Below, piece by piece: positions 1 through 64,000 of a DNA stretch of 64,000 nucleotides. Each line of letters begins with the position of its first letter. The stretch's first letter is position 1. A program made the position numbers and the translations under genes. The notes under the pieces were generated by a model. It was not told where the DNA came from and did no database searches. It was given only the letters and a program-made list of their open reading frames with translations. The stretch comes from Rhabditoides inermis (lineage: Eukaryota; Nematoda; Chromadorea; Rhabditida; Rhabditidae). The DNA lies in NCBI GenBank assembly GCA_963966185.1, contig CAWZYM010000408.1:1-64000 (forward strand). Reading direction: 5' to 3'.

Positions 1-236
1 CTTACCGTATCCCTAGGGTCACAAGCGCATCGAGGCCGCGAGGCTGAAGGAAACTACGACAGAGAAGGACATTTGCAAGGTGTGAAGAGAAAAAAGTTCG
101 GGAATCAAATTCGATTGCATCATCACAATTCGTTGTTTCGAAACCTGTCACGACTCTGCAACGGATGTTGAGTGGATAATAAAGGGGGGAAGATCGAGAG
201 AACCCTCCTTTAAACCCATGCCATGATAACAATGTT

Positions 237-244
<8 letters not shown>

Positions 245-283
<39 letters not shown>

Positions 284-299
284 GTGAGAAAGAGTGAGA

Positions 300-332
<33 letters not shown>
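245..332. repeat. (GA)n microsatellite
   Basis: Nearly pure GA dinucleotides with a few GT/AA interruptions, ending about 12 nt before the first kinase acceptor. (GA)n tracts sit at intron ends throughout this window. Confidence 0.95.
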
Positions 333-333
<1 letters not shown>

Positions 334-344
334 CTTCACTCCAG

Positions 345-1400
345 GACTGTCCCCCGATGTACGTGAAGATCCTCGAGGCCCTCTCGAAGCTGACATACGC
401 CGACCGTCCTCCTTATGAGAAGTTCGCGGCCTTCTTTCGCGACGACCTACGCAAGAGGGGCATCAAGATGTGGGTCACTGTAGGGGTACTGTGGGGGTAC
501 TGTAGGGGTACTGTCGGGTACTGTAAGTCGATGTAGAATACTGTGTTGTACTATTTCGGGGTACAGGGGCATCAATAGAAGGGTATCAAGATGTGAGGGG
601 ATATTGTAGGGTACTCTTACACTTATTAGCATACTGTAGGATACGATAAGTTGCTTGGGCGTACTGTAGAGTGTTTGGTGCACTGTAGGTTACGTGGAGT
701 ACTGTACTTGTATTACAGGACGGACACGTACGAATGGGAGGAGATTCTCAAGAACGATAAGAAGGTAGTTTTCTTCCCCCCTTGATTTTGTGCTCTGAAA
801 TAACGAGATCTGCATACGTCTTCCGTAAACTGGCTGTAGCGCTTCTTAACATCTTCTTGGTTGTTCGGAAAACGCTCGGCTCTCACTAAAGTACCTAGAA
901 ACGCATTCACTAGAATAACGCTCTCTGATTCGTCTACTGATGTCAGAAGACAATGCTGACGTCATCTGTTTGCAGAAGGCTGGCCGTACGACGAATGGAG
1001 ACGGCCGCGGGTCGGCGGGCAAGATGGGAACGAGAGACAAGGACGACAAGGTGAGCAGTGACGATCTCTTTGCCGCACTCGCGCGACCTAACCTCCCTGG
1101 AACTATGTATCCACTAACACCCAGGACCCACTGAGTGACGTAGTCATCATTTATTTTGTATCAACATCAAGTACTTACTACTCACCTACCTTAAATATCT
1201 CTAGGACAACGACAAACAAGTGTGTTGTGCTTTTGTCGAGTATGTTGTCAACAGGAGAACAGGACACAAAACCATTATCGTTTTTCCAGGACAACGACAC
1301 TCTGCGCGAGGTGGAGGACTCTGTGATCACGGAAGGGATCGACGAAGACGACAACCCGCAGGGATTCGACGCCGAGAACACGCTCGAGGGACTGGAGTAG
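345..1400 (+). CDS. TTBK-like (CK1 superfamily) protein kinase, 3' end
   Basis: C-terminal part of a casein-kinase-1/tau-tubulin-kinase-like Ser/Thr kinase; the ATP-binding and catalytic loops lie upstream of the window. Exons 345-469, 719-764, 976-1050 and 1290-1400 keep phase and end in TAG. The first visible exon reads LSKLTYADRPPYEKF then RKRGIKM, joined to TDTYEWEE; this matches the end of the TTBK kinase fold, where an L-x-Y-x-x-x-P-x-Y helix precedes a D-x-Y/F-D/E-W-E motif. The tail is acidic and polar (ends NTLEGLE). Intron 1 uses GTGGGT and holds a GGGGTACTGTA-type minisatellite. Family call is from motif memory. Confidence is good for a CK1-type kinase, moderate for TTBK specifically. 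Confidence 0.72.
478..700 (+). repeat. Degenerate GGGGTACTGT minisatellite
   Basis: Intron 1 of the kinase holds many copies of a GGGTACTGTA-like unit, clearest at 480-530 and more diverged to 700. Confidence 0.7.
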
Positions 1401-2063
1401 AAGAAGCACAGATGACGTCGTCCTAGCCATCGGTATATCATCCCGAGAGTGTTATTCGAGTAAACTGTTAGAGTGCATAGGGTTGCAGTATGTTGTAGAG
1501 TCGCGTATAAGTAGTTACACTTAAGTTAAGCAGCGGCCATTGACCGCAGATGTAACATGATTAATGACGATAAAATTCGATTGGGTTCGCAGTGACTTTC
1601 AGCTTCGAGAACCGCTTAAACGTTTGTGACACTGGAATAAAGAGTTGTGTATGTGCGGTTTTGTTCTTTGCGAGTTGATGCACGAAAACGTAAACAACAG
1701 GAAACAATCGTTTTTGACCGTTGTGAGAATATACAATCTGAGATCCTATAGAACAAGATTCTTGGCAGAGGTATAATGGGTTGGCTGGCGTCGAATGTGA
1801 GTCGTCTTCTGGCGTCTTCTGGCTACCATATAGAGTGAATTGCCACACAGGGGCTGGGTGAAGTATTCAGTGAGTGTCGCAAGAATTGGTTACGAACGGG
1901 ATCCGAGTCATCTTACCGCTATATTTCAACCGAGCCACACTACATACACTCAATTATATCACGATTCTGTTCTCCTCTTTCCCTTTTTTACTCTCCCCTC
2001 AGAGAAAAAAATCAGAATTAAAAAGTTCATCTCGAATCATAGCACACAATGGACACAAAATCG
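1401..2063. other. Intergenic stretch, no gene seen
   Basis: Short unsupported ORFs only; contains the kinase 3' flank with its candidate poly(A) signal. Confidence 0.5.
1636..1641 (+). promoter_or_regulatory. Candidate polyadenylation signal of the TTBK-like gene
   Basis: AATAAA lies about 235 nt downstream of the TAG stop of the kinase gene, on its strand, with no other gene between. Confidence 0.35.
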
Positions 2064-2393
2064 ATTATCTTTCAAAAGTACTTCCAAGTGAAAGTAGTTG
2101 GTTTGTACATACCGTTGTCTCAGTTGAGCAAAAGGACTGACATGTTTTCAATGGAGACAAGTGCCAACAGGCTCTCTCTCTCGTACCAGTACAAAACGGC
2201 CATATTATAATGAACGCGTTTACGAAGTCATGCAGTTATTATATAAAAGCACAACTTCTGTTGTAACATAACACGTCGAATAATGCTGAGAGCCTGTTTG
2301 CGTCTCCATTGAAAACATGTCAGTCCTTTTGCTCAACTGAGACAACAGTACAAACCAACTACTTTTACTTGGAAGAACTTTTGAAAGATAATA
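2064..2393. mobile_element. Foldback MITE 1
   Basis: About 330 bp with long terminal inverted repeats. The arm at 2064-2182 is the reverse complement of about 2284-2393, apart from scattered mismatches and a small indel, with a loop of about 100 bp. Outer ends read ATTATCTTTCAAAAG and its complement. No ORF, so a non-autonomous foldback element. Confidence 0.8.
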
Positions 2394-2839
2394 TCTGTCC
2401 TTTTCTTAAGTTTTGTTTCACAAAATTACATTTTCATACACGTTCGCGATTCGCTGCGAGGATACCGACGCGCACCCGCTATTCGCCTATCTCTCTCTCA
2501 CTCACACACTGAGAGGGCGGGGCGAAAGCGATTGTCCGACGCCCGCCCGCCCGCCCGCCCGCCCGCCCGAGCGACCGACACCAATCTCAATCCGCACTCG
2601 AATGCCGACTCTCCGTATCTCGCTTCAAATTCAATCAAACTCAATACAACTTCCTATAACTCTATCGAATATAGATGTTAATGTAATGTAACAGTGGAAA
2701 TCACTTCAAAATGAGTAAAATTGCTTCATCCGGGAAAAGTCGTTTTTGAGCATTCCAGCGCGCGGGGACATCCAGTACAAACGAGAGGGCGCTGGCGCGG
2801 CCTCTCTAGTTATGTAAATTACGGTGGAATACGGTAAAA
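2394..2839. other. GC-rich, CT-rich stretch without a clear gene
   Basis: Contains the (GCCC)n island and CTCTCTC runs, resembling the promoter-like GC-rich block near 5.4-5.75 kb. No coding exon could be supported. Confidence 0.4.
2540..2570. repeat. (GCCC)n microsatellite
   Basis: About seven GCCC units in a GC-rich island that also has a GGGCGGGGC box near 2516. Confidence 0.9.
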
Positions 2840-2930
2840 TAAGTAATACAAAGCTTACTGCGAGTTTCAATAACACGGATTTCGGTGGTCCCGTGGATGC
2901 GTGCGTGCTATTGGTAATGTCATCCTATCA
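2815..2930 (+). pseudogene. Remnant of a DUF229-gene terminal exon
   Basis: Translated on plus this reads LTASFNNTDFGGPVDACVLLV, nearly the same as the last exon of the DUF229 gene at 29017-29116 on the minus strand (LTASSNNVEFGGPVDAYVLLV). DNA similarity extends upstream into the intron (shared TACGGTAAA and GCTTACTGCGAG blocks). The acceptor AG of the real exon is not preserved and the C-terminal frame diverges, so this looks like a fragment of a paralogue or a dispersed duplicate. Confidence 0.6.
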
Positions 2931-4918
2931 CCTCACGACCTCATTTCTATGACATCAAATCAAATCAAACCTGGCTACTCGTGCGCCGACCAGCTCTATG
3001 ACATCACTGATCTTTTTAGTACAGATTCTATAATGTTGTTTTTCCAGACCACAATGCTAATTTTTGTTTTGGAGCACCACGTATACGGATGTCGTTCTTT
3101 CTTGTTTCCCATTTACATTTTGCTACTTATCTCGCTTCTTTTGAAATGTAAAAAATCGCTCGCATTCCGGAAATATTTTTTTATCTTCGATACAATGCCC
3201 AAATATTTATAAGTTGTAAGCAAACTAAGTGATCTAACTGTGAAGGACTAGTTTCGAGCACTGTTTTCTGTGAGTGGTTCTTCTCTTATTGGGTGCCATC
3301 GGCAGCCGCGGGCAAGGTAGATGCGGGATTAGAGACAGGAGTCTGGGTCACGGTGAGTAGTGGAGGCGGGGCTGCATCGGAGGAAGAAGGAGGAGCAGAA
3401 AGCTGAAGAAAGAAAGAAAACCCTCGTTCCACCTCTCATAGTAGAACAGTTATAGTCGACGCCTGGCAGAAAGTTCCGGCCACGCCTTTTCTTCTTTTTT
3501 TTCCGCCGGCGAGCCAAACTCAGTTATGACAACACAACTTAGTTTCGACAACTCAGTAACTGTTTCGACAAGTTTGACTCATCGCACACACCTTCGGATG
3601 CGGGGTAATATGCAGAATATATCCATATACGGCAAGCGACAAAGCGAGCAGATAGAGTCCGAACGACGAAATATCTGATTCACATATGTGAGTACAAAAC
3701 CATTAGTTTGTTACAAACTCACATGAGGCAACAAGCGATACGTATAAGGGATTTGTGTGCGTATCACATACTGCATGCACCATATTCTCATAGATGATAG
3801 TCAGACCACACTTGTGATCGAACATTTCCGACATTGTGGTCTGAACATTTACTGCAGAACTTGACAGAAAACTGTGAGCCAACCTTGACAATGGATCGAT
3901 GGCGGTTCAATTCGAGGAGAAGTTTGTTTTTCATTTCAGATTGTATACGTGTCATATCAATAGCTTTTTTCAGAGATTCGGCTAGTTTTTTGAACGAATG
4001 GTTTGACAGATCCACATTAGCTGATTTGGCGATAGAGGACTGATTTGATTATGAATTTAATGACTCTCATTATGTTACTTACTAATGTTTCTATATATTT
4101 TATAGCGTCTTTGGCAAAATAGTTCACTACACCCTCATTGGTAAATGTTACATCCTTGCAGATAAATCGATGAACTGCTTTTTTAGAAGGGTCATTGCAA
4201 TTGGTTGTCACATTCAAAGCAATGTTGAAAGTCGAATGATATTTCTAAAAAACTGTTTCGTATTTGTTAGCATAACTCTAAAGTATAAACCTCTGATTTT
4301 GAGATGGCATTGTAAATTTTGTTGTGAGTGTCTTGCTTCAAACTCATGGATTTTGAGAAAACTTTAATTTGATTTTCATATGTTTTGAATTCTGAAAAAA
4401 ATGACGTTTTGTGTTTATGCGATATGAAATACATGAAAAATCCATAACTGCAACTATTGATAACTAACCATTATCAATAGTTGCAGCTATGGATTTGTCA
4501 AACACCGATTGGTAACTTTTCTTCATTCGACAGGATGGAACGATGTGTCTGAGTTTAATATCACTTGTTTTCAAAAACTAATTGTAGTGATACCGGAAGT
4601 CAATTTCTTTTGCATAAAACGGAGACACAAATTTCGATGACAAGTTTGCTATTTCTTGTTCGTTATTAAACAAATAGTTGCATCCAGAATAATATTGAGA
4701 CGAATGTAGAAGGTGTCTAAAACGTTGTTACAATTTTTTAACAAAAAAACTAACGTTGCAAAGAATGCCACAGCCGAAATTAAAAGAACCATCAAGGCCA
4801 ACATTGGGAATAGTGGACCGACTGAAACAAAATTGACTAAATATTGGAATGTTCATTAAACTCACGTTTTTTCATGCAGCTTGCTAAGAAAAGAAAAACC
4901 AAACAAGCAATAGATAGA

Positions 4919-5296
4919 ATTCTCTTTCGAAAAGTACACGAGTAAAGAGGAGTGGTTTGTTTTGATCTAATTCAACAAAAGCACATGCATAAAATCTCTT
5001 CGCAGCTGACTAAAATTTCAAAACAAACCTGCTCTTTCGAACGATGTTTTAAAACTCTAATTGTTTTCTTGTTAGCATGTTGAGTTCAGGTATTCAGGAT
5101 ACTGTTAATCCCAACAAGTAACTTGCAACAAAATGTATGACACGATTATAGTGCATACTATATTTTTCATCGATCAGAAAGAGCAGGTTTGTTTTGAAAT
5201 TTTAGTCAGCTGCGAAGAGATTTTATGCATGTGCTTTTGTTGAATTAGATCAAAACAAACCACTCCTCTTTACTCGTGTACTTTTCGAAAGAGAAT
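4919..5296. mobile_element. Foldback MITE 2, inserted in copy A
   Basis: Terminal inverted repeats of about 123 bp: 4919-5042 is the reverse complement of 5171-5296, almost without mismatch. Outer ends read ATTCTCTTTCGAAAAG and its complement; the spacer is about 130 bp. No coding capacity. It is absent from copies B and C, so it entered after the duplication. Confidence 0.88.
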
Positions 5297-5399
5297 GGAT
5301 GTCCTTTTCTCAAATTTCGAAGAAATTGTTTTTCAGGTTGATGTGCCGAACATGTTATGTATACATATTCGAAACTTTAGAAAACGTATCCTGAATATG

Positions 5400-5760
5400 G
5401 AAACGCACTGCTTTGTCGAATCGCTCGTGCGCCTGCCAATGCCAGTCTCTCATTGACACGCGCTATTTCGCGTCTCTCTCTCTTACCCACTCACTCCGCT
5501 CCGCACACTCCCCTCCCCCCACAGTTTTCGCGCCAAAACTGGGGCGGTGGCCTGGACGGCGAGCCGACACGAGAGTGGGTGAACGAAGGGCGGGGCATGC
5601 GCTCAGCCAATCAGAGTGCGCACGCAAGAGAGCCGAGCGACCAATGAGCGCAAAGTGCAGTGGGCGGAGCTTACGTGATGCACACCGTCGTCGCCGCCGC
5701 CGCCGCCGTCGTAAACACGTTTAGTGGCAAAGCGGGAGAGAGCAAGAGAGGGCGGTTTTT
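5400..5760. promoter_or_regulatory. GC-rich promoter-like block with CCAAT and GC boxes
   Basis: Inside the insertion that splits copy A. It has GGGCGGGGC, GGGCGGAGC, and CCAAT motifs near 5608 and 5641, CT-rich flanks, and a CCG/TCG trinucleotide run at 5687-5712. No TATA box stands out and no downstream exon could be tied to it, so promoter function is only inferred. Confidence 0.25.
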
Positions 5761-6397
5761 GGATGCCGCAACCGATATTGGTTTCACGAATCATACTCAT
5801 AGGTCTTACAAAGTGATATTCTAACAAATAACGCACACTAATTAAGTATATTGTATTAGAATAGAGAATCGTGTGTGCCTTGGGAGTGGCGTGTTGCGCG
5901 CGTCACAGCTCAAAACAAACGGGCGCCGCTGCGCGCCGCCCCTAATGATTGGATGAGCTACATAAACAATAGCGTTTGTCGAAACTTCATGTAATATCTG
6001 AACAATGAAAATGTTAAAATTTCTCTGAGAAACTCAATAAACATACGGTATTAATGCGGTTTTTATACAAATCAAGTTTATTCGCATTGATTATCGTCTG
6101 AAATGTATGTCTTGAAAGGTCTTACGAGGGAGGTGTTATAGGTCCTCCACTCGGATTTACATCTGAAGGCACCATTCGAAAGCTCTTTATCTCCTTAACA
6201 ACATATAACAAATTCAGCTGCCCTCGTTTCCATTAAAGTACCGTAATCTTCGTTTGAAGTTCCATAACTCGGCTCTATTTCGATTAAATCTCATATTTCA
6301 AAGTTTTTATGAAAGCTATAGTCTTCTATAAATATTAGGGACCCACTTCGATAAGAATAGTGCAACATACCTAACACAAAGTACAGTAACCTGGTAT

Positions 6398-9300
6398 CTA
6401 GTCGGGTGCAGAGAACAGTGAGATGAGCTTCCTGTTCGCAAAGAACCCGACTCCGCTCTGCATCGCCTGTGAAAATAGACAAGAGTTACAGAATGCCAGT
6501 TAATAACTAAATTTTTTTGGGTATAAAGTGTAACAGTCCCTAACGATATGTCAAAAAATGCAATAATATGTTTGAAAATGCTTTGTTCGCATCCAACTAA
6601 GTCATCAATTCAAGTTCTCAATATAAGTATGTCATTGTCATATTACGTTATTTCTGTCACTGTTGTAACGTTTTTTTACTCACCTGATGTCCCCGAATGA
6701 TCATCTTCAGTTTGTTTTCCTCGCACACTTTGTTGACAACGTTCTCGCCAAAGTAGATCGAAGCGTCGCGTTTCGTGTTCGTAATTGTACTGAATCATGC
6801 ATCATTCAACCATACACCCTTCGGCAGTGCGTACCCATCCAGGTTTTCCATTGGATCGGCCCACAAGATATCGAGGAACTTATCCTCAGTGCGCTTGTGG
6901 GGCTCATTCATCTGCAGAACACGGACACGTCAGTAATCAGTTATTGTTTCACATAAATCTACTCTTCCGCAAACCTCTTGTATGTGTTCAATCTTGAGAC
7001 CACTGCGAATGCCTCCATGCATGCAGAGTATCTGTTTGTCGATTCGCGCAGCGATGGGGAACAGTTCGAAGACAGACTGGAGCTCGGACTCGAACTGCTT
7101 GATGTCTTTTGTAGATCCATCGATGCGCTCTGCCAGTTCCTTCTTGAACGCTTTGTTCTCCACGCGCTTCGACTCGTGGTTGCCACGAAGTAGTACAAAC
7201 TGAACGTGTTCAACATCAAATCTCAAACTACTGACGATATTTAGGTTGCCTTGATTAAGTTTTGGGAAAAGCACAAACAGCGTTAGCCCAGCACAAACGG
7301 CACTTAAAGGAACAGTGGCGATTTAATTCTGCAACTAGCTCTCTTGAACGCACATTACAACTCATACAAAACATTTGTCGTAGACAGGACTCGAACCGGC
7401 GAGGTCTGTGCCATTACGGCGCACACACGCATTGAGCCACATAGTAAGTGAACGAGCTTCTTTCGTCTGGGGTTATGTGTTCTATCGTCAGTTCTGCAGT
7501 ATTGAAGAGTTCAACGGAACGGAAGTCGTGGCGTGACAAATTTTGAGTTTGAAAAAAATGTTGCAACAGCGAGTTGCAACATTTGAAAGCAACGGATAAT
7601 CGTTGTTCTTACTCACAAATCGATCGAGATTTGGGTTAATATGATTCTTTCGATCATTCCGAGTCAAAAACAAATCGCCAGTGTACCTTTAAAGTTGACA
7701 TGAGCATGTTTTGTGTCATTATCAGACATTTTCGGTACATTTCCCCCTCATTTTTCCATATGTCATGTAAAAGGTTAGGAAAGTGAATGTGCGTTTTGTA
7801 AAAAAAAAGAAGAAATTCGCCTAATTGCTATGGGGACTCTCGCGCTGGAAGGACAATTCACTTAATGCTTCAAATTTGAGTTTACGCTGTTTTTGCATAT
7901 TTTTTTGCAATTTCAGAACAGTTGTGGTCTACTACAAGCGCCATTCGAGCAGATAGGGGTTCAAAGATCCTCTACAAAGTGGTAGTTGTAGCGTTGGTCC
8001 ATAATGCAAATTCAGACTGTTAAAGAACCATAAAGGACCCGAGGAGAGAATCGGCAAAATGCAGTGCGTCGACAGGGTGCGAACACAGAACCTGCCGCTT
8101 GACAGACGACCGCTCTATCCACTAGGCCACAGCCGCTGTTTCACAGCTCGCGCGAAAAGGGTGACAGGGCGCAAAAGCAATCCACACGGTTAAGCTCCAA
8201 AATTTGAAACGTAAATATCTCGAAACGTATGGCCGGTCATGTGGATTTGAAAACGGTTTTCGACTAGTGACCTCCTAGGGTATCTCTGATATCATTTTGG
8301 TCACCATCGGCTTCTGTGACCTAAACTACACTTCTCGGGAACCGAGAGTAACACAACAGAGCAAGTAAGCGCGATGAACTAGTAATGTCATTCGCATTGT
8401 CTAGTGCCTCAGTCGCATTGTTGTCCTTGATAAGACAGTCGACCGTCCGCCCTGGCAGAATATGAGGGGGGATGCCTACCCCTTATTCAAAGCCATCGGC
8501 GCTGATCACTCACATTTGTGGGGTAAAGATACTTGAGGATAAAGAGAAGAAGGATGCACTCGAGAGATCGCTCGCCGCGATCAACATAGTCACCGAGAAA
8601 GAGATAGCGGCGAGTGAAAACACCTGCAACACTCATCATAACTATATCTGATTGGTGAAACAACGCGACAAGTAGCAGACTACTTAGTCGCGAATACAAC
8701 GTACCGTGAACACCATCTTCGTTGAACAGAGCGAAAATACGCAACAGATCCTCGTACTAAAATCAATGTGTTTCGTTATATATGTTGTATCAAAGATACC
8801 AAGTGTATCATGTACTCAAAGAAAGGAACCTGTCCATGTATGTCAGCCACTATGACGTAGGGAGCAGAGATCTCGATCAGCGCGAGTTTCTCCGCGAGAA
8901 GAATCTCCCGCACCTTCTCCACAATTTTCTTGTTGAAAATCTCGTTGATCGTAGGCTTGGGCAACTGAAATGCGATTGCACAAATGGCGTGAGTCGTTCC
9001 TACTTTGGCCCCGTTCTTGAAACTGTCCCACTTCAGAAGCACAGTCAGCCATTTGTACATCTCCGCCTTGACTACTTCCTTATCCGATAGAATGTCAGCA
9101 AGCTCTTCGGGTTCGTCGTCCACACGCTTCTTGGGTTTCCCGCATTTCTTCGCTCTCTTCACGTTCTAAAAAGCATACCATTTGCCGATAAAGCGTTGCA
9201 CGGTTTACGTGATTTCCTCGCATCATCGTCACTGTTTCCACGCCGTAGCCAATGTCGTAGGCGTAGTTGTTGCCCTCAACATACTCGACGTTCACTTCTT

Positions 9301-12300
9301 TTTGTGTGCGCTCCAAATCGTCGCACAGATGCTCTTGCTGTAAACGACAGCAGTTAAAGAGAACCGTTCGAGAAACGTACAAAGGTTTCCGGAATCGAGT
9401 CGTGTATTATGAGATGATTTTTATGGTTGATGTGGGTCTTTTCAAAGATGTCGTTCCCCTCCAACACGCCTCTGCCTGAATTCAATACAGCAGTATGTTT
9501 GCTTTTCAACAGACAACACTCACTGTCGTTGATTTTCTCTCGTTTTCTCTGGTGCACCTTCTCGGAGTGGTTTTTCTCTGATGGGGTGCCTTCGGCGGCC
9601 GCGGGAATGGAAGGTGCGGGATTAGAGACAGGAGTCTGGGTCACGGTGACTAGTGGAGGCGGGGCTGCATCGGAGGAAGAAGGAGGAGCAGAAAGCTGAA
9701 GAAAGAAAGAAAACCCTCGTTCCACCTCTCATAGTAGAACAGTTATAGTCGACGCCTGGCAGAAAGTTCCGGCCACGCCTTTTCTTCTTTTTTTCGCCAG
9801 CGAGCCAAACTCAGTTATGGCAACACAACTCAGTTTCGACAATTCAGTAACTGTTTCGACAAGTTGAACTCATCGTACACACCTTCGGATGCGGGGTGAA
9901 ATGCAGGATGTATCCATATACGGCAAGCGACAAAGCGAGCAGATAGAGTCCGAACGACGAAATATCTGATTCACATATGGGAGTACAAAACAATTAGTTT
10001 GTTACAAACTCACATGAGGCAACAAGCGAAACGTACAAGGGATTTGTGTGCGTATCACATACTGCATGCACCATATTCTCATAGATGATAGTCAGACCAC
10101 ACTTGTGATCGAACATTTTCGACATTTTGGTCTGAACAAGCTAGTTCACGAGCTGTTAAAAACTGTTATCATACCTTGACAAGTGATCGATGGCGGTTCA
10201 ATTCGAGGAGTAGTTTGTTCTTCATCTCAGACTGTATACGTGTCATATCCATTGCTTTTTTCAGAGATTCGGCTAGTTTTTTGAACGAATGGTTTGACAG
10301 ATCCACATTAGCTGATTTGGCGATAGAGGACTGAAATTGAATCCGAAATTAATGACTCTATCATTATGTTACTTACTAATGTTTCTATATATTCAATAGC
10401 GTTTTTAGCAAGATGGTTCACGTCACCCTCATTTGTAAATGATACATCCTTGCAGATAAATCGATGAACTGCTTTTTTCGAAGGGTCATTGCAATTGGTT
10501 GTCACATTCAAAGCAATGTTGAAAATCGAATGATAATTCTAAAACTGTTTCGTATTTGTTAGCATAACGCTGAAATATAAACCTCTGATTTTGAGATGGC
10601 ATCGTGAACTTTGTTGTGAGTGTCTTGCTTCAAACTCATTGATTTTGAGAAAACTTTAATTTGATTTTCATATGTTTTAAACTCTAAAAAAAATGACGTT
10701 TTGTGTTTATGTGATATGAAATACATTATTAACTAACCATTATTAATAGTTGCAGTTATGGATTTGTCAAACACCGTCTGGTAACTTTTTTTCATTCGAC
10801 AGGATGGAACGATTTGTCTTAATTCAATATCACTTGTTATCAAAATCTTTTTGTAGTGATACCGGAAATCAATTTCTTTTGCATAGAACGGAGACACAAA
10901 GTTCGAAGACAAGTTTGCTATTTCTTGTTCGTTATTAAACAAATAGCTGCATCCAGAATAATATTGAGACGAATGTAGAAGGTGTCTAAAACGTTGTCAC
11001 AATTTTTATAATAAAAAAAAAACTAACGTTGCAAAGCATGCCACAGCCGAAATTAAAAGAACGATCAAGGCCAACATTGGGAAGAGTGGACCGACTAAAA
11101 CAAAACAAATAAAGATTGAAATGTTCGACTCACGTTTTTTCACGCAGCTTGCTAAGAAAAGAAAAACCAAACAAGCAATGGATAGAATGATTGGATGAGC
11201 TACATAAACAATAGCGTTTGTTGAAACATCATGTAATATCTGAACGATGACAGTGTTAAAATTTCTCTGAAAAACTCAATAAACATACAGTATGTATGCG
11301 GTTCTTATACGAATCAAGTTTATTTGCGTTAATTATCGTCTGAAATGTATGTTATGAAATATATTCTTCGTGAAAACATACCATGTCCGTGAAATTGTTG
11401 AAATCGAAACGAAGACTCGAGGATGGAGGTATCTGAATTTGAATAAGTGTTTTACTCGTTTTACTCTTTTTGTTGACCTGGTAAATTTTATCGTTGATAA
11501 CAGTTTGAAGATATGAATCGATGTCTGTTTTGGTAATCTGAAATGACAACTAGTTCATACATGAACGATCTTTTTGAACATACCCCAAATGCCGCTTTTT
11601 TGTTGTTGGAAATGATTTCTTTCATCAATGTACCAGCTTCTGAATACATTGTGTCCATATTTCCAAAAATAGGAATATAGACAGATTCTTGTGCGATTTG
11701 AGTTTCAATATCATTCTAAAAATTAAACAAACATTGAAGAAAACAAAGTATCGTTTTAACCTTCATTCGATCCATAAAATCAGACAACCGAAAGAACAGA
11801 TGATCGAGTTGTTTAAATTCTCCTCTTCGAACAGGATAAGAAAGTTCGGCTAGCTGGTTTGTGAAACTGTTTACATCCGCCTTAAAAGAGTTTCACGTAA
11901 AAAAGATTGTGATCTATTCTGAAAGTACTGTCCTCATTGGAATAGATCTATTAACACGTAATCATAGATCTTCGCGTGTTCGAGTTAAACGATTAAACGG
12001 CGTAATTTGCATTCGAATAGAAACTCTCGCAAAAATCAGCAGAGCGAAAGACCGTATTACGAGACTGTGCCCTTAAAAAATGTGCCCTTAAACTGTGCCC
12101 TTAAACTTCGGGTAAAAAGTCACCCGACTAGAATAGTAGCGCGCCTGGAACCATATTTTGGGCTCCGCTCTTCTCCAGTCAGGCTAATTAGGTACAGGAA
12201 TCGCTATGAAAGATTCAAAAACGTTTTCTTTAACTAAAACTTTTGAAGACTGTCGAAAGATCTTTGACAGAATTGAGTTATGATGTAACATTTTGTCCTA

Positions 12301-13985
12301 ATTGACTGATAATCTAATTTTTCCTACAGTTTTTCAATCAATAAAATGATTGAAATAAACAAAGTTTTGTTGGAACCATTTTCTGTTTAAGATCGGCGGT
12401 GATAAATTCGGCTGCTTCCTTTGTTGCATCAAACTAAAACATACAGTGTGCATTTCTTCTCGTACCATATCCAACCTGCGCCTTTGAGTGCAAAGATGTT
12501 TTCATCGATTCCATTGCAGTGTCCAAAATCTTCACATCCGAGCAAAATCCATGTAGCATATCTCTTTTCAGTTCTAAGTAAATCAATGAAAAGTGAAATT
12601 TAAAACATAACACGAATCACGTTTGATCTGTGATTTGATGATTGCGTTTCTTTCAGCTTCCAAGGAAGAGTGGTAACTAATCGCGGAACCAGCCAAGACG
12701 AAGGAAGCAACAATAGCAACAACCATGGTTGAAAGGAAAATGAACAAAACGATCCAACAAAACTGGAAGCAATAATGGATTGTATATTTAATAAACGTTA
12801 TCTCACGATCATTTTCTTGTTTTTCTTCGCTCCATTATTCTGTTTCTCGTTCTGTGATGCCTCTTTCTTGGATTGCACCGTATTCAAATTGTCCTTTTTC
12901 GATTTCGTAGTAGGTGTGCCCACTATTTCCTTCTGTGTAGTTTCATTCTGGGACGTCTTCAGTGTCGAATTCTGTTTTGCGTCTCCTCCGCCCACTGCCC
13001 TCTCTTCCTTCTTGGTTGTATCCTCTTTTCGACTCGAAACATTTGTGGGAGTGCCAGCTTTAGATGTCGTCGCATCATTTTCTGTGTTCACGCTTGCATC
13101 AGGTTTGTTCGACTTGCGTACAACATGAATTAGAAAAATGACGACACAAAGTCCGACAACAAACATAATGGCTCCAATGATCGGAACCTGAAAATCAAAT
13201 TGCTCACGTGTTAGTTTGATGAAGTCTTACAATTAATGTTAGAGAGTCATCTTCAATCATTGCTCCAGCGAAAAACGGTCCAAGAGTACCATTCGAATGT
13301 CCCGTTATCACCTAAAAATATTTATTCTTTTGTGAAACAAACATCAAAATGAATCAACTTTTTACAAAACATGAACTTGAAAAAACTGAAAAAAAAACAT
13401 TGAGGTTTAGCAAACATCGCTATTCGGAATCATTTTCCGAATTGTTTCGAAATAAATAGCAAGGCGTTCTCAAGGCAACTCGCGGCAGTTCTAAAGGCTC
13501 GGGAGGGTTTCGAATCGTGATCGTGTGATGACTATAGCCTTATTTGTTTTTGTTCGAAAAGGACTGACACAAGCTCAGAACGACAAAGTCACCTGCACTC
13601 ATTTCAAGCGTAATGAAAAAAGAGTCAGGTTAAACTCACTCCAATAGCCGTCGACACTACTTTCTTATCCACACTTGCTTCATACTTCGGATATCCAAAC
13701 ATCTCGATGAATCCATAGTCGCGTTTTATGGGAACAGTCGCCGGCATAGGACACAAGACGAAAGCTCAAAACATAGATAGTAAGAACATATAGATACACA
13801 AGTCCTATAGCTACACAAGAGCGTAAGGTATTTGGCATCAGTGCTACGTCACTTTATAAAAAAAAGGTAACTCACGAATGTCGTTGCTCTTGTACTTCTG
13901 AACAATGGCAGCGTCGGAGACATTGCTGGCGTCGCTCATTCCGCACATCAATAGCAGAAGGAGAGGGACACTGAAAGGGAAGATG
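6398..13985 (-). CDS. Copy B: five-pass (prominin-like) membrane protein fused to a PPP-family Ser/Thr phosphatase
   Basis: Predicted about 1,285 aa. Exons: ~13985-13876, 13764-13640, 13311-13231, 13187-12807, 12762-12621, 12573-12476, 12433-12377, 11880-11761, 11715-11584, 11537-11382, 11339-11289, 11239-11134, 11094-11028, 10985-10738, 10683-10583, 10538-10377, 10330-10175, 10140-10014, 9965-9883, 9695-9524, 9475-9381, 9337-9209, 9165-8830, 8756-8705, 8623-8514, 7199-6975, 6911-6835, 6789-6684, 6466-6398. Exons 2-29 total 3764 nt and, with one base from exon 1, give 1,255 in-frame codons. Order: signal-like LLLLLM, TM1 ~101-123, charged loop, TM2 ~228-253, ectodomain ~240 aa, TM3 ~489-511, TM4 ~517-540, ectodomain ~265 aa, TM5 ~805-825, proline-rich linker, phosphatase ~1000-1285. 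Prominin topology puts the phosphatase in the cytosol. The initiator Met is unresolved. Confidence 0.6.
7302..7695. mobile_element. MITE 3 with an internal tRNA-like segment
   Basis: About 394 bp bounded by imperfect 24-bp inverted repeats: CACTTAAAGGAACAGTGGCG at 7301 and the complement of GCCAGTGTACCTTTAAAGT at 7677-7695. A tRNA-like segment (7379-7446, minus strand) lies inside. A relative sits at about 14928-15265. Confidence 0.65.
7379..7446 (-). other. tRNA-derived segment
   Basis: On minus there is an A-box-like TGGCTCAATGCG and a perfect B box GGTTCGAGTCC at normal spacing. No convincing acceptor or anticodon stem, so a tRNA-derived repeat head rather than a working tRNA. Confidence 0.5.
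8040..8340 (-). repeat. tRNA-derived dispersed repeat, copy 1
   Basis: Shares about 240 bp with 62555-62793. It contains a tRNA-like block on minus (A box TGGCCTAGTGG, TCTGTCA anticodon region, B-box-like GTTCGCACCC) and a conserved body with AATCCACACGGTT, GTAAATATCTCGAAACGTATG and CACCATCGGCTTCTGTGACC. On minus the body precedes the tRNA block, the reverse of an ordinary SINE. Confidence 0.7.
9883..13985 (-). other. Pentaspan (prominin-like) half of copy B
   Basis: A cleavable-looking N terminus, five hydrophobic segments, a very short TM3-TM4 loop (SCVKKL) and two large loops of about 240 and 265 residues are the prominin layout (extracellular N terminus, cytosolic C terminus). Membrane segments include [66 protein letters not shown] and [15 protein letters not shown]. 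Loop 2 has [15 protein letters not shown] and an N-glycosylation site before TNCNDPS. The TM1-TM2 loop is about 95 residues and Lys/Thr-rich, longer than in typical prominins, which weakens the family call. Introns here are mostly 39-80 nt. Confidence 0.5.
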
Positions 13986-14094
13986 CAAGTAGAAAAGGTG
14001 TACACGAACCTTCTCACTGGCTTTTTTAACTGAATGCTCTGACTTAATAGCTTGCCCTTTCATAGTTTAGCCTACTTCGATGGTGACAAATGTC

Positions 14095-14567
14095 CTAGTA
14101 CATGCTCTGTCCAACTACATAGGCCCAAAGATCCTTCTGCGCCTCAGCTAATGTTCCAACGTCTTCGACAAAGTGATGCGAAGCAATGCGGAATGGATCA
14201 TTGTGGAGGAGAAATGAGACAACAACAATACATTCCATCATCTTCGCTTGCCCCCGATTGGTCCCCCAGTTCATTTTCCCGTCGCACCCGCCAAGCCCGG
14301 TCCACGTGGACAATTGCTGTATCAACGGTGCCCGCAACATGTTCGTTGCGGCTTTGGAATTTGAAGAATTCTCGGAGAACGGAGTTGAACCCGCCGAGTA
14401 CACTTTCTACAATGGCTGTCGCGACGTCAACCCAAGCACACCACCCCTCCTTCACGTCGGATCCCGACAAGAAGGAACCACCGACAGATACTTCACGCAA
14501 ACTGAACCCTTTCGTGTTTTATTTCCGTTGTTGTATGCTTGATATCGGCAGCAAATCAACTCAATGA
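14095..14567. other. Open segment of unclear coding sense
   Basis: Three overlapping frames stay open for 100-171 codons here (plus 14052-14567; minus 14403-14095; minus 14500-14198) because the DNA is GC-rich with few stop triplets. Possible roles are upstream exons of copy B, another gene, or non-coding. No domain was recognised in any frame. Confidence 0.3.
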
Positions 14568-14927
14568 GACAACAAGCTGTCGACATGCAGATTCTGTACG
14601 AGATTCGACTGTCAGGCCGGACAGTTGCTACTGAGTCGAAGACCGTCACGCGATGAGTCAATAAGTGAGGGAGAAGTTCACAGTCACTAGATTACACAGA
14701 TCAAAAACTCCGCCTTGATTAGTTGCAGAAACAGCAACATGTAGCATGAATTCCTGTGCTGGTCTGCTTCCTAAAACGCTTTGATCAAAATCGAAAACAC
14801 TGCTAGTAGCAAGCGGTACTCTTGCGTCTTGCGGCATCCAAATGTTAATGCCAGAATCACGTAAGTCGCAACCAGGACATTATCCATGAGCCTCTCGCTT
14901 CAAATCAAATGGTCCGAGACGCAGAGC

Positions 14928-15265
14928 AGTACATTAAAGAAACAGTCTCGACATATTTCTGCCACAACCTGCCACAAATCCTCATTTTCACACGAGTCAA
15001 ACTTTTGGTGGTGACCGGAATCGAACCCGCGAAGTTTGGGGGTCACAACGCAGCGCATATGCACAGAACCATGAAGCAAGTGTAAGAGCGTCGATCATTC
15101 GCGCTTATGTCTCCGACCCGAACGTGCAGTAATGAAGCGTCGGCGGGTAATTCAAATTTTCGTTTGTATTCTTGCCAGTGGTAGATTCGAAAGTAACACA
15201 GAACCGTAATTGTGTTAGGTTAATATAATTCATGATATTACTCCAAGTTAAAAATAAGTCCTCTC
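14928..15265 (-). repeat. Diverged relative of MITE 3 with tRNA-like head
   Basis: A tRNA-like block at 15008-15080 on minus has a perfect B box GGTTCGATTCC. Downstream, GTTAATATAATTC and CAAGTTAAAAATAAGTC align with GTTAATATGATTC and GAGTCAAAAACAAATC in the 7302-7695 element. A decayed left end TTAAAGAAACAGT lies at about 14934. Confidence 0.55.
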
Positions 15266-15657
15266 CATTCCTCCAAGAGCACAATTCGCGCGCAAGCATG
15301 TTGGATTTAATAGGCTCGCACTTAGCTCAGGATTTTCTGTTGAAAACATTTTCGTGGAAACTTGTATTGAGAATCTAATCGAAACAGCTGTTTCTGTTCA
15401 CTTCTGTTTTTTGTTGGTTTTGTTTGTTCATATTTCGTATTCATGTTCTCTTTTTGAGCACTTAAAAGAAATGATTACTGACGCTTCTTTTGAAACATAC
15501 ACAATGGCTTAGCATGCATGAAATCCGTTCGTATGTCGCGTTGTTGTGTGTCTGGTTTATTTCATGATCTATGTTTGTCGCCGTCGTGTTTTGCAACAGT
15601 TTTCATTGTGCTTACAATCTACAGTTGTGATTGCGAAATAGTTCGTTTCAATTGGAT

Positions 15658-16110
15658 CATGATGGAGCTGGCGCACCGCGCTGATCAAGCCGGTTTTGTT
15701 GCGCATGAAGTCGTGGCGGGCGTGTGGCGTCAAATTCTGGATCAGGTAAGGATTGCGAATTTCGTATTTCAGCTAGTTGTGTGTTTTTAACGTTGTATTC
15801 GTTATGGTTGTAGATGATGTCCGCACTGACGCGTGAGCCCGCAAGGCGGGAAGCCCGCGTGGCTGTGTGCCCGACGAACACCGCTGCCTGCCGTTCTCTC
15901 CACGTCGCACTCTCGTTCAAAAAAGGTTTTTTTTAACTTCACGGTCTTTCTCATGTGTAAACGTGTTCATAACAGTGGTGATAACAGGGTCAACATTGCT
16001 ATAATGATAGTGATATCCCTGAAACGTATTTGTTGCAGGTTCTCGCGGATGTCAGCCCGGCAGCGCGTTTTCATCAAGGACTACCGGCAACTCGGACGTA
16101 CTCCTAATAA
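15658..16110 (+). CDS. Possible small plus-strand gene of unknown function
   Basis: An exon starting MMELAHRADQAGFVAHEV ends at Gln before a good donor GTAAGG (about 15747). A second possible exon begins after TTGTAG with MMSALTREPARREARV, and a third follows TTGTTGCAG near 16039. Phase is compatible for the first pair, but no family is recognised. It may be 5' sequence of GTPBP1, a separate gene, or chance. Confidence 0.25.
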
Positions 16111-16199
16111 CCATTCAGTTGTCATGTTATATTGTGATAGCTGTATCGAAACAACTATGTTTGCGATTATTATTATATGAGTAACATCATGTGTATGTA

Positions 16200-19141
16200 T
16201 GTTTTATGTGATGATTTGGTTTGAAAATGATCGACTATTACTGTGCATTGGTGATTATTGAATAGGTTTTGGTATAAACTTCTCAAAGACAAAGATTTTG
16301 TGTCATGGTTGTCGGGAGTGGCCGGGTGGCGCGCGTGTGTCTTTATTTCTCTGCCGTCTCTCATTGTCTAACCTATTTCGTCGCGCTCGGCTCTCTTGCG
16401 CGAGAGAGCGAAACTGGTGGGCGAGCGAACTATAGACATGTTTGGCAAGAACATCGATCACTAATATCTTTAAAGCATTTCAAATTGCTTTGCTTGCGTG
16501 TGATCGGTGCGTGCGACGGCTGAGCGACTGACTAATGCGGACGGAGTATATTCATGGCTCGAAAAAAAAAACTATCGACTCTGCTCTGTGTATCAAAACC
16601 CACAAATTTCGTAGAGACTAAACACACCCAAATAAACACTTTTTTAAATATCGATAGATATCGATTAATTATCGATGTATGTATCGATGTATGAGATGTA
16701 TGCAGATAACGACTGGAGTTTCGCTGACAGGATATGTTGTGAGAAACGTTGATGGTGTATATAAGCTGTAATCGACAGCATTCGAGGCTCATTCTCTCAA
16801 TAAATGATTCCATCTTGCCTCCTGCGTTACTCGATAAAAAACATATTGGGTCAATGACATGGTTATTAATAGCATCTCCAATTGTTAAGAATGCAAATGA
16901 TGGGATACTCACTCACTTACTTACCTGCTGAGTTACGTTAACGTGTCATGTTTTCGGATCAATAATTCGGGAAAAAAACTGACTTGGTTCGAATAGCTAT
17001 TGACCAATACTACTTCCCTTCTACCATGAACATCATTTGGAAAACTACTATACTTACTCAACGATAAGGAAAACAACTCGTGTATTGATAAATCAGCCTA
17101 CATAGATCGAAAACAATTATTCTGGTCGTTCGAGATAAGCAGTTGAAAAAAAATACAAAGTAGAAAAGCGCATTGCATCTTGGCTAGAGGCTGCCTATAA
17201 GTATCATGGAGGGTTCATCGATTCGCCTATCATCGAGTGAAGTCCAAGCTACTGACAAGAACGCGCTTGACAGCTTCGGTTGGCTAGGACGTACCCATAA
17301 GTGTCATGGATGGGGTACCTGAGAAGGCCGATTCGGCCAGGTCGAAAGAGGCCACCGGCCGCGAGGCGCATCGTCGAAAGAATGGCAGAAAGGAAGACTG
17401 GAAATGACGGGTGGGCAGAAATGAGGGGTATGCAGATCACTCATCCAACGAGGCATGCCGCTCATACGCACGTGCTACTGACCGGTCGCACGTCAAAGTG
17501 TCAAAGTACAAAAAAAGTGTGAAAAAGTAGTGATGCGAGCAAGTCGTACACATCTGACATCAAATTATCATGATATTTAGTTCGTTTAATACGCACACTC
17601 TCCATGTTAGCCGCCCCCATTGAATGTCTGATGAATGTCTGATGAATGAAAACATGCCTCACAAAGTATCATTCAAGTCGAGCTGGAAATGTATGTTCAG
17701 AAAGATGTCATGAATTCATTATAAAAAGTGTATTCGTTCCGTTTTGTTTTTTTCATACCAAATAATCCAACATTGATGATCAATGAAATGGAAATCGATT
17801 ATATGATTGTCGAGCTAAGTAAATGAAACAAATTTACAAGTAAATTTAGGAAATCAAAACACCCTCAATTTTTTTATCACACGTAGAAGTACTAAAACTA
17901 ATGAAACAAGCTCTTATTTCATTAATATGTAGTATGTATTATTCCAAAAATATTTAGTGACAATTTGATTACTATTGTGTATTTTGTTCATACACTCCGT
18001 GAAATCGCATGTTTCTCACTACAAAATTTTGCGATTCTTTTTTTTTTTACTTTTTTGTTTTTTTTTGTTTTACTTTCCATTTTCATAGTCCAACAGTGTC
18101 GCAAATACATACTGGTAGTCGTAAAATATACCGTCACTCACTAGGCCTTTGATTGGCACATGGGGCCCGCCTTTTTCCAGCTCACATCTCGTCTCGCTTG
18201 AATGACGGCAGTGGGATCTAGTGTTTGCGGGTCCGGCGGGGGCTGACAACTAGATTCCAGGTGTTGTGTGTGTATTCTCCCCTCCCGGCATCCTGCATAG
18301 ATATCGATCAGCCGCCGGCCGCTTCATCGCATCGATCAGCTGTTCTTCTAGACACTTCTCTCTCTTTCTCTTTCTCTCACAAACTTGTCGGTCATACTAT
18401 GCCGTTCGATTTCCCCGCACACAATGTTTGTTGTTGTTCTCCAACTGAGAATCGGCTAGACAACGTGGCAGCGTGTGTGCGTTAGCGTTTTACACTACTG
18501 ATAGGCTAGATAGGTTTTGCTTCGCGTTTAGATCGCACACATGTTCGCTTTTTGTGTTATGCGTAATACAGTTATTGCGATTTCCAACATATATAACATT
18601 ATATCCACATTCAACATGTAAGAAATATTAACATTAAACATTTATACCGCGCTATATCATGCAATCACAATCACATTGATCACATTCATTGTGCGCGCGG
18701 ATGCAGATCGTTGCAATTCGAGAGGCGGCATATTGAATATGAACATAGTCATTGAAAACTGAATTGATGAATATCCAGGATTCGCCACGGATCACCGGAC
18801 CGCGACACTGTCTATTTGCCTATTGCAGACGTGTTATGCAATTGCGCGTAAGGTTGCTCACACATGCCTGAACATAGCAACGGACAGAAGAAACATTTCA
18901 TCATCAATTAAAACGTATATAAGTCGCTTTGTTGTCGGCGATAATCATTACCGCTGTCGTTGCTCAAACACGCGTTGTTTTTACCTCGTATCGGTGTCTT
19001 ATAGATTTATTGATATTCTAATATATAGTTGGTTCAATTTCAAAATGATTGTCGTTGCTTAAAATTGTGTTTTAACCTCGCTTCGTTGTTTGATAGATAT
19101 ACCTATATACAGCGTTTTATTTGTTCAATTTTAATTACAGG
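16200..19141. other. Gene-poor stretch upstream of GTPBP1
   Basis: AT-rich DNA with scattered GC-rich patches (16330-16430, 17290-17480, 18150-18480) and T-rich runs near 18030-18075. 18990-19050 and 19070-19145 are diverged copies of each other. The 18.1-18.5 kb patch could hold the GTPBP1 promoter or 5' UTR; no motif proves this. Confidence 0.4.
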
Positions 19142-21376
19142 ATGAGCCGATTATCGGAAAGCGAACCACAACCACAGGTCGGCAACGGCAACGGACGCGA
19201 GAAAGAGGTCTGCTTTTGTTATTCAAATTTTCTTATAGTAAAATTATGGCGTTCCTCAAGTAGAAATTTTATAGTGTTGAATGAGAGTTGGTGATAACAT
19301 TATTTTATTTCGATTTGTCGATTTAATTTTTGTCCACTACAAAGGTTCATCTTCAAAAAAAGTATTCTTGCGGCACAGAATCAGCTCCATAGCGAACCAA
19401 ACTATCGGATTGTGTATAGAGTTTCTGGATAAAGCTTTCAATTTCGATTTTGACCAGTCTTGATTCAGACGCATTTTTCATCAATCTTGCACAATAATGC
19501 GACGCTTTCGGATATGTCGATTTCGTATAACTATTCTCATACCTCCTTGCTGCAGGCGCTGGAGAAGCCGCGCCAGCCCCAGCCGCCCAACAAACAACTC
19601 TCCGAGAAGGCCGCCGGACTCAGCGGGCTGTATGACGGTCAGTCGGATACAATTATATAAGTCAATCACACATCAATCAAACACAATAAATCGATTAATC
19701 AGCAATCACACAAAAATAGCTTTATGACCACAATGCTCATGGACAAGCATATTTTTTTCGTACCCTTTCTTCCCATTTCCGCAAAAACCGCATGATCTAA
19801 GATGTTGTTCCAAATTATGGGTTAAAGCAAGAAAAGTAAAAGAGTTTTCATGTTTGTATCAAAACTTCACTGGGTCACCGGTCAGAGCCACACACCGTGT
19901 ATGTTTGTTATTTCACGACAGATAAATCAAATCAAATTGCATATAAAAACTGCAAATACAATCACATTCGCCGTAATCACTCTATTTATGACATTAATTA
20001 TCTTCTAGAAAGTATACACGGTAATAAGTGATATTATAAATACTATTATACAATAATATTGCAGGCTCGGACGAGGAGGACGCGCCCTCTGGACAGGCGC
20101 GCAGTGTGCTCGACGCGGCTGTGCTGGTCAGGGGAAAGGAGGAGGAGGTGGGCGTGCGATATCGATTGATTATGGAATTATATCAATGTTATGCAATATA
20201 TATTGCTATTGCTATAACTATACAACATAGAATGACCATGTTCATGTTCATGAATGACTCGTATAGCTCAGGGGCAGAGAGGAGGAGGTGGGGATAGCGT
20301 ACACTCCTGCAATGCACACTACATTGCATCTACTATGGGGATGGGGAGGGAGGAGGTAGGAAGAAGGAGAAGAGTGAACGGGGGCTCATCGAGGATTGAT
20401 TACGGTAAAAGGTACTATATCAATACGCGGGAGAGAGGGAGGGATGGACCTATATCAAGCTATACCTGCTCTATACCAATACCTGTACTTGTACATGCCC
20501 CCCTCACCCTCACCCTTGTATCTCGATACCCAGTTTCCCACTGTAGCGTTGTGTGTGTAATCCTACCCGATAACTCATCATGACGAAATCAGTCTGATAG
20601 CTTACATAACCCAAAACCAAAACGCGATTGCAGCTCGTGCAGCTCCCGGTCCACCTCCATACATATCGCCCAAAACTTCTTGTGTCGATTAAAATGTCAT
20701 AATACACTATAATAACAGGGTGTTCTTTATTGGATGAGCATACATGTTTCAATTGTATCATTTGTAACGTACCGTATACTATCTCATCCCTCCCCTTTTC
20801 AGCTCGACCAGCTGCTCGTTCATCTCCGCTCCCTCTTGCTACAGGGCGAGGGCGAGTCGATCTTCGAGCTGGGAGTGGCGGTCGACGGCAAGGGAGGCAG
20901 GGGTGCGTGTGCGGGTTGTTCTCGTTTATTCTTTGTTTGTTTATTCTTATTCTGTATTCATTTATTTTTGTATTGTGTAATTATGGTGTGCGAGGTGCGA
21001 TAATTGTTCATTTGCAATAACATGTGTGTGTTACTGTGGTGCGGTTTGGGACGGCGGAAGTGTGTGGGTGCGAGGTGCGTACACTGTAGTTATAGTGTTT
21101 CTCGATCGGATCGTGTTTGCAACGTACACGAAATACGATGTGAGTTTGATACAAAAACGAGCAATAAGACGTAGTAGCATATATAGTGATGGAACAAATG
21201 ATTTTGAATTGTTGATCATGAATCGGCATGGCACACCTTGCAGGTCTCTCTCGCGACGACCTCGACAAGTCCATGTCCGCGTTCGAAGCGCTGCTGGAGA
21301 AGGTGCCTGCGGTCGGCAGTCGGATAGAGAGCAGGACGGTGAGGGGGTGGGGAGGGAGAGGGGGGAGGGAGGGAGG

Positions 21377-21420
<44 letters not shown>

Positions 21421-24400
21421 GGAAGGGAGAGAGGGAGGGAGAGAGAGAGAGAGATGATCCGGACCTCTTTCCGTTTCAGCTGCCCGGCTCGCCGCCGCGC
21501 CACACGCAGGTCTACCTGGTGCGCGACCCGCACACTGACGAGGACTTTATCGAGGTGCGGTTATTGATTGGTTAACGATTTATTGATTACCGAGTTGCAT
21601 AGCCGTTACGAGTGTTGTGTACAGTAAAAGAGTACGTTTTGTTTCATTGAGATTATATTGACAAAATTGATTCGCTCAGCAATGTTCTCTCTTCATTGCA
21701 TGGTGAATCGTATTCTGTGCGGGACGGGTGAGCATATGAGTTGTGGTTGTGATATGACAATTGCTTACAATCATGACGTCTTGCGCTGGATTGTGAATTG
21801 TGTGGTCGTGCACGGTACCACGATGGGAATAATGATACTGGTGTATAATACTATTGATCAAGTGCATTTATATAGTATTTCGTACCTTAACCTTACCGTA
21901 ACCGTACCCCTCTCAAGATCCGGGCTGTGGTGGGGAACGTGGATAATAGTAATCGTATTGATCAATATGTATATAGTAATATCAATCATACCGTACTCCC
22001 ACCGTATCCCCACACCACCGTACCCCTTTCCAAGTCCGAGCTGTGGTGGGGAACGTGGGTAATAGTAATCGTATTGATCAATATGTATATAGTAATATCA
22101 ATCATACCGTACTCCCACCGTATCCCCACACCACCGTACCCCTTTCCAAGTCCGAGCTGTGGTGGGGAACGTGGGTAATAGTAATCGTATTGATCAATAT
22201 GTATATAGTAATATCAATCATACCGTACCGCCACCGTACCCCTCCCCCCACCACCGTACCCTCTCTTCCCTGCAGGTGCGTGTGGCAGTGGTGGGGAACG
22301 TGGACGCGGGCAAGTCGACGCTGCTGGGCGTGCTCACCCACTCGGCACTCGACGACGGACGGGGTGCGGCGAGGACGAAGCTGTTCAGGTGGGTGACGTG
22401 TCACACGTACCAACACATTACGAACATTACGAACATTACGAACGTACGAACAACACACACACATTCCCCCTCATCCGAATCAGACGGAGGTGTTTGTTCG
22501 GAGATGAACATGGTGTTCCACTCTTTTCACGAGAGCGAGAGACATCTATTATGGGCTGTTACAAATACCAACACGACATGCCCCATCTGAAAAGGACATG
22601 ACAGTGAATTCGAAATTGTGGCTTTTGAAAATATGAGTGGTTTCGATGTCAGGCACAAGCACGAGTTCGAATCCGGAAGGACATCGTCGGTCGGCAACGA
22701 CATTCTGGGGTTCGGACCCACGGGAGAGGTGGGGAGAGAGAGGGGGGAGGGGAGAGAGGGAGGGAGGGAGAGAGAGAGTGAGAGAGAGGAGGGGGGAGAG
22801 AGAGGGAGATAGAGGGGGGAGAAGGAGAGATAGAGAGGGGGAGAGAGAAGAGGGGGAGAGGGAGAGGGGGAGGGAGATAGAGAGGGAGAGGGAGGAAGAG
22901 AAAGGGGTGAGAGTGGGAGAGGGATAGAGAGATAAGGGAGGGAGGGAGAGAGAGAGGTGAGGAGAGAGAGGAAGTGAGAGAGAGGGAGATAGAGGGGAGA
23001 GAGAGGGGAAAGAGAGAAAGAGGGAGGGAGGGAGAGATAGAGAGGGGGAGAGGGGGAGAGAGAGAGGGAGGGAGAGGGGAGAGCGAGAGGGAGAGATAGA
23101 GGGCAATTGATTTGATGTGAAGAATAGTAGCCTGTTTGGAAGTATAACCTACGTTGGCCAATGTCATTAGTGACTTTGAATCGGCGTTGAGTTACTGCAA
23201 ACATGAGAAACACACAATTTCTTGGATATGTTTAATTTTAGTGTTTTTTAAAATATTTTTTCCAGGTGGTGAACAAGCCGGATCCGCACAATCACTCGCT
23301 CGACTGGGTGCAGATCTCGAGGGACTCGAGCAAGGTGGGGAGGGGAGAGGGAGAGGGAGGGAGAGATAGAGAGAGGAAGAGAGAGGGGGGGAGAGAAAGA
23401 GGGGAGAGAGAGGCGGATAGAGAGACAGAAAGAAAGAGTGATAGAGAGGGGGAGAGGTAAAGAAACAGAGAAACCCAAAGAGACAGAGAGAGAGAGAGAG
23501 GGAGGGAGAGAGAGAGCGAGCGAGAGACCCCCCTTCCCCCCTCGCAGATGGTGACGTTCATCGACCTGGCCGGCCACGAGAAGTACTTGAAGACGACCAT
23601 CTTCGGCATGACGGGCCACGCGCCCGACTACACGATGCTGATGGTGGGTCTGCGATGGGCTGGCATGTGGATGTCGGCGTCGAATGTGATGTTGACTGGA
23701 TTGTGGGTGTTGGAGGCGCATTCGTAGGTTGGCTTGATGGCGCGCCGGACTACCATGTTGATGGTGGGTTTTGCGCATTTTGCGGTTGAGATGGGTGCAT
23801 CAGAACGTGACATTGAGACATGTCATGTTGGTTATGTCGCATGTCTGTGAAATGTAATCGACGTGTTCGCAACAGCAAGATTCTGGGATTTTTGACTGGG
23901 TTCTCGTAGTGTGTGAAGCACTTGGCAATTTGAAGGATTGGCGCGTGTGAAAATGATAATAAACGATGAAACGTTCTAATATGGAAGTGCTAGCTTTGAA
24001 TCACCTGCTCGCTCGCAGATCGGCGCGCACATGGGCGATTGAACGGTGAATAGTATGCGATTGCGTTATGTTTAGAATATAGAGATAATAAGTATCGTTT
24101 TTAGTAACGAGCAGATTATCTCGAACACTCGAACGGAGAATACTGTAGAATACCGTATTCACTCTTTCCCTTTTCAGATCGGCGCGAACATGGGCGTGAT
24201 CGGGACGACCAAAGAGCACCTCAGCCTCGCACTCAGTCTCGGAGTGCCCGTGTTCGTGGTGGGTGTGGGGTTTGTGCTTTGTTCTTTGTGTTTTGTGTTT
24301 TGTATTATTTTCTATTTCCTTTCCTTTGTTTTTTTTGTCCTTGGTGATTTTGCGTTTTCAAAGAGAAAGTGATTGTATGGATATTAGATAAGAAAGTGAT

Positions 24401-24629
24401 GGTGAACAACCCAGTTTCTTTAATTTTTTTATTCCACGTTGTATTAATGCTTATGTAGGATATGCCTCCATTTAGTAGGACAGCGCTGTTCGTTTAGTAT
24501 TAGTGAGTATCGAACATACATTTTATATGCGTATTTACAGGTAGTGACCAAGATCGACATGTGCCCGCCGAACATTCTGGCGGAGACGATGAAGAACATT
24601 GCCAGGCTGGTCAAGAGTGAGTGCAGTGA

Positions 24630-24680
<51 letters not shown>

Positions 24681-26104
24681 GGGGGGAGAGAGATCCCCCT
24701 GTCCAGGCGCGGGCGCTCGCAAGCTGCCCGTCATGGTCCGCTCCACCGATGACGTCATCCACGCCGCTGTGAACTTCCCCAGCAAGAGGTGAGGGGGATT
24801 TTTTCAATTGTCGTTTCATTATGTCTGATTTTGCCATGTTTGTACCAAGTCATGTATACTGCGTGGTTGATACCGAATGTGAGTTACAGTGCGCGGAATG
24901 TAGCCTCCTATTGACGGCAAAATATTTGAATTCTTGCAAAAAAGACTGTGGCGAGAGGAGAGTGCGCAGACGGTGAGCGCGCGTGTCTCTCCATTTCACA
25001 TTGTCTCTCGCAATAAGTAGTCCGCGCGGCCACTTCGTTTTCGATTGCAGGGTATGCCCGATCTTCCAAGTGTCGAACGTGGAGGGCACAAACCTCGACC
25101 TGCTCCGCCACTTCCTCAACATTGTCCCCCTGCGACGCACGAGGAACGAGAACGAGCCCGCCCACTTCCAGGTGAGCGTTTCCCGTTTGTTTGTTTGTTT
25201 GTTTGTTTGTTGTTGTGTTTTGTTGATTGAAGGAGCTTTTGTGTAATGAGAAGTGGTCGAAATCGTGGGTTCGGATATCGATCTACCAGAACAAAACCAA
25301 GCGAACATTGCCCCTCTACTGATGGGTGAATGGTTGTATTATCTGTGAAACGTATGTGTGGTTGATTGAACTGGAGAAATCTATCAATGCGGTATTAATG
25401 CATTCTTCATGGTAATGAAAACGTGAAACATACATTTGGTATTATTGATTTATGGTTTTTCATACATTTGTTATTATTGATTTATCGAGAAGGAGCTTTT
25501 GTGTTTGGGGATTTCATGAACACGTGCTTGGATGAGAATGGGTCGAAAATCGAAATCGTAGGTTCGTATATCCATCGATCAGAACAAAACAAAGCGAACA
25601 TTGCCCCTCTATTGGTGTGTGGATGGTTGTTTTTGCGTGAAGCGTATGTGTGGTTTATTCAACTGGATTAATCGATACACGCTAAATTAGTGTAATATTA
25701 ATGGTATATTATTATGCACATACATTTGGTGATATTGATTTATCGATTTGCAGATCGACGACGTGTACTGGGTGGAGGGAGTGGGCACGGTGGTGAGCGG
25801 GACGGTGCTGGCAGGGACGATTCAGGTGAGATAGAGAGGGAGGGAGGGAGAGAGAAAGAGAAAGAGGGAGAGAGAGAGAGAGAAAGAGATAGAGAGAGAA
25901 GGGGAAGAAATTCATAGGTAGAAGATGAGGAATAAGGGAAAAGAAAGACATTATATCGCTTATTTCAGGTGAACGATCAGCTTCTGCTCGGCCCGGACTC
26001 GCTGGGACAGTTTGTGCTGCTGCCTGTCAAGGTGCGCATCTCTCTCTTTCTTCTATCCTCCCTCTTTCCTCTCTCTCCTCTCTCTCCCTCTTCTCTCTCT
26101 CCCT

Positions 26105-26181
<77 letters not shown>

Positions 26182-28519
26182 TTTCCAGTCCATCCACCGC
26201 AAGCGTATGCCCGTCTCGTCTGTGCGCTGCGGACAGACGGCCAGCTTTGCACTGAGGTGGCTGTTGTTTGTTTGCTTGTTGTTGTTGTTGTTGTTGTTGT
26301 TTATCATCCCGCAATGTTGGGAGTTGGTACTCTGACAGACGAAGTTTATATTTGAATAGGGTGTAAGAATTAGATCTAATATTTTTTCACTAAGTCAATC
26401 TGTATCTGTATTAACAGCCGCCGGCGCGTGTTTTGGTCGTGTAACTGTACTGAATCATACATTTCGCGTATATATTTGATGTTATCGTTCGGGTTAGAAA
26501 TCGATACACGAGTGTTGTAAACAAGAACAAGTTTTTGTCATTTAAATTATATGTCTACTACCATCTCCAGATCTTTCTAGTGATTTCGCTTGGTTATGCG
26601 TTTGCGATTTCGAATACTCACTGATCCATTCAAACGCACTGAAAAAAAATCATGTCAACTCGATGGCGTGAGAGTAGGTTACGGAAAACGTTTCAGGAAT
26701 ACGTTTCAATTTGTTTTTCGATACGTTTCATTTCGGTTCAGGAAAGTGACGAAGCGGGACGTGCGAAAGGGGATGGTGATGGTGGACCCGCGACTCGATC
26801 CGGTGGCCAGTATGAGTTTCGAGGCAGAGGTGAGAGAGGGGGGGAGAGAAAAATGGGATAGAGAGGGAGAGGAGAAGGGGGAGGTACAGAAGAGGGAGAA
26901 GGAGGAAGATGACAACTAGTTAGACGACAGATTGTTTGAAGTGTTTGCGTTTTTTGTGTAATAAATATCGTGAAACATATGCTCTGTTGAAAGAGATTTT
27001 TGGTACATCAATAATTGACCGTCATTTGTCTTGAATGCGTGTTGGCGATTTTCATATCTCTGAATCTTGCGGGTGCTGATCCATGTCTATATAATCACTC
27101 TGTGTGCTATTGCTTGGATTATAGATTGATTGATTTTTGTTATCTCGCAGGTGCTGATCCTGCACCATCCGACGACGATCAAGCCCAACTACCAGGCGAT
27201 GCTGCACATTGGATCCATCCGACAGACGGCCATCCTAGTCAGCATGAGCAAGGTGAGGGGGGACACGCCCAAGTAAGCCACGCCCACTGGGGGGAGTGGA
27301 GATGAGGTGGTGGGGTCCTTCCTCCGTGGATCATCATGCGGGGGATGTACTAGAAGTTAGGATTAGGCATAAAACTGGAAAAGTAGATTTGAATAAAGCA
27401 TTGAGATGAGTGTTTCAGTGCGCGAAGGTAAGTGTGTTCGGGAGATGAGGGATGGTATGGTGTGATTCTGACATTTTGATTGATAGAAATATTAGTATAG
27501 AAAAAATCTAGAAATAGAAAATGAATCTTTTTTGTGTGAAATTTGATATTTGTTAGGCTATAGTTTATATATTTCTCATGATTTTTGAGTGAATATATGA
27601 TTCCATACAACTTCAGGAGTGCTTGTTATAGGTCATAGTATGTTTTTTTGTTGTCAAGTGATTTGATGGTTTCATATTTCTCTGAAAACTTATTAGCTAA
27701 TAAGCTAGACTTTGCATATTTCTCATGACCTTTTTCTAGTGATTGGATGGGTTTATATGTTCCATTTCATTTCCTAAAACTGCAAAACTCTTGCAGGACG
27801 TTCAGGACGCTTGATATGGAAATCTAGTAGTGATCGTCTTTTTCACGACTTGAAGTGAATGATGTATGAATGCTGGTTGTCTCCTTTTATCCGACAACTC
27901 TCTCGCAGGACGTTCTGCGGACGGGCGAGCGCGACCGGGTGATGTTCAAGTTCATCCGAGTGCCCGAGTACATACGGCCCGGCACCAAGATGGTCTTCCG
28001 GTGAGGGGGGGAGGGGGTCTGTGTCTGTCTGTCCCACTGTTTGGTCAGTCAGAAAAGGTTGACGGTTGGCAGAAGGGATGAAACAATGTGGGAATGTGGG
28101 ACTGAATTATTAATAAGAAAGAGTTTTATTATCATAATTGTAGCGAGGGTCGCACGAAGGCGGTGGGGACCATCGTGAAGGTCGTCCCGCAGGAGTCGCT
28201 CACCCAGCAGAGGAAGAACCTGCGCGAGCGGAACAACAGGAACTGTCAGTGCGGGGGGGAGAGGAGAGATGTGAAGCATGCTGTCGAAAGAATTGAACTA
28301 GGATCTAATTGATCATACAATGTACAATCAATACGTGTTCGTATATTGAAGTTGAAGGTGTCTGTTTCAGTCGTGAAACGTGGTCCGAAGCCACCGAACA
28401 AGCCTCCACAAAAGGGTCTCTCGCAAGAGAAGGAGCAGTCGGCGCCGCCCACCCAAGCCCCGCCCACTATGACCCCGCCCACTCAGGTCGCGCCGCCCGC
28501 CGATGCGAAGGCGGTCTGA
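19142..28519 (+). CDS. GTPBP1: GTP-binding protein 1-type translational GTPase, complete
   Basis: 649 aa in 22 exons: 19142-19207, 19556-19637, 20065-20147, 20803-20902, 21244-21338, 21480-21554, 22276-22388, 22653-22728, 23266-23334, 23548-23643, 24178-24258, 24541-24616, 24707-24788, 25051-25171, 25754-25825, 25969-26031, 26189-26256, 26742-26829, 27151-27252, 27909-28000, 28144-28244, 28371-28519. They total 1950 nt with every phase matching. GTPase motifs: P-loop [10 protein letters not shown]3 [13 protein letters not shown]4-type TKIDMC; then EF-Tu-like barrels ([42 protein letters not shown]) and a Pro-rich, low-complexity C terminus. The family comprises cytosolic GTPases related to eEF1A/Hbs1 with roles in ribosome-linked and mRNA quality control. 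The ATG sits one base after a TTACAG acceptor, so a 5' UTR intron or trans-spliced leader is likely. Confidence 0.95.
21361..21458. repeat. (GA)n / GGGA tract in GTPBP1 intron 5
   Basis: Purine-only run of GA and GGGA units directly after the exon-5 donor. Confidence 0.95.
21895..22275 (+). repeat. 116-bp tandem repeat running into the P-loop exon
   Basis: Three units of 116 bp, with the shared GCTGTGGTGGGGAACGTGG core at 21924, 22040 and 22156. The next copy of the core is inside the real exon 7 (22285). Each unit therefore carries a partial copy of the exon start encoding AVVGNV, then diverges before the GKS codons. CCACCGTA/CCGTACC runs fill the remainder. Confidence 0.9.
22729..23103. 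repeat. 375-bp polypurine GA/GGGA tract, GTPBP1 intron 8
   Basis: Nearly all purine on plus; G-rich enough for triplex or quadruplex-like structure. Starts at the donor of exon 8. Confidence 0.95.
23335..23526. repeat. GA-rich tract filling GTPBP1 intron 9
   Basis: Almost the whole 213-nt intron consists of GA and GGGA units, ending shortly before the CCTCGCAG acceptor. Confidence 0.9.
24624..24692. repeat. (GA)n in GTPBP1 intron 12
   Basis: The tract follows the GTGAGT donor of exon 12 closely and takes up most of the 90-nt intron. Confidence 0.9.
25200..25690 (+). repeat. Tandem duplication inside GTPBP1 intron 14
   Basis: About 25228-25370 and 25494-25665 are diverged direct copies; shared blocks include GGAGCTTTTGTGT, AAGCGAACATTGCCCCTCTA and CGTATGTGTGGTT. 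The block ACATTTGGT-ATTGATTTAT occurs near 25432, again near 25462, and just before the exon-15 acceptor. Confidence 0.85.
26041..26180. repeat. (CT)n tract, GTPBP1 intron 16
   Basis: Long pure CT run on plus filling intron 16 and serving as an extended polypyrimidine tract before the exon-17 acceptor (CTTTCCAG). Confidence 0.95.
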
Positions 28520-29016
28520 AGGTCACAGCACTGCCTATAGTAGCCCAGCTACGTACCTCTGTTCCGTTCATTGTCTCTAGATCAACTCTTCTTCCAATCA
28601 CAGCACCCCTCTCATTGTATTATAGTGTGTATAGTCTATCGTATTATGACTTTTGGTTTTTCCATCCCTGTATTTTTGCATTATACACATGTCCGGGAGG
28701 TTTTTTTTTCCTTTTTCTCACATCACTGGGTGATTACTTATTGCTACTTTAAGTAAGTGTTGTTGCGTTCCGATGTTTGCGATACGGAGAGATAAACAAT
28801 GTAATTGGAATCTTTTAGCAACGTATTCAAAATTTGTGATGAGAGCACGAAAGTGTTGTAAACGAAACAAGAGTGAGTAATGTATTATTTCGTTTTGAAA
28901 GTAAACATTGTTACCATGTGACTTTGTATAACTCTTGAATTGGCCGCTTTGCTGTCACACGTATGATCCTCTCGGCGTGTGGGCGGACATTGGAAAACAA
29001 GTGACTGGAAATCAAC
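28520..29016. other. Tail-to-tail spacer between GTPBP1 and the DUF229 gene
   Basis: 497 bp between two convergent stop codons; must hold both 3' UTRs. No canonical AATAAA was found for either gene. Confidence 0.6.
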
Positions 29017-30134
29017 TTATGATGAACTAACTTCGGATACAAGCACCAACAATACGTACGCATCCACCGGACCACCGAATTCCACATTGTTGGAACTCGC
29101 AGTAAGCGTCGCATTACTGTACTTTACCGTAACGTTATCGTAAATTACATTGCCACGTGCTATTTGATTCGAAATGACAATTCTTAGAAATATTTCGATT
29201 CTGACTCCGGAGAAGGATCCATTTTGATTCAAAAATATGCAATGAACAATGAATACATAACTCTCATGTTAGTATCTGAACAAGTTTATTATACTAAATT
29301 CAGAACGTAACAACGACGATTCAACAATTTGTGTCTGTTAGAATTAAAATAGGTGTACAAGTATTTGGAAGAATTACTTTAAAAAAGTGAGTTCTGGTGA
29401 GCAATCGCTTCATGACGTTTTTATTTTTCTGTTTTCATTGTTTTCGGCAGACACAGTATTGGATTTTCGGATGACCGAAAACTAGGGGGTCCAAGCTGCC
29501 CGCGCGCGCTGGTTTTGCGCACGTTTGGAAATTCGTGCGCACCGCGCGCAAAACTCAAAACTGTGATGCGCCCTTTTCAGGAAACTATTTTCAGATCATG
29601 ATGGTTCGAATGACACCTTGTTTGCCAAATTCGGTCAACATATTTTTGTAATCGCTCTAGTGATATGCTAAAAGCTTGTACAGAGATGATCTTTAGTTCA
29701 AAACATGCGTTATGATTGTGTCCACCCTGCTGTCCGGTTTAGCATATCAAAGCAATTGATAGCGCATCAGAATATCACAAAAGGTGATTGCGCTCATCCA
29801 CTCTCATGACTGTTTTCCGTCTGCCTCTCTCGAGAGCGCGCGCTCTCTGCGCACCCTCTCACTTTCCCGCGCGATTCGAGTAGTCGATAATCAAGCAGCC
29901 TGTAGGGGTGATAGGGCGAAAAAGTGGCCATTTTCGTCGCGCAAAGAATACGCTATAGAAGGGATACGGTTGAGAATTTTGGAAAACAAATGTGAAATAT
30001 GAGACCATACACACATCAGACATTCAAATGACCCTAAGTGGGTCGGTTTTGACCAAGTTGAAAAATCAGCTTGGATCCCCTACCGAAAACGCACTTGGAA
30101 CGAGGACCATATCTGAATAAGAAATTACTTATTA

Positions 30135-30178
<44 letters not shown>

Positions 30179-33102
30179 TCACTCATCCACTCGTATAACG
30201 TCGTACACTTTCAGTTTACCGTAATCCATACCAACGTACGCTGAATACATTACAACAATGTTTCTCGAAACGTGTGCGTACCTTCGATGACCACTTTGTG
30301 AGCGCCGTTGACTCCGACTCGCAAATAGGAACTCTTGGAAGACGATAACAACCCTGGAAGAAGTGAGGAAGTGATTATTTTGCACGCTCACAATTCCTCT
30401 CGCTCGATTTCAGCTCAAACAGTTGATATATTGCCGGTTTCGTGACGTTGTGGCATAAATCCTAAATTCACTGATCAATCACTGATTTTGTGCATAGAAA
30501 ACAAACACTGAAACGCGTTCCGTTCAACAAAGTCGAGGAGAGGATGGAGTTGATTTTGGAAAACACAGCTTCTCCGATGCCTGAGAACAACAAGTGAACA
30601 CGAAATGAATGCATTTAGATTTCAGTTGGTGCTCTTGAACAAAAACACGTGTGTTATTACAAGTACAAACCCAGACGAGCATCTCTCTTCCTTCCTCTCT
30701 TTTCTCTTTTCCTATTGATAACTCAAACTAAAACTCTTATGTTTTTAGCCCCAAAGCCAAATAGAGGAGAGAAAAAAGCTCTAAAGCCAATTAAAGGGGT
30801 GAAAAAACACGGTACCGAGTGTGGCGTATTGCGGTAGTTTGTGGTCGACTTTTTCTTCCAGAATCGCTCTCGTGATACAGTATTCTGGTCTGATTTGAAT
30901 ATCGTGGCACGACCGATCGGGCACTTTGTGGAAGAGAGAGATTCCTGAGAGATGACACCTTCACTACAATCGTTTTGCGCAAGCAGAGGCTATGCGCACA
31001 CCTCGTTTCACTGGCGCGACTTCGGTGCGCTGCCGGAAATCCCCCTTTGCTATATCCGACAACATTTCGTAGAAATCGTAGTGCGTCACGAACTTGTTCG
31101 AGTTGTAGAGTAGGTTTTCACTGACAAAAACGCTGGTTAATGAACTAGTTTCCGTTAGAACTGACCGTAGATGGGGATATTTCTTGTCGACCAAATCGGG
31201 AACTCGGATGGCGGCGAACGGGAGAATCTCCTCCATCAAACCGACTCTCTGAACAAAGCAAAGATGAACAGTGGAGAGTGAACGCACACAATCACTGAGT
31301 GAGAATTGAGAGACTTCCGAGTGGTCGAAATTGCACATGTGAACGCCATCCGCCCGGATTACCAAGAAAAAGGATTTGCAGAAATACATAACCGTTCTCG
31401 CTTTACATGAAAAAGTGATTCTAGATACAGTGAGCGGACAACTCAGTTGCCGAATGGAAAGAGTGCGAGGCGGCTAGAAAACGATGTACATCGAGAATGA
31501 CGCGCAATTTTCGAATGAGGTGGTGCGCGCGCGTATAGTGGCGGCGGAACTAACTGTTCCGTGTGCCGTGTCCGTGGACTGTATTTGATTCGATTTGATT
31601 TGATGAGGCTTCACAGAGCTGTATAGGTGTAGTGTTTGATCACCGGTCACCTCCCGCCACCCACCGTCTTCTTGCGCGGGTCGTACGTGTTGCCGTGGTC
31701 GGAGACGACGACGACGAAAGTGTCGTTGAACAGGTGCTGGTTCTCCGTCAGCACCTGAATCTCTAGTGGGAAACGGGCATGAGTCCCCCTCATTTTCAAT
31801 ATGTCCTGTCAAAACGATTGATGAATGAGTGATTGACATGCGAAAAGGTGGCAAAGAGAAAATCGCGGCACAGTTATGGCGGCTCACACGCTGGATGGAA
31901 AGCGTGAATACTAGAAAAGAGCGAAAGCGCGCAGGCGGCGCGTCGCGTGTCCGCCGGCCGCGCGCTGCGTCTTGGCGCGTTGCCAAATGGTCTGACCTGC
32001 GTGAGCGCGTGGTCCCCGAGTCCCTGCATCTCCTGCGAGCCGGGGTTGTGCGAGAGTGTGACCACCCAGGTGACAGAGAAGCGCCGCACCCGTCGGTAGT
32101 GCGAGTGGAATCTGAACACGGAACATTCATCTCGACTACTCAAATTACGTTGGAAGACGGCACACGAGCTCCCCATAAGTAGATTGTTTACACCAATTAG
32201 CCTAGGGCCAGCTCCATATTTGCCATACCCTGTCTGCTACTTTCACTTATTCGTGTATGTTATGTCACGGCAGATAAACATTATTATTATTATTATTGCA
32301 GTGATTCGATTCCCACTGCGAGTGTCACTGCGGTTCCACTTCCCACTGCGATTCCCAGTAACACTATAGTATAGTTTCGTGGTCCAGTGGCGTTCGTGCT
32401 TTCGGTATTGCATGTCGGAACGTGGTACTGTTGGTACGTGGATAACCGGCGAACGAACGCATCGAACGCACTTATACCATTTATATGTCAGACGCATCAT
32501 AGATAGCAAACCGAATCACCGATACCGACCACCGTATGTTCCGCCCGGTTCCGGAAGCGTTCATGTTGTGCGATTAGTATTATGTTCAATATTGACCCAC
32601 TGCATCGCGTAGCGCCACTACCCCCATTGTTCGTTGTATTCTGTCAGGTACATCATGTGGCTACGGAATATTCCATTCACCGAACCAATCCCGTCACCCA
32701 TCTCTCTATGAATCTAAAAAGAATACATTTTGGCAGATACATGTACCAAATTGAGTCGTGCTTGAAACCATTCGACTAAAGGAATTGAAATCCCTCCACC
32801 CTCCAACCCACTTGATCGCATATCTCCATTGCTCTTCGAATGTCCGCCGACCAGCCATGCACTTGTGCGCGCCGCAGCCAGTGCCCACGTGGAACGGCCT
32901 GCAGGTATCGATTGATTCATCGATTGTTCTATTGATCAATATAGTTGTCAAGTGCGTTCAGTCACTACCTCTCATTTGGTCGTATCACGAAGTGTTTCCA
33001 AATTATGAAAGCTACTTTCATATAGGCAGAACAGAGTATATTACTGTCTCTAGAAAGCTGTTGTCACCACTGCGAAGACGTGAGAATAGAAGAAAGAAGA
33101 AC

Positions 33103-33155
<53 letters not shown>

Positions 33156-33582
33156 AGAAAACGAGTGAGAAAGGAGAGAGGAGAGAGAGGAGAATAGACA
33201 TACATAACTGTCTCTCGAAAGTTGTTGTCACAGTAGCAGAAAAAATTGCAGTAGACAAACAAGAGTAATTTTCTAGAGAAAAACTGAAGTATTTTCTAGA
33301 GAAAAACTAGTAATTTCTAGAGAAAAACTGAAGTATTTTCTAGAGAAAAACTGAAGTATTTTCTCTGGAAAATTACTGTTCCCGCAGTGAAGATTCGACA
33401 AGAGACAGGAAAAGCATTTTCAGCAAATAGTTGTATTGACAAAACTGAATCATTTTCAACATATTTTCACATCCCGGTGCTAACTCAACTTCGGAATTCA
33501 GAGTGTACACTCCCTTTAAGAAAAAAACATAGTCATAAGAAAGTCAGTGTGAAAGTTACTGTCGCAGCGGAAAAGTGATAGC

Positions 33583-33622
<40 letters not shown>

Positions 33623-35725
33623 TAAAGAGAGAGAGAGTAAGAGAGAGAGAGAGGGAGAGAGAGGAAGAGATGAAGAGCGAGCAAACTGAACTGTGTAGAC
33701 GAGAGAGAAAGGGATAGCGAGACAGTGGGAGAGAGAGAAGAGAGAGAAGAGGGAGATAGGGTGGAAAGTATGTAGATAGAATAGTGTATAGGAAAAAAGT
33801 TGACGGAGTGTACATTTGTGAAATATAAAATAAATGAAAAGGAAGTAGGAAAGAGATAGTAAAATGCTGAAAAGGAAAATTAAAAGAGCTACATATACAA
33901 ATACAAAGAACTTGAACACTTGAACTACAACACTTGAATGTGTGTCTATTGATCAAAACAGTATTCAACTGCGCTCAGTCACTACCTCTCATTTGGTCGT
34001 AAATATCACGTGATGTTTCAAAACTGTGAAAGCATAAACTTTCATACTCCCCTCTTCCTCACTACATAGGCATAGTGTCCATAGTCTTTGTAATAATGTC
34101 TACATAAAATGGACTAAAGTGTCCAGTCATCATCTGTTCTGCACAATGGTAGTTTCCTAACCCACTCGGTATAGTGTCAACTAATCCAAATCTGTCAAGA
34201 ATGTACAATTGATCCAAAGTCCGCCCACTTGGTGTAGTGTCCGTAGTGCGGGACGCCGGGCTTGTGCCCCTCGAATGGCTCGTATGCGGTGCAGTCGGCG
34301 TCCCACGCCACAACGGCGCCGTGCTCGGCGAACTGGCGGAACGAGAACGGCACCGACGAGATCTTCGACGGCACCTCGCTCGACCAGTTCTGAAAGCAGG
34401 TCGCAGTTTCATTCGGGGAGATAGTTTGGGGCCTTGTGCAATTGACTACAGAATGGAAGATGATCATTTTCCGCTCTGCTCGGTGTGTGGTCCCGCACGG
34501 AAAGTGATCGTGAGTATCATTATTTCTGTAGTCAAATGCAAATGCAAAAGGCCCCCAACTAACCCCATGAATGAATTCATAGTTCGTTTGGAAATTGTTA
34601 TCATCTGTTTCCTGTTCCTGTTCGGTCTGAATGCACAGTCTGGGGACAATGAACAAACTGCTCTGGAGCTGCTCTGCAATCCCCTGGGTACCGTTCTGTT
34701 TTATTCTTTCCATATTATGCCTACCATAACCGTTGTCCTGAAAATTGATACAAATGTCTTTGATTCGGCGAGATTGTGTGGGAATATTTGTGGTTTTATA
34801 GTATCTAGTTTCTAGTTTCTAGTTGGCAGTTTGCTAGAGGGATTCTGGCAAAGCGATCGGTCAGACAGCATCTCCGAACACCTTCCAACTGACAAGGCTT
34901 TCCACCTCTTGGACGGAAAGCACGGTGTTCATAGCACAATAATATCATGTAGAACATTTGGCAGTTACCACCGGACCATCTTCTTAAAACTATCTGTCTG
35001 AAAAATTTTTCCAACATGCGACCACCTCCTAACTGCGATATATGCCGCCTAACCACTTGTGACTACCGGAAATCATTTGCGTCTTCCCACACAAAAGAGA
35101 AAGGTGATGTACATAGCAGAACACTTTGCAATCACTGCGCATCTAGATAACTACATTACACATCCTTCCGAGAAGATGCCCCCCGACTATTTGAAGCTCT
35201 CAAACGCGTTCAAGGAGATTTTTTTCTGTTCAAATGAGAATTGATATAACAGCCGGTAACCACGAAAAAGTGTCACCTTCATCCTACTTTTTCGTGACTT
35301 CCGGCTGTGATATCAATTCGCGTTTGAGTATTTCATCCACCACGCTCATGGAGTCCGTGCAACCGTCGAACTTTTCAGTTGTCAACTAGTTCCCGTTCCG
35401 CTTTTGCCGTCAAAGTCGGTCATTACCCAGACCTTCTCCACTGCCAGGACCTCCGTGAACAGTGGAAAGGGGACGAGGGCCAGTGCATCCACACTCTATC
35501 GTACACAAGAGAACTACATGAACCACATACTGCTCGCAAAGAGCCATTATATACCAAGACGCAGCTCATGCTAATTGAATCTCACGCCATCAGCGACTGA
35601 AGATCGGCTGACGCAATATGATGTAATATGTAAATTAGAAAAACAGCACACGCTCTCACCCGGTATTCGAACGTGCGCATTCCAGCGAACATGGCCCACG
35701 CGTTCGGCCGCGAGTTCATCGCCAC
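29017..35725 (-). CDS. DUF229 (sulfatase-like) family protein, N terminus missing
   Basis: 359 residues in 11 phase-consistent exons: 35725-35660, 34389-34229, 32898-32812, 32111-31997, 31754-31665, 31248-31166, 31120-31002, 30944-30816, 30353-30282, 30240-30183, 29116-29017 (1080 nt with TAA). Motifs in the family order: NSRPNAWAMFAG, FRQFAEHGAVVAWDAD, a Cys/Gly segment AHKCMAGRRTFEE, TLSHNPGSQEMQG, FVVVVSDHGNTYDPR (metal-binding Asp-His of the alkaline-phosphatase/sulfatase fold), GLMEEILPF, VTHYDFYEML, then a C-terminal Cys region (DRSCHDI..., PEYC). DUF229 proteins are numerous in nematodes and usually extracellular or type II membrane proteins of unknown substrate. Intron 31121-31165 is only 45 nt. 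Upstream exons were not found before the transposon block at 36.2 kb, so the gene is 5'-partial or broken. Confidence 0.85.
30138..30176. repeat. (GA)n microsatellite
   Basis: Pure GA run next to the donor of DUF229 exon 10 (minus strand). Confidence 0.95.
32925..34050. repeat. Direct repeat pair bracketing GA-rich DNA in the large DUF229 intron
   Basis: About 32927-33020 and 33943-34050 share GTTCAGTCACTACCTCTCAT-type sequence with GTCGTA and TTTCATA blocks. Between them lie (GA)n runs (33105-33150; 33588-33770) and four units of a TTCTAGAGAAAAACTGAAG minisatellite (33266-33375). Confidence 0.75.
35181..35340. mobile_element. Foldback MITE 4
   Basis: Inverted repeats of about 45 bp around a short loop: AATTGATATAACAGCCGG with CACGAAAAAGT on the left, and the complementary ACTTTTTCGTG plus CCGGCTGTGATATCAATT on the right. 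Outer CAAACGCG and CGCGTTTG also pair. Confidence 0.7.
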
Positions 35726-35892
35726 CTGACCGTATACGGATAAAGGCAATTCTCGTGTTTCAAAAAGTGAACGTATCAAAGCTATCAAAAACACAAGGTG
35801 CACATGCATAGGCGAAGCGTTGTGGGCAGTTGTGCCAAAGAAACTGTACTCAAGTGACCAGATCTATGGTTTTATGTTTTATGTTCGCAATA

Positions 35893-36012
35893 AGTTCGCT
35901 GTGTGTCTCAGTTCGCTGTGTGTCTCAGTTCGCTGTGTGTCTCAGTTCGCTGTGTGTCTCAGTTCGCTGTGTGTCTCAGTTCGCTGTGTGTCTCAGTTCG
36001 CTGTGTGTCTCT
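35893..36012 (+). repeat. 17-bp tandem repeat, seven copies
   Basis: Near-identical copies of GTTCGCTGTGTGTCTCA in a row. Direct repeats without spacers, so a minisatellite, not CRISPR. Confidence 0.95.
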
Positions 36013-36245
36013 GGCGGAGGGAGGTCGCTTTTACCCCCTCGCCCGCCGGCTGCCGTCTGTATTTTATCGATCGACGGATCCCAGCCCGCGCAGACCACCG
36101 CCCATACTCGTACATCGCCGAGTACAGATCCCATTGTGGTAACTCGGCCGTTTCAGTGGGTTGATTTCAAGTTTTGATTAAATCTCTTTTCCCACTGCAC
36201 GCTCTTCTTTTGGGTGATTTTGGAGTTTAAAATCACCCACTAGAG

Positions 36246-36932
36246 GTGTGCTCTTCTCGCACTCTCTCCCTCTCTTTGCCCATGTCCCCTCCCAACAACC
36301 CCTTGGATATCATCCCCCTCCTCCACACTCTCGTGGAACAGCAGGGACGGATGCTGTCCAACCAGGAGGCGATGCTCAAGAACCAGGGAGAGCAGCTGGC
36401 CGCGCTCACATCCATCGTCCACCAGCACACCGACAAGATCGAGGACATTGCGCGTTCCGTCTGCGCCATATCTTCCCAGCGCGCTCTCTCGCCGGCTTCT
36501 CAAGAAGCCCGCTCACCTACTCGGACATCACACGCGCTGTGCACATCGATCGCCACGTTGTGGAGGATAAGGCGACCCGAGCAGTGATAGTCGGACGGCA
36601 CGAGTGCTCGACCCCTCAGGAGACTGCCGCCGCTGACAAGCTCTTCCTGCAGGCGCTCGTTAGTGGTACAGCCGACCCCATTCTCATTGGACTTCTCAAC
36701 GAGGGCCGTATCTCGTCGCATCGCCACTCGCCGAATCGCAAGAAGGACGAGCACAGAATCATCAAGATCCAGTGCCCGGATGCTGACACTCGCACGGCTC
36801 TTCTGCGCGGAGTCTGGGGTCACCGCTGGACCGACCTCGAGAATCTGCAGTTCCGATACGCCAGGAGGGACTACACGCAACCGGAGCTCGACCAGGACTA
36901 CGCTCTCCGCGCTGAGGCCATGCGACAAAGGA
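36246..36932 (+). pseudogene. LINE ORF1 fragment (coiled coil plus RRM-like)
   Basis: Opens with MSPPNNPLDIIPLLHTLVEQ, a heptad-rich segment (QGRMLSNQEAMLKNQGEQLA), then, after a frameshift near 36500, AVIVGRHECSTPQETAAADK and a DLENLQFRYARRDYT segment typical of LINE ORF1 RNA-binding regions. It breaks off at 36932, exactly where copy C begins, so an ORF1 piece was joined to the pentaspan pseudogene. Confidence 0.65.
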
Positions 36933-37275
36933 AGCAGCCAAATTCATCAGCGCGGATCTCTACCAGAAAATGGTTTCAACCAAACTTTGTTCATTTTAAT
37001 TATTTTATTGACAGAAAAACTAGGAAAAATTAGATTATCGGTCAATTGGGACAAAATGGTACATCATAACTCAATTCTGTCAAAGATGTTTCTACAAGCT
37101 TCAAAAATTTTAGTTTAAGAAAAACGTTTTTGAATCTTTTATAGCGATTCCTGTATCCAAATAGCCTGAATGGACAAGAGCGGTGCCCAAAAAATATGGT
37201 TCCAGGCGCGCTATTATTTTTGTCTTTCCTCAGAGTTCTTCTTAAAGAGGACAGTGTCGTGATAAGCTTTATAGC

Positions 37276-39572
37276 ACTCACTCACTCACTCACTCCTCGG
37301 CCGATTCTCCGTACATCATCTGGAGCATTGTCGCTCCTTAGCCGGCGAGCATCGCGTGAACCAGTTCTGACCACTTGAAGCGGTCTTGTGCCATGTCCAT
37401 AGCGGAACGAAGTGTCTCTCGAGGTAACCTTGGCGCGCACGGCAGGCGTGGGCCCGACATCCTCCTTCAGCTTCTTGTCCCATGTGGCGCGTTTCCTTCC
37501 TGGGCCTCGTCTCCACTCCGGCGGCGGTAGTGTGAGCGCAGCTTGCTTCACAATCCGATGGTCTTCTCGTCGTAGCACGTGTCCCAAGAGACGAACTCTC
37601 GTTGCCGCCACTTGCCGCGAGGGGGTGGGCAGCTTAGACTTTTTGCTTAGACATCCGGAGCAAGAATTTGCGTTCCGCCGTATCCAGCTTCTCCTCGAGC
37701 TTCTTATTGAGAGTTCAAGTACCGGATCCGTAGAGCATCGCAGGTCGGATGGCGGTGAGGTAGATCCGCAGCTTGACGTGATTGGCGACGCTCGATCTCC
37801 ACAAAACCTTTTCCAGCGAATTGAACGCGGAGCAGGCTTGGGCGATTCGCGCCTCTCAGACCGTACGAGGCGGCGAGGAGACTGAGACGGTCGACAGCTT
37901 TCTGCAGGTTAACAGGGTCTTCTCCAAGAATAGCAATGTCATCCGCGTAGTCGAGGTCGGTGACTTTCCGTCCTGTCGGGTGCAGCTCCACTCCTCCTCC
38001 ACACTTCTCCACAACACGTCGCATCACGTCGTCGATGACACAGTTGAACAGAAGCGGGCCGCAGACGGATCCTTGGCGCACTCCAGTCCGGACGGCGAAC
38101 TGCTGCGTGAGTCCGCAAGGAGTGCGGACAGCGGCAGTAGTACGGCTGTACACGTCTCGTAGAAGGTCGACTAGAGGGGCTGGTACTCCGTCGGCGCGCA
38201 CCACATCGAAGAGGCGGTCTCGATCGGGACTGTCGAATGCTGCCCGGAAGTCGACAAAGATGATGTAGGTCGGCCTCTTGAATCGGGCACGCAGCTCAAC
38301 GATCCGTCTCAAAGAGAAGACGAGGCGTCGATGGTAGACCAGCTTCGCTTTGAGTTGACGGTAGGCCTTCAGCTTTCCTCTCTGCTTCGCTAGCAGCATG
38401 CTCGCGTAGCACAAGGATTCCTTCACTGACGCTCCATCGTGCTTTTTTCCACCTTCAGAGTTGGAATCACCTCCTTGGCTGCCTGCTGAACTGCAGCCGT
38501 CCACGAGTCAGCATCTGTCTCTCCTTTTTTGCCTCTCCTGCAGATTCTTCTCCATTATCCCTCGGTAGTCCGCGCGCACGTCACCATCCGTGATCAGCAG
38601 GCGAGAGTCGAGGCGGGGCAGTCTCTTCTGGTAAAACGAGCGACGGCGCGTTCCGGATCCACTCACGACAAGAACCACGGGGATGTGATTCGAGTCGTAT
38701 TTGAAGTCCGGCAGGCTTTTGCTGGAGAGGACGGCGCCGGCCTTTCTCTTCTTGACGAGCAGGTAGTCGATCTGGTGCGGCCACCCGATGCAGTTCTTCC
38801 TCCAGGTTGCGCGCTGCCAGGGACGGTTGCGCTTCCAGGCCGACGCGACGATAAGGTCGTAACTCTTCAGCAGATCCACTATCCGCTTACCGTTGTCGCT
38901 TGTGCAGTCGGCAGCCCGCCTCCACCTGCCCATTGCTGGGCTGGCGTCGGCAGCCACGCGGATGTTCGAGTCAAGTCCGAGGACGAGCTCTGACTTGACG
39001 GCCGGTCTCACAATCTTGGCCAGCTTGTCAAAGAACTTGTCCTTCTCCACCTACTCGGCATCCTCGGTTGGCGCATGCGCCGACACGATGCGGGTCTTCT
39101 TTCCTCGTACTACTGCATCCACGTAGATGAGTCGGGGCGAGAGAGGGTTGATGGCGAGCACGTTGACGTTGGCGGAGGTGAAGATGGCGACAGTCACCCC
39201 GCACACCGCCCTGGAAGTGGGCAGTGCGCTGTAGTACTTGTACCGCAAGGAATCGCAGCACGTCCGGTCGATTCGGGTCTCCTGCAGCATCGCCACGTCC
39301 ACTCCGTGCCGCTCGAGCTCCTCCGAGAGCAGGCTCCGGTCTGCGAAGCTTCTGGCAGAACGGACATTGTAGGACATGTAGCGAGTCCTGGTTCTTTGCG
39401 ATGATCGCATATTCGGTATGTTGGGCATAATGCTTGTCGTATTGTCGTGTCGAAGGGTGACAATTAATTGACTCGAAAGTAGTCAACACTTGAACTTAGC
39501 AGTCTGTATGCACAGGCAAACGGGGAGGCACGACGTGGACGTGAGTGTTGACAATTTCTACCCCCCCCCCCC
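37276..39572 (-). mobile_element. LINE 1: degenerate non-LTR retrotransposon (EN + RT)
   Basis: On minus: an AP-endonuclease (SYNVRSAR, VAMLQETRID), an in-frame TAG near 39054, EN remainder (VLGLDSNIR, IDYLLVKKRK, SNHIPVVLV), a deletion removing the RT fingers, then RT motifs FVDFRAAFDSPDRD, GVRQGSVCGPLLFN and LDYADDIAILGED, and a C-terminal RRDHR/LGHVLRRED segment near 37560. The 3' end is (GAGT)n. Flanks AAGCTTTATAGC (37264-37275) and AAGCTATATAGC (39573-39584) make a 12-bp target duplication with one mismatch. RTE/CR1-like; clade not settled. Confidence 0.88.
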
Positions 39573-40124
39573 AAGCTATATAGCGCAGTTGTGAATAGGT
39601 CTTTCCCTCTGCTGATTTTTGCGAAAGTTTTTTGTCAATGTCAACGTCAATTTAAATGACGACAGTATCTACAAAACAGATCACAATTTTTTTATGTGAA
39701 ACTCTCCCTTTAAGGCCGATGTAAACGCTTTCACCAACCAGCTAGCCGAACTTTCTTATCCTGTTAGAAGAGAAAATATACAACTCGATGATCTATTTCT
39801 TAGGTTGTCTGATTGTATGCATCAAATAAAGGTAAAAACGTTACTTTGTTTTCTTCAATGTTTGTTTATTTTTTTTAGAATGAAATTGAAACTCAAATCG
39901 CACAAGAATCTGTCTATATTCCTATTTTTGGCAATATGGGCACAATGTATTCAGAAGCTGTTACATTGATGAAAGAAATCGATTCCAACAACAAAAAAGC
40001 GGCATTTGGGGTTGTTCAAAAAGATCGTTCATGTACTACATAGTTGTCAATTCAGATTACTAAAACGGACATCGATTCATATCTTCAAACTGGTATCAAC
40101 AATAAAATTTACCAGGTCAACAAA

Positions 40125-42662
40125 TTTCAATTTTTTTCAATTTCAATTATTTATCATTGCGTATTCAGAAAACATATGGGGACAAAAATGTGTGGCTGTA
40201 ATAAGTGGTGCAACGTATTTGTGATTAAGATCAAATCAAAGAATGGTAAAACAGATACAAATGCGTATGGGACAATACAACAGACATATGTATATGAAAT
40301 GAATGTACTCTGTTACATATACTGGGGAGACCGTACCCGTATCGATCAGGAAGCGCGGATGCGAGATGGTTCAATCATGCATTTTCTAACCTCCTCTTTG
40401 AAAGAACCGGTGTCTCTGATAGCTATAATGTTAGATGGTAAGGAATTCCATATTCGAAACTTGCGGTGAATGAATGTCTGTGTTCTAACGGACGGATCAA
40501 AAGAGGGTACGATTCGGTGGCAGTGAGAGTGTCTCGATGATGTGGATATGATATTATAGATGGCGGATGAGTCAAAGACGGTGCGACCGTGTACAATTTT
40601 ATGTATGTAGGCAATATCATTGACTGCTCGTCGTGACTCGAGAGTCTCCAAGCCTAGCAGGCAGAGTCTGGCAGAGTATCCTAGATTGAAAATGCCATTT
40701 TTATGGCAGATTCGTCTGGTGAAATACCGTTGAACGCCCTCAATAAGATTCACTGAGCGCACATCGGTGGGATTCCAGAGCTCAGTACAGTACTCCAGCT
40801 TACAGCGATAATATGTCACAAATGCTTTGCAAAGAACGGCTAAGCTGCGAGTACGGTATGCTCTTAGGAAGTCATTGATTCCCCAAAGTGTGCGATCGAC
40901 AATGCGTTTAATGTAGTCATCGAAAGAAAGGCGAGTAGAGATATACACACCAAGATCTTTAACACACTCAGGGGTTTCTAGAGTCACTGTGCCAAGTGAA
41001 TATGCATACAGCGGATTTCGCTTGCCCAAGTGAAGAACCTGTGTTTTGCTAGCAGATATGGTGAGACCCCACTCAATCGACCACTCAGAAACACAGTCGA
41101 CTTCTTGCTGAAACTTAGTGCGCGCGGTGAGATCGAGGGGACAGAACGCGTAGGACACTTTCAAATCGTCAGCATACAATGCGCAGCGAACATAGTCCGG
41201 CAAACAGTCGACAATGTTGTTAATAAATACATTGAAAAGAAGAGGCCCGAGACAGCTCCCCTGAGGAACACCGCAATTCACAGTGCGTGGGGAGGATAGA
41301 CACTGACTGACAAGTACACGCGTTGTTCTATCGCACAGAAAAGATTTGATCCACGCGAGTGCACTGCCGCGAACACCAAGTGAGTGGAGCTTCTTGAACA
41401 ACATGGAATGATTTATGCAATCAAACGCCTTTTTGTAATCTACATAAAGGCAGTCGACTACTTGCCCGTCGGTGAGATCACGCGACCACTGGGCATGACA
41501 CTCAACGAGCTGTGCGCATGTGGATCGGCCCGCGCGGAAACCGAATTGGCGAGAGGTGAGAAGGCAGTGTTTTTCAAAGTGCTCTGTCATCTGCGCCGCG
41601 CAAATCCTCTCCAGCAGTTTGGAAAGTGTGGCAGTGAGAGCAATGGGACGGTAGTTGACTACCTCACTCTGGGACCCACCCTTGTGGATGGGTCTCACAT
41701 ACCCTATCTTCCATATAGGAGGAACGACACACGCGGAAAGAGACTGCTGGAAGAGGAGAAAGATTGGAGTGACTACAGAGTCTACAGTGTGCTTCAAGAA
41801 AATATGCGTTATCCCATCTGGTGACGTATTGATTTTTGGCGCGAGTGAGCGTATTGTTTTGGCAATGAGAATGTGGGTAATGTGAAATTGATTGATTGAA
41901 TGGGAAGAATCATTGAGTGGCGCACCAGACGGGATTGGTAGATTAGAATACACTGAGTCAAAGTACTCTGAAAAAGCCTCTGCCTTCTCACTCTCATCAT
42001 GAATGTACACGCCATCAGCAGAGCTTATTGGGCCGATTCCATCTGCGGGGTTCAGCCTAGATCGAACGTGTTGAAAGAATTTTCTCTGTCTCTTAGAGAG
42101 CAGACTCGACTCAAGCTTGGTGTTCCATGCGTACAGCGCGCGTCTCAGATCTTTCTGTGCTCGTTTAGTGTCGCGGGAATAGGGTCGCCTGGCGGCAAGG
42201 CGCGTCGCTTTCGCACTCAGACGCTGGATATATGCTGGAGCTTTCTGGCTGTTACTGCGCTGCGGTTTCAGTGGAATATAGTCCAATTGACAGGATGCGA
42301 CACAATCTTGGAACAAACTGCAACACTCAGCGAGTGTCCGTCCGGCGAATGTGAGAGTCCAGTCAATGGAGGCAATGCGCGAGTTGATGGCGGGCCAGTC
42401 CGCCTTGGCATAATCAAAGCGAGGTGAGAGGGTAGAGCGCTGCGTTTGGCGAATAGAGAGAGAGGCAATCACTGGGAGGTGATCACACAACGCAATACGT
42501 GAGCCAATGGAAATGTGTGAGAAGAGATCAACCTTGTCAGTCAGTATCAGATCGAGAATGTGGGGAGTTTGCCCGGGCCGGTGGACCATAGTGGGTTTAT
42601 GGACCAGTTGAGATAGCGAAAACGTGGCGGTAAAGTTGATAAAAAAAGTTGATTTTTTTAGA
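40125..42662 (-). mobile_element. LINE 2: 5'-truncated CR1/L2-like retrotransposon with intact RT frame
   Basis: An open frame of up to 781 codons (42691-40346) begins near the end of the endonuclease (LDLILTDKVD, LCDHLPVIA) and covers the whole RT: YVDYKKAFDCINH, GVPQGSCLGPLLFNVFINN, CALYADDLKVSY, LHLGKRNP, and the CR1-type C-terminal YFTRRI/LGLETLESRRA block. Flanked by CAACAAA at 40118-40124 and 42663-42669, a 7-bp target duplication in copy C exon 10. The long undamaged frame implies recent insertion. Confidence 0.92.
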
Positions 42663-44600
42663 CAACAAAATGAGTAAAACGAGTAAAACACTTATTCAAA
42701 TTCAGATACCTCCATCCTCGAGTCTTCGTATCGATTTCAACAATTTCACGGACATGGTATGTTTTCACGAAGAACATATTTCATGACATACATTTCAGAC
42801 GATAATTAATGCAAACAAACTTGATTCGTATAAGAACCGCATAAATACCGTATGTTTATTGAGTTTTTCAGAGAAATTTTTAACATTTTCATTGACAAAC
42901 GCTATTGTTTATGTAGTTCATCCAATCACTATATCCATTGCTTGTTTGATTTTTCTTTTCTTAGCAAGCGGCATGAAAAAACGTGTGTCGAACATTTCAA
43001 TCTTTATTTGTTTTGTTTTAGTCGGTCCACACTTCCCAATGTTGGCCTTGATCGTTCTTTCAATTTCAGCTGTGGCATTCTTTGCAACGTTAGTTTTTTT
43101 TTAATATTAAAAAGTTATGACAACGTTTTAGACACCTTCTACATTCGTCTCAATATTATTCTGGATGCAACTATTTGTTTAATAACGAACAAGAAATGGC
43201 AAACTTGTCATCGAAATTTGTGTCTCCGTTTTATGCAAAAGAAATTGACTTCCGGTATCACTTCAATTAGTTTTTGAAAACAAGTGATATTAAAATTAAC
43301 TCAGACACATCGTTCCATCCTGTCGAATGAAGAAAAGTTACCAATCGGTGTTTGATAATTCCATAACTGCAACTATTGATAATGGTTAGTTATCAATGTA
43401 TTTAATATCACATGAACACAGAATTTAAAACATATGAAAATCAAATTAAAGTTTTCTCAAAATCCATGAGTTTGAAGCAAGACACTCACAACAAAATTAA
43501 CGATGCCATCTCAAAATCCGAGGTTCATACTTTAGCGTTATGCTAACAAATACGAAACAGTTTTAGAAAAATCATTCGATTTTCAACATTGCTTTGAATG
43601 TGACAACCAATTGCAATGACCCTTCGAAAAAAACAGTTCATCGATTTATCTGCAAGGATGTAACATTTACAAATGCGGGTGACGTGAACTATCTTGCTAA
43701 AAACGCTGTTAAATATATAGAAACATTAGTAACATAAGGATAGAGTCATTAATTTCATATTCAAATCAGTCCTCTATCGCCAAATCAGCTAATGTGGATC
43801 TCTCAAACAAGTCGTTCAAAGAACTAGCCGAATCTTTGAAAAAAGCTATGGATATGACACGTATACAATCTGAAATGAAGAACAAACTTCTCCTCGAATT
43901 GAACCGCCATCGATCAATTGTCAAGGTATGATAACAGTGTTTTAACAGCTCGTAAACTAGCTTGTTCAGACCACAATGTCGAAAATGTTCGATCACAAAT
44001 GTGGTCTGACTATCATCTATGAGAATATGGTGCATTCAGTATGTGATACGCACACAAATCCCTTGTACGTATCGCTTGTTGCCTCATGTGAGTTTGTAAC
44101 AAACTAATTGTTTTGTACTCAAATATGTGAATAAGATATTTCGTCGTTCGGACTCTATCTGCTCGCTTTGTCGCTTGCCGTATATGGATACATTCTGCAT
44201 ATCACCCCGCATCCGAAGGTGTGTACGATGAGTTAAACTTGTCGAAACAGTTACTGAGTTGTGTTGCCATAACTGAGTTTGGCTCGCTGGCGAAAAAAAG
44301 AAGAAAAGGCGTGGCCGGAACTTTCTGCCAGGCGTCGGCTATAATTGTTCTACTATGAGAAGTGGAACGAGGGTTTTCTTTCTTTCTTCAGCTTTCTGCT
44401 CCTCCTTCTTCCTCCGATGCAGCCCCGCCTCCACTACTCACCGTGACCCAGACTCCTGTTTCTAATCCCGCACCTACTTTGCCCGCGGCTGCCGATGGCA
44501 CCCAATAAGAGAAGAACCACTCACAGAAAGCAGTGCTCTAAACTTGTCCTTCACAGTTAGATCACTTAGTTTGCTTACAATTTATAAATATTTGGGCATT

Positions 44601-45463
44601 GTATGGAACATAATAAATAGTTCTGGGAACTGGGATGTGATTGAAATGACAAGAATGATGAGCAACCGATTTGGTTGTATAGATTTTTGACCGTAGAGTA
44701 GCAGACAAAATTAAAAAAAAATTCTAGCAATCATTGTGATTCAAGGACCAGATCATTATATTTTCTTGTCATAACCAAATCTCTCTCTCTCTGCGCTCTC
44801 TCTTATCTCTCTCTCTCTTTTGTGTTTTTCTATTTTGCTCTCTCTCTTTCCCGCACTGTCCCGCATCCTCTATGCCCGCAGTCATCGGCGTTTCAGCGGG
44901 TGGGTACTGTAGATAGAGAATAACTGTAGCTACCGTACTCTATTATCGACGTCCACAGCCTCGATGACAGTTGTTACCAGCGGAAGTGGGTGGTGTTTTA
45001 ATTATACCTCATATTTATCTAGTTATCTAAGCAAGTTGAGTAGGTCAAAGTATTCTCTTATAACCCACGCCACGAGTCAAGTGGCTGAAAAATAGTATCC
45101 AATCGTAACATGAAATTTAACTAGTGGATAAGGTCACAATAGTCTTTTATCGTAATACTAACGAGGAGTGTCGTTAGAGCCACACTCTCGGATCCGAACC
45201 AAATTGATAGGATACCTTAGTTAGGACCCCAGACATAGATTTCTGGTGTTAATGTTTCCTACGCGCCATATACGTCTCCAGTACGAACACGTACATGGCT
45301 GGATTTTTGCTACCTCATTCCACCTCTGGCGGTCAAAGACCGAGTCGTCGTAGCTTAGTGGTTAGCACATCAGTCTGTCAGACCAGAGGCTGGGGTTCGA
45401 GTCCACGCACACGATTTTTGTTTTGCCAGCACTTTCTGGACATGGACTTGCCACACTCTCGGA
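44601..45463. other. Spacer between copy C and the Penelope-like element
   Basis: AT-rich and CT-rich DNA without an exon. GCCACACTCTCGGATC occurs at about 45179 and again at about 45449, bracketing roughly 270 bp that include a tRNA-like segment. Confidence 0.5.
45344..45414 (+). other. tRNA-derived (Asp-like) segment
   Basis: A box TAGCTTAGTGG (45351-45361) and B box GGTTCGAGTCC (45394-45404) are perfect and correctly spaced, with CTGTCA at the anticodon-loop position as in tRNA-Asp. The acceptor and anticodon stems do not pair well, so a tRNA-derived repeat is more likely than a gene. Confidence 0.45.
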
Positions 45464-46503
45464 TCGAACAAACAAGCGCCACTGATAAACAAACAGTCTT
45501 CCTTGATCTCGAAATAACCATTAAAATTCAAATAATTACTTCACTTTATAATAAGACAGATGAATACTCGTTCGAAATAGTCCGCTATCCAAAATACAAT
45601 ACAAACATGAAACGCAGCATATCGTGGAACTGTTTGAATGGAGAAGTACTGAGAATATACAGATGTTGTACTGAGACGAAGACTTTTATGTCTAGAATCA
45701 AAGAACTACGAGATAAATTTATAAGAAACGGTTTTCCCAGTCAAGAAATAAACATGAAAATTGCATACGCAGTTATGCAGAATAAATCTCTCACTATAAA
45801 ATATAATCTTGAAAAAATGGAGTCCTTTTTGAAACTTTTTAATTGAGAAGTGATTAACGCCCGCACCGGAAATATTGATCTTTGAACTAAACCCAGCACT
45901 GCACACTCAGTGCGAGTGACCTCAAGGAGACCTACGGCAGACTACGCTGTAGCCACGCCACACCCATCCCACTGCCTCGCGCAGTCACTCACAAACAAAT
46001 TCTCAAGCGTCTCCACACTGTTTTGTGCTCATTACTTGTAACTTGCTTGCTTATGATAGTTATTTCGCGTTTTCTTTCCTTTCTTTTTATATACCATATA
46101 CAATACTACCCATTCAAAAATTACACGTCTCTCTATCGTTACTGACGAGGGTGGGAGGGACAAAGTTTTGCCGTATAGCGTTTTACACCCGAAACGGCTT
46201 TTATCTTTTATCTCTCTGTCTTTCTCTCTGTCTCACCCCCTTTTTTGTTTTGTTTGTTATCGCAATTATTATGTTGCGTTTATTATTTATTGTTTGTACC
46301 GGTAAGATTCGGTGACTGTGTAGTCTGTGACTCACTCCCTTTTCTGACCCGGGGGGAATATCGATCGCATGATCAATATCTCCGTTCGCAATTATTATCC
46401 ATTATGCACTAACCCTTTTCTCCTTTTTTCTTCTTCTTACATATTAAATCATTAATTCTCATCACTACACTTGCTATCACGAGCTTGTTTCCTTATGAGG
46501 CTT

Positions 46504-46697
46504 GCCTCACCCACCACGCTACCCCCAACGGGCAGCGATCGAGGTCCGCCTCACCCACCACGCTACCCCTGGCGGGCAGCGATCGAGGTTCGCCTCACCC
46601 ACCACGCTACCCCTTGCGGGCAGCGATCGAGGTTCGCCTCACCCACCACGCTACCCCTAGCGGGCAGCGATCGAGGTTCGCCTCACCCACCACGCCG
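46504..46697 (+). repeat. 44-bp tandem repeat within the Penelope-like element
   Basis: About 4.4 copies (starts 46504, 46548, 46592, 46636, 46680) containing CCACCACGCTACCCC and GGGCAGCGATCGAGGT. It lies between the partial copy and the ORFs. Confidence 0.92.
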
Positions 46698-47399
46698 CCA
46701 AATGACGGTGACTCTTTCACTACTGTATTCCTTTGGAATGCACTCAGAAGTTTATTCTTCTGACTCCACTCTTAAGAGACATTGTCTCTAATACATTCAA
46801 CTGATCCTATCAGGACTTAGTCCTGATCACTCTTACTACATTTTACGGTTATATTCATTCAAGATTACCAATCATTATTGACTACCTTCCTTCTGACATA
46901 ACAACTTTTCAAAACACAACTTTTCCCTCCCAATTCAAAACTTCTAAAATAAAAGAACAGTCACAATGTATTCAACTAACGCTACAATAACAAACTCGCC
47001 TTTCATCCGCGCTGATCAACAATTATCACCAACAATGGCTAAATAAAATTTACATTGATTGAGCTTACAACCTATCCAAGACATCCATTATTAAGTAAAA
47101 TACCACGAGGATTCAACCTCGGAATTTAAAAAATCGCCTTCATCATGATGAGGATTAATGATCAGGACGGTACCTTACCGCACAGTGGTGTGTCCTGACG
47201 CCTACCGTGATGAGGGGACAGGGATACCCAGTCCGACCAATACTTATTATTCATCACTTCACCAACAAATATACTCTGTCACCACAGTGCACCCACTTAC
47301 TTCCGGCTCGGTGGCCACTAAACACCGAACACCCCAACCACCCAATTCGCTTACTATCAAAATAACAATATCAAATGCCGGAGGGAAGGGAAGTCAAAA

Positions 47400-47939
47400 A
47401 TGGCCATTATACCCACCTCAACCACAGCTAATGGAATACGCTGTACTATAAAACAGTGCGTTATCTGCCCCAAACTAAAATTCGCAAACACAACAAAAAG
47501 CAGTCAAACAGGATTTACGCATCCTACTATGAAATACGGTGATGCAAATTGTTCTTCAACGTGCCTAATCTATCTTATTACATGCAACAAATGTAAAATC
47601 CAGTATGTTGGCGAAACTAGCACAACACTGAAACAAAGAATGTCAAAACACAGAAATTCCTTCAAAAACGATAAATACAATACTTACATAAGTAACCATT
47701 TCCAAGCAAACGACCACAACCCAGAAGACTTCACGATAGAAATTCTTGACAATCATGAAGAAAATAGTAACACTCAAATTAGACTTTCGAAAGAACTATA
47801 TTGGATTAAAACATTAATATCAGCATACCCATTTGGTCTAAATGATCAATTAAAATCTTTTGGAAATATTTCAAACAATTTAACTCTTGGAAAGATTAAA
47901 AATCATCCATTTTACAGACGAACTTTCTATATTCCATAA
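47400..47939 (+). CDS. Penelope-like GIY-YIG endonuclease domain
   Basis: 179 codons. A Cys pair (CVICPKLKF) and further Cys/His precede the nuclease motif LIYLITCNKCKIQYVGETST, then LKQRMSKHRN (catalytic Arg) and HFQANDHNPEDF. It lies N-terminal to the RT, whereas canonical Penelope elements have it C-terminal; N-terminal placement is known for the Naiad/Chlamys-type group. The frame stops in TAA after TFYIP and coding continues in another frame, so either a frameshift or an unrecognised intron exists near 47930. Confidence 0.88.
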   Translation: MAIIPTSTTANGIRCTIKQCVICPKLKFANTTKSSQTGFTHPTMKYGDANCSSTCLIYLITCNKCKIQYVGETSTTLKQRMSKHRNSFKNDKYNTYISNHFQANDHNPEDFTIEILDNHEENSNTQIRLSKELYWIKTLISAYPFGLNDQLKSFGNISNNLTLGKIKNHPFYRRTFYIP

Positions 47940-48312
47940 AATAGCAAATTACAACTCATTTTTAAAAGAATTGAACAACGATATGATTTCTAACATCATT
48001 GAAAGTGAATGTGAATGTAAAACAACTTATAAAAACTTCATTAATTCTCATCACAATCATATAGTAACTGGAAATCTAAACATAATCGAGAATCCAAAAC
48101 TACGGAACCTTATGGAACAAGGAACAAAATTCAGAGAACAAAAAAGGTACACAATAAATGATATCCAAACTGAGGTTGAAACTACACTAAACCAATTCTG
48201 CAAACTTATTGCTAACAAATATCAACTCCATAAAAACATTGAAAATCTTGTCACAAATTCAATACTCTCACAATTTGAAATAAAGCTGAGAAAACAATAT
48301 ATAAAACAATGA
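47887..48312 (+). CDS. Linker region of the Penelope-like polyprotein (frameshifted)
   Basis: Continues from the nuclease in a second frame (FHKIANYNSFLKELNND), helical and Lys/Asn-rich, and ends at TGA about 16 nt before the RT frame. No separate domain recognised; it corresponds to the region ahead of the RT fingers. Confidence 0.65.
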   Translation: MERLKIIHFTDELSIFHKIANYNSFLKELNNDMISNIIESECECKTTYKNFINSHHNHIVTGNLNIIENPKLRNLMEQGTKFREQKRYTINDIQTEVETTLNQFCKLIANKYQLHKNIENLVTNSILSQFEIKLRKQYIKQ

Positions 48313-48328
48313 AAATAATTGGCATTCT

Positions 48329-49720
48329 TTGCATAAAGAACTAAAAGAACTTCAAAAACACTTCATCATCACATGCATTGACAAAGCCGCAGGTAATTTT
48401 GCACTTACTTGCAAAAAACTTTACGTAATAACCATGAACAAAGAATTAGGTTTTGATCATGTAACGAGAAAAAATATTGCTTCTAACCCCACATATAAAA
48501 TATATGACCGTGAAACATATTCATCTATTATTAAAAGACATGAAATTACCACAAAAAGCCTCAACCTCGAAACCAAAAGTAAGGACCTAGCGTTACCCAA
48601 AATTTATGCCATCCCAAAAATGCACAAAACTCCAATAAAATTTAGATTCATCACAGGCGCTTATAATAGCAGTATCAAAGCTATTTATATAGATACGCAA
48701 AGAAATCTAAAACACATGAAAAGTCATTTCAAAAACTATTCTGAAACTATTAGACAACGAAATGGACAAAAGTCATCCCCGTACTGGTCGGTGGATAACA
48801 GCATTGAAGTCGTCGATGACCTTAGGGGTATCGATAACATTTCAAACAAATTGGTCTATTGTGCAGATTTCAGCAGTCTGTTTACAAATCTTCCACATGA
48901 CGTTGTTAAGAAACACATGTTCGAACTGATAGAATTATGTTTTAAAAACAGTGGTAAAAACTATATCACCGTAACTTACAATAAAGTCTTTTACAATAAT
49001 CCTAAAGAAAATGATTCATCCCGAAACACCAACAGAACCTACACGAAAGATGACGTCAAATTTATGATTGAGTATATCCTCCAAAACAGCTTTGCTGTCT
49101 ATGGAGACAATATATATCAACAGATATCCGGCATTCCGCAAGGAAATAATGCTTCTCCTCTCATTGCTGATTTGACACTCTCACACATGGAATACACATT
49201 CATGAAACAAAATCCCAATTTCAAGCATTACCAGGTAAGAGGATATAGATACATGGATGATCTACTGATAATATATAGACACAATGACCATGACATTATC
49301 TCAAAAATTCAGTCTATTTACCATAATTCACTAACACTCGAACAAACAAGCGCCACTGATAAACAAACAGTCTTCCTTGATCTCGAAATAACCATTAAAA
49401 TTCAAATAATTACTTCACTTTATAATAAGACAGATGAATACTCGTTCGAAATAGTCCGCTATCCAAAATACAATACAAACATGAAACGCAGCATATCGTG
49501 GAACTGTTTGAATGGAGAAGTACTGAGAATATACAGATGTTGTACTGTGACGAAGACTTTTATGTCTAGAATCAAAGAACTACGAGATAAATTTATAAGA
49601 AACGGTTTTCCCAGTCAAGAAATAAACATGAAAATTGCATACGCAGTTATGCAGAATAAATCTCTCACTATAAAATATAATCTTGAAAAAATGGAGTCCT
49701 TTTTGAAACTTTTTAATTGA
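48329..49720 (+). CDS. Penelope-like reverse transcriptase
   Basis: 463 codons in a third frame. Motifs: CIDKAAGNFALTCKKLY, YAIPKMHKTPIKFRFI, motif A YCADFSSLFTNLPHDVV, motif B GIPQGNNASPLIADL, motif C YRYMDDLLIIYR, then VFLDLEITI. PQG and YMDD differ from the MG and YVDD forms common in classical Penelope elements. The catalytic Asp residues are present. Two frame breaks upstream mean this copy cannot make one protein without frameshifting or repair, although the near-identical terminal copies show it is young. Confidence 0.92.
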   Translation: MHKELKELQKHFIITCIDKAAGNFALTCKKLYVITMNKELGFDHVTRKNIASNPTYKIYDRETYSSIIKRHEITTKSLNLETKSKDLALPKIYAIPKMHKTPIKFRFITGAYNSSIKAIYIDTQRNLKHMKSHFKNYSETIRQRNGQKSSPYWSVDNSIEVVDDLRGIDNISNKLVYCADFSSLFTNLPHDVVKKHMFELIELCFKNSGKNYITVTYNKVFYNNPKENDSSRNTNRTYTKDDVKFMIEYILQNSFAVYGDNIYQQISGIPQGNNASPLIADLTLSHMEYTFMKQNPNFKHYQVRGYRYMDDLLIIYRHNDHDIISKIQSIYHNSLTLEQTSATDKQTVFLDLEITIKIQIITSLYNKTDEYSFEIVRYPKYNTNMKRSISWNCLNGEVLRIYRCCTVTKTFMSRIKELRDKFIRNGFPSQEINMKIAYAVMQNKSLTIKYNLEKMESFLKLFN

Positions 49721-49959
49721 GAAGTGATTAACGCCCGCACCGGAAATATTGATCTTTGAACTAAACCCAGCACTGCACACTCAGTGCGAGTGACCTCAAG
49801 GAGACCTACGGCAGACTACGCTGTAGCCACGCCACACCCATCCCACTGCCTCGCGCAGTCACTCACAAACAAATTCTCAAGCGTCTCCACACTGTTTTGT
49901 GCTCATTACTTGTAACTTGCTTGCTTATGATAGTTATTTCGCAATATGGAGGGGAATCG

Positions 49960-50120
49960 GAACGGATGTCAACTGAACTGAGTGTAACAACGACTACTGT
50001 AGCAGCAACAACTACTACAGTAACAACAAATACTACAGGAACAAATACTATAATAGCAACAACTAATACTGTAACAGCAACAACCACTATTACGAATACT
50101 ACACTCCTGCAGAAATATCT
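49960..50120 (+). repeat. Degenerate ACT/AAC trinucleotide array
   Basis: Irregular ACA-ACT-ACT units with AACTACTACAGTAAC themes. The same array in complementary orientation is at about 61665-61850. Confidence 0.85.
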
Positions 50121-50360
50121 TCGATCGTTGGTAATCTAAAAGGTACTTGGTACTTTTAAGAACCTCTGAAAACGATATATTGTACTGTCTAATTGTTAGA
50201 TTCCGATTTTCCGATAATCCGTTAGATAAAATAAATGTTGTGCGCAAAATGTTTACAAATGCGTTTGTTTTGATCTTTGGCGCGCGTGTGGCGTGTGCTC
50301 GGTTCTTTCATTTCAGCGTTTCACTCAGGAGAGGGGTATACACGATAGAAAACTATACGA

Positions 50361-50594
50361 GTGACGTATTTTTTTCCAAGGTGCCAATATCCTCTAGTAG
50401 ATGAGGATTTCATACAGGTGAAGCGAATTCGAGAAGCGGGAGAATGTAGGTTTTGTATAGTTTCTACAACAAAAACAACTCGAATGCGTCTATGTGATTG
50501 GACAGACGATGATACTTTTGTGAAACTGAGAAATGAACGCACTTGTAGTCTTGAAGTGAAAAGCAGACAGTTTCGCACGTTAATAAAACAATGA
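50361..50594 (+). CDS. Partial gene of the secreted cysteine-module family (member F)
   Basis: Open exon ending in TGA with QYPLVDEDFIQVKRIREAG, ECRFCIV and DTFVKLRNERTCSLEVKS. The last segment aligns with VTFIRLEGKQPCFEV (55511 exon) and TTFIRLNGEQQCLEV (59896 exon): T-F-aliphatic-basic-L, then Cys, then L/F-E-V. The 5' exons and start are not identified. Confidence 0.4.
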   Translation: MTYFFPRCQYPLVDEDFIQVKRIREAGECRFCIVSTTKTTRMRLCDWTDDDTFVKLRNERTCSLEVKSRQFRTLIKQ

Positions 50595-50999
50595 CCAATG
50601 CAGCAGAGCAAGAAAAAAGTAGTTAAATAGTGTGCGTATGTAGGACTCGAAATGGAGACAAAACAGATGAACTGGTCTTCTTTTTCTTGGCATGAACTTT
50701 GTATCGGTTTTTCCCTCGCATAACAACACTTATTCTACATACTGTTTTGCTACTTACTGTATGGAATCGGAATCGTGAACGTGATTCATGAATACGGAAA
50801 CGGTTCAAAACTCGAGGACATCTTACAGAAGCACATTCGCGCCGTCACATTCGCCGTTTTTCACCCATCCGATACACTGGACACGTGTGAGTGGGTTACC
50901 ACGGAATGCCTCGTTACGAACTGCCAGACAAACAACCTGACACTCGAGCAACACACACAACACCAACACAGTCAGTCGAGTACTGCATCTTCTCCTGGC

Positions 51000-53900
51000 A
51001 TGCGCTCCTGTCTACTTCTAATCGCGGCTGCGGTCTATGCGGTGAGTGCAAATGCAGTCACTTAATTAATTAATTTATACGGTTGCATAATAACACGTGA
51101 AAAAGAAAAAGTATGATACAACAAAACAAAGTTAAATGGGGAGCCACCGTTTGAAAGCAGCAGGGGAAGCCGCCCCCAGGGGAGCGGCAGACGGGGTCGT
51201 TGAGGTAAGACATCTACTATGATACAGCGAAACAAGAGAGAAAGATTTACAGACTCGCACGTTCCAAACGCGCTCTCTGATTGATAGCCTAAATCTGGGA
51301 AGAACGAGCTTGGGAGCACCGAACCTATCAGTCATAAATAGGAAGAAACTAGATGCGTCAACCTCCACGAAGTCATTAAGTACCTTGTAGAGCATCACGA
51401 TGGCCTTGATGTGGCGGCGCTTCTCGAGTGACTGTAACTGGAAAACCCCGTTGCGTTGTTCTGGAGACGCATCGAATCCGAGTGACGTTGTGCGCGCGAA
51501 GACGACCCGTGTGTAGTAGTTCTGCACGCGCTCGAGTAGTACGATAGACGTCTTGTCCGATGGATTGAACACACACGTGCCGTACTCCAAGAGTGGTCTC
51601 ACGTAGGTGGTGTAAATGTTGATGAGCATCTGCCTGTCAGAGGAGACGATCGAGCGAAGAATGGTGTACGCCCTGTTGTACGCCTTCGAGTAAATGATGC
51701 GACAGTGCTTGGTGAAGTGTAGATCTGAGGTTATGGTGAACCCAAGATCTACAATTTCGTCGACTCCAATGATGGCAGTTGAGTCTACTGAGTAGATGTG
51801 GCGTGGATTCTTCTTTCCAATGTACAGCGCCTTGGTCTTGTGTGCGGCTAGAGGCAGTTGCCAGAGTTTGGACCACTGATTGACGATGTCAATGGCGTTT
51901 TGGAGTGGCTGACGGCTATCGTGTTTACCAAACGGACGGTAGAACTTCAGGTCGTCTGCGTAGGCACGGCAGGTGACGTGCTCACGAAGTTGAGGTATGA
52001 GATCGGCGGTGAAGACATTAAAGAGGACGGGACCGAGAACCGTCCCCTGTGGCACTCCTGATAGAATGTCTCTGGACGGTGAGAACGCAGAGTTGACTCG
52101 TACTTGGAAAGTGCGGCCATCGAGGTAGTTACGAATCCAATTGACGACGGGTGTGCTAAACCCGTATGAGTTGAGTTTTAGCACAAGCTTGTTGTGGCAG
52201 ACTCTGTCGAATGCCTTGGCGAAGTCAAAGTAGATCACGTCGACGTCCTTCTTCTCGTCGACGGCGGTGTCCAGTCGTCGAGACATTGCAAAAGCTGCAG
52301 CTCAGTTGACTTGCGGGCAACGAAGCCAAACTGCTCGGCGGGCACGATGTTGCGGTCGGCGATGTGTTGCAGCATCGACTGCTTCAGAAGCCGCTCGAAG
52401 ACACGGCAAGGAAAGCAGGTGCTCGAGATGGGGCGGTATTTGAGTGGATCGGTGGCGCCCTTCTCCTTCGGAATGAGAGTGATGAAGGAGGTCTTCCAGA
52501 GGGATGGAACGACTCCTGTCGATATGCTCGAATTGAAGATCTGTGAGAGCGGATCGGCGACAGAGATGGCGACTCGCTTTAGGAAAAGCATGAAGATGCG
52601 GTCTGGAGTGAGAGCATAGGAAGTGGTCCAGTGCTCGATCAAATCACAGACGATGTGTGGTGCGAAGTACGGCATACACGTCGACTTATCCTGGTGGGGT
52701 ACGGTAGGCGTAAGGTTGTCGTCGGCAGTGAACACAGAAGAGAAGGCCGCCGAGAGGAGAGCGGCCTTGGCATCATCCTTGACGACAGAATGACCAGCAC
52801 TGTCGCGTAGTATGAAGTTGGACGAGCGAGTGGATAGGCGACTGTTGACGTATCTGTAGAAGCGATTTTTGTCATTGCTTCGAGCGATAGCGCGCTCAAC
52901 AGAACGAGTGTACTTGGCAATGAGGCGCTTGCACTTGACGTCGCAATCGTTGAGTTTCTGCTTGCGGGTGTCGGAAGGGAACGACAGCCATTCCTGGAAG
53001 AGCTGCTCCCGGTGAGCGGTGATACTAGCCAGGTATTCCGGTACTCGTATCCCATTTGGAAAGGATCTCTTCATGGGAACGAACCGATCGATGGCTTGGT
53101 GGATGATGTCGGTGAAGGTGACGTACATCTCGTCGGCTGACGACGAGGCGCGAAAAAGGTTCGTCCATGGCACGTCCACTAGAGCAGAGATGATGCGGTC
53201 GTAGTCGGCAGACTCGTAGTCTCTCCTCCAGGTGACAGAGAGGGCGACGCGTGGAATGGCAGTGACGATGGATATTCCAAAGTGGTCCGAAGTGCCGAGA
53301 GGGGCAGTGATGGACCAGGATGTGACGCAGCCACTGCTGTACACCAGATCGAGCGTGTTGCCGTGTCGGTGGGTCGGCTGGTCGATGTGCTGCACGAGGT
53401 CGAACTGTGTGAGAATGTCGACGAACGGCTGGCTCATCGGTGTGGTGGATATGGGATGCGGCCACGTGAGGTCGGGCAGGTTCACGTCTCCAACGACAAT
53501 GATGTGCGCGTCTGTGTCAAGGTGATCTCCAATGATGGAAACGAGGTCGGCAGTGTGGGCGGCGCTGCAGTTGGGTGCACGGTAGATCGCACAGAGTCGG
53601 ATAGAGGAGCCACAGAAGCTGGTGTCAACTATGAGCAGCTCGAACGCAGTGGGCTCCGAGTGGGAGATGATGACAGAGGAGATGAGGGGGGCCTTGGTGA
53701 GGATGGCGACCCCTCCTCCTTTCCTTCGAGGGCGGTCGCAGCGGGTTATCGCGTAGTGTGGCAGGTCGGCGGTGATGGCAGAGTCTTCGTGCTTCGTCTT
53801 CAGCCAGGTTTCTGAGAGGACAGCTATGTCGGGAGAGGCGGCGCGGAGCGTGTTAGTGAGGTGGTCAATCTTGTTTACCAGGGAGAAACAGTTAAAGTAT

Positions 53901-55685
53901 AGAACTGAGATAGGCATAGTGGACCGTGCTTCTGTAGGCGAGTCGTCTAGTTTGACGACTGACCGGTGGGGTGCCAGCTGTCGTCGCTCCAGACAGGGGC
54001 GTGGTTGTGACGGTTTCCATGCTGCTTCTCCCTCTGGTGAGAAGGTCCTTGCGTGACGGAGGGGACGATCTTGCCGTCCTTGATCGTCACCCTCTCTCCC
54101 TTTCGACGGCGCTCGTCGCGCTCTCGGCGGAGGTTGTAGGCGGCGGTGCGTTCCTCGCGGGTCTGCGACGGCCGGATGAAGACGGGCTCGTCGAAGTTGC
54201 GCAGCCAGGTGGAGCGCCTGACTGCCAGCTGGGCAGAGTGGCTGTCGGCAAACACCACCTTGACAAGGCGGGTGCGGTCGCGCAGCTCTCCGAGACGGTA
54301 GATGGCGACGGGGATTGACTCGATGTCCAGGAAGTCGAGCAGAGTGTACACCTGGTCGCGGAGGGCGTTGGCTCTGTGCATGGCGGACATGTTGTACTGC
54401 TCGGGGATGCCGGCCACGACGATCGAACGGCGACGCTCCTTCTCCTCAATCAGCTCCTTGATGTGGGCGGTCGGGTCGGCTGTCAGCTGCTTGGAGACAG
54501 CAGCGAGGCGGCAAGACAGATCAGAGAACATGCGAGAGAGATCATCTATCTGCGCTCTGTGAGCACTGACCTGGGCAGACAAAGAGGAGAGATCAATACC
54601 ATGCGAGGGGACAATGACACTGGGGGAGAGAGAGGAACCCATCTGGCACGTAGGGGGAGTGGGGGAGGCGGCGGGAGTGGGGATCTCCTCGACCAACTCG
54701 ATGTCCTCGCACTCCTCGTACTCGCTGGCGGTCGATTCCATCCTGTCGCGCTTGTTCTCCGGAGGCACGAACGAGGGCGACTCTGGAAGATTTCCGGCAG
54801 ACAGAGTCCTCTTAGGGCGGTTATGCACCATTCTCAGGGGGTTTTGATGATAACTGAGTCCCCCCTAATTCTAGACCTCCGTCCAGGCTATACTACCAGA
54901 CGTACCGGCTCCTGGTGGCAAGATGGGAAAAGATTTTCGACCGTGCCACCGCGGTCGCAGCGTGATTCTCCTCGGTCGGCCGGCCAGCCAGGTCACAGAA
55001 AATAGGGCGAAATTCACGTGCCACTAGGGGCCGAGAGAGAGGAATGAAACATTTTGCACCGGCAGAGACCGAACCTTAGTCACCACTTTTACCGAATTAA
55101 CTCACTATCCACTAGACCGCCGAACCGAACCGACTTCGGAAGCTGTTCCAAAGGGTTTTCATAGGATAGCGAGGCTTTTCGAAGTGACTGGAAGTCATTT
55201 TTAGAGTGTTTCGAAAAGACTTACCGCAATTTGTGTATTTTTTTTTCTATTTGCTCACCAACATTCAGTGATTGTCACTCATCGCTTCTGTGTACACCTT
55301 TCGAAGAACACTGAGTGAGCTCGTATTTCTGATACTGCCAGCCATTTTGAGACTCACTCACGCAGACTTTTGAATACGGCAGCCATTCACTTATCACTCT
55401 TGTTATTTTGATGTCAAACATGACGTTATAAAGTGAAATAGGAAATGACAAATATGATTGTTGAAAGCAGGTGTATCAGTATTTTTAACACAAAAAAAAC
55501 ACTTTTTCAGAAAGCCTATCAAGTCACGTTCATTCGCCTCGAAGGAAAACAGCCCTGCTTCGAAGTTAGTCATTGCTTCACCTTCACGTTGTTGATGCAA
55601 ACTTCAGGTTTTCCATCAAAACAAACCGGCAAACATTATCGCCAGAGAAACATGTGCGAAGGGTTGTGTGGGTGAGAGAGAGAGC

Positions 55686-55723
<38 letters not shown>

Positions 55724-56498
55724 TTCAGATTGGACATACAGTGACAAAATCTGCATTGGAATCATCAGTGACGGAAGCCGTTGTCAGTTTCTGGGACCCC
55801 AGTGAGTGGGTGTATCATTGAAAATCAGTTGATAGAGAAATGTTCTGCGAAGTGGAAATGGATGAGAACATAACAGAAAAATTTTTTTTTCGTAGATGTT
55901 TTTGTTGTTGTATGTATATGTTTTCATAATGACTTGTAGTTTAATTCTTCAATAAGCACTGTGGGGTAGATCAGAGGAAGACGGAGAGTCAGCTCGCGGC
56001 AATAGCGCACAAAACAAGAGAGTGGTTAGAGCACAGTATCCCGAGGCCCGAGCTGCGCGCGAGGTACATAGGATGACTATCGCTTTGGCTGGACACATTC
56101 AACTTTAAAAAAGCGTAAAGCGTACAGTGAAGTTCGTTACGAACACTCACTGCATTATTCGCGAGGTCGTGAAGAGAGTATGCACAAATCGAAAAATTTG
56201 GCCATTAGTACTGCTATAGTACCTTCCTCGTTGCATAGTACAACGCTAGCATGTTTACTCTATTCGTACCATGTCTCTAAACATGTCTCTATTTGTACCA
56301 TGTCTCTAAACTCGGAACATGTCTCAATTCGTTTCTAGACCAAACGTGACGGCGACGTGTGCTGATCAGTGGATCCGCATTCGATTGCCCGACAACGCCG
56401 ACTGCCCGGGAGAAGAGGAGGCCATCGAACAAGTGAAGACGAGAGTCGACGGGTACAAAGCCATGTCCAGACTGTCGAAACCCGTACTGCCGAACTGA
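51000..56498 (+). CDS. Secreted cysteine-module protein, member D
   Basis: Exon 1 (51000-51041) encodes a signal peptide, MRSCLLLIAAAVYA, and ends at GTGAGT. Exon 2 starts at 55511 (after TTTTTCAG) with KAYQVTFIRLEGKQPCFEV and runs to about 55667 (MCEGL). Exon 3 (55729-55801) encodes WTYSDKICIGIISDGSRCQF. Exon 4 (56339-56498) encodes TATCADQWIRIRLPDNADCP, then GEEEAIEQVKTRV, and ends in TGA. Phases fit; the exon-2 donor is the least certain. Intron 1 contains a full LINE. Product about 140 aa and probably extracellular with paired cysteines. I do not recognise the family; the same modules recur in members E and F. Confidence 0.6.
51132..53917 (-). CDS. LINE 3 ORF2: endonuclease-reverse transcriptase, one frameshift
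   Basis: 53917-52235 encodes the endonuclease (LYFNCFSLVNKIDHL, VLSETWLKTKHED, RRKGGGVAIL, IVVGDVNLPDLTWP, GTSDHFGISI) and RT fingers (FITLIPKEKG, KYRPISSTCF, GFVARKSTELQLL). A single-base indel near 52260 shifts the frame; 52286-51132 continues with VIYFDFAKAFDRVCHN, GVPQGTVLGPVLFNVF, CRAYADDLKFYRPF and ALYIGKKNP. Apart from the indel all catalytic motifs are present. Confidence 0.9.
53947..54831 (-). CDS. LINE 3 ORF1 (coiled coil plus RNA-binding)
   Basis: 294 codons: acidic N terminus (EYEECEDIELVEE), heptads around SSLSAQVSAHRAQIDDLSRM, then RRSIVVAGIPEQYN, VKVVFADSHSAQLAVRRSTW and basic RRERDERRRKGERVTIKDGK. This coiled coil, RRM-like and basic-tail order is usual for LINE ORF1 proteins that bind the element's RNA. 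Confidence 0.8.
   Translation of the reverse strand: MVHNRPKRTLSAGNLPESPSFVPPENKRDRMESTASEYEECEDIELVEEIPTPAASPTPPTCQMGSSLSPSVIVPSHGIDLSSLSAQVSAHRAQIDDLSRMFSDLSCRLAAVSKQLTADPTAHIKELIEEKERRRSIVVAGIPEQYNMSAMHRANALRDQVYTLLDFLDIESIPVAIYRLGELRDRTRLVKVVFADSHSAQLAVRRSTWLRNFDEPVFIRPSQTREERTAAYNLRRERDERRRKGERVTIKDGKIVPSVTQGPSHQREKQHGNRHNHAPVWSDDSWHPTGQSSN
55062..55128 (-). other. tRNA-derived segment
   Basis: On minus: A-box-like TGGTCTAGTGG and a B-box-like GGTTCGGTCTC at tRNA spacing; stems are poor. Confidence 0.4.
55681..55720. repeat. (GA)n microsatellite
   Basis: GA run ending eight bases before exon 3 of member D. Confidence 0.95.
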
Positions 56499-57680
56499 AG
56501 CGAATAAATCGTCTTTGTTGGGATACTGAATTTTGTAGCGGAAACCAGAAAGACACGGAAAGCTTACTTTGATACAACACGATCTCAGTCACAGCAACAC
56601 AGCCCTCAATAAATCAATACAACCACGTCATCAATACATCACAAGAACATCAGAACAGCATCACTCACACACACAACCTTCTTTCACTACCACAACAACA
56701 ACACGGGAAGAACTATCCTGGAAAACACGTGGGCGGCTACCATATTCTCCAATATCGTTGGGTCATACTTTTACTAAAATATGGTCAATGGGGCGCGGTT
56801 TGGCCAAACGCAACGTATGTAGTGCCATAGTACTTCCTCAATACTAAAGTACTAAGGAAACTCACGAGCACTACTTTGGAACTACTGATAACTCGCCCTT
56901 CGTTAGTACTGCCATAGTAGTAGCGTTATTAGTACTACATACTATAGTACTGCCGGTTTTTAAAGAACCCATGATATTGCAACGAAAACAATCATAGGCA
57001 GCGATTTTTTTCTTCAGATCAGCTTGTCTGGCCTAAATGTTTTTAACTTGTATTTACTATGTTTTGTTGCGGTTTTTTGTCGTTTTGTTCATAATAATTG
57101 TTGATTACACATCAGACATCACAGTTCTCCTATTCGCGTTCGGTCAGTATGCACATGCATGTTACTTGTTTATGTGTGTTACAATACTTCTCTTTTCCAG
57201 AAGTTTCAGTTTCGTGATGTGTGTTACAAACAACAATATCAGTGGCGAGTGAGAAGGACCACTCCGCCTGTCGACATTGAAATGTGGGTAGTATACGAAT
57301 GAGCATTATACTACATTGTGAATCGGCATTTTTGTGTTAGCTTACTTCAATTACATGTTGCGTCGTTAAACGTACGCATCTGAGGTTCATCGGATCGGAA
57401 AAAGGGAGGGGCTCGGAGGTACACTGCAACGCGCGCGCCCGACAGAAGAATGTTGATACAAGAATATGCAATTGCCTCTTTCTACAATAAATATGTAATT
57501 TGATATGCGTTCTTTTGTTTAGTGAATGTATGCAAATGCAACATCAAATGAGTGTACGTATAAAACGTTCAGAATAACAGATTGAGCTCATGTCAATTAT
57601 CGAACATGATGACTATGGCAGGGCTAGCGTTGTACTATGCAACGAGGAAGGTACTATAGCAGTACTAATGGCCAAATTTT
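56193..57680. repeat. 58-bp perfect inverted repeat enclosing the last exon of member D
   Basis: 56193-56250 is the exact reverse complement of 57623-57680 (core TACTGCTATAGTACCTTCC). The 1.37 kb between holds exon 4 of member D and other CTATAGTACTGCC-like blocks near 56830 and 56905-56960. Either a TIR-bounded element that captured an exon or two insertions in opposite orientation. Confidence 0.85.
56608..56613 (+). promoter_or_regulatory. Candidate polyadenylation signal of member D
   Basis: AATAAA 110 nt after the TGA stop, on the coding strand. Confidence 0.45.
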
Positions 57681-58357
57681 AGGACTGACAAAGGCGGTAC
57701 TATGATAGTACTGAAAAACATAGCTACTATGGCAGTACTTTGACGTGCACGATGTTATGACAATAAAATCTCACAGGGACGATTTGTCATTCAGTTCAGT
57801 GTCTATGTGCAGTCTTTGCTGACAACAGCATGTGGCAGTTGTGGCAGTATGGTACTGTGATGGGTTCGCTGTAGTATCACAAACATCGTGAAACACATTT
57901 CGTGGCGTGATTTGTGTGGTCGTTTTGAAAAAGTTTCATTTTCTATTTTAAAACAAAACGTTTTGTGCGAAGCGCTTCACATTTGCAATGAGTTACATAC
58001 TCGCGTCAAACGACCACGTTACAAACACAGAACTGGAAATGTTTTAAGTATTTGATCACTCGACAAACTGTTCAGTTTTGCCATCAAATCAAAACTACGC
58101 GCTTGTTGAGTGTGAACCATACAAGTCACTCCATCCACAAACATTTTATAACATCTATTCACTCAGATACATTTTTTGCCTCGAAAAAAATACGTTTTTT
58201 GTACCATCGGATATGTGTAATCGAGAGTCATTTACATACAAAATAGCGTTAAAATAGCACATTGTGGGGCATTCGAATAAATTTATCAGCAAAGAAAGAA
58301 AGAGATAGAGAGAGATAGAGAGAGAGAGAGATAGAGAGAGAGATCGAAACGAGGCTG
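56620..58357. other. Spacer between convergent members D and E
   Basis: AT-rich DNA with CTATAGTAC-type blocks and a hydrophobic ORF at 57037-57252 that I do not support as a gene. A GATAGA-type run lies at 58305-58345. Confidence 0.5.
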
Positions 58358-61092
58358 CTACACAGTCTGTCTCTTGAAGTGCTCCATCCGCATGGCGACC
58401 TCTGTCAGTGCCTCCTCTTCGCTCGGACACGGATCAGCCAGAAACAGCAGAATCCACTGGTCCACACACATTCCCGGAGCGAGTCTGCAATCAAACACTG
58501 TCATCTTTCACTGTCGCAATTCCGCTATTGATCTTTTCAACAGGATTGTGTCTATACAACGACAAGATCATTGAACTTGACGTGATGCTAGAGACTTTTG
58601 TTCTTTTTGTTGTGTTTATCAGCCTGGTTCCGACATGTACATACAATGGTACCATGATGGGTTACTTGGAAGCACACACAATCCTACAGTGGGTTATTGG
58701 GGCTCCTTGGCTGGAACAGTGCGGGGCGAGTCCTGGCTGTTTATGGTAGATGGGCGTGAAAGAAGTTCCGGGTGCCTTAGGTCAGTCCCCTTATTAGCTA
58801 GGCCGACGGTTGTATAACTTGAATCTGTTGACAAACAAACTTTCAAACCCACTGACCGAGTGCCGAGGAATTTGCAGTTGCTATCGTCGGAGATGATTCC
58901 AACGCACTCTGTGCCATTCCCGTGCTGCCAATCTTAAAGGTAGTGTACACTCTGAGGTTCGAATGAAATAATAATGAACTTTGTTTGTAAATAGATTCAT
59001 GGTTCACTAAGAATGTCTGTTTCACAGATATTTGTTTCAAAAATTGTGTTTTAAAGTGTTTTGAATGAAATCATCAAAGATTAAATAGTACATTTCGTCC
59101 TAATGATATAAAAATACAGCTTTTAGTGCGTTCTGTTTAATTCATTTTCGTGAGTTAATTTGACGTTTTCTTTTAAGGATTTATCCGGACAATGTTTTTC
59201 TCTGATCTTCAGGATGGGTTCGTTTTCGTTTTCTTCAATAAAAACGAATTTTGAAATTCTGTTAGCGCAGAAAGTTTGGTAAATTTAAAAACAATTTTTC
59301 CACCCTTGTACAATTTCCGAAAAAAAAGGTTCCATTGACGAGAACAACAACGACCCCAACCTGAAGATCAGGCAAGATTACATTGTCCGGATAAATCCTT
59401 TAACTAACAAAATCATAACGTATAACGAGATAATGAAGTTGGTGGTTGCAAAAGGAAGGGTTAACATCTCACACAACGGGCCGATCTGAAATCGAATCTA
59501 AGGTGACAGTAGGCCAAAGGAGATGTGATATTAATTTGTCAGTTATCGAATAGTGTAGTGATACGTTTCCAGAATTAACGCTGAACATTTTTAACGTGAG
59601 AATGTTGTATAATATATTCAGAACTTGCTTCTACGAAAGCACGGACGTTTCACTTGTTTCATTTCATCAGTTCTACATAGTTCCCTCCTACGTAGTTTAC
59701 TAGCTTTTTCTCCTACACAGTTGACTAGTGTTCTTTTGCCAGTCGCCTGCCCAGTCAACTATATAGGAAAACACAATGATGCCTCACTCGAGCAGCCGGC
59801 GGCGCATTGATGTCGGTCGAACTGCTCCTTCTCGTCGTTCGACTGGATCACCTCCAGACACTGCTGCTCGCCGTTCAGACGGATGAATGTCGTGCGCTGC
59901 AACGACATGTCGAGTCTTGAAAACTCCATTCCAGTCCGTCACGTTCTGTGCTGTAATGTCTACCTACCACTATAGCAAAAGGAATTATGAAATGGAAGAG
60001 CATTGGCGGGGAGAGGCGCCTACCAAGAATGAACATGTTCACCCCTTCTTTCTACTTGAAACCGGTGGTCGGCGGGAGCGTTGTGAGTTGTCGTCAAACT
60101 TTCAACTGCTGCTGAGCAAAAGATCCTTAAATCAAAAGGTGCTCAGATTTGATGTTGCCTTCGGTCTCTTCAAAACTTTGCCGAATGCCTTCGGAACACA
60201 TTTAAAGAAGAACTCCGGGGAAAATAGGAATGCCGGTCAATTGTGGCATAATGATACTTAGGAACACGATTCTGGCAATGAAAATTCTGAGAGGCTTCAA
60301 AAAGTTACGTTTTTGAATTATTTATTACGATTCCTTTGTCCAAATAGCCTAATTGGACGAGGGCGGAGCCTCACTCCGCTGCCCACCGCTGCCGTACTCG
60401 CGGTTTCCCGCCAAAATCTGGTTCCGGGCGCGCTAATGTTTTGGGCCTGTGACTCTTTTCCCGAAGTTCTTCTTTAACTGCGGTTCGAGTCGCTGCGAGA
60501 ACACTTTCCAACTGCCTTCTTCGGAACACTGCCGAATCTTGCCGAACACTATCTCTTCTAGCTTTCTATCGTCTAGCTATTCCATCGAAACACCTGGGAA
60601 CCGCACGAAAAATCTGAGAGACTGACTGCGCCGACGGTGCGTTCTGGGCGGAATGCTGGGGTCTGATCATCTCTTGTTTCGCAACTTCCGCTGACTCATA
60701 AATCTCGCTATTTCATCATAACATAACTGTTAGTATTCACGCGTTTTTTTGGCGTGTCAGCTGTGAAATTCGAAATTTTATTCTCATAGTCAACCAACCT
60801 TTGCTCCGGTAGTAGCCGCAGCGGTGTTGATAGCCTAGAAACCAGTGAGTTTGTCAGCTGATTGTAAGACAGTGTGTGAAAGAGTGTTTACGACTCTAAT
60901 GCTCTAATGTAGCGGTGTTTAAAACCAGGAAAAAGTGATTTGAACAGCTAAAGAGAAGTGCTGTAATGTCTACCTACCACAATGGCAAAAGGAATTATGA
61001 AATAGAAGAGCATTGGCGGGGAGAGGTGCCTACCAAGACTGAACATGTTTACCCCTTCTCTCTGCTTGAAACCAGCTGCCATGGTGACTCTA

Positions 61093-61127
<35 letters not shown>

Positions 61128-63375
61128 TATGGCATTTGCCATATATATACAACATGTTACCGCGCGTCGGTTCTGAGACGAGTTGATATAACCCATATTA
61201 TTGCAATAATTTAGGAAACTTTGTGACATGTAGTCTGATGCCGAATGTCACCGTATTTCAATGGAGTTTAGATCGCCGGCTATCAGAAGAGTTCATTGGA
61301 AATTAATATCCTTTACAAATTGAGAAAATACAGGAAGAAAAGTGCGGTCATCTCCTGGTGGTCTATACACACCGATATAAAACAAACACATCGACAACAC
61401 AATTATAGGTTTATTTTTTATCAATGCAATACATCGATTTTTATATGTAGTATTCATTTGTCGATTCAATTTTTCGAATGACAAATGCATTTCTAAAAAA
61501 AAAACGACCGAAACATTTCTTTTATCTCACGAATTATCGAAAGGAAATTACAGTTAGACAGAGCGAGAGTACAATATATCATAGCAGCGGATATCAAAAA
61601 TATCAAGTACCAAGAATTACCATCGATCGAAGTTATTGCAGCAAAAGTCATTTTCGTAAGAGTAGTTGTTGTTACTGCAGTAGTTGTTGTTGTTGTTGTT
61701 GTTGCTATTGCGGGAGTAGTTACTGTAGTAATTATTAATGGTAGAACTGTAGTAGTTGTTGTTGCTGTAGTAGATGTTGTTACTGTAGTAGTAGTTACTG
61801 TAGAACTGTAGTAGTTGTTGCTGTAACAGTAGTTGTTGTTTCACTCACTCATTTCCGTTGACTGCATTCGTTTCGATCGCACGCGCATCTCTCGCACGAG
61901 TCCAGGTGTTCGTACGCGTAGATTCGATGTTCGTGCTCCGACCCCGCCCCCACGTACGCTGTCAACGAGAAGTCACACTCGATCATGTATCACACACCCG
62001 CTTTATTATGCAAGAAGGGGCTTTCTGAGGATCTTTCTGAGAATGGGGGCGCGTTTTGAGTTCTTTTTGAGAGTTTTTGCAAGCAAAAAGTTGAGTCTGA
62101 CCTCTACTTGAAGTCAAAGTCAGACTCGACTTTTGCTGGCAAAAGATCCACAGTACGATCTCAGAACGCCTTCTCCTCTAAAGCGGATTTTCGATACATA
62201 ATCGAGTCTGACCGCGCCGGTTCTCTTTCTCTCTCTCCTCCTCCCTTCCCCTCCCTCCTCCCTTCCCCTCCCTCCCTCCCTCTCTCCCTTTCTCTTCCCT
62301 CTCCCCTCTCCCTCTCCCTCCTTCCCTCCCTCCCCCCCTCTCTCTCCACTCACCATCCAGTCCGAAGTAGACCTGCATGCCGGCCTCTGTCCACTGTCGC
62401 GTTCCCTCCGTGCATATCATAGCACACTCGTACTCCGCACTCAGCTGACTCGCCTCCTCCTCTGTGTAGTCGCTCAAATAGAGGTCACACTCAACTTTTG
62501 CTGGCAAAAGACCCTCAGAAAGATTGCCAGAAAGATCCCACGAAGAGTGTCGTTCAGGTCACACACCCTACCGCTTGACAGACGGCCGCTCTATCAACTA
62601 TAACACCGCCGCTGTTTCACAGCTCGCGCGAATAGAGTGACAGGCCGCAAAAGCAATCCACACGGTTTGGCTCCAAAATTTGAAACGTAAATATCTCGAA
62701 ACGTATGTCCGGTCATGTGGATTTGAGAACGGTTTTCGACTAGTGACCTCCTAGTGTTGGTCACCATCGGCTTCTGTGACCTAAACGACACTCCATGTCA
62801 AGTGGCTTTTTGTATCATAAAGCGGTTGTTGATGCATACTCGAGTCTGACCTTGCCTGGTTGGTGTCGAATATGAGAAAGCCGGCGAGCGAGACCGTCGC
62901 GTTCTTCCCGCCATCGGTTGCGATGTCCCAGATCTCTGCAACATTGGGCACATGGGTGGTAGGAGTCGACTGCAGTGATCCCCTTCGGCCTCGCTTGCAG
63001 TTCGAAACGCCATAACCGTGCGCCTCTCTTGTTTTGCGCCTTTTTGCCGAGAGCTGACGCTCTCCGTCTTCCTCTGATCTACCTTACCGAACTTATTGCG
63101 AGCACAGAACTGTACGGGGACCATTCGATTTCGCCTGTCCGCTCATCGGAGAGCGCGGCGCCTCGCGGGAAATTGAAATCGTTCAGTTCGTGACGCGTAA
63201 TGGATTGCAAATCGTCAGAAATAGGCCCTTATATATTGTATTAATACATATTATAACAATTATAACAATATAACTGACGCATCGCGCCTCGCGCGCAGTC
63301 GCCGACGCTGTCCGGATCGATAGAGGGGTACGCGCCGCCCAGAACCCACAGCCGGTACACTGTCGCGTCGGCGTA
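58358..63375 (-). CDS. Secreted cysteine-module protein(s), member E
   Basis: Six exons on minus: 63375-63279 (TVYRLWVLGGAYPSIDPDS), 62935-62856 (IWDIATDGGKNATVSLAG), 62489-62354 (CDLYLSDYTEEEASQLSAEY), 59896-59788 (RTTFIRLNGEQQCLEV ... CAAGCS), 58932-58857 (NGTECVGIISDDSNCKFLG) and 58484-58358 (MCVDQWILLFLADPCPSEEE, ending in TAG). The last three exons match exons 2-4 of member D in order and phase. The first three resemble the same plan and may be a preceding module. Phase fits within each trio but not between exons 3 and 4, so an exon is missing there or these are two genes. The start lies upstream or outside the window. Family unknown. Confidence 0.55.
59174..59402. mobile_element. Foldback MITE 5 in a member-E intron
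   Basis: AAGGATTTATCCGGACAATG at 59177 pairs with CATTGTCCGGATAAATCCTT at 59382-59401; inner TGATCTTCAGG pairs with CCTGAAGATCA. About 229 bp, no ORF. Confidence 0.85.
59951..61075. repeat. Direct repeats of about 120 bp, 1 kb apart
   Basis: 59951-60065 and 60958-61075 share GTGCTGTAATGTCTACCTAC, GGAATTATGAAAT and AGAGCATTGGCGGGGAGAGG. The enclosed DNA includes 60255-60480, a copy of the dispersed GGGCGGAGC-containing repeat found in intron 7 of copies B (12.1-12.25 kb) and C (37.1-37.25 kb). Confidence 0.8.
61086..61150. repeat. (AT)n microsatellite
   Basis: Alternating TA with a GT and a GGCATTTGCC interruption. Confidence 0.95.
61665..61850 (-). repeat. Degenerate GTT/GTA array, complement of the 49960 array
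   Basis: GTAGTTGTTGTTACTGTAGT-like units; reverse complement type of the ACT/AAC array at 49960-50120. Confidence 0.85.
62215..62346. repeat. CT/CCCT polypyrimidine tract
   Basis: Purine-rich on minus, following the donor of member-E exon 3. Confidence 0.95.
62555..62793 (-). repeat. tRNA-derived dispersed repeat, copy 2
   Basis: Second copy of the 8040-8340 repeat with the same order: tRNA-like block, then the body ending CTTCTGTGACCTAAA. Lies in a member-E intron. Confidence 0.7.
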
Positions 63376-63395
63376 CTGTAGGTAGCGGTCAGGCT

Positions 63396-63437
<42 letters not shown>

Positions 63438-63945
63438 ACCATTCATTAAGATGCAACCAGTAATACATTTCATATCGAATATGAAAGTTAAAACTGAATT
63501 CAGTACTGAACATACACAACTAGTGGATTTGATCTGACACCTATGAAATATGATATATTTGTGAAGCTTAGATCAAAATATGATTGACCATGATGATTTA
63601 TTTAAATGAAAACTTCATTCCGGAAAAGTTGTTCATCAACCACTGCATAGACTCGCTCTCTCCCCTCCATCATATTGCCAGAGGGGAGAATGCGAGGAGA
63701 GAGGGGAGAAAGCGAGAGTCTGTGAGAGCAGAGGAGAGTGACGAGACAGTCACAGAAATTCCGATAATTCCGTGGAATCCGTGGAATCCACGGAACTGGC
63801 TCATCGCGGATGAACAGTACTGTACTGTAGCGGTCAGCCTCTCTCTCCATCTCTCCCTCTCTCCATCTCTCTATCTCCCTCTCTCTCTCTCTCTCCTTCT
63901 CTCTCTCTCTCAAAACCACCCATTAAGGTGCGGTCAGTCTCTTCG
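63360..63945. repeat. Tandem duplication with (CT)n at the 5' side of member E
   Basis: 63375-63460 and 63815-63945 share GTAGCGGTCAG, a CT run, and CTCTCTCAAAACCA-CATTAAG blocks. The outer copy carries the acceptor region of the first visible member-E exon without its coding part. Confidence 0.8.
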
Positions 63946-64000
63946 AAACTCGCCTTCCGCATATGACTTCGAAAAACATTCGGAACACGACCAAACAGCG

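What the first reader, a model, noticed from the sequence alone, without database searches (positions are those of the whole stretch)
6398..13985. Candidate receptor-type Ser/Thr phosphatase: prominin-like pentaspan protein fused to a PP1-like domain
Phase is conserved across every junction from exon 2 to the stop (3764 nt plus one carried base, 1,255 codons). The joining exons 9695-9524, 9475-9381 and 9337-9209 have good splice sites (GTGAGT/TTCAG, GTACGT/TTACAG, GTAAAC/TTTTAG). Topology places the phosphatase on the cytosolic side. Receptor-like phosphatases are known for the tyrosine class; I know of no pentaspan-PPP fusion. If real, an extracellular or membrane-curvature input could control Ser/Thr dephosphorylation directly.
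Basis: partly seen in the sequence, partly recalled or inferred. Interest (0 to 1): 0.92.

Follow-up and report, generated by a model that had tools for sequence, protein, structure and literature searches.

The report
Five-pass membrane protein–phosphatase fusion family
This worm-like genome carries an old family of genes that each appear to join a five-pass cell-surface-type protein to a Ser/Thr phosphatase inside the cell, and the gene in this window is one member whose phosphatase end has been cut short.

Summary
On the minus strand, 13970-6398, 31 exons splice into one frame of 1,254 codons plus stop: pentaspan, tail, linker, PP1-like phosphatase. It is not chance read-through. The same genome (SL1-bearing, nematode-like) has the architecture at 11 loci at least. 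Two diverged members, L043 and L044, are open from signal peptide through the phosphatase core, with 32 junction phases in common. The intron before the linker is phase 1 in 7 of 7 loci examined. Linker codons upstream of the window copy's first linker Met are under purifying selection. Six fused phosphatase domains form one clade among 35 rows. Corrections: the pentaspan half is prominin-like in topology only, with no Pfam Prominin match; and the window copy is 3'-truncated: a TAG at SAPD removes terminal exons its paralogue L033 keeps, and no ATG precedes its signal-like stretch. It may be inactive; intact genes lie elsewhere. No fusion relative appeared among 240 listed database proteins. 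No transcript evidence was available.

The parts
9883..13970 (-). Pentaspan part, exons 2-21 (13970-13876 ... 9965-9883): N-terminal ectodomain, TM1, basic cytosolic loop, TM2, ectodomain 1, TM3, TM4, ectodomain 2, TM5; exon 14 is 11239-11134
   Evidence: exon chain; hydrophobic segments; dN/dS 0.29 against L035 over about 711 codons
13946..13948 (-). Only in-frame ATG found near the 5' end; it lies downstream of the hydrophobic stretch
   Evidence: compare ATG plus signal peptide in L043/L044
9524..9695 (-). Tail exon 22, Ala/Pro-rich then basic (..[21 protein letters not shown]), ends in phase 1
   Evidence: resembles by eye the tail exon of the C114 member L056
9381..9475 (-). Linker exon 23 ([17 protein letters not shown])
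   Evidence: phase-1 junction in 7 of 7 loci examined
9209..9337 (-). Linker exon 24 (..[15 protein letters not shown]..); holds the first Met of exons 22-24
9004..9165 (-). Exon 25, pre-catalytic segment
6398..8964 (-). PP1-like phosphatase, exons 26-32 (8964-8830, 8756-8705, 8623-8514, 7199-6975, 6911-6835, 6789-6684, 6466-6398), motifs ADIHGQ, GDYVDRG, RGNHES, CMHGG, RGHQ
   Evidence: dN/dS 0.22 against L033
6398..6400 (-). TAG at SAPD*, where similarity to L033 ends; no match to the following exons of L044 (GAVLDV.., VGVCFLVPAY..) just downstream
9354..9728 (-). Open frame through the 48-nt intron 9523-9476: if that intron is kept, the pentaspan ends at a stop at 9354, a possible phosphatase-free isoform
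3266..6117 (-). Copy B: decayed, incomplete pentaspan copy (exons 13-22 matched) with stops in exons 16 and 22; starts about 280 bp downstream of the window copy's stop
36922..44528 (+). Copy C: decayed pentaspan copy (exons 8-22 matched) in three blocks, with stops in exons 16 and 22; the breaks hold sequence that reads like retroelements by eye

Best explanation
The locus belongs to an old, expanded nematode gene family that encodes a membrane-spanning Ser/Thr phosphatase: N-terminal ectodomain, TM1, a long basic cytosolic loop, TM2, a large ectodomain, TM3-TM4, a second large ectodomain, TM5, then a cytosolic linker and a PP1-like PPP catalytic domain. Shown by sequence: one open, splice-consistent reading frame across the junction, conserved in exon order and phase in diverged paralogues, with fewer non-synonymous than synonymous changes in pentaspan, linker and phosphatase. 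Inferred: the pentaspan anchors and positions the enzyme at the plasma membrane, the ectodomains bind a ligand or partner, and the linker passes on or limits its activity, so that dephosphorylation happens locally, much as receptor tyrosine phosphatases work. Members on C189 have lost metal-ligand residues and would be pseudophosphatase receptors. The window copy keeps the catalytic motifs but lost the terminal exons of the fold and probably its signal-peptide start, so it is most likely a truncated member.
For: One frame over 31 exons. L043 (C369:735-744.5 kb) and L044 (C355:760-769.5 kb) are open over 33 modelled exons from Met-signal peptide through the exons missing in the window copy, with 32 identical junction phases; their last exons were not followed to a stop. 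L043/L044: pentaspan dN .215, dS .489, p 2e-17; linker dN .133, dS saturated, p 4e-20; PPP dN .224, dS .674, p 2e-14 (one-sided Fisher). A/L033: the 67 linker codons before A's first linker Met have dN .059, dS .244, p .005, and exons 22-24 of A hold no earlier Met. The intron before the linker exon is phase 1 in A, L043, L044 and L056 by script, in L033 given the frame assumed, and in L064 and L019 by reading. Eleven loci carry pentaspan end, linker and PPP on one strand: C114 x5, C189 x2, C355 x2, C369 x1, C408 x1. The six fused PPP sequences form one clade, 100/95, among 35 rows. Exons are 1030 of 1160 positions identical between A and L033, short introns 299 of 380.
Against: No transcript, protein or cross-species evidence was available; no fusion among the 240 listed database proteins. 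Copies in one genome descend from one ancestor, so shared order alone does not prove one transcript. In 2 of 7 loci (L043, L019) an in-frame ATG, at unrelated positions, lies just upstream of the linker exon; L033 has a Met in the exon before it and, read straight on, a stop after TM5 unless a 41-nt intron is removed. The TM5 segment shows no clear constraint between A and L043/L044 (dN/dS 1.3 and .75 over 40-48 codons). Synonymous divergence of the linker in L043/L044 is far higher (pS .80) than in the large segments beside it (.33-.45), unexplained. The window copy ends at SAPD* and has no clear start. L033 and C189 show that members decay.
Confidence: 0.82

Rival explanations
1. Two adjacent genes (or an operon with trans-splicing): the pentaspan and the phosphatase are separate proteins and the linker is the start of the phosphatase.
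For: The genome has SL1 (368 exact copies), so operons are possible. L033 has a Met (EEMEDG) just before the linker intron; in L043 and L019 an in-frame ATG lies upstream of the linker exon. Pentaspan-only copies exist.
Against: In 5 of 7 loci no in-frame ATG precedes the linker exon before a stop (L056 and L064 are near copies). The linker exon starts with a split codon in phase 1 that fits the upstream pentaspan or tail exon. The linker is under purifying selection upstream of A's first linker Met. No stop lies between TM5 and linker in the models of A, L043, L044, L056 and L019.
Confidence: 0.09
2. The window copy is a degenerate member: translated at most as a membrane protein with a dead, truncated phosphatase. 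(Compatible with the best explanation, which concerns the family.)
For: TAG at SAPD with no match to the terminal exons downstream, while L033 keeps them. No ATG before the signal-like stretch. Neighbouring copies B and C are decayed.
Against: 1,254 codons and the splice sites intact; catalytic motifs kept; pairwise dN/dS .22 for the catalytic part against L033 and .29-.56 for the pentaspan against B, C, L035, L036, L038 and L040. Part of that constraint may date from before the truncation.
Confidence: 0.65
3. A young chimera: a pentaspan gene lost its stop codon and ran into a neighbouring phosphatase in the lineage of the window copy.
For: Pentaspan copies B, C and L035 end with a stop in or just after the segment aligned to exon 22.
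Against: L043, L044, L019 and L056/L064 are fused too; dS between the window copy and L043/L044 is about 1 or more, in places saturated. The tail exon of L056 resembles A's exon 22 beyond those stops (by eye), so the stops are more easily read as later truncations.
Confidence: 0.03
4. Alternative forms from one gene: the 48-nt intron 9523-9476 is retained in some transcripts, giving a phosphatase-free pentaspan ending at 9354.
For: That intron is a multiple of three and open in frame.
Against: Not a shared feature: in the other six loci examined the intron before the linker holds an in-frame stop. No transcript data.
Confidence: 0.2

Closest known systems
PP1-type PPP Ser/Thr phosphatases (nematode PP1-like proteins; e.g. 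Auanema P0002, Pristionchus pacificus P0007, 49 and 46% identical over the aligned part)
   Same: Catalytic fold and metal and phosphate motifs; Metallophos domain far above cut-off
   Different: The 120 rows listed align over 56-75% of the query; none of the 240 database proteins held matches the pentaspan or linker by BLASTP at E<=0.01
Prominin (CD133) family
   Same: Five TM segments, two large sequon-bearing ectodomains of about 210-260 residues, predicted cytosolic C-terminus (family features from passages of PMC3108902)
   Different: No Pfam Prominin match; first cytosolic loop about 110-170 residues instead of about 30 and not consistently Cys-rich; carries a phosphatase
Receptor-type protein tyrosine phosphatases
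   Same: Works like: ectodomain plus membrane plus cytosolic phosphatase; some members with a dead catalytic domain (recalled)
   Different: PPP metallophosphatase, not a Cys-dependent PTP; five membrane passes. Comparison from general knowledge, not from a call
Patched/sterol-sensing plus PPP gene models of filarioid nematodes (P0128, P0135, P0143)
   Same: Polytopic membrane part followed by a PP1-like domain in one predicted protein; P0128 and P0143 are 58% identical in the first and 68% in the second aligned block
   Different: Unrelated membrane part by Pfam; predicted gene models that may be merged neighbours, not tested here

Membership tests
PPP (PP1-like) phosphatase | Metallophos domain over curated cut-off | tested here: met
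   PF00149 115.2 bits against 21.5, residues 1041-1241 of the 1,263-residue query; PDB best hits BSU1, calcineurin, PP1
PPP (PP1-like) phosphatase | Conserved metal and catalytic motifs (GDxHG, GDxVDRG, GNHE, HGG, RxHQ; motifs recalled) | tested here: met
   ADIHGQ (first G is A), GDYVDRG, RGNHES, CMHGG, RGHQ in the window copy; all present in L043/L044; altered in C189 (GDIFGQ, GNYIDRG, RGN)
PPP (PP1-like) phosphatase | Complete catalytic core including the last strands after SAPN/D-Y (recalled from PP1) | tested here: not met
   Window copy stops at SAPD* with no homologous exon found downstream; present in L043, L044, downstream of L033 in L041, and in C114 L068
PPP (PP1-like) phosphatase | Phosphatase activity | not testable with these tools
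   needs a biochemical assay
Prominin | Pfam Prominin (PF05478) match | tested here: not met
   Not among matches at E<=1 for the whole of A, E<=10 for pieces of A or E<=10 for the three members of A1. An exon-wise genome search found no match over cut-off anywhere (best 19 bits, C147), which also shows that this last search is insensitive
Prominin | Five TM, large N-glycosylated ectodomains, cytosolic C-terminus | tested here: met
   Hydropathy and sequon scan of A, L043, L044; topology inferred, not measured
Prominin | Small (about 30 residues), Cys-rich first cytosolic loop (PMC3108902 passages) | tested here: not met
   Loop about 109 (A), 171 (L044), 167 (L043) residues; Cys within it 0, 5 and 1
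Prominin | Prominin fold | not tested
   No structure run: a spliced protein is not a continuous translation of the window
Receptor-type protein tyrosine phosphatase | PTP domain | tested here: not met
   Pfam scan gives Metallophos as the only match over its cut-off

The most novel reading that the evidence does not exclude
A previously undescribed class of receptor-type Ser/Thr phosphatases in which a PP1-like PPP enzyme is the intrinsic cytosolic domain of a five-pass, ectodomain-bearing protein. It arose once, expanded to about a dozen loci in this nematode, includes active and catalytically dead members, and lets an extracellular cue control Ser/Thr dephosphorylation directly without separate regulatory subunits.
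Probability: 0.5. Interest if true: 0.88.

Novelty: new variant of a known kind. Interest (0 to 1): 0.74.

Why it matters
PPP phosphatases are thought to take their place and specificity from separate regulatory subunits (general knowledge). An enzyme of this class built into a cell-surface-type protein would be a Ser/Thr counterpart of receptor tyrosine phosphatases and would make a simple test possible: whether an outside signal can switch a PPP enzyme directly. The family offers open full-length genes, apparently dead versions and phosphatase-free relatives in one animal, which is a natural set of controls.

Tried and rejected
Prominin membership: tested by Pfam on the full protein, on pieces and on three members, by exon-wise search of the genome and by a profile search of PDB sequences (best E 1.2); not supported. 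Sub-cut-off hits to Tetraspanin, PFF1_TM, CitMHS and others were set aside as hydrophobic-segment matches.

Searches used the version nine residues longer; the extra residues lie between ectodomain 1 and TM3, outside linker and phosphatase.

Recent chimera by stop-codon loss: my first reading of copies B, C and L035; dropped once L043, L044, L056 and L019 proved to be fused as well.

L033 as an intact second fusion: rejected; only the TM5 exon and part of the one before it match upstream.

Orthologues in other species: three protein searches (one hit, 120 listed of 7,278, 120 listed of 696). BLASTP of the 240 proteins held against pentaspan and linker gave no hit at E<=0.01; unlisted hits were not seen. 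A few rows reach 70-78% of the query region, but one search finds no match to the linker in them. The organism was not identified by name. Papers: searches (12 of 13 listed; none; 1; 2; 12 of 43; 8 of 10; 10 of 87; 7) were seen as titles and abstract starts and showed no such fusion; PMC3108902 alone was opened, in passages.

No structure prediction or fold search was run, because the spliced protein is not given letter for letter by continuous window DNA. No tree of the pentaspan part was built, and unfused phosphatases of this genome were not in the tree.
Full report
What is there. On the minus strand of the window, 31 exons from 13970-13876 to 6466-6398, all GT...AG, join into one frame of one carried base, 1,254 codons and a TAG. 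The first ~800 residues hold five hydrophobic segments at 99-117, 227-245, 474-492, 503-521 and 781-799; two segments inside the phosphatase pass the same threshold and are taken as part of its fold. Then come an Ala/Pro-rich tail, a linker and a Metallophos domain (E 6.4e-33). The nearest solved structures by sequence are BSU1, calcineurin and PP1. The motifs ADIHGQ, GDYVDRG, RGNHES, CMHGG and RGHQ are present.

The genome. The window is contig C408:1-64000 of a 172.6-Mb assembly. It has 368 exact copies of the SL1 spliced leader and mostly short introns of about 40-50 nt, and many of the named database hits to the phosphatase are nematode proteins, the first being Auanema, though the second is a plant model. 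I take it to be a nematode; no name is available.

Near copies. The window holds two decayed pentaspan copies: B (6117-3266, minus) and C (36922-44528, plus, in three blocks), both with stops in exons 16 and 22. L035 (C369:1438.5-1448 kb) is another pentaspan copy, interrupted by an insertion in exon 16 and with a stop just after the segment aligned to exon 22. L033 (C369:1522-1531.5 kb) is a phosphatase paralogue with the linker exons and only the TM5 exon plus part of the preceding exon upstream. Against L033 the phosphatase side has the same exon lengths from exon 23 to 32 and dN/dS 0.29 (0.22 in the catalytic part, 0.45 in the part before it). Against L035 the pentaspan side has dN/dS 0.29 over about 711 codons; against B, C, L036, L038 and L040 it is 0.33-0.56.

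The family. The decisive find came from comparing exons with other phosphatase loci of the genome. L043 and L044 are 17-50% identical to the window copy, by segment, with dS of about 1 or more, in places saturated. Yet both carry the whole arrangement: Met-signal peptide, pentaspan, linker and a phosphatase reaching past the point where the window copy stops, in 33 modelled exons each, with 32 identical junction phases, GT...AG or a few GC...AG introns, and no stop; their last exons were not followed to a stop codon. L043 against L044 gives dN/dS of 0.37-0.54 in the three large pentaspan segments and fewer non-synonymous than synonymous changes in pentaspan (p 2e-17), linker (p 4e-20) and phosphatase (p 2e-14) by one-sided Fisher tests. 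Two results do not fit neatly: the TM5 segment shows no clear constraint between A and these two (dN/dS 1.3 and .75 over 40-48 codons), and synonymous divergence of the linker in L043/L044 (pS .80) is far above that of the large segments beside it (.33-.45). Further loci match pentaspan end, linker and phosphatase on one strand: five on C114, two mirror copies on C189 and a second one on C355. With L043, L044 and the window copy that makes 11. Incomplete cases are L033, C355:931 kb (linker and phosphatase start, no pentaspan end matched) and C107:307-310 kb (pentaspan end, phosphatase piece 3 kb away, no linker match). Pentaspan ends without linker match were also seen: four more on C114, nine at C107:7-97 kb, one at C189:42 kb. 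These counts are lower bounds, because the genome search scores only best candidates. Six fused phosphatase sequences form one clade (100/95) among 35 rows, which fits a single origin; the 29 comparison rows were picked by hand, and unfused phosphatases of this genome were not included.

Is it one protein? Three things say so. First, in the seven loci examined the intron before the linker exon is phase 1, so the linker starts with a split codon completed by the pentaspan or tail exon: A, L043, L044 and L056 by script, L033 given the frame assumed, L064 and L019 by reading. Second, the linker lacks a shared start: in A the first Met of exons 22-24 is in ..VETVTMM.., and in 5 of 7 loci no in-frame ATG precedes the linker exon before a stop; L043 and L019 have one each, at unrelated positions, and L033 has a Met in the preceding exon. 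Third, the 67 linker codons upstream of that Met in A are under purifying selection against L033 (dN .059, dS .244, p .005). Exons are 88.8% identical between A and L033, short introns 78.7%. Splicing and translation themselves remain inferred.

State of the window copy. Its frame stops at SAPD*, exactly where similarity to L033 ends. L033 (in L041), L043, L044 and the C114 copy (L068) continue with further exons (..GAVLDV....VGVCFLVPAY..) that match the end of the fold; none was found just downstream of 6398, where copy B begins about 280 bp later. At the 5' end, the exon that aligns with the signal-peptide exon of L043/L044 has no ATG in front of its hydrophobic stretch; the only nearby in-frame ATG is at 13948. 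I judge it more likely than not that this copy no longer makes an active enzyme. L043 and L044 are the better candidates for working genes.

Is it a prominin? The topology agrees, with two large ectodomains bearing sequons and a predicted cytosolic C-terminus (features from passages of PMC3108902). But Pfam Prominin does not match in A or in three members together, the first cytosolic loop is long and not consistently Cys-rich, and a profile search of PDB sequences finds nothing convincing. The exon-wise genome search found no Prominin over cut-off anywhere, although three C. elegans homologues are known (PMC3108902 passage), so that search is weak evidence. I therefore call it pentaspan, not prominin. 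Weaker pentaspan-end matches on C306, C209, C337, C258, C216 and C331 have no listed phosphatase match nearby, so relatives without phosphatase probably exist.

How it probably works. Inferred: an ectodomain-bearing anchor fixes a PP1-like enzyme at the inner face of the membrane, with the linker as spacer or regulator, so that a partner outside or in the membrane sets where the enzyme acts and perhaps whether it acts. C189 members with GDIFGQ, GNYIDRG and RGN would be dead receptors, a pattern also known among receptor tyrosine phosphatases (recalled).

Novelty. None of the 240 database proteins listed by three searches of 5.8 billion sequences matches pentaspan or linker, and no such fusion showed in the titles and abstract starts of the paper searches. 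Those searches have limits: exact 5-letter words, length windows, capped lists, licence. Filarioid gene models joining a Patched-like protein to a PPP domain exist and deserve their own check.

Noticed in passing
L018/L019 (C189:50356-53589 and 54178-57411): Two mirror-image copies of a fused gene whose phosphatase has GDIFGQ, GNYIDRG and RGN in place of metal-ligand motifs: an apparent pseudophosphatase member, or an assembly palindrome.
   Followed up: partly
L056, L064, L068 (C114:1.80-1.93 Mb): Five fused copies with linker and phosphatase matches, interspersed with four pentaspan ends without linker match.
   Followed up: partly
L059-L061, L066 (C107:7-97 kb): Array of nine similar pentaspan ends without a listed phosphatase match.
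   Followed up: no
window 40346-42691 (-) and 37282-39050 (-): Long open frames that read like reverse-transcriptase and endonuclease parts of non-LTR retroelements (by eye, no family search); they lie between the blocks of pentaspan copy C.
   Followed up: no
window 47322-49720 (+), with a second copy of its 3' part at 45253-45846: Open frames resembling a GIY-YIG-type and reverse-transcriptase-type retroelement (by eye).
   Followed up: no
P0128, P0135, P0143: Predicted proteins of three filarioid nematodes join a Patched/sterol-sensing membrane part to a PP1-like domain; either a second membrane-PPP fusion or repeatedly merged gene models.
   Followed up: partly
P0001 (QR680_008879, Steinernema hermaphroditum): Gene model joining a PP1-like domain to a polytopic C-terminal part that looks receptor-like by eye; only Metallophos is found by Pfam; possibly merged neighbours.
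   Followed up: partly
window 8513-7200 (-), intron before exon 29: 1,314-nt intron of the window copy; part of it (8332-8084) matches window 62560-62792 at 86% and L039, so it holds a dispersed repeat.
   Followed up: no
L043/L044 linker exons: Synonymous divergence of the linker (pS .80) is about twice that of the large pentaspan segments and PPP of the same two genes (.33-.45), without explanation.
   Followed up: no
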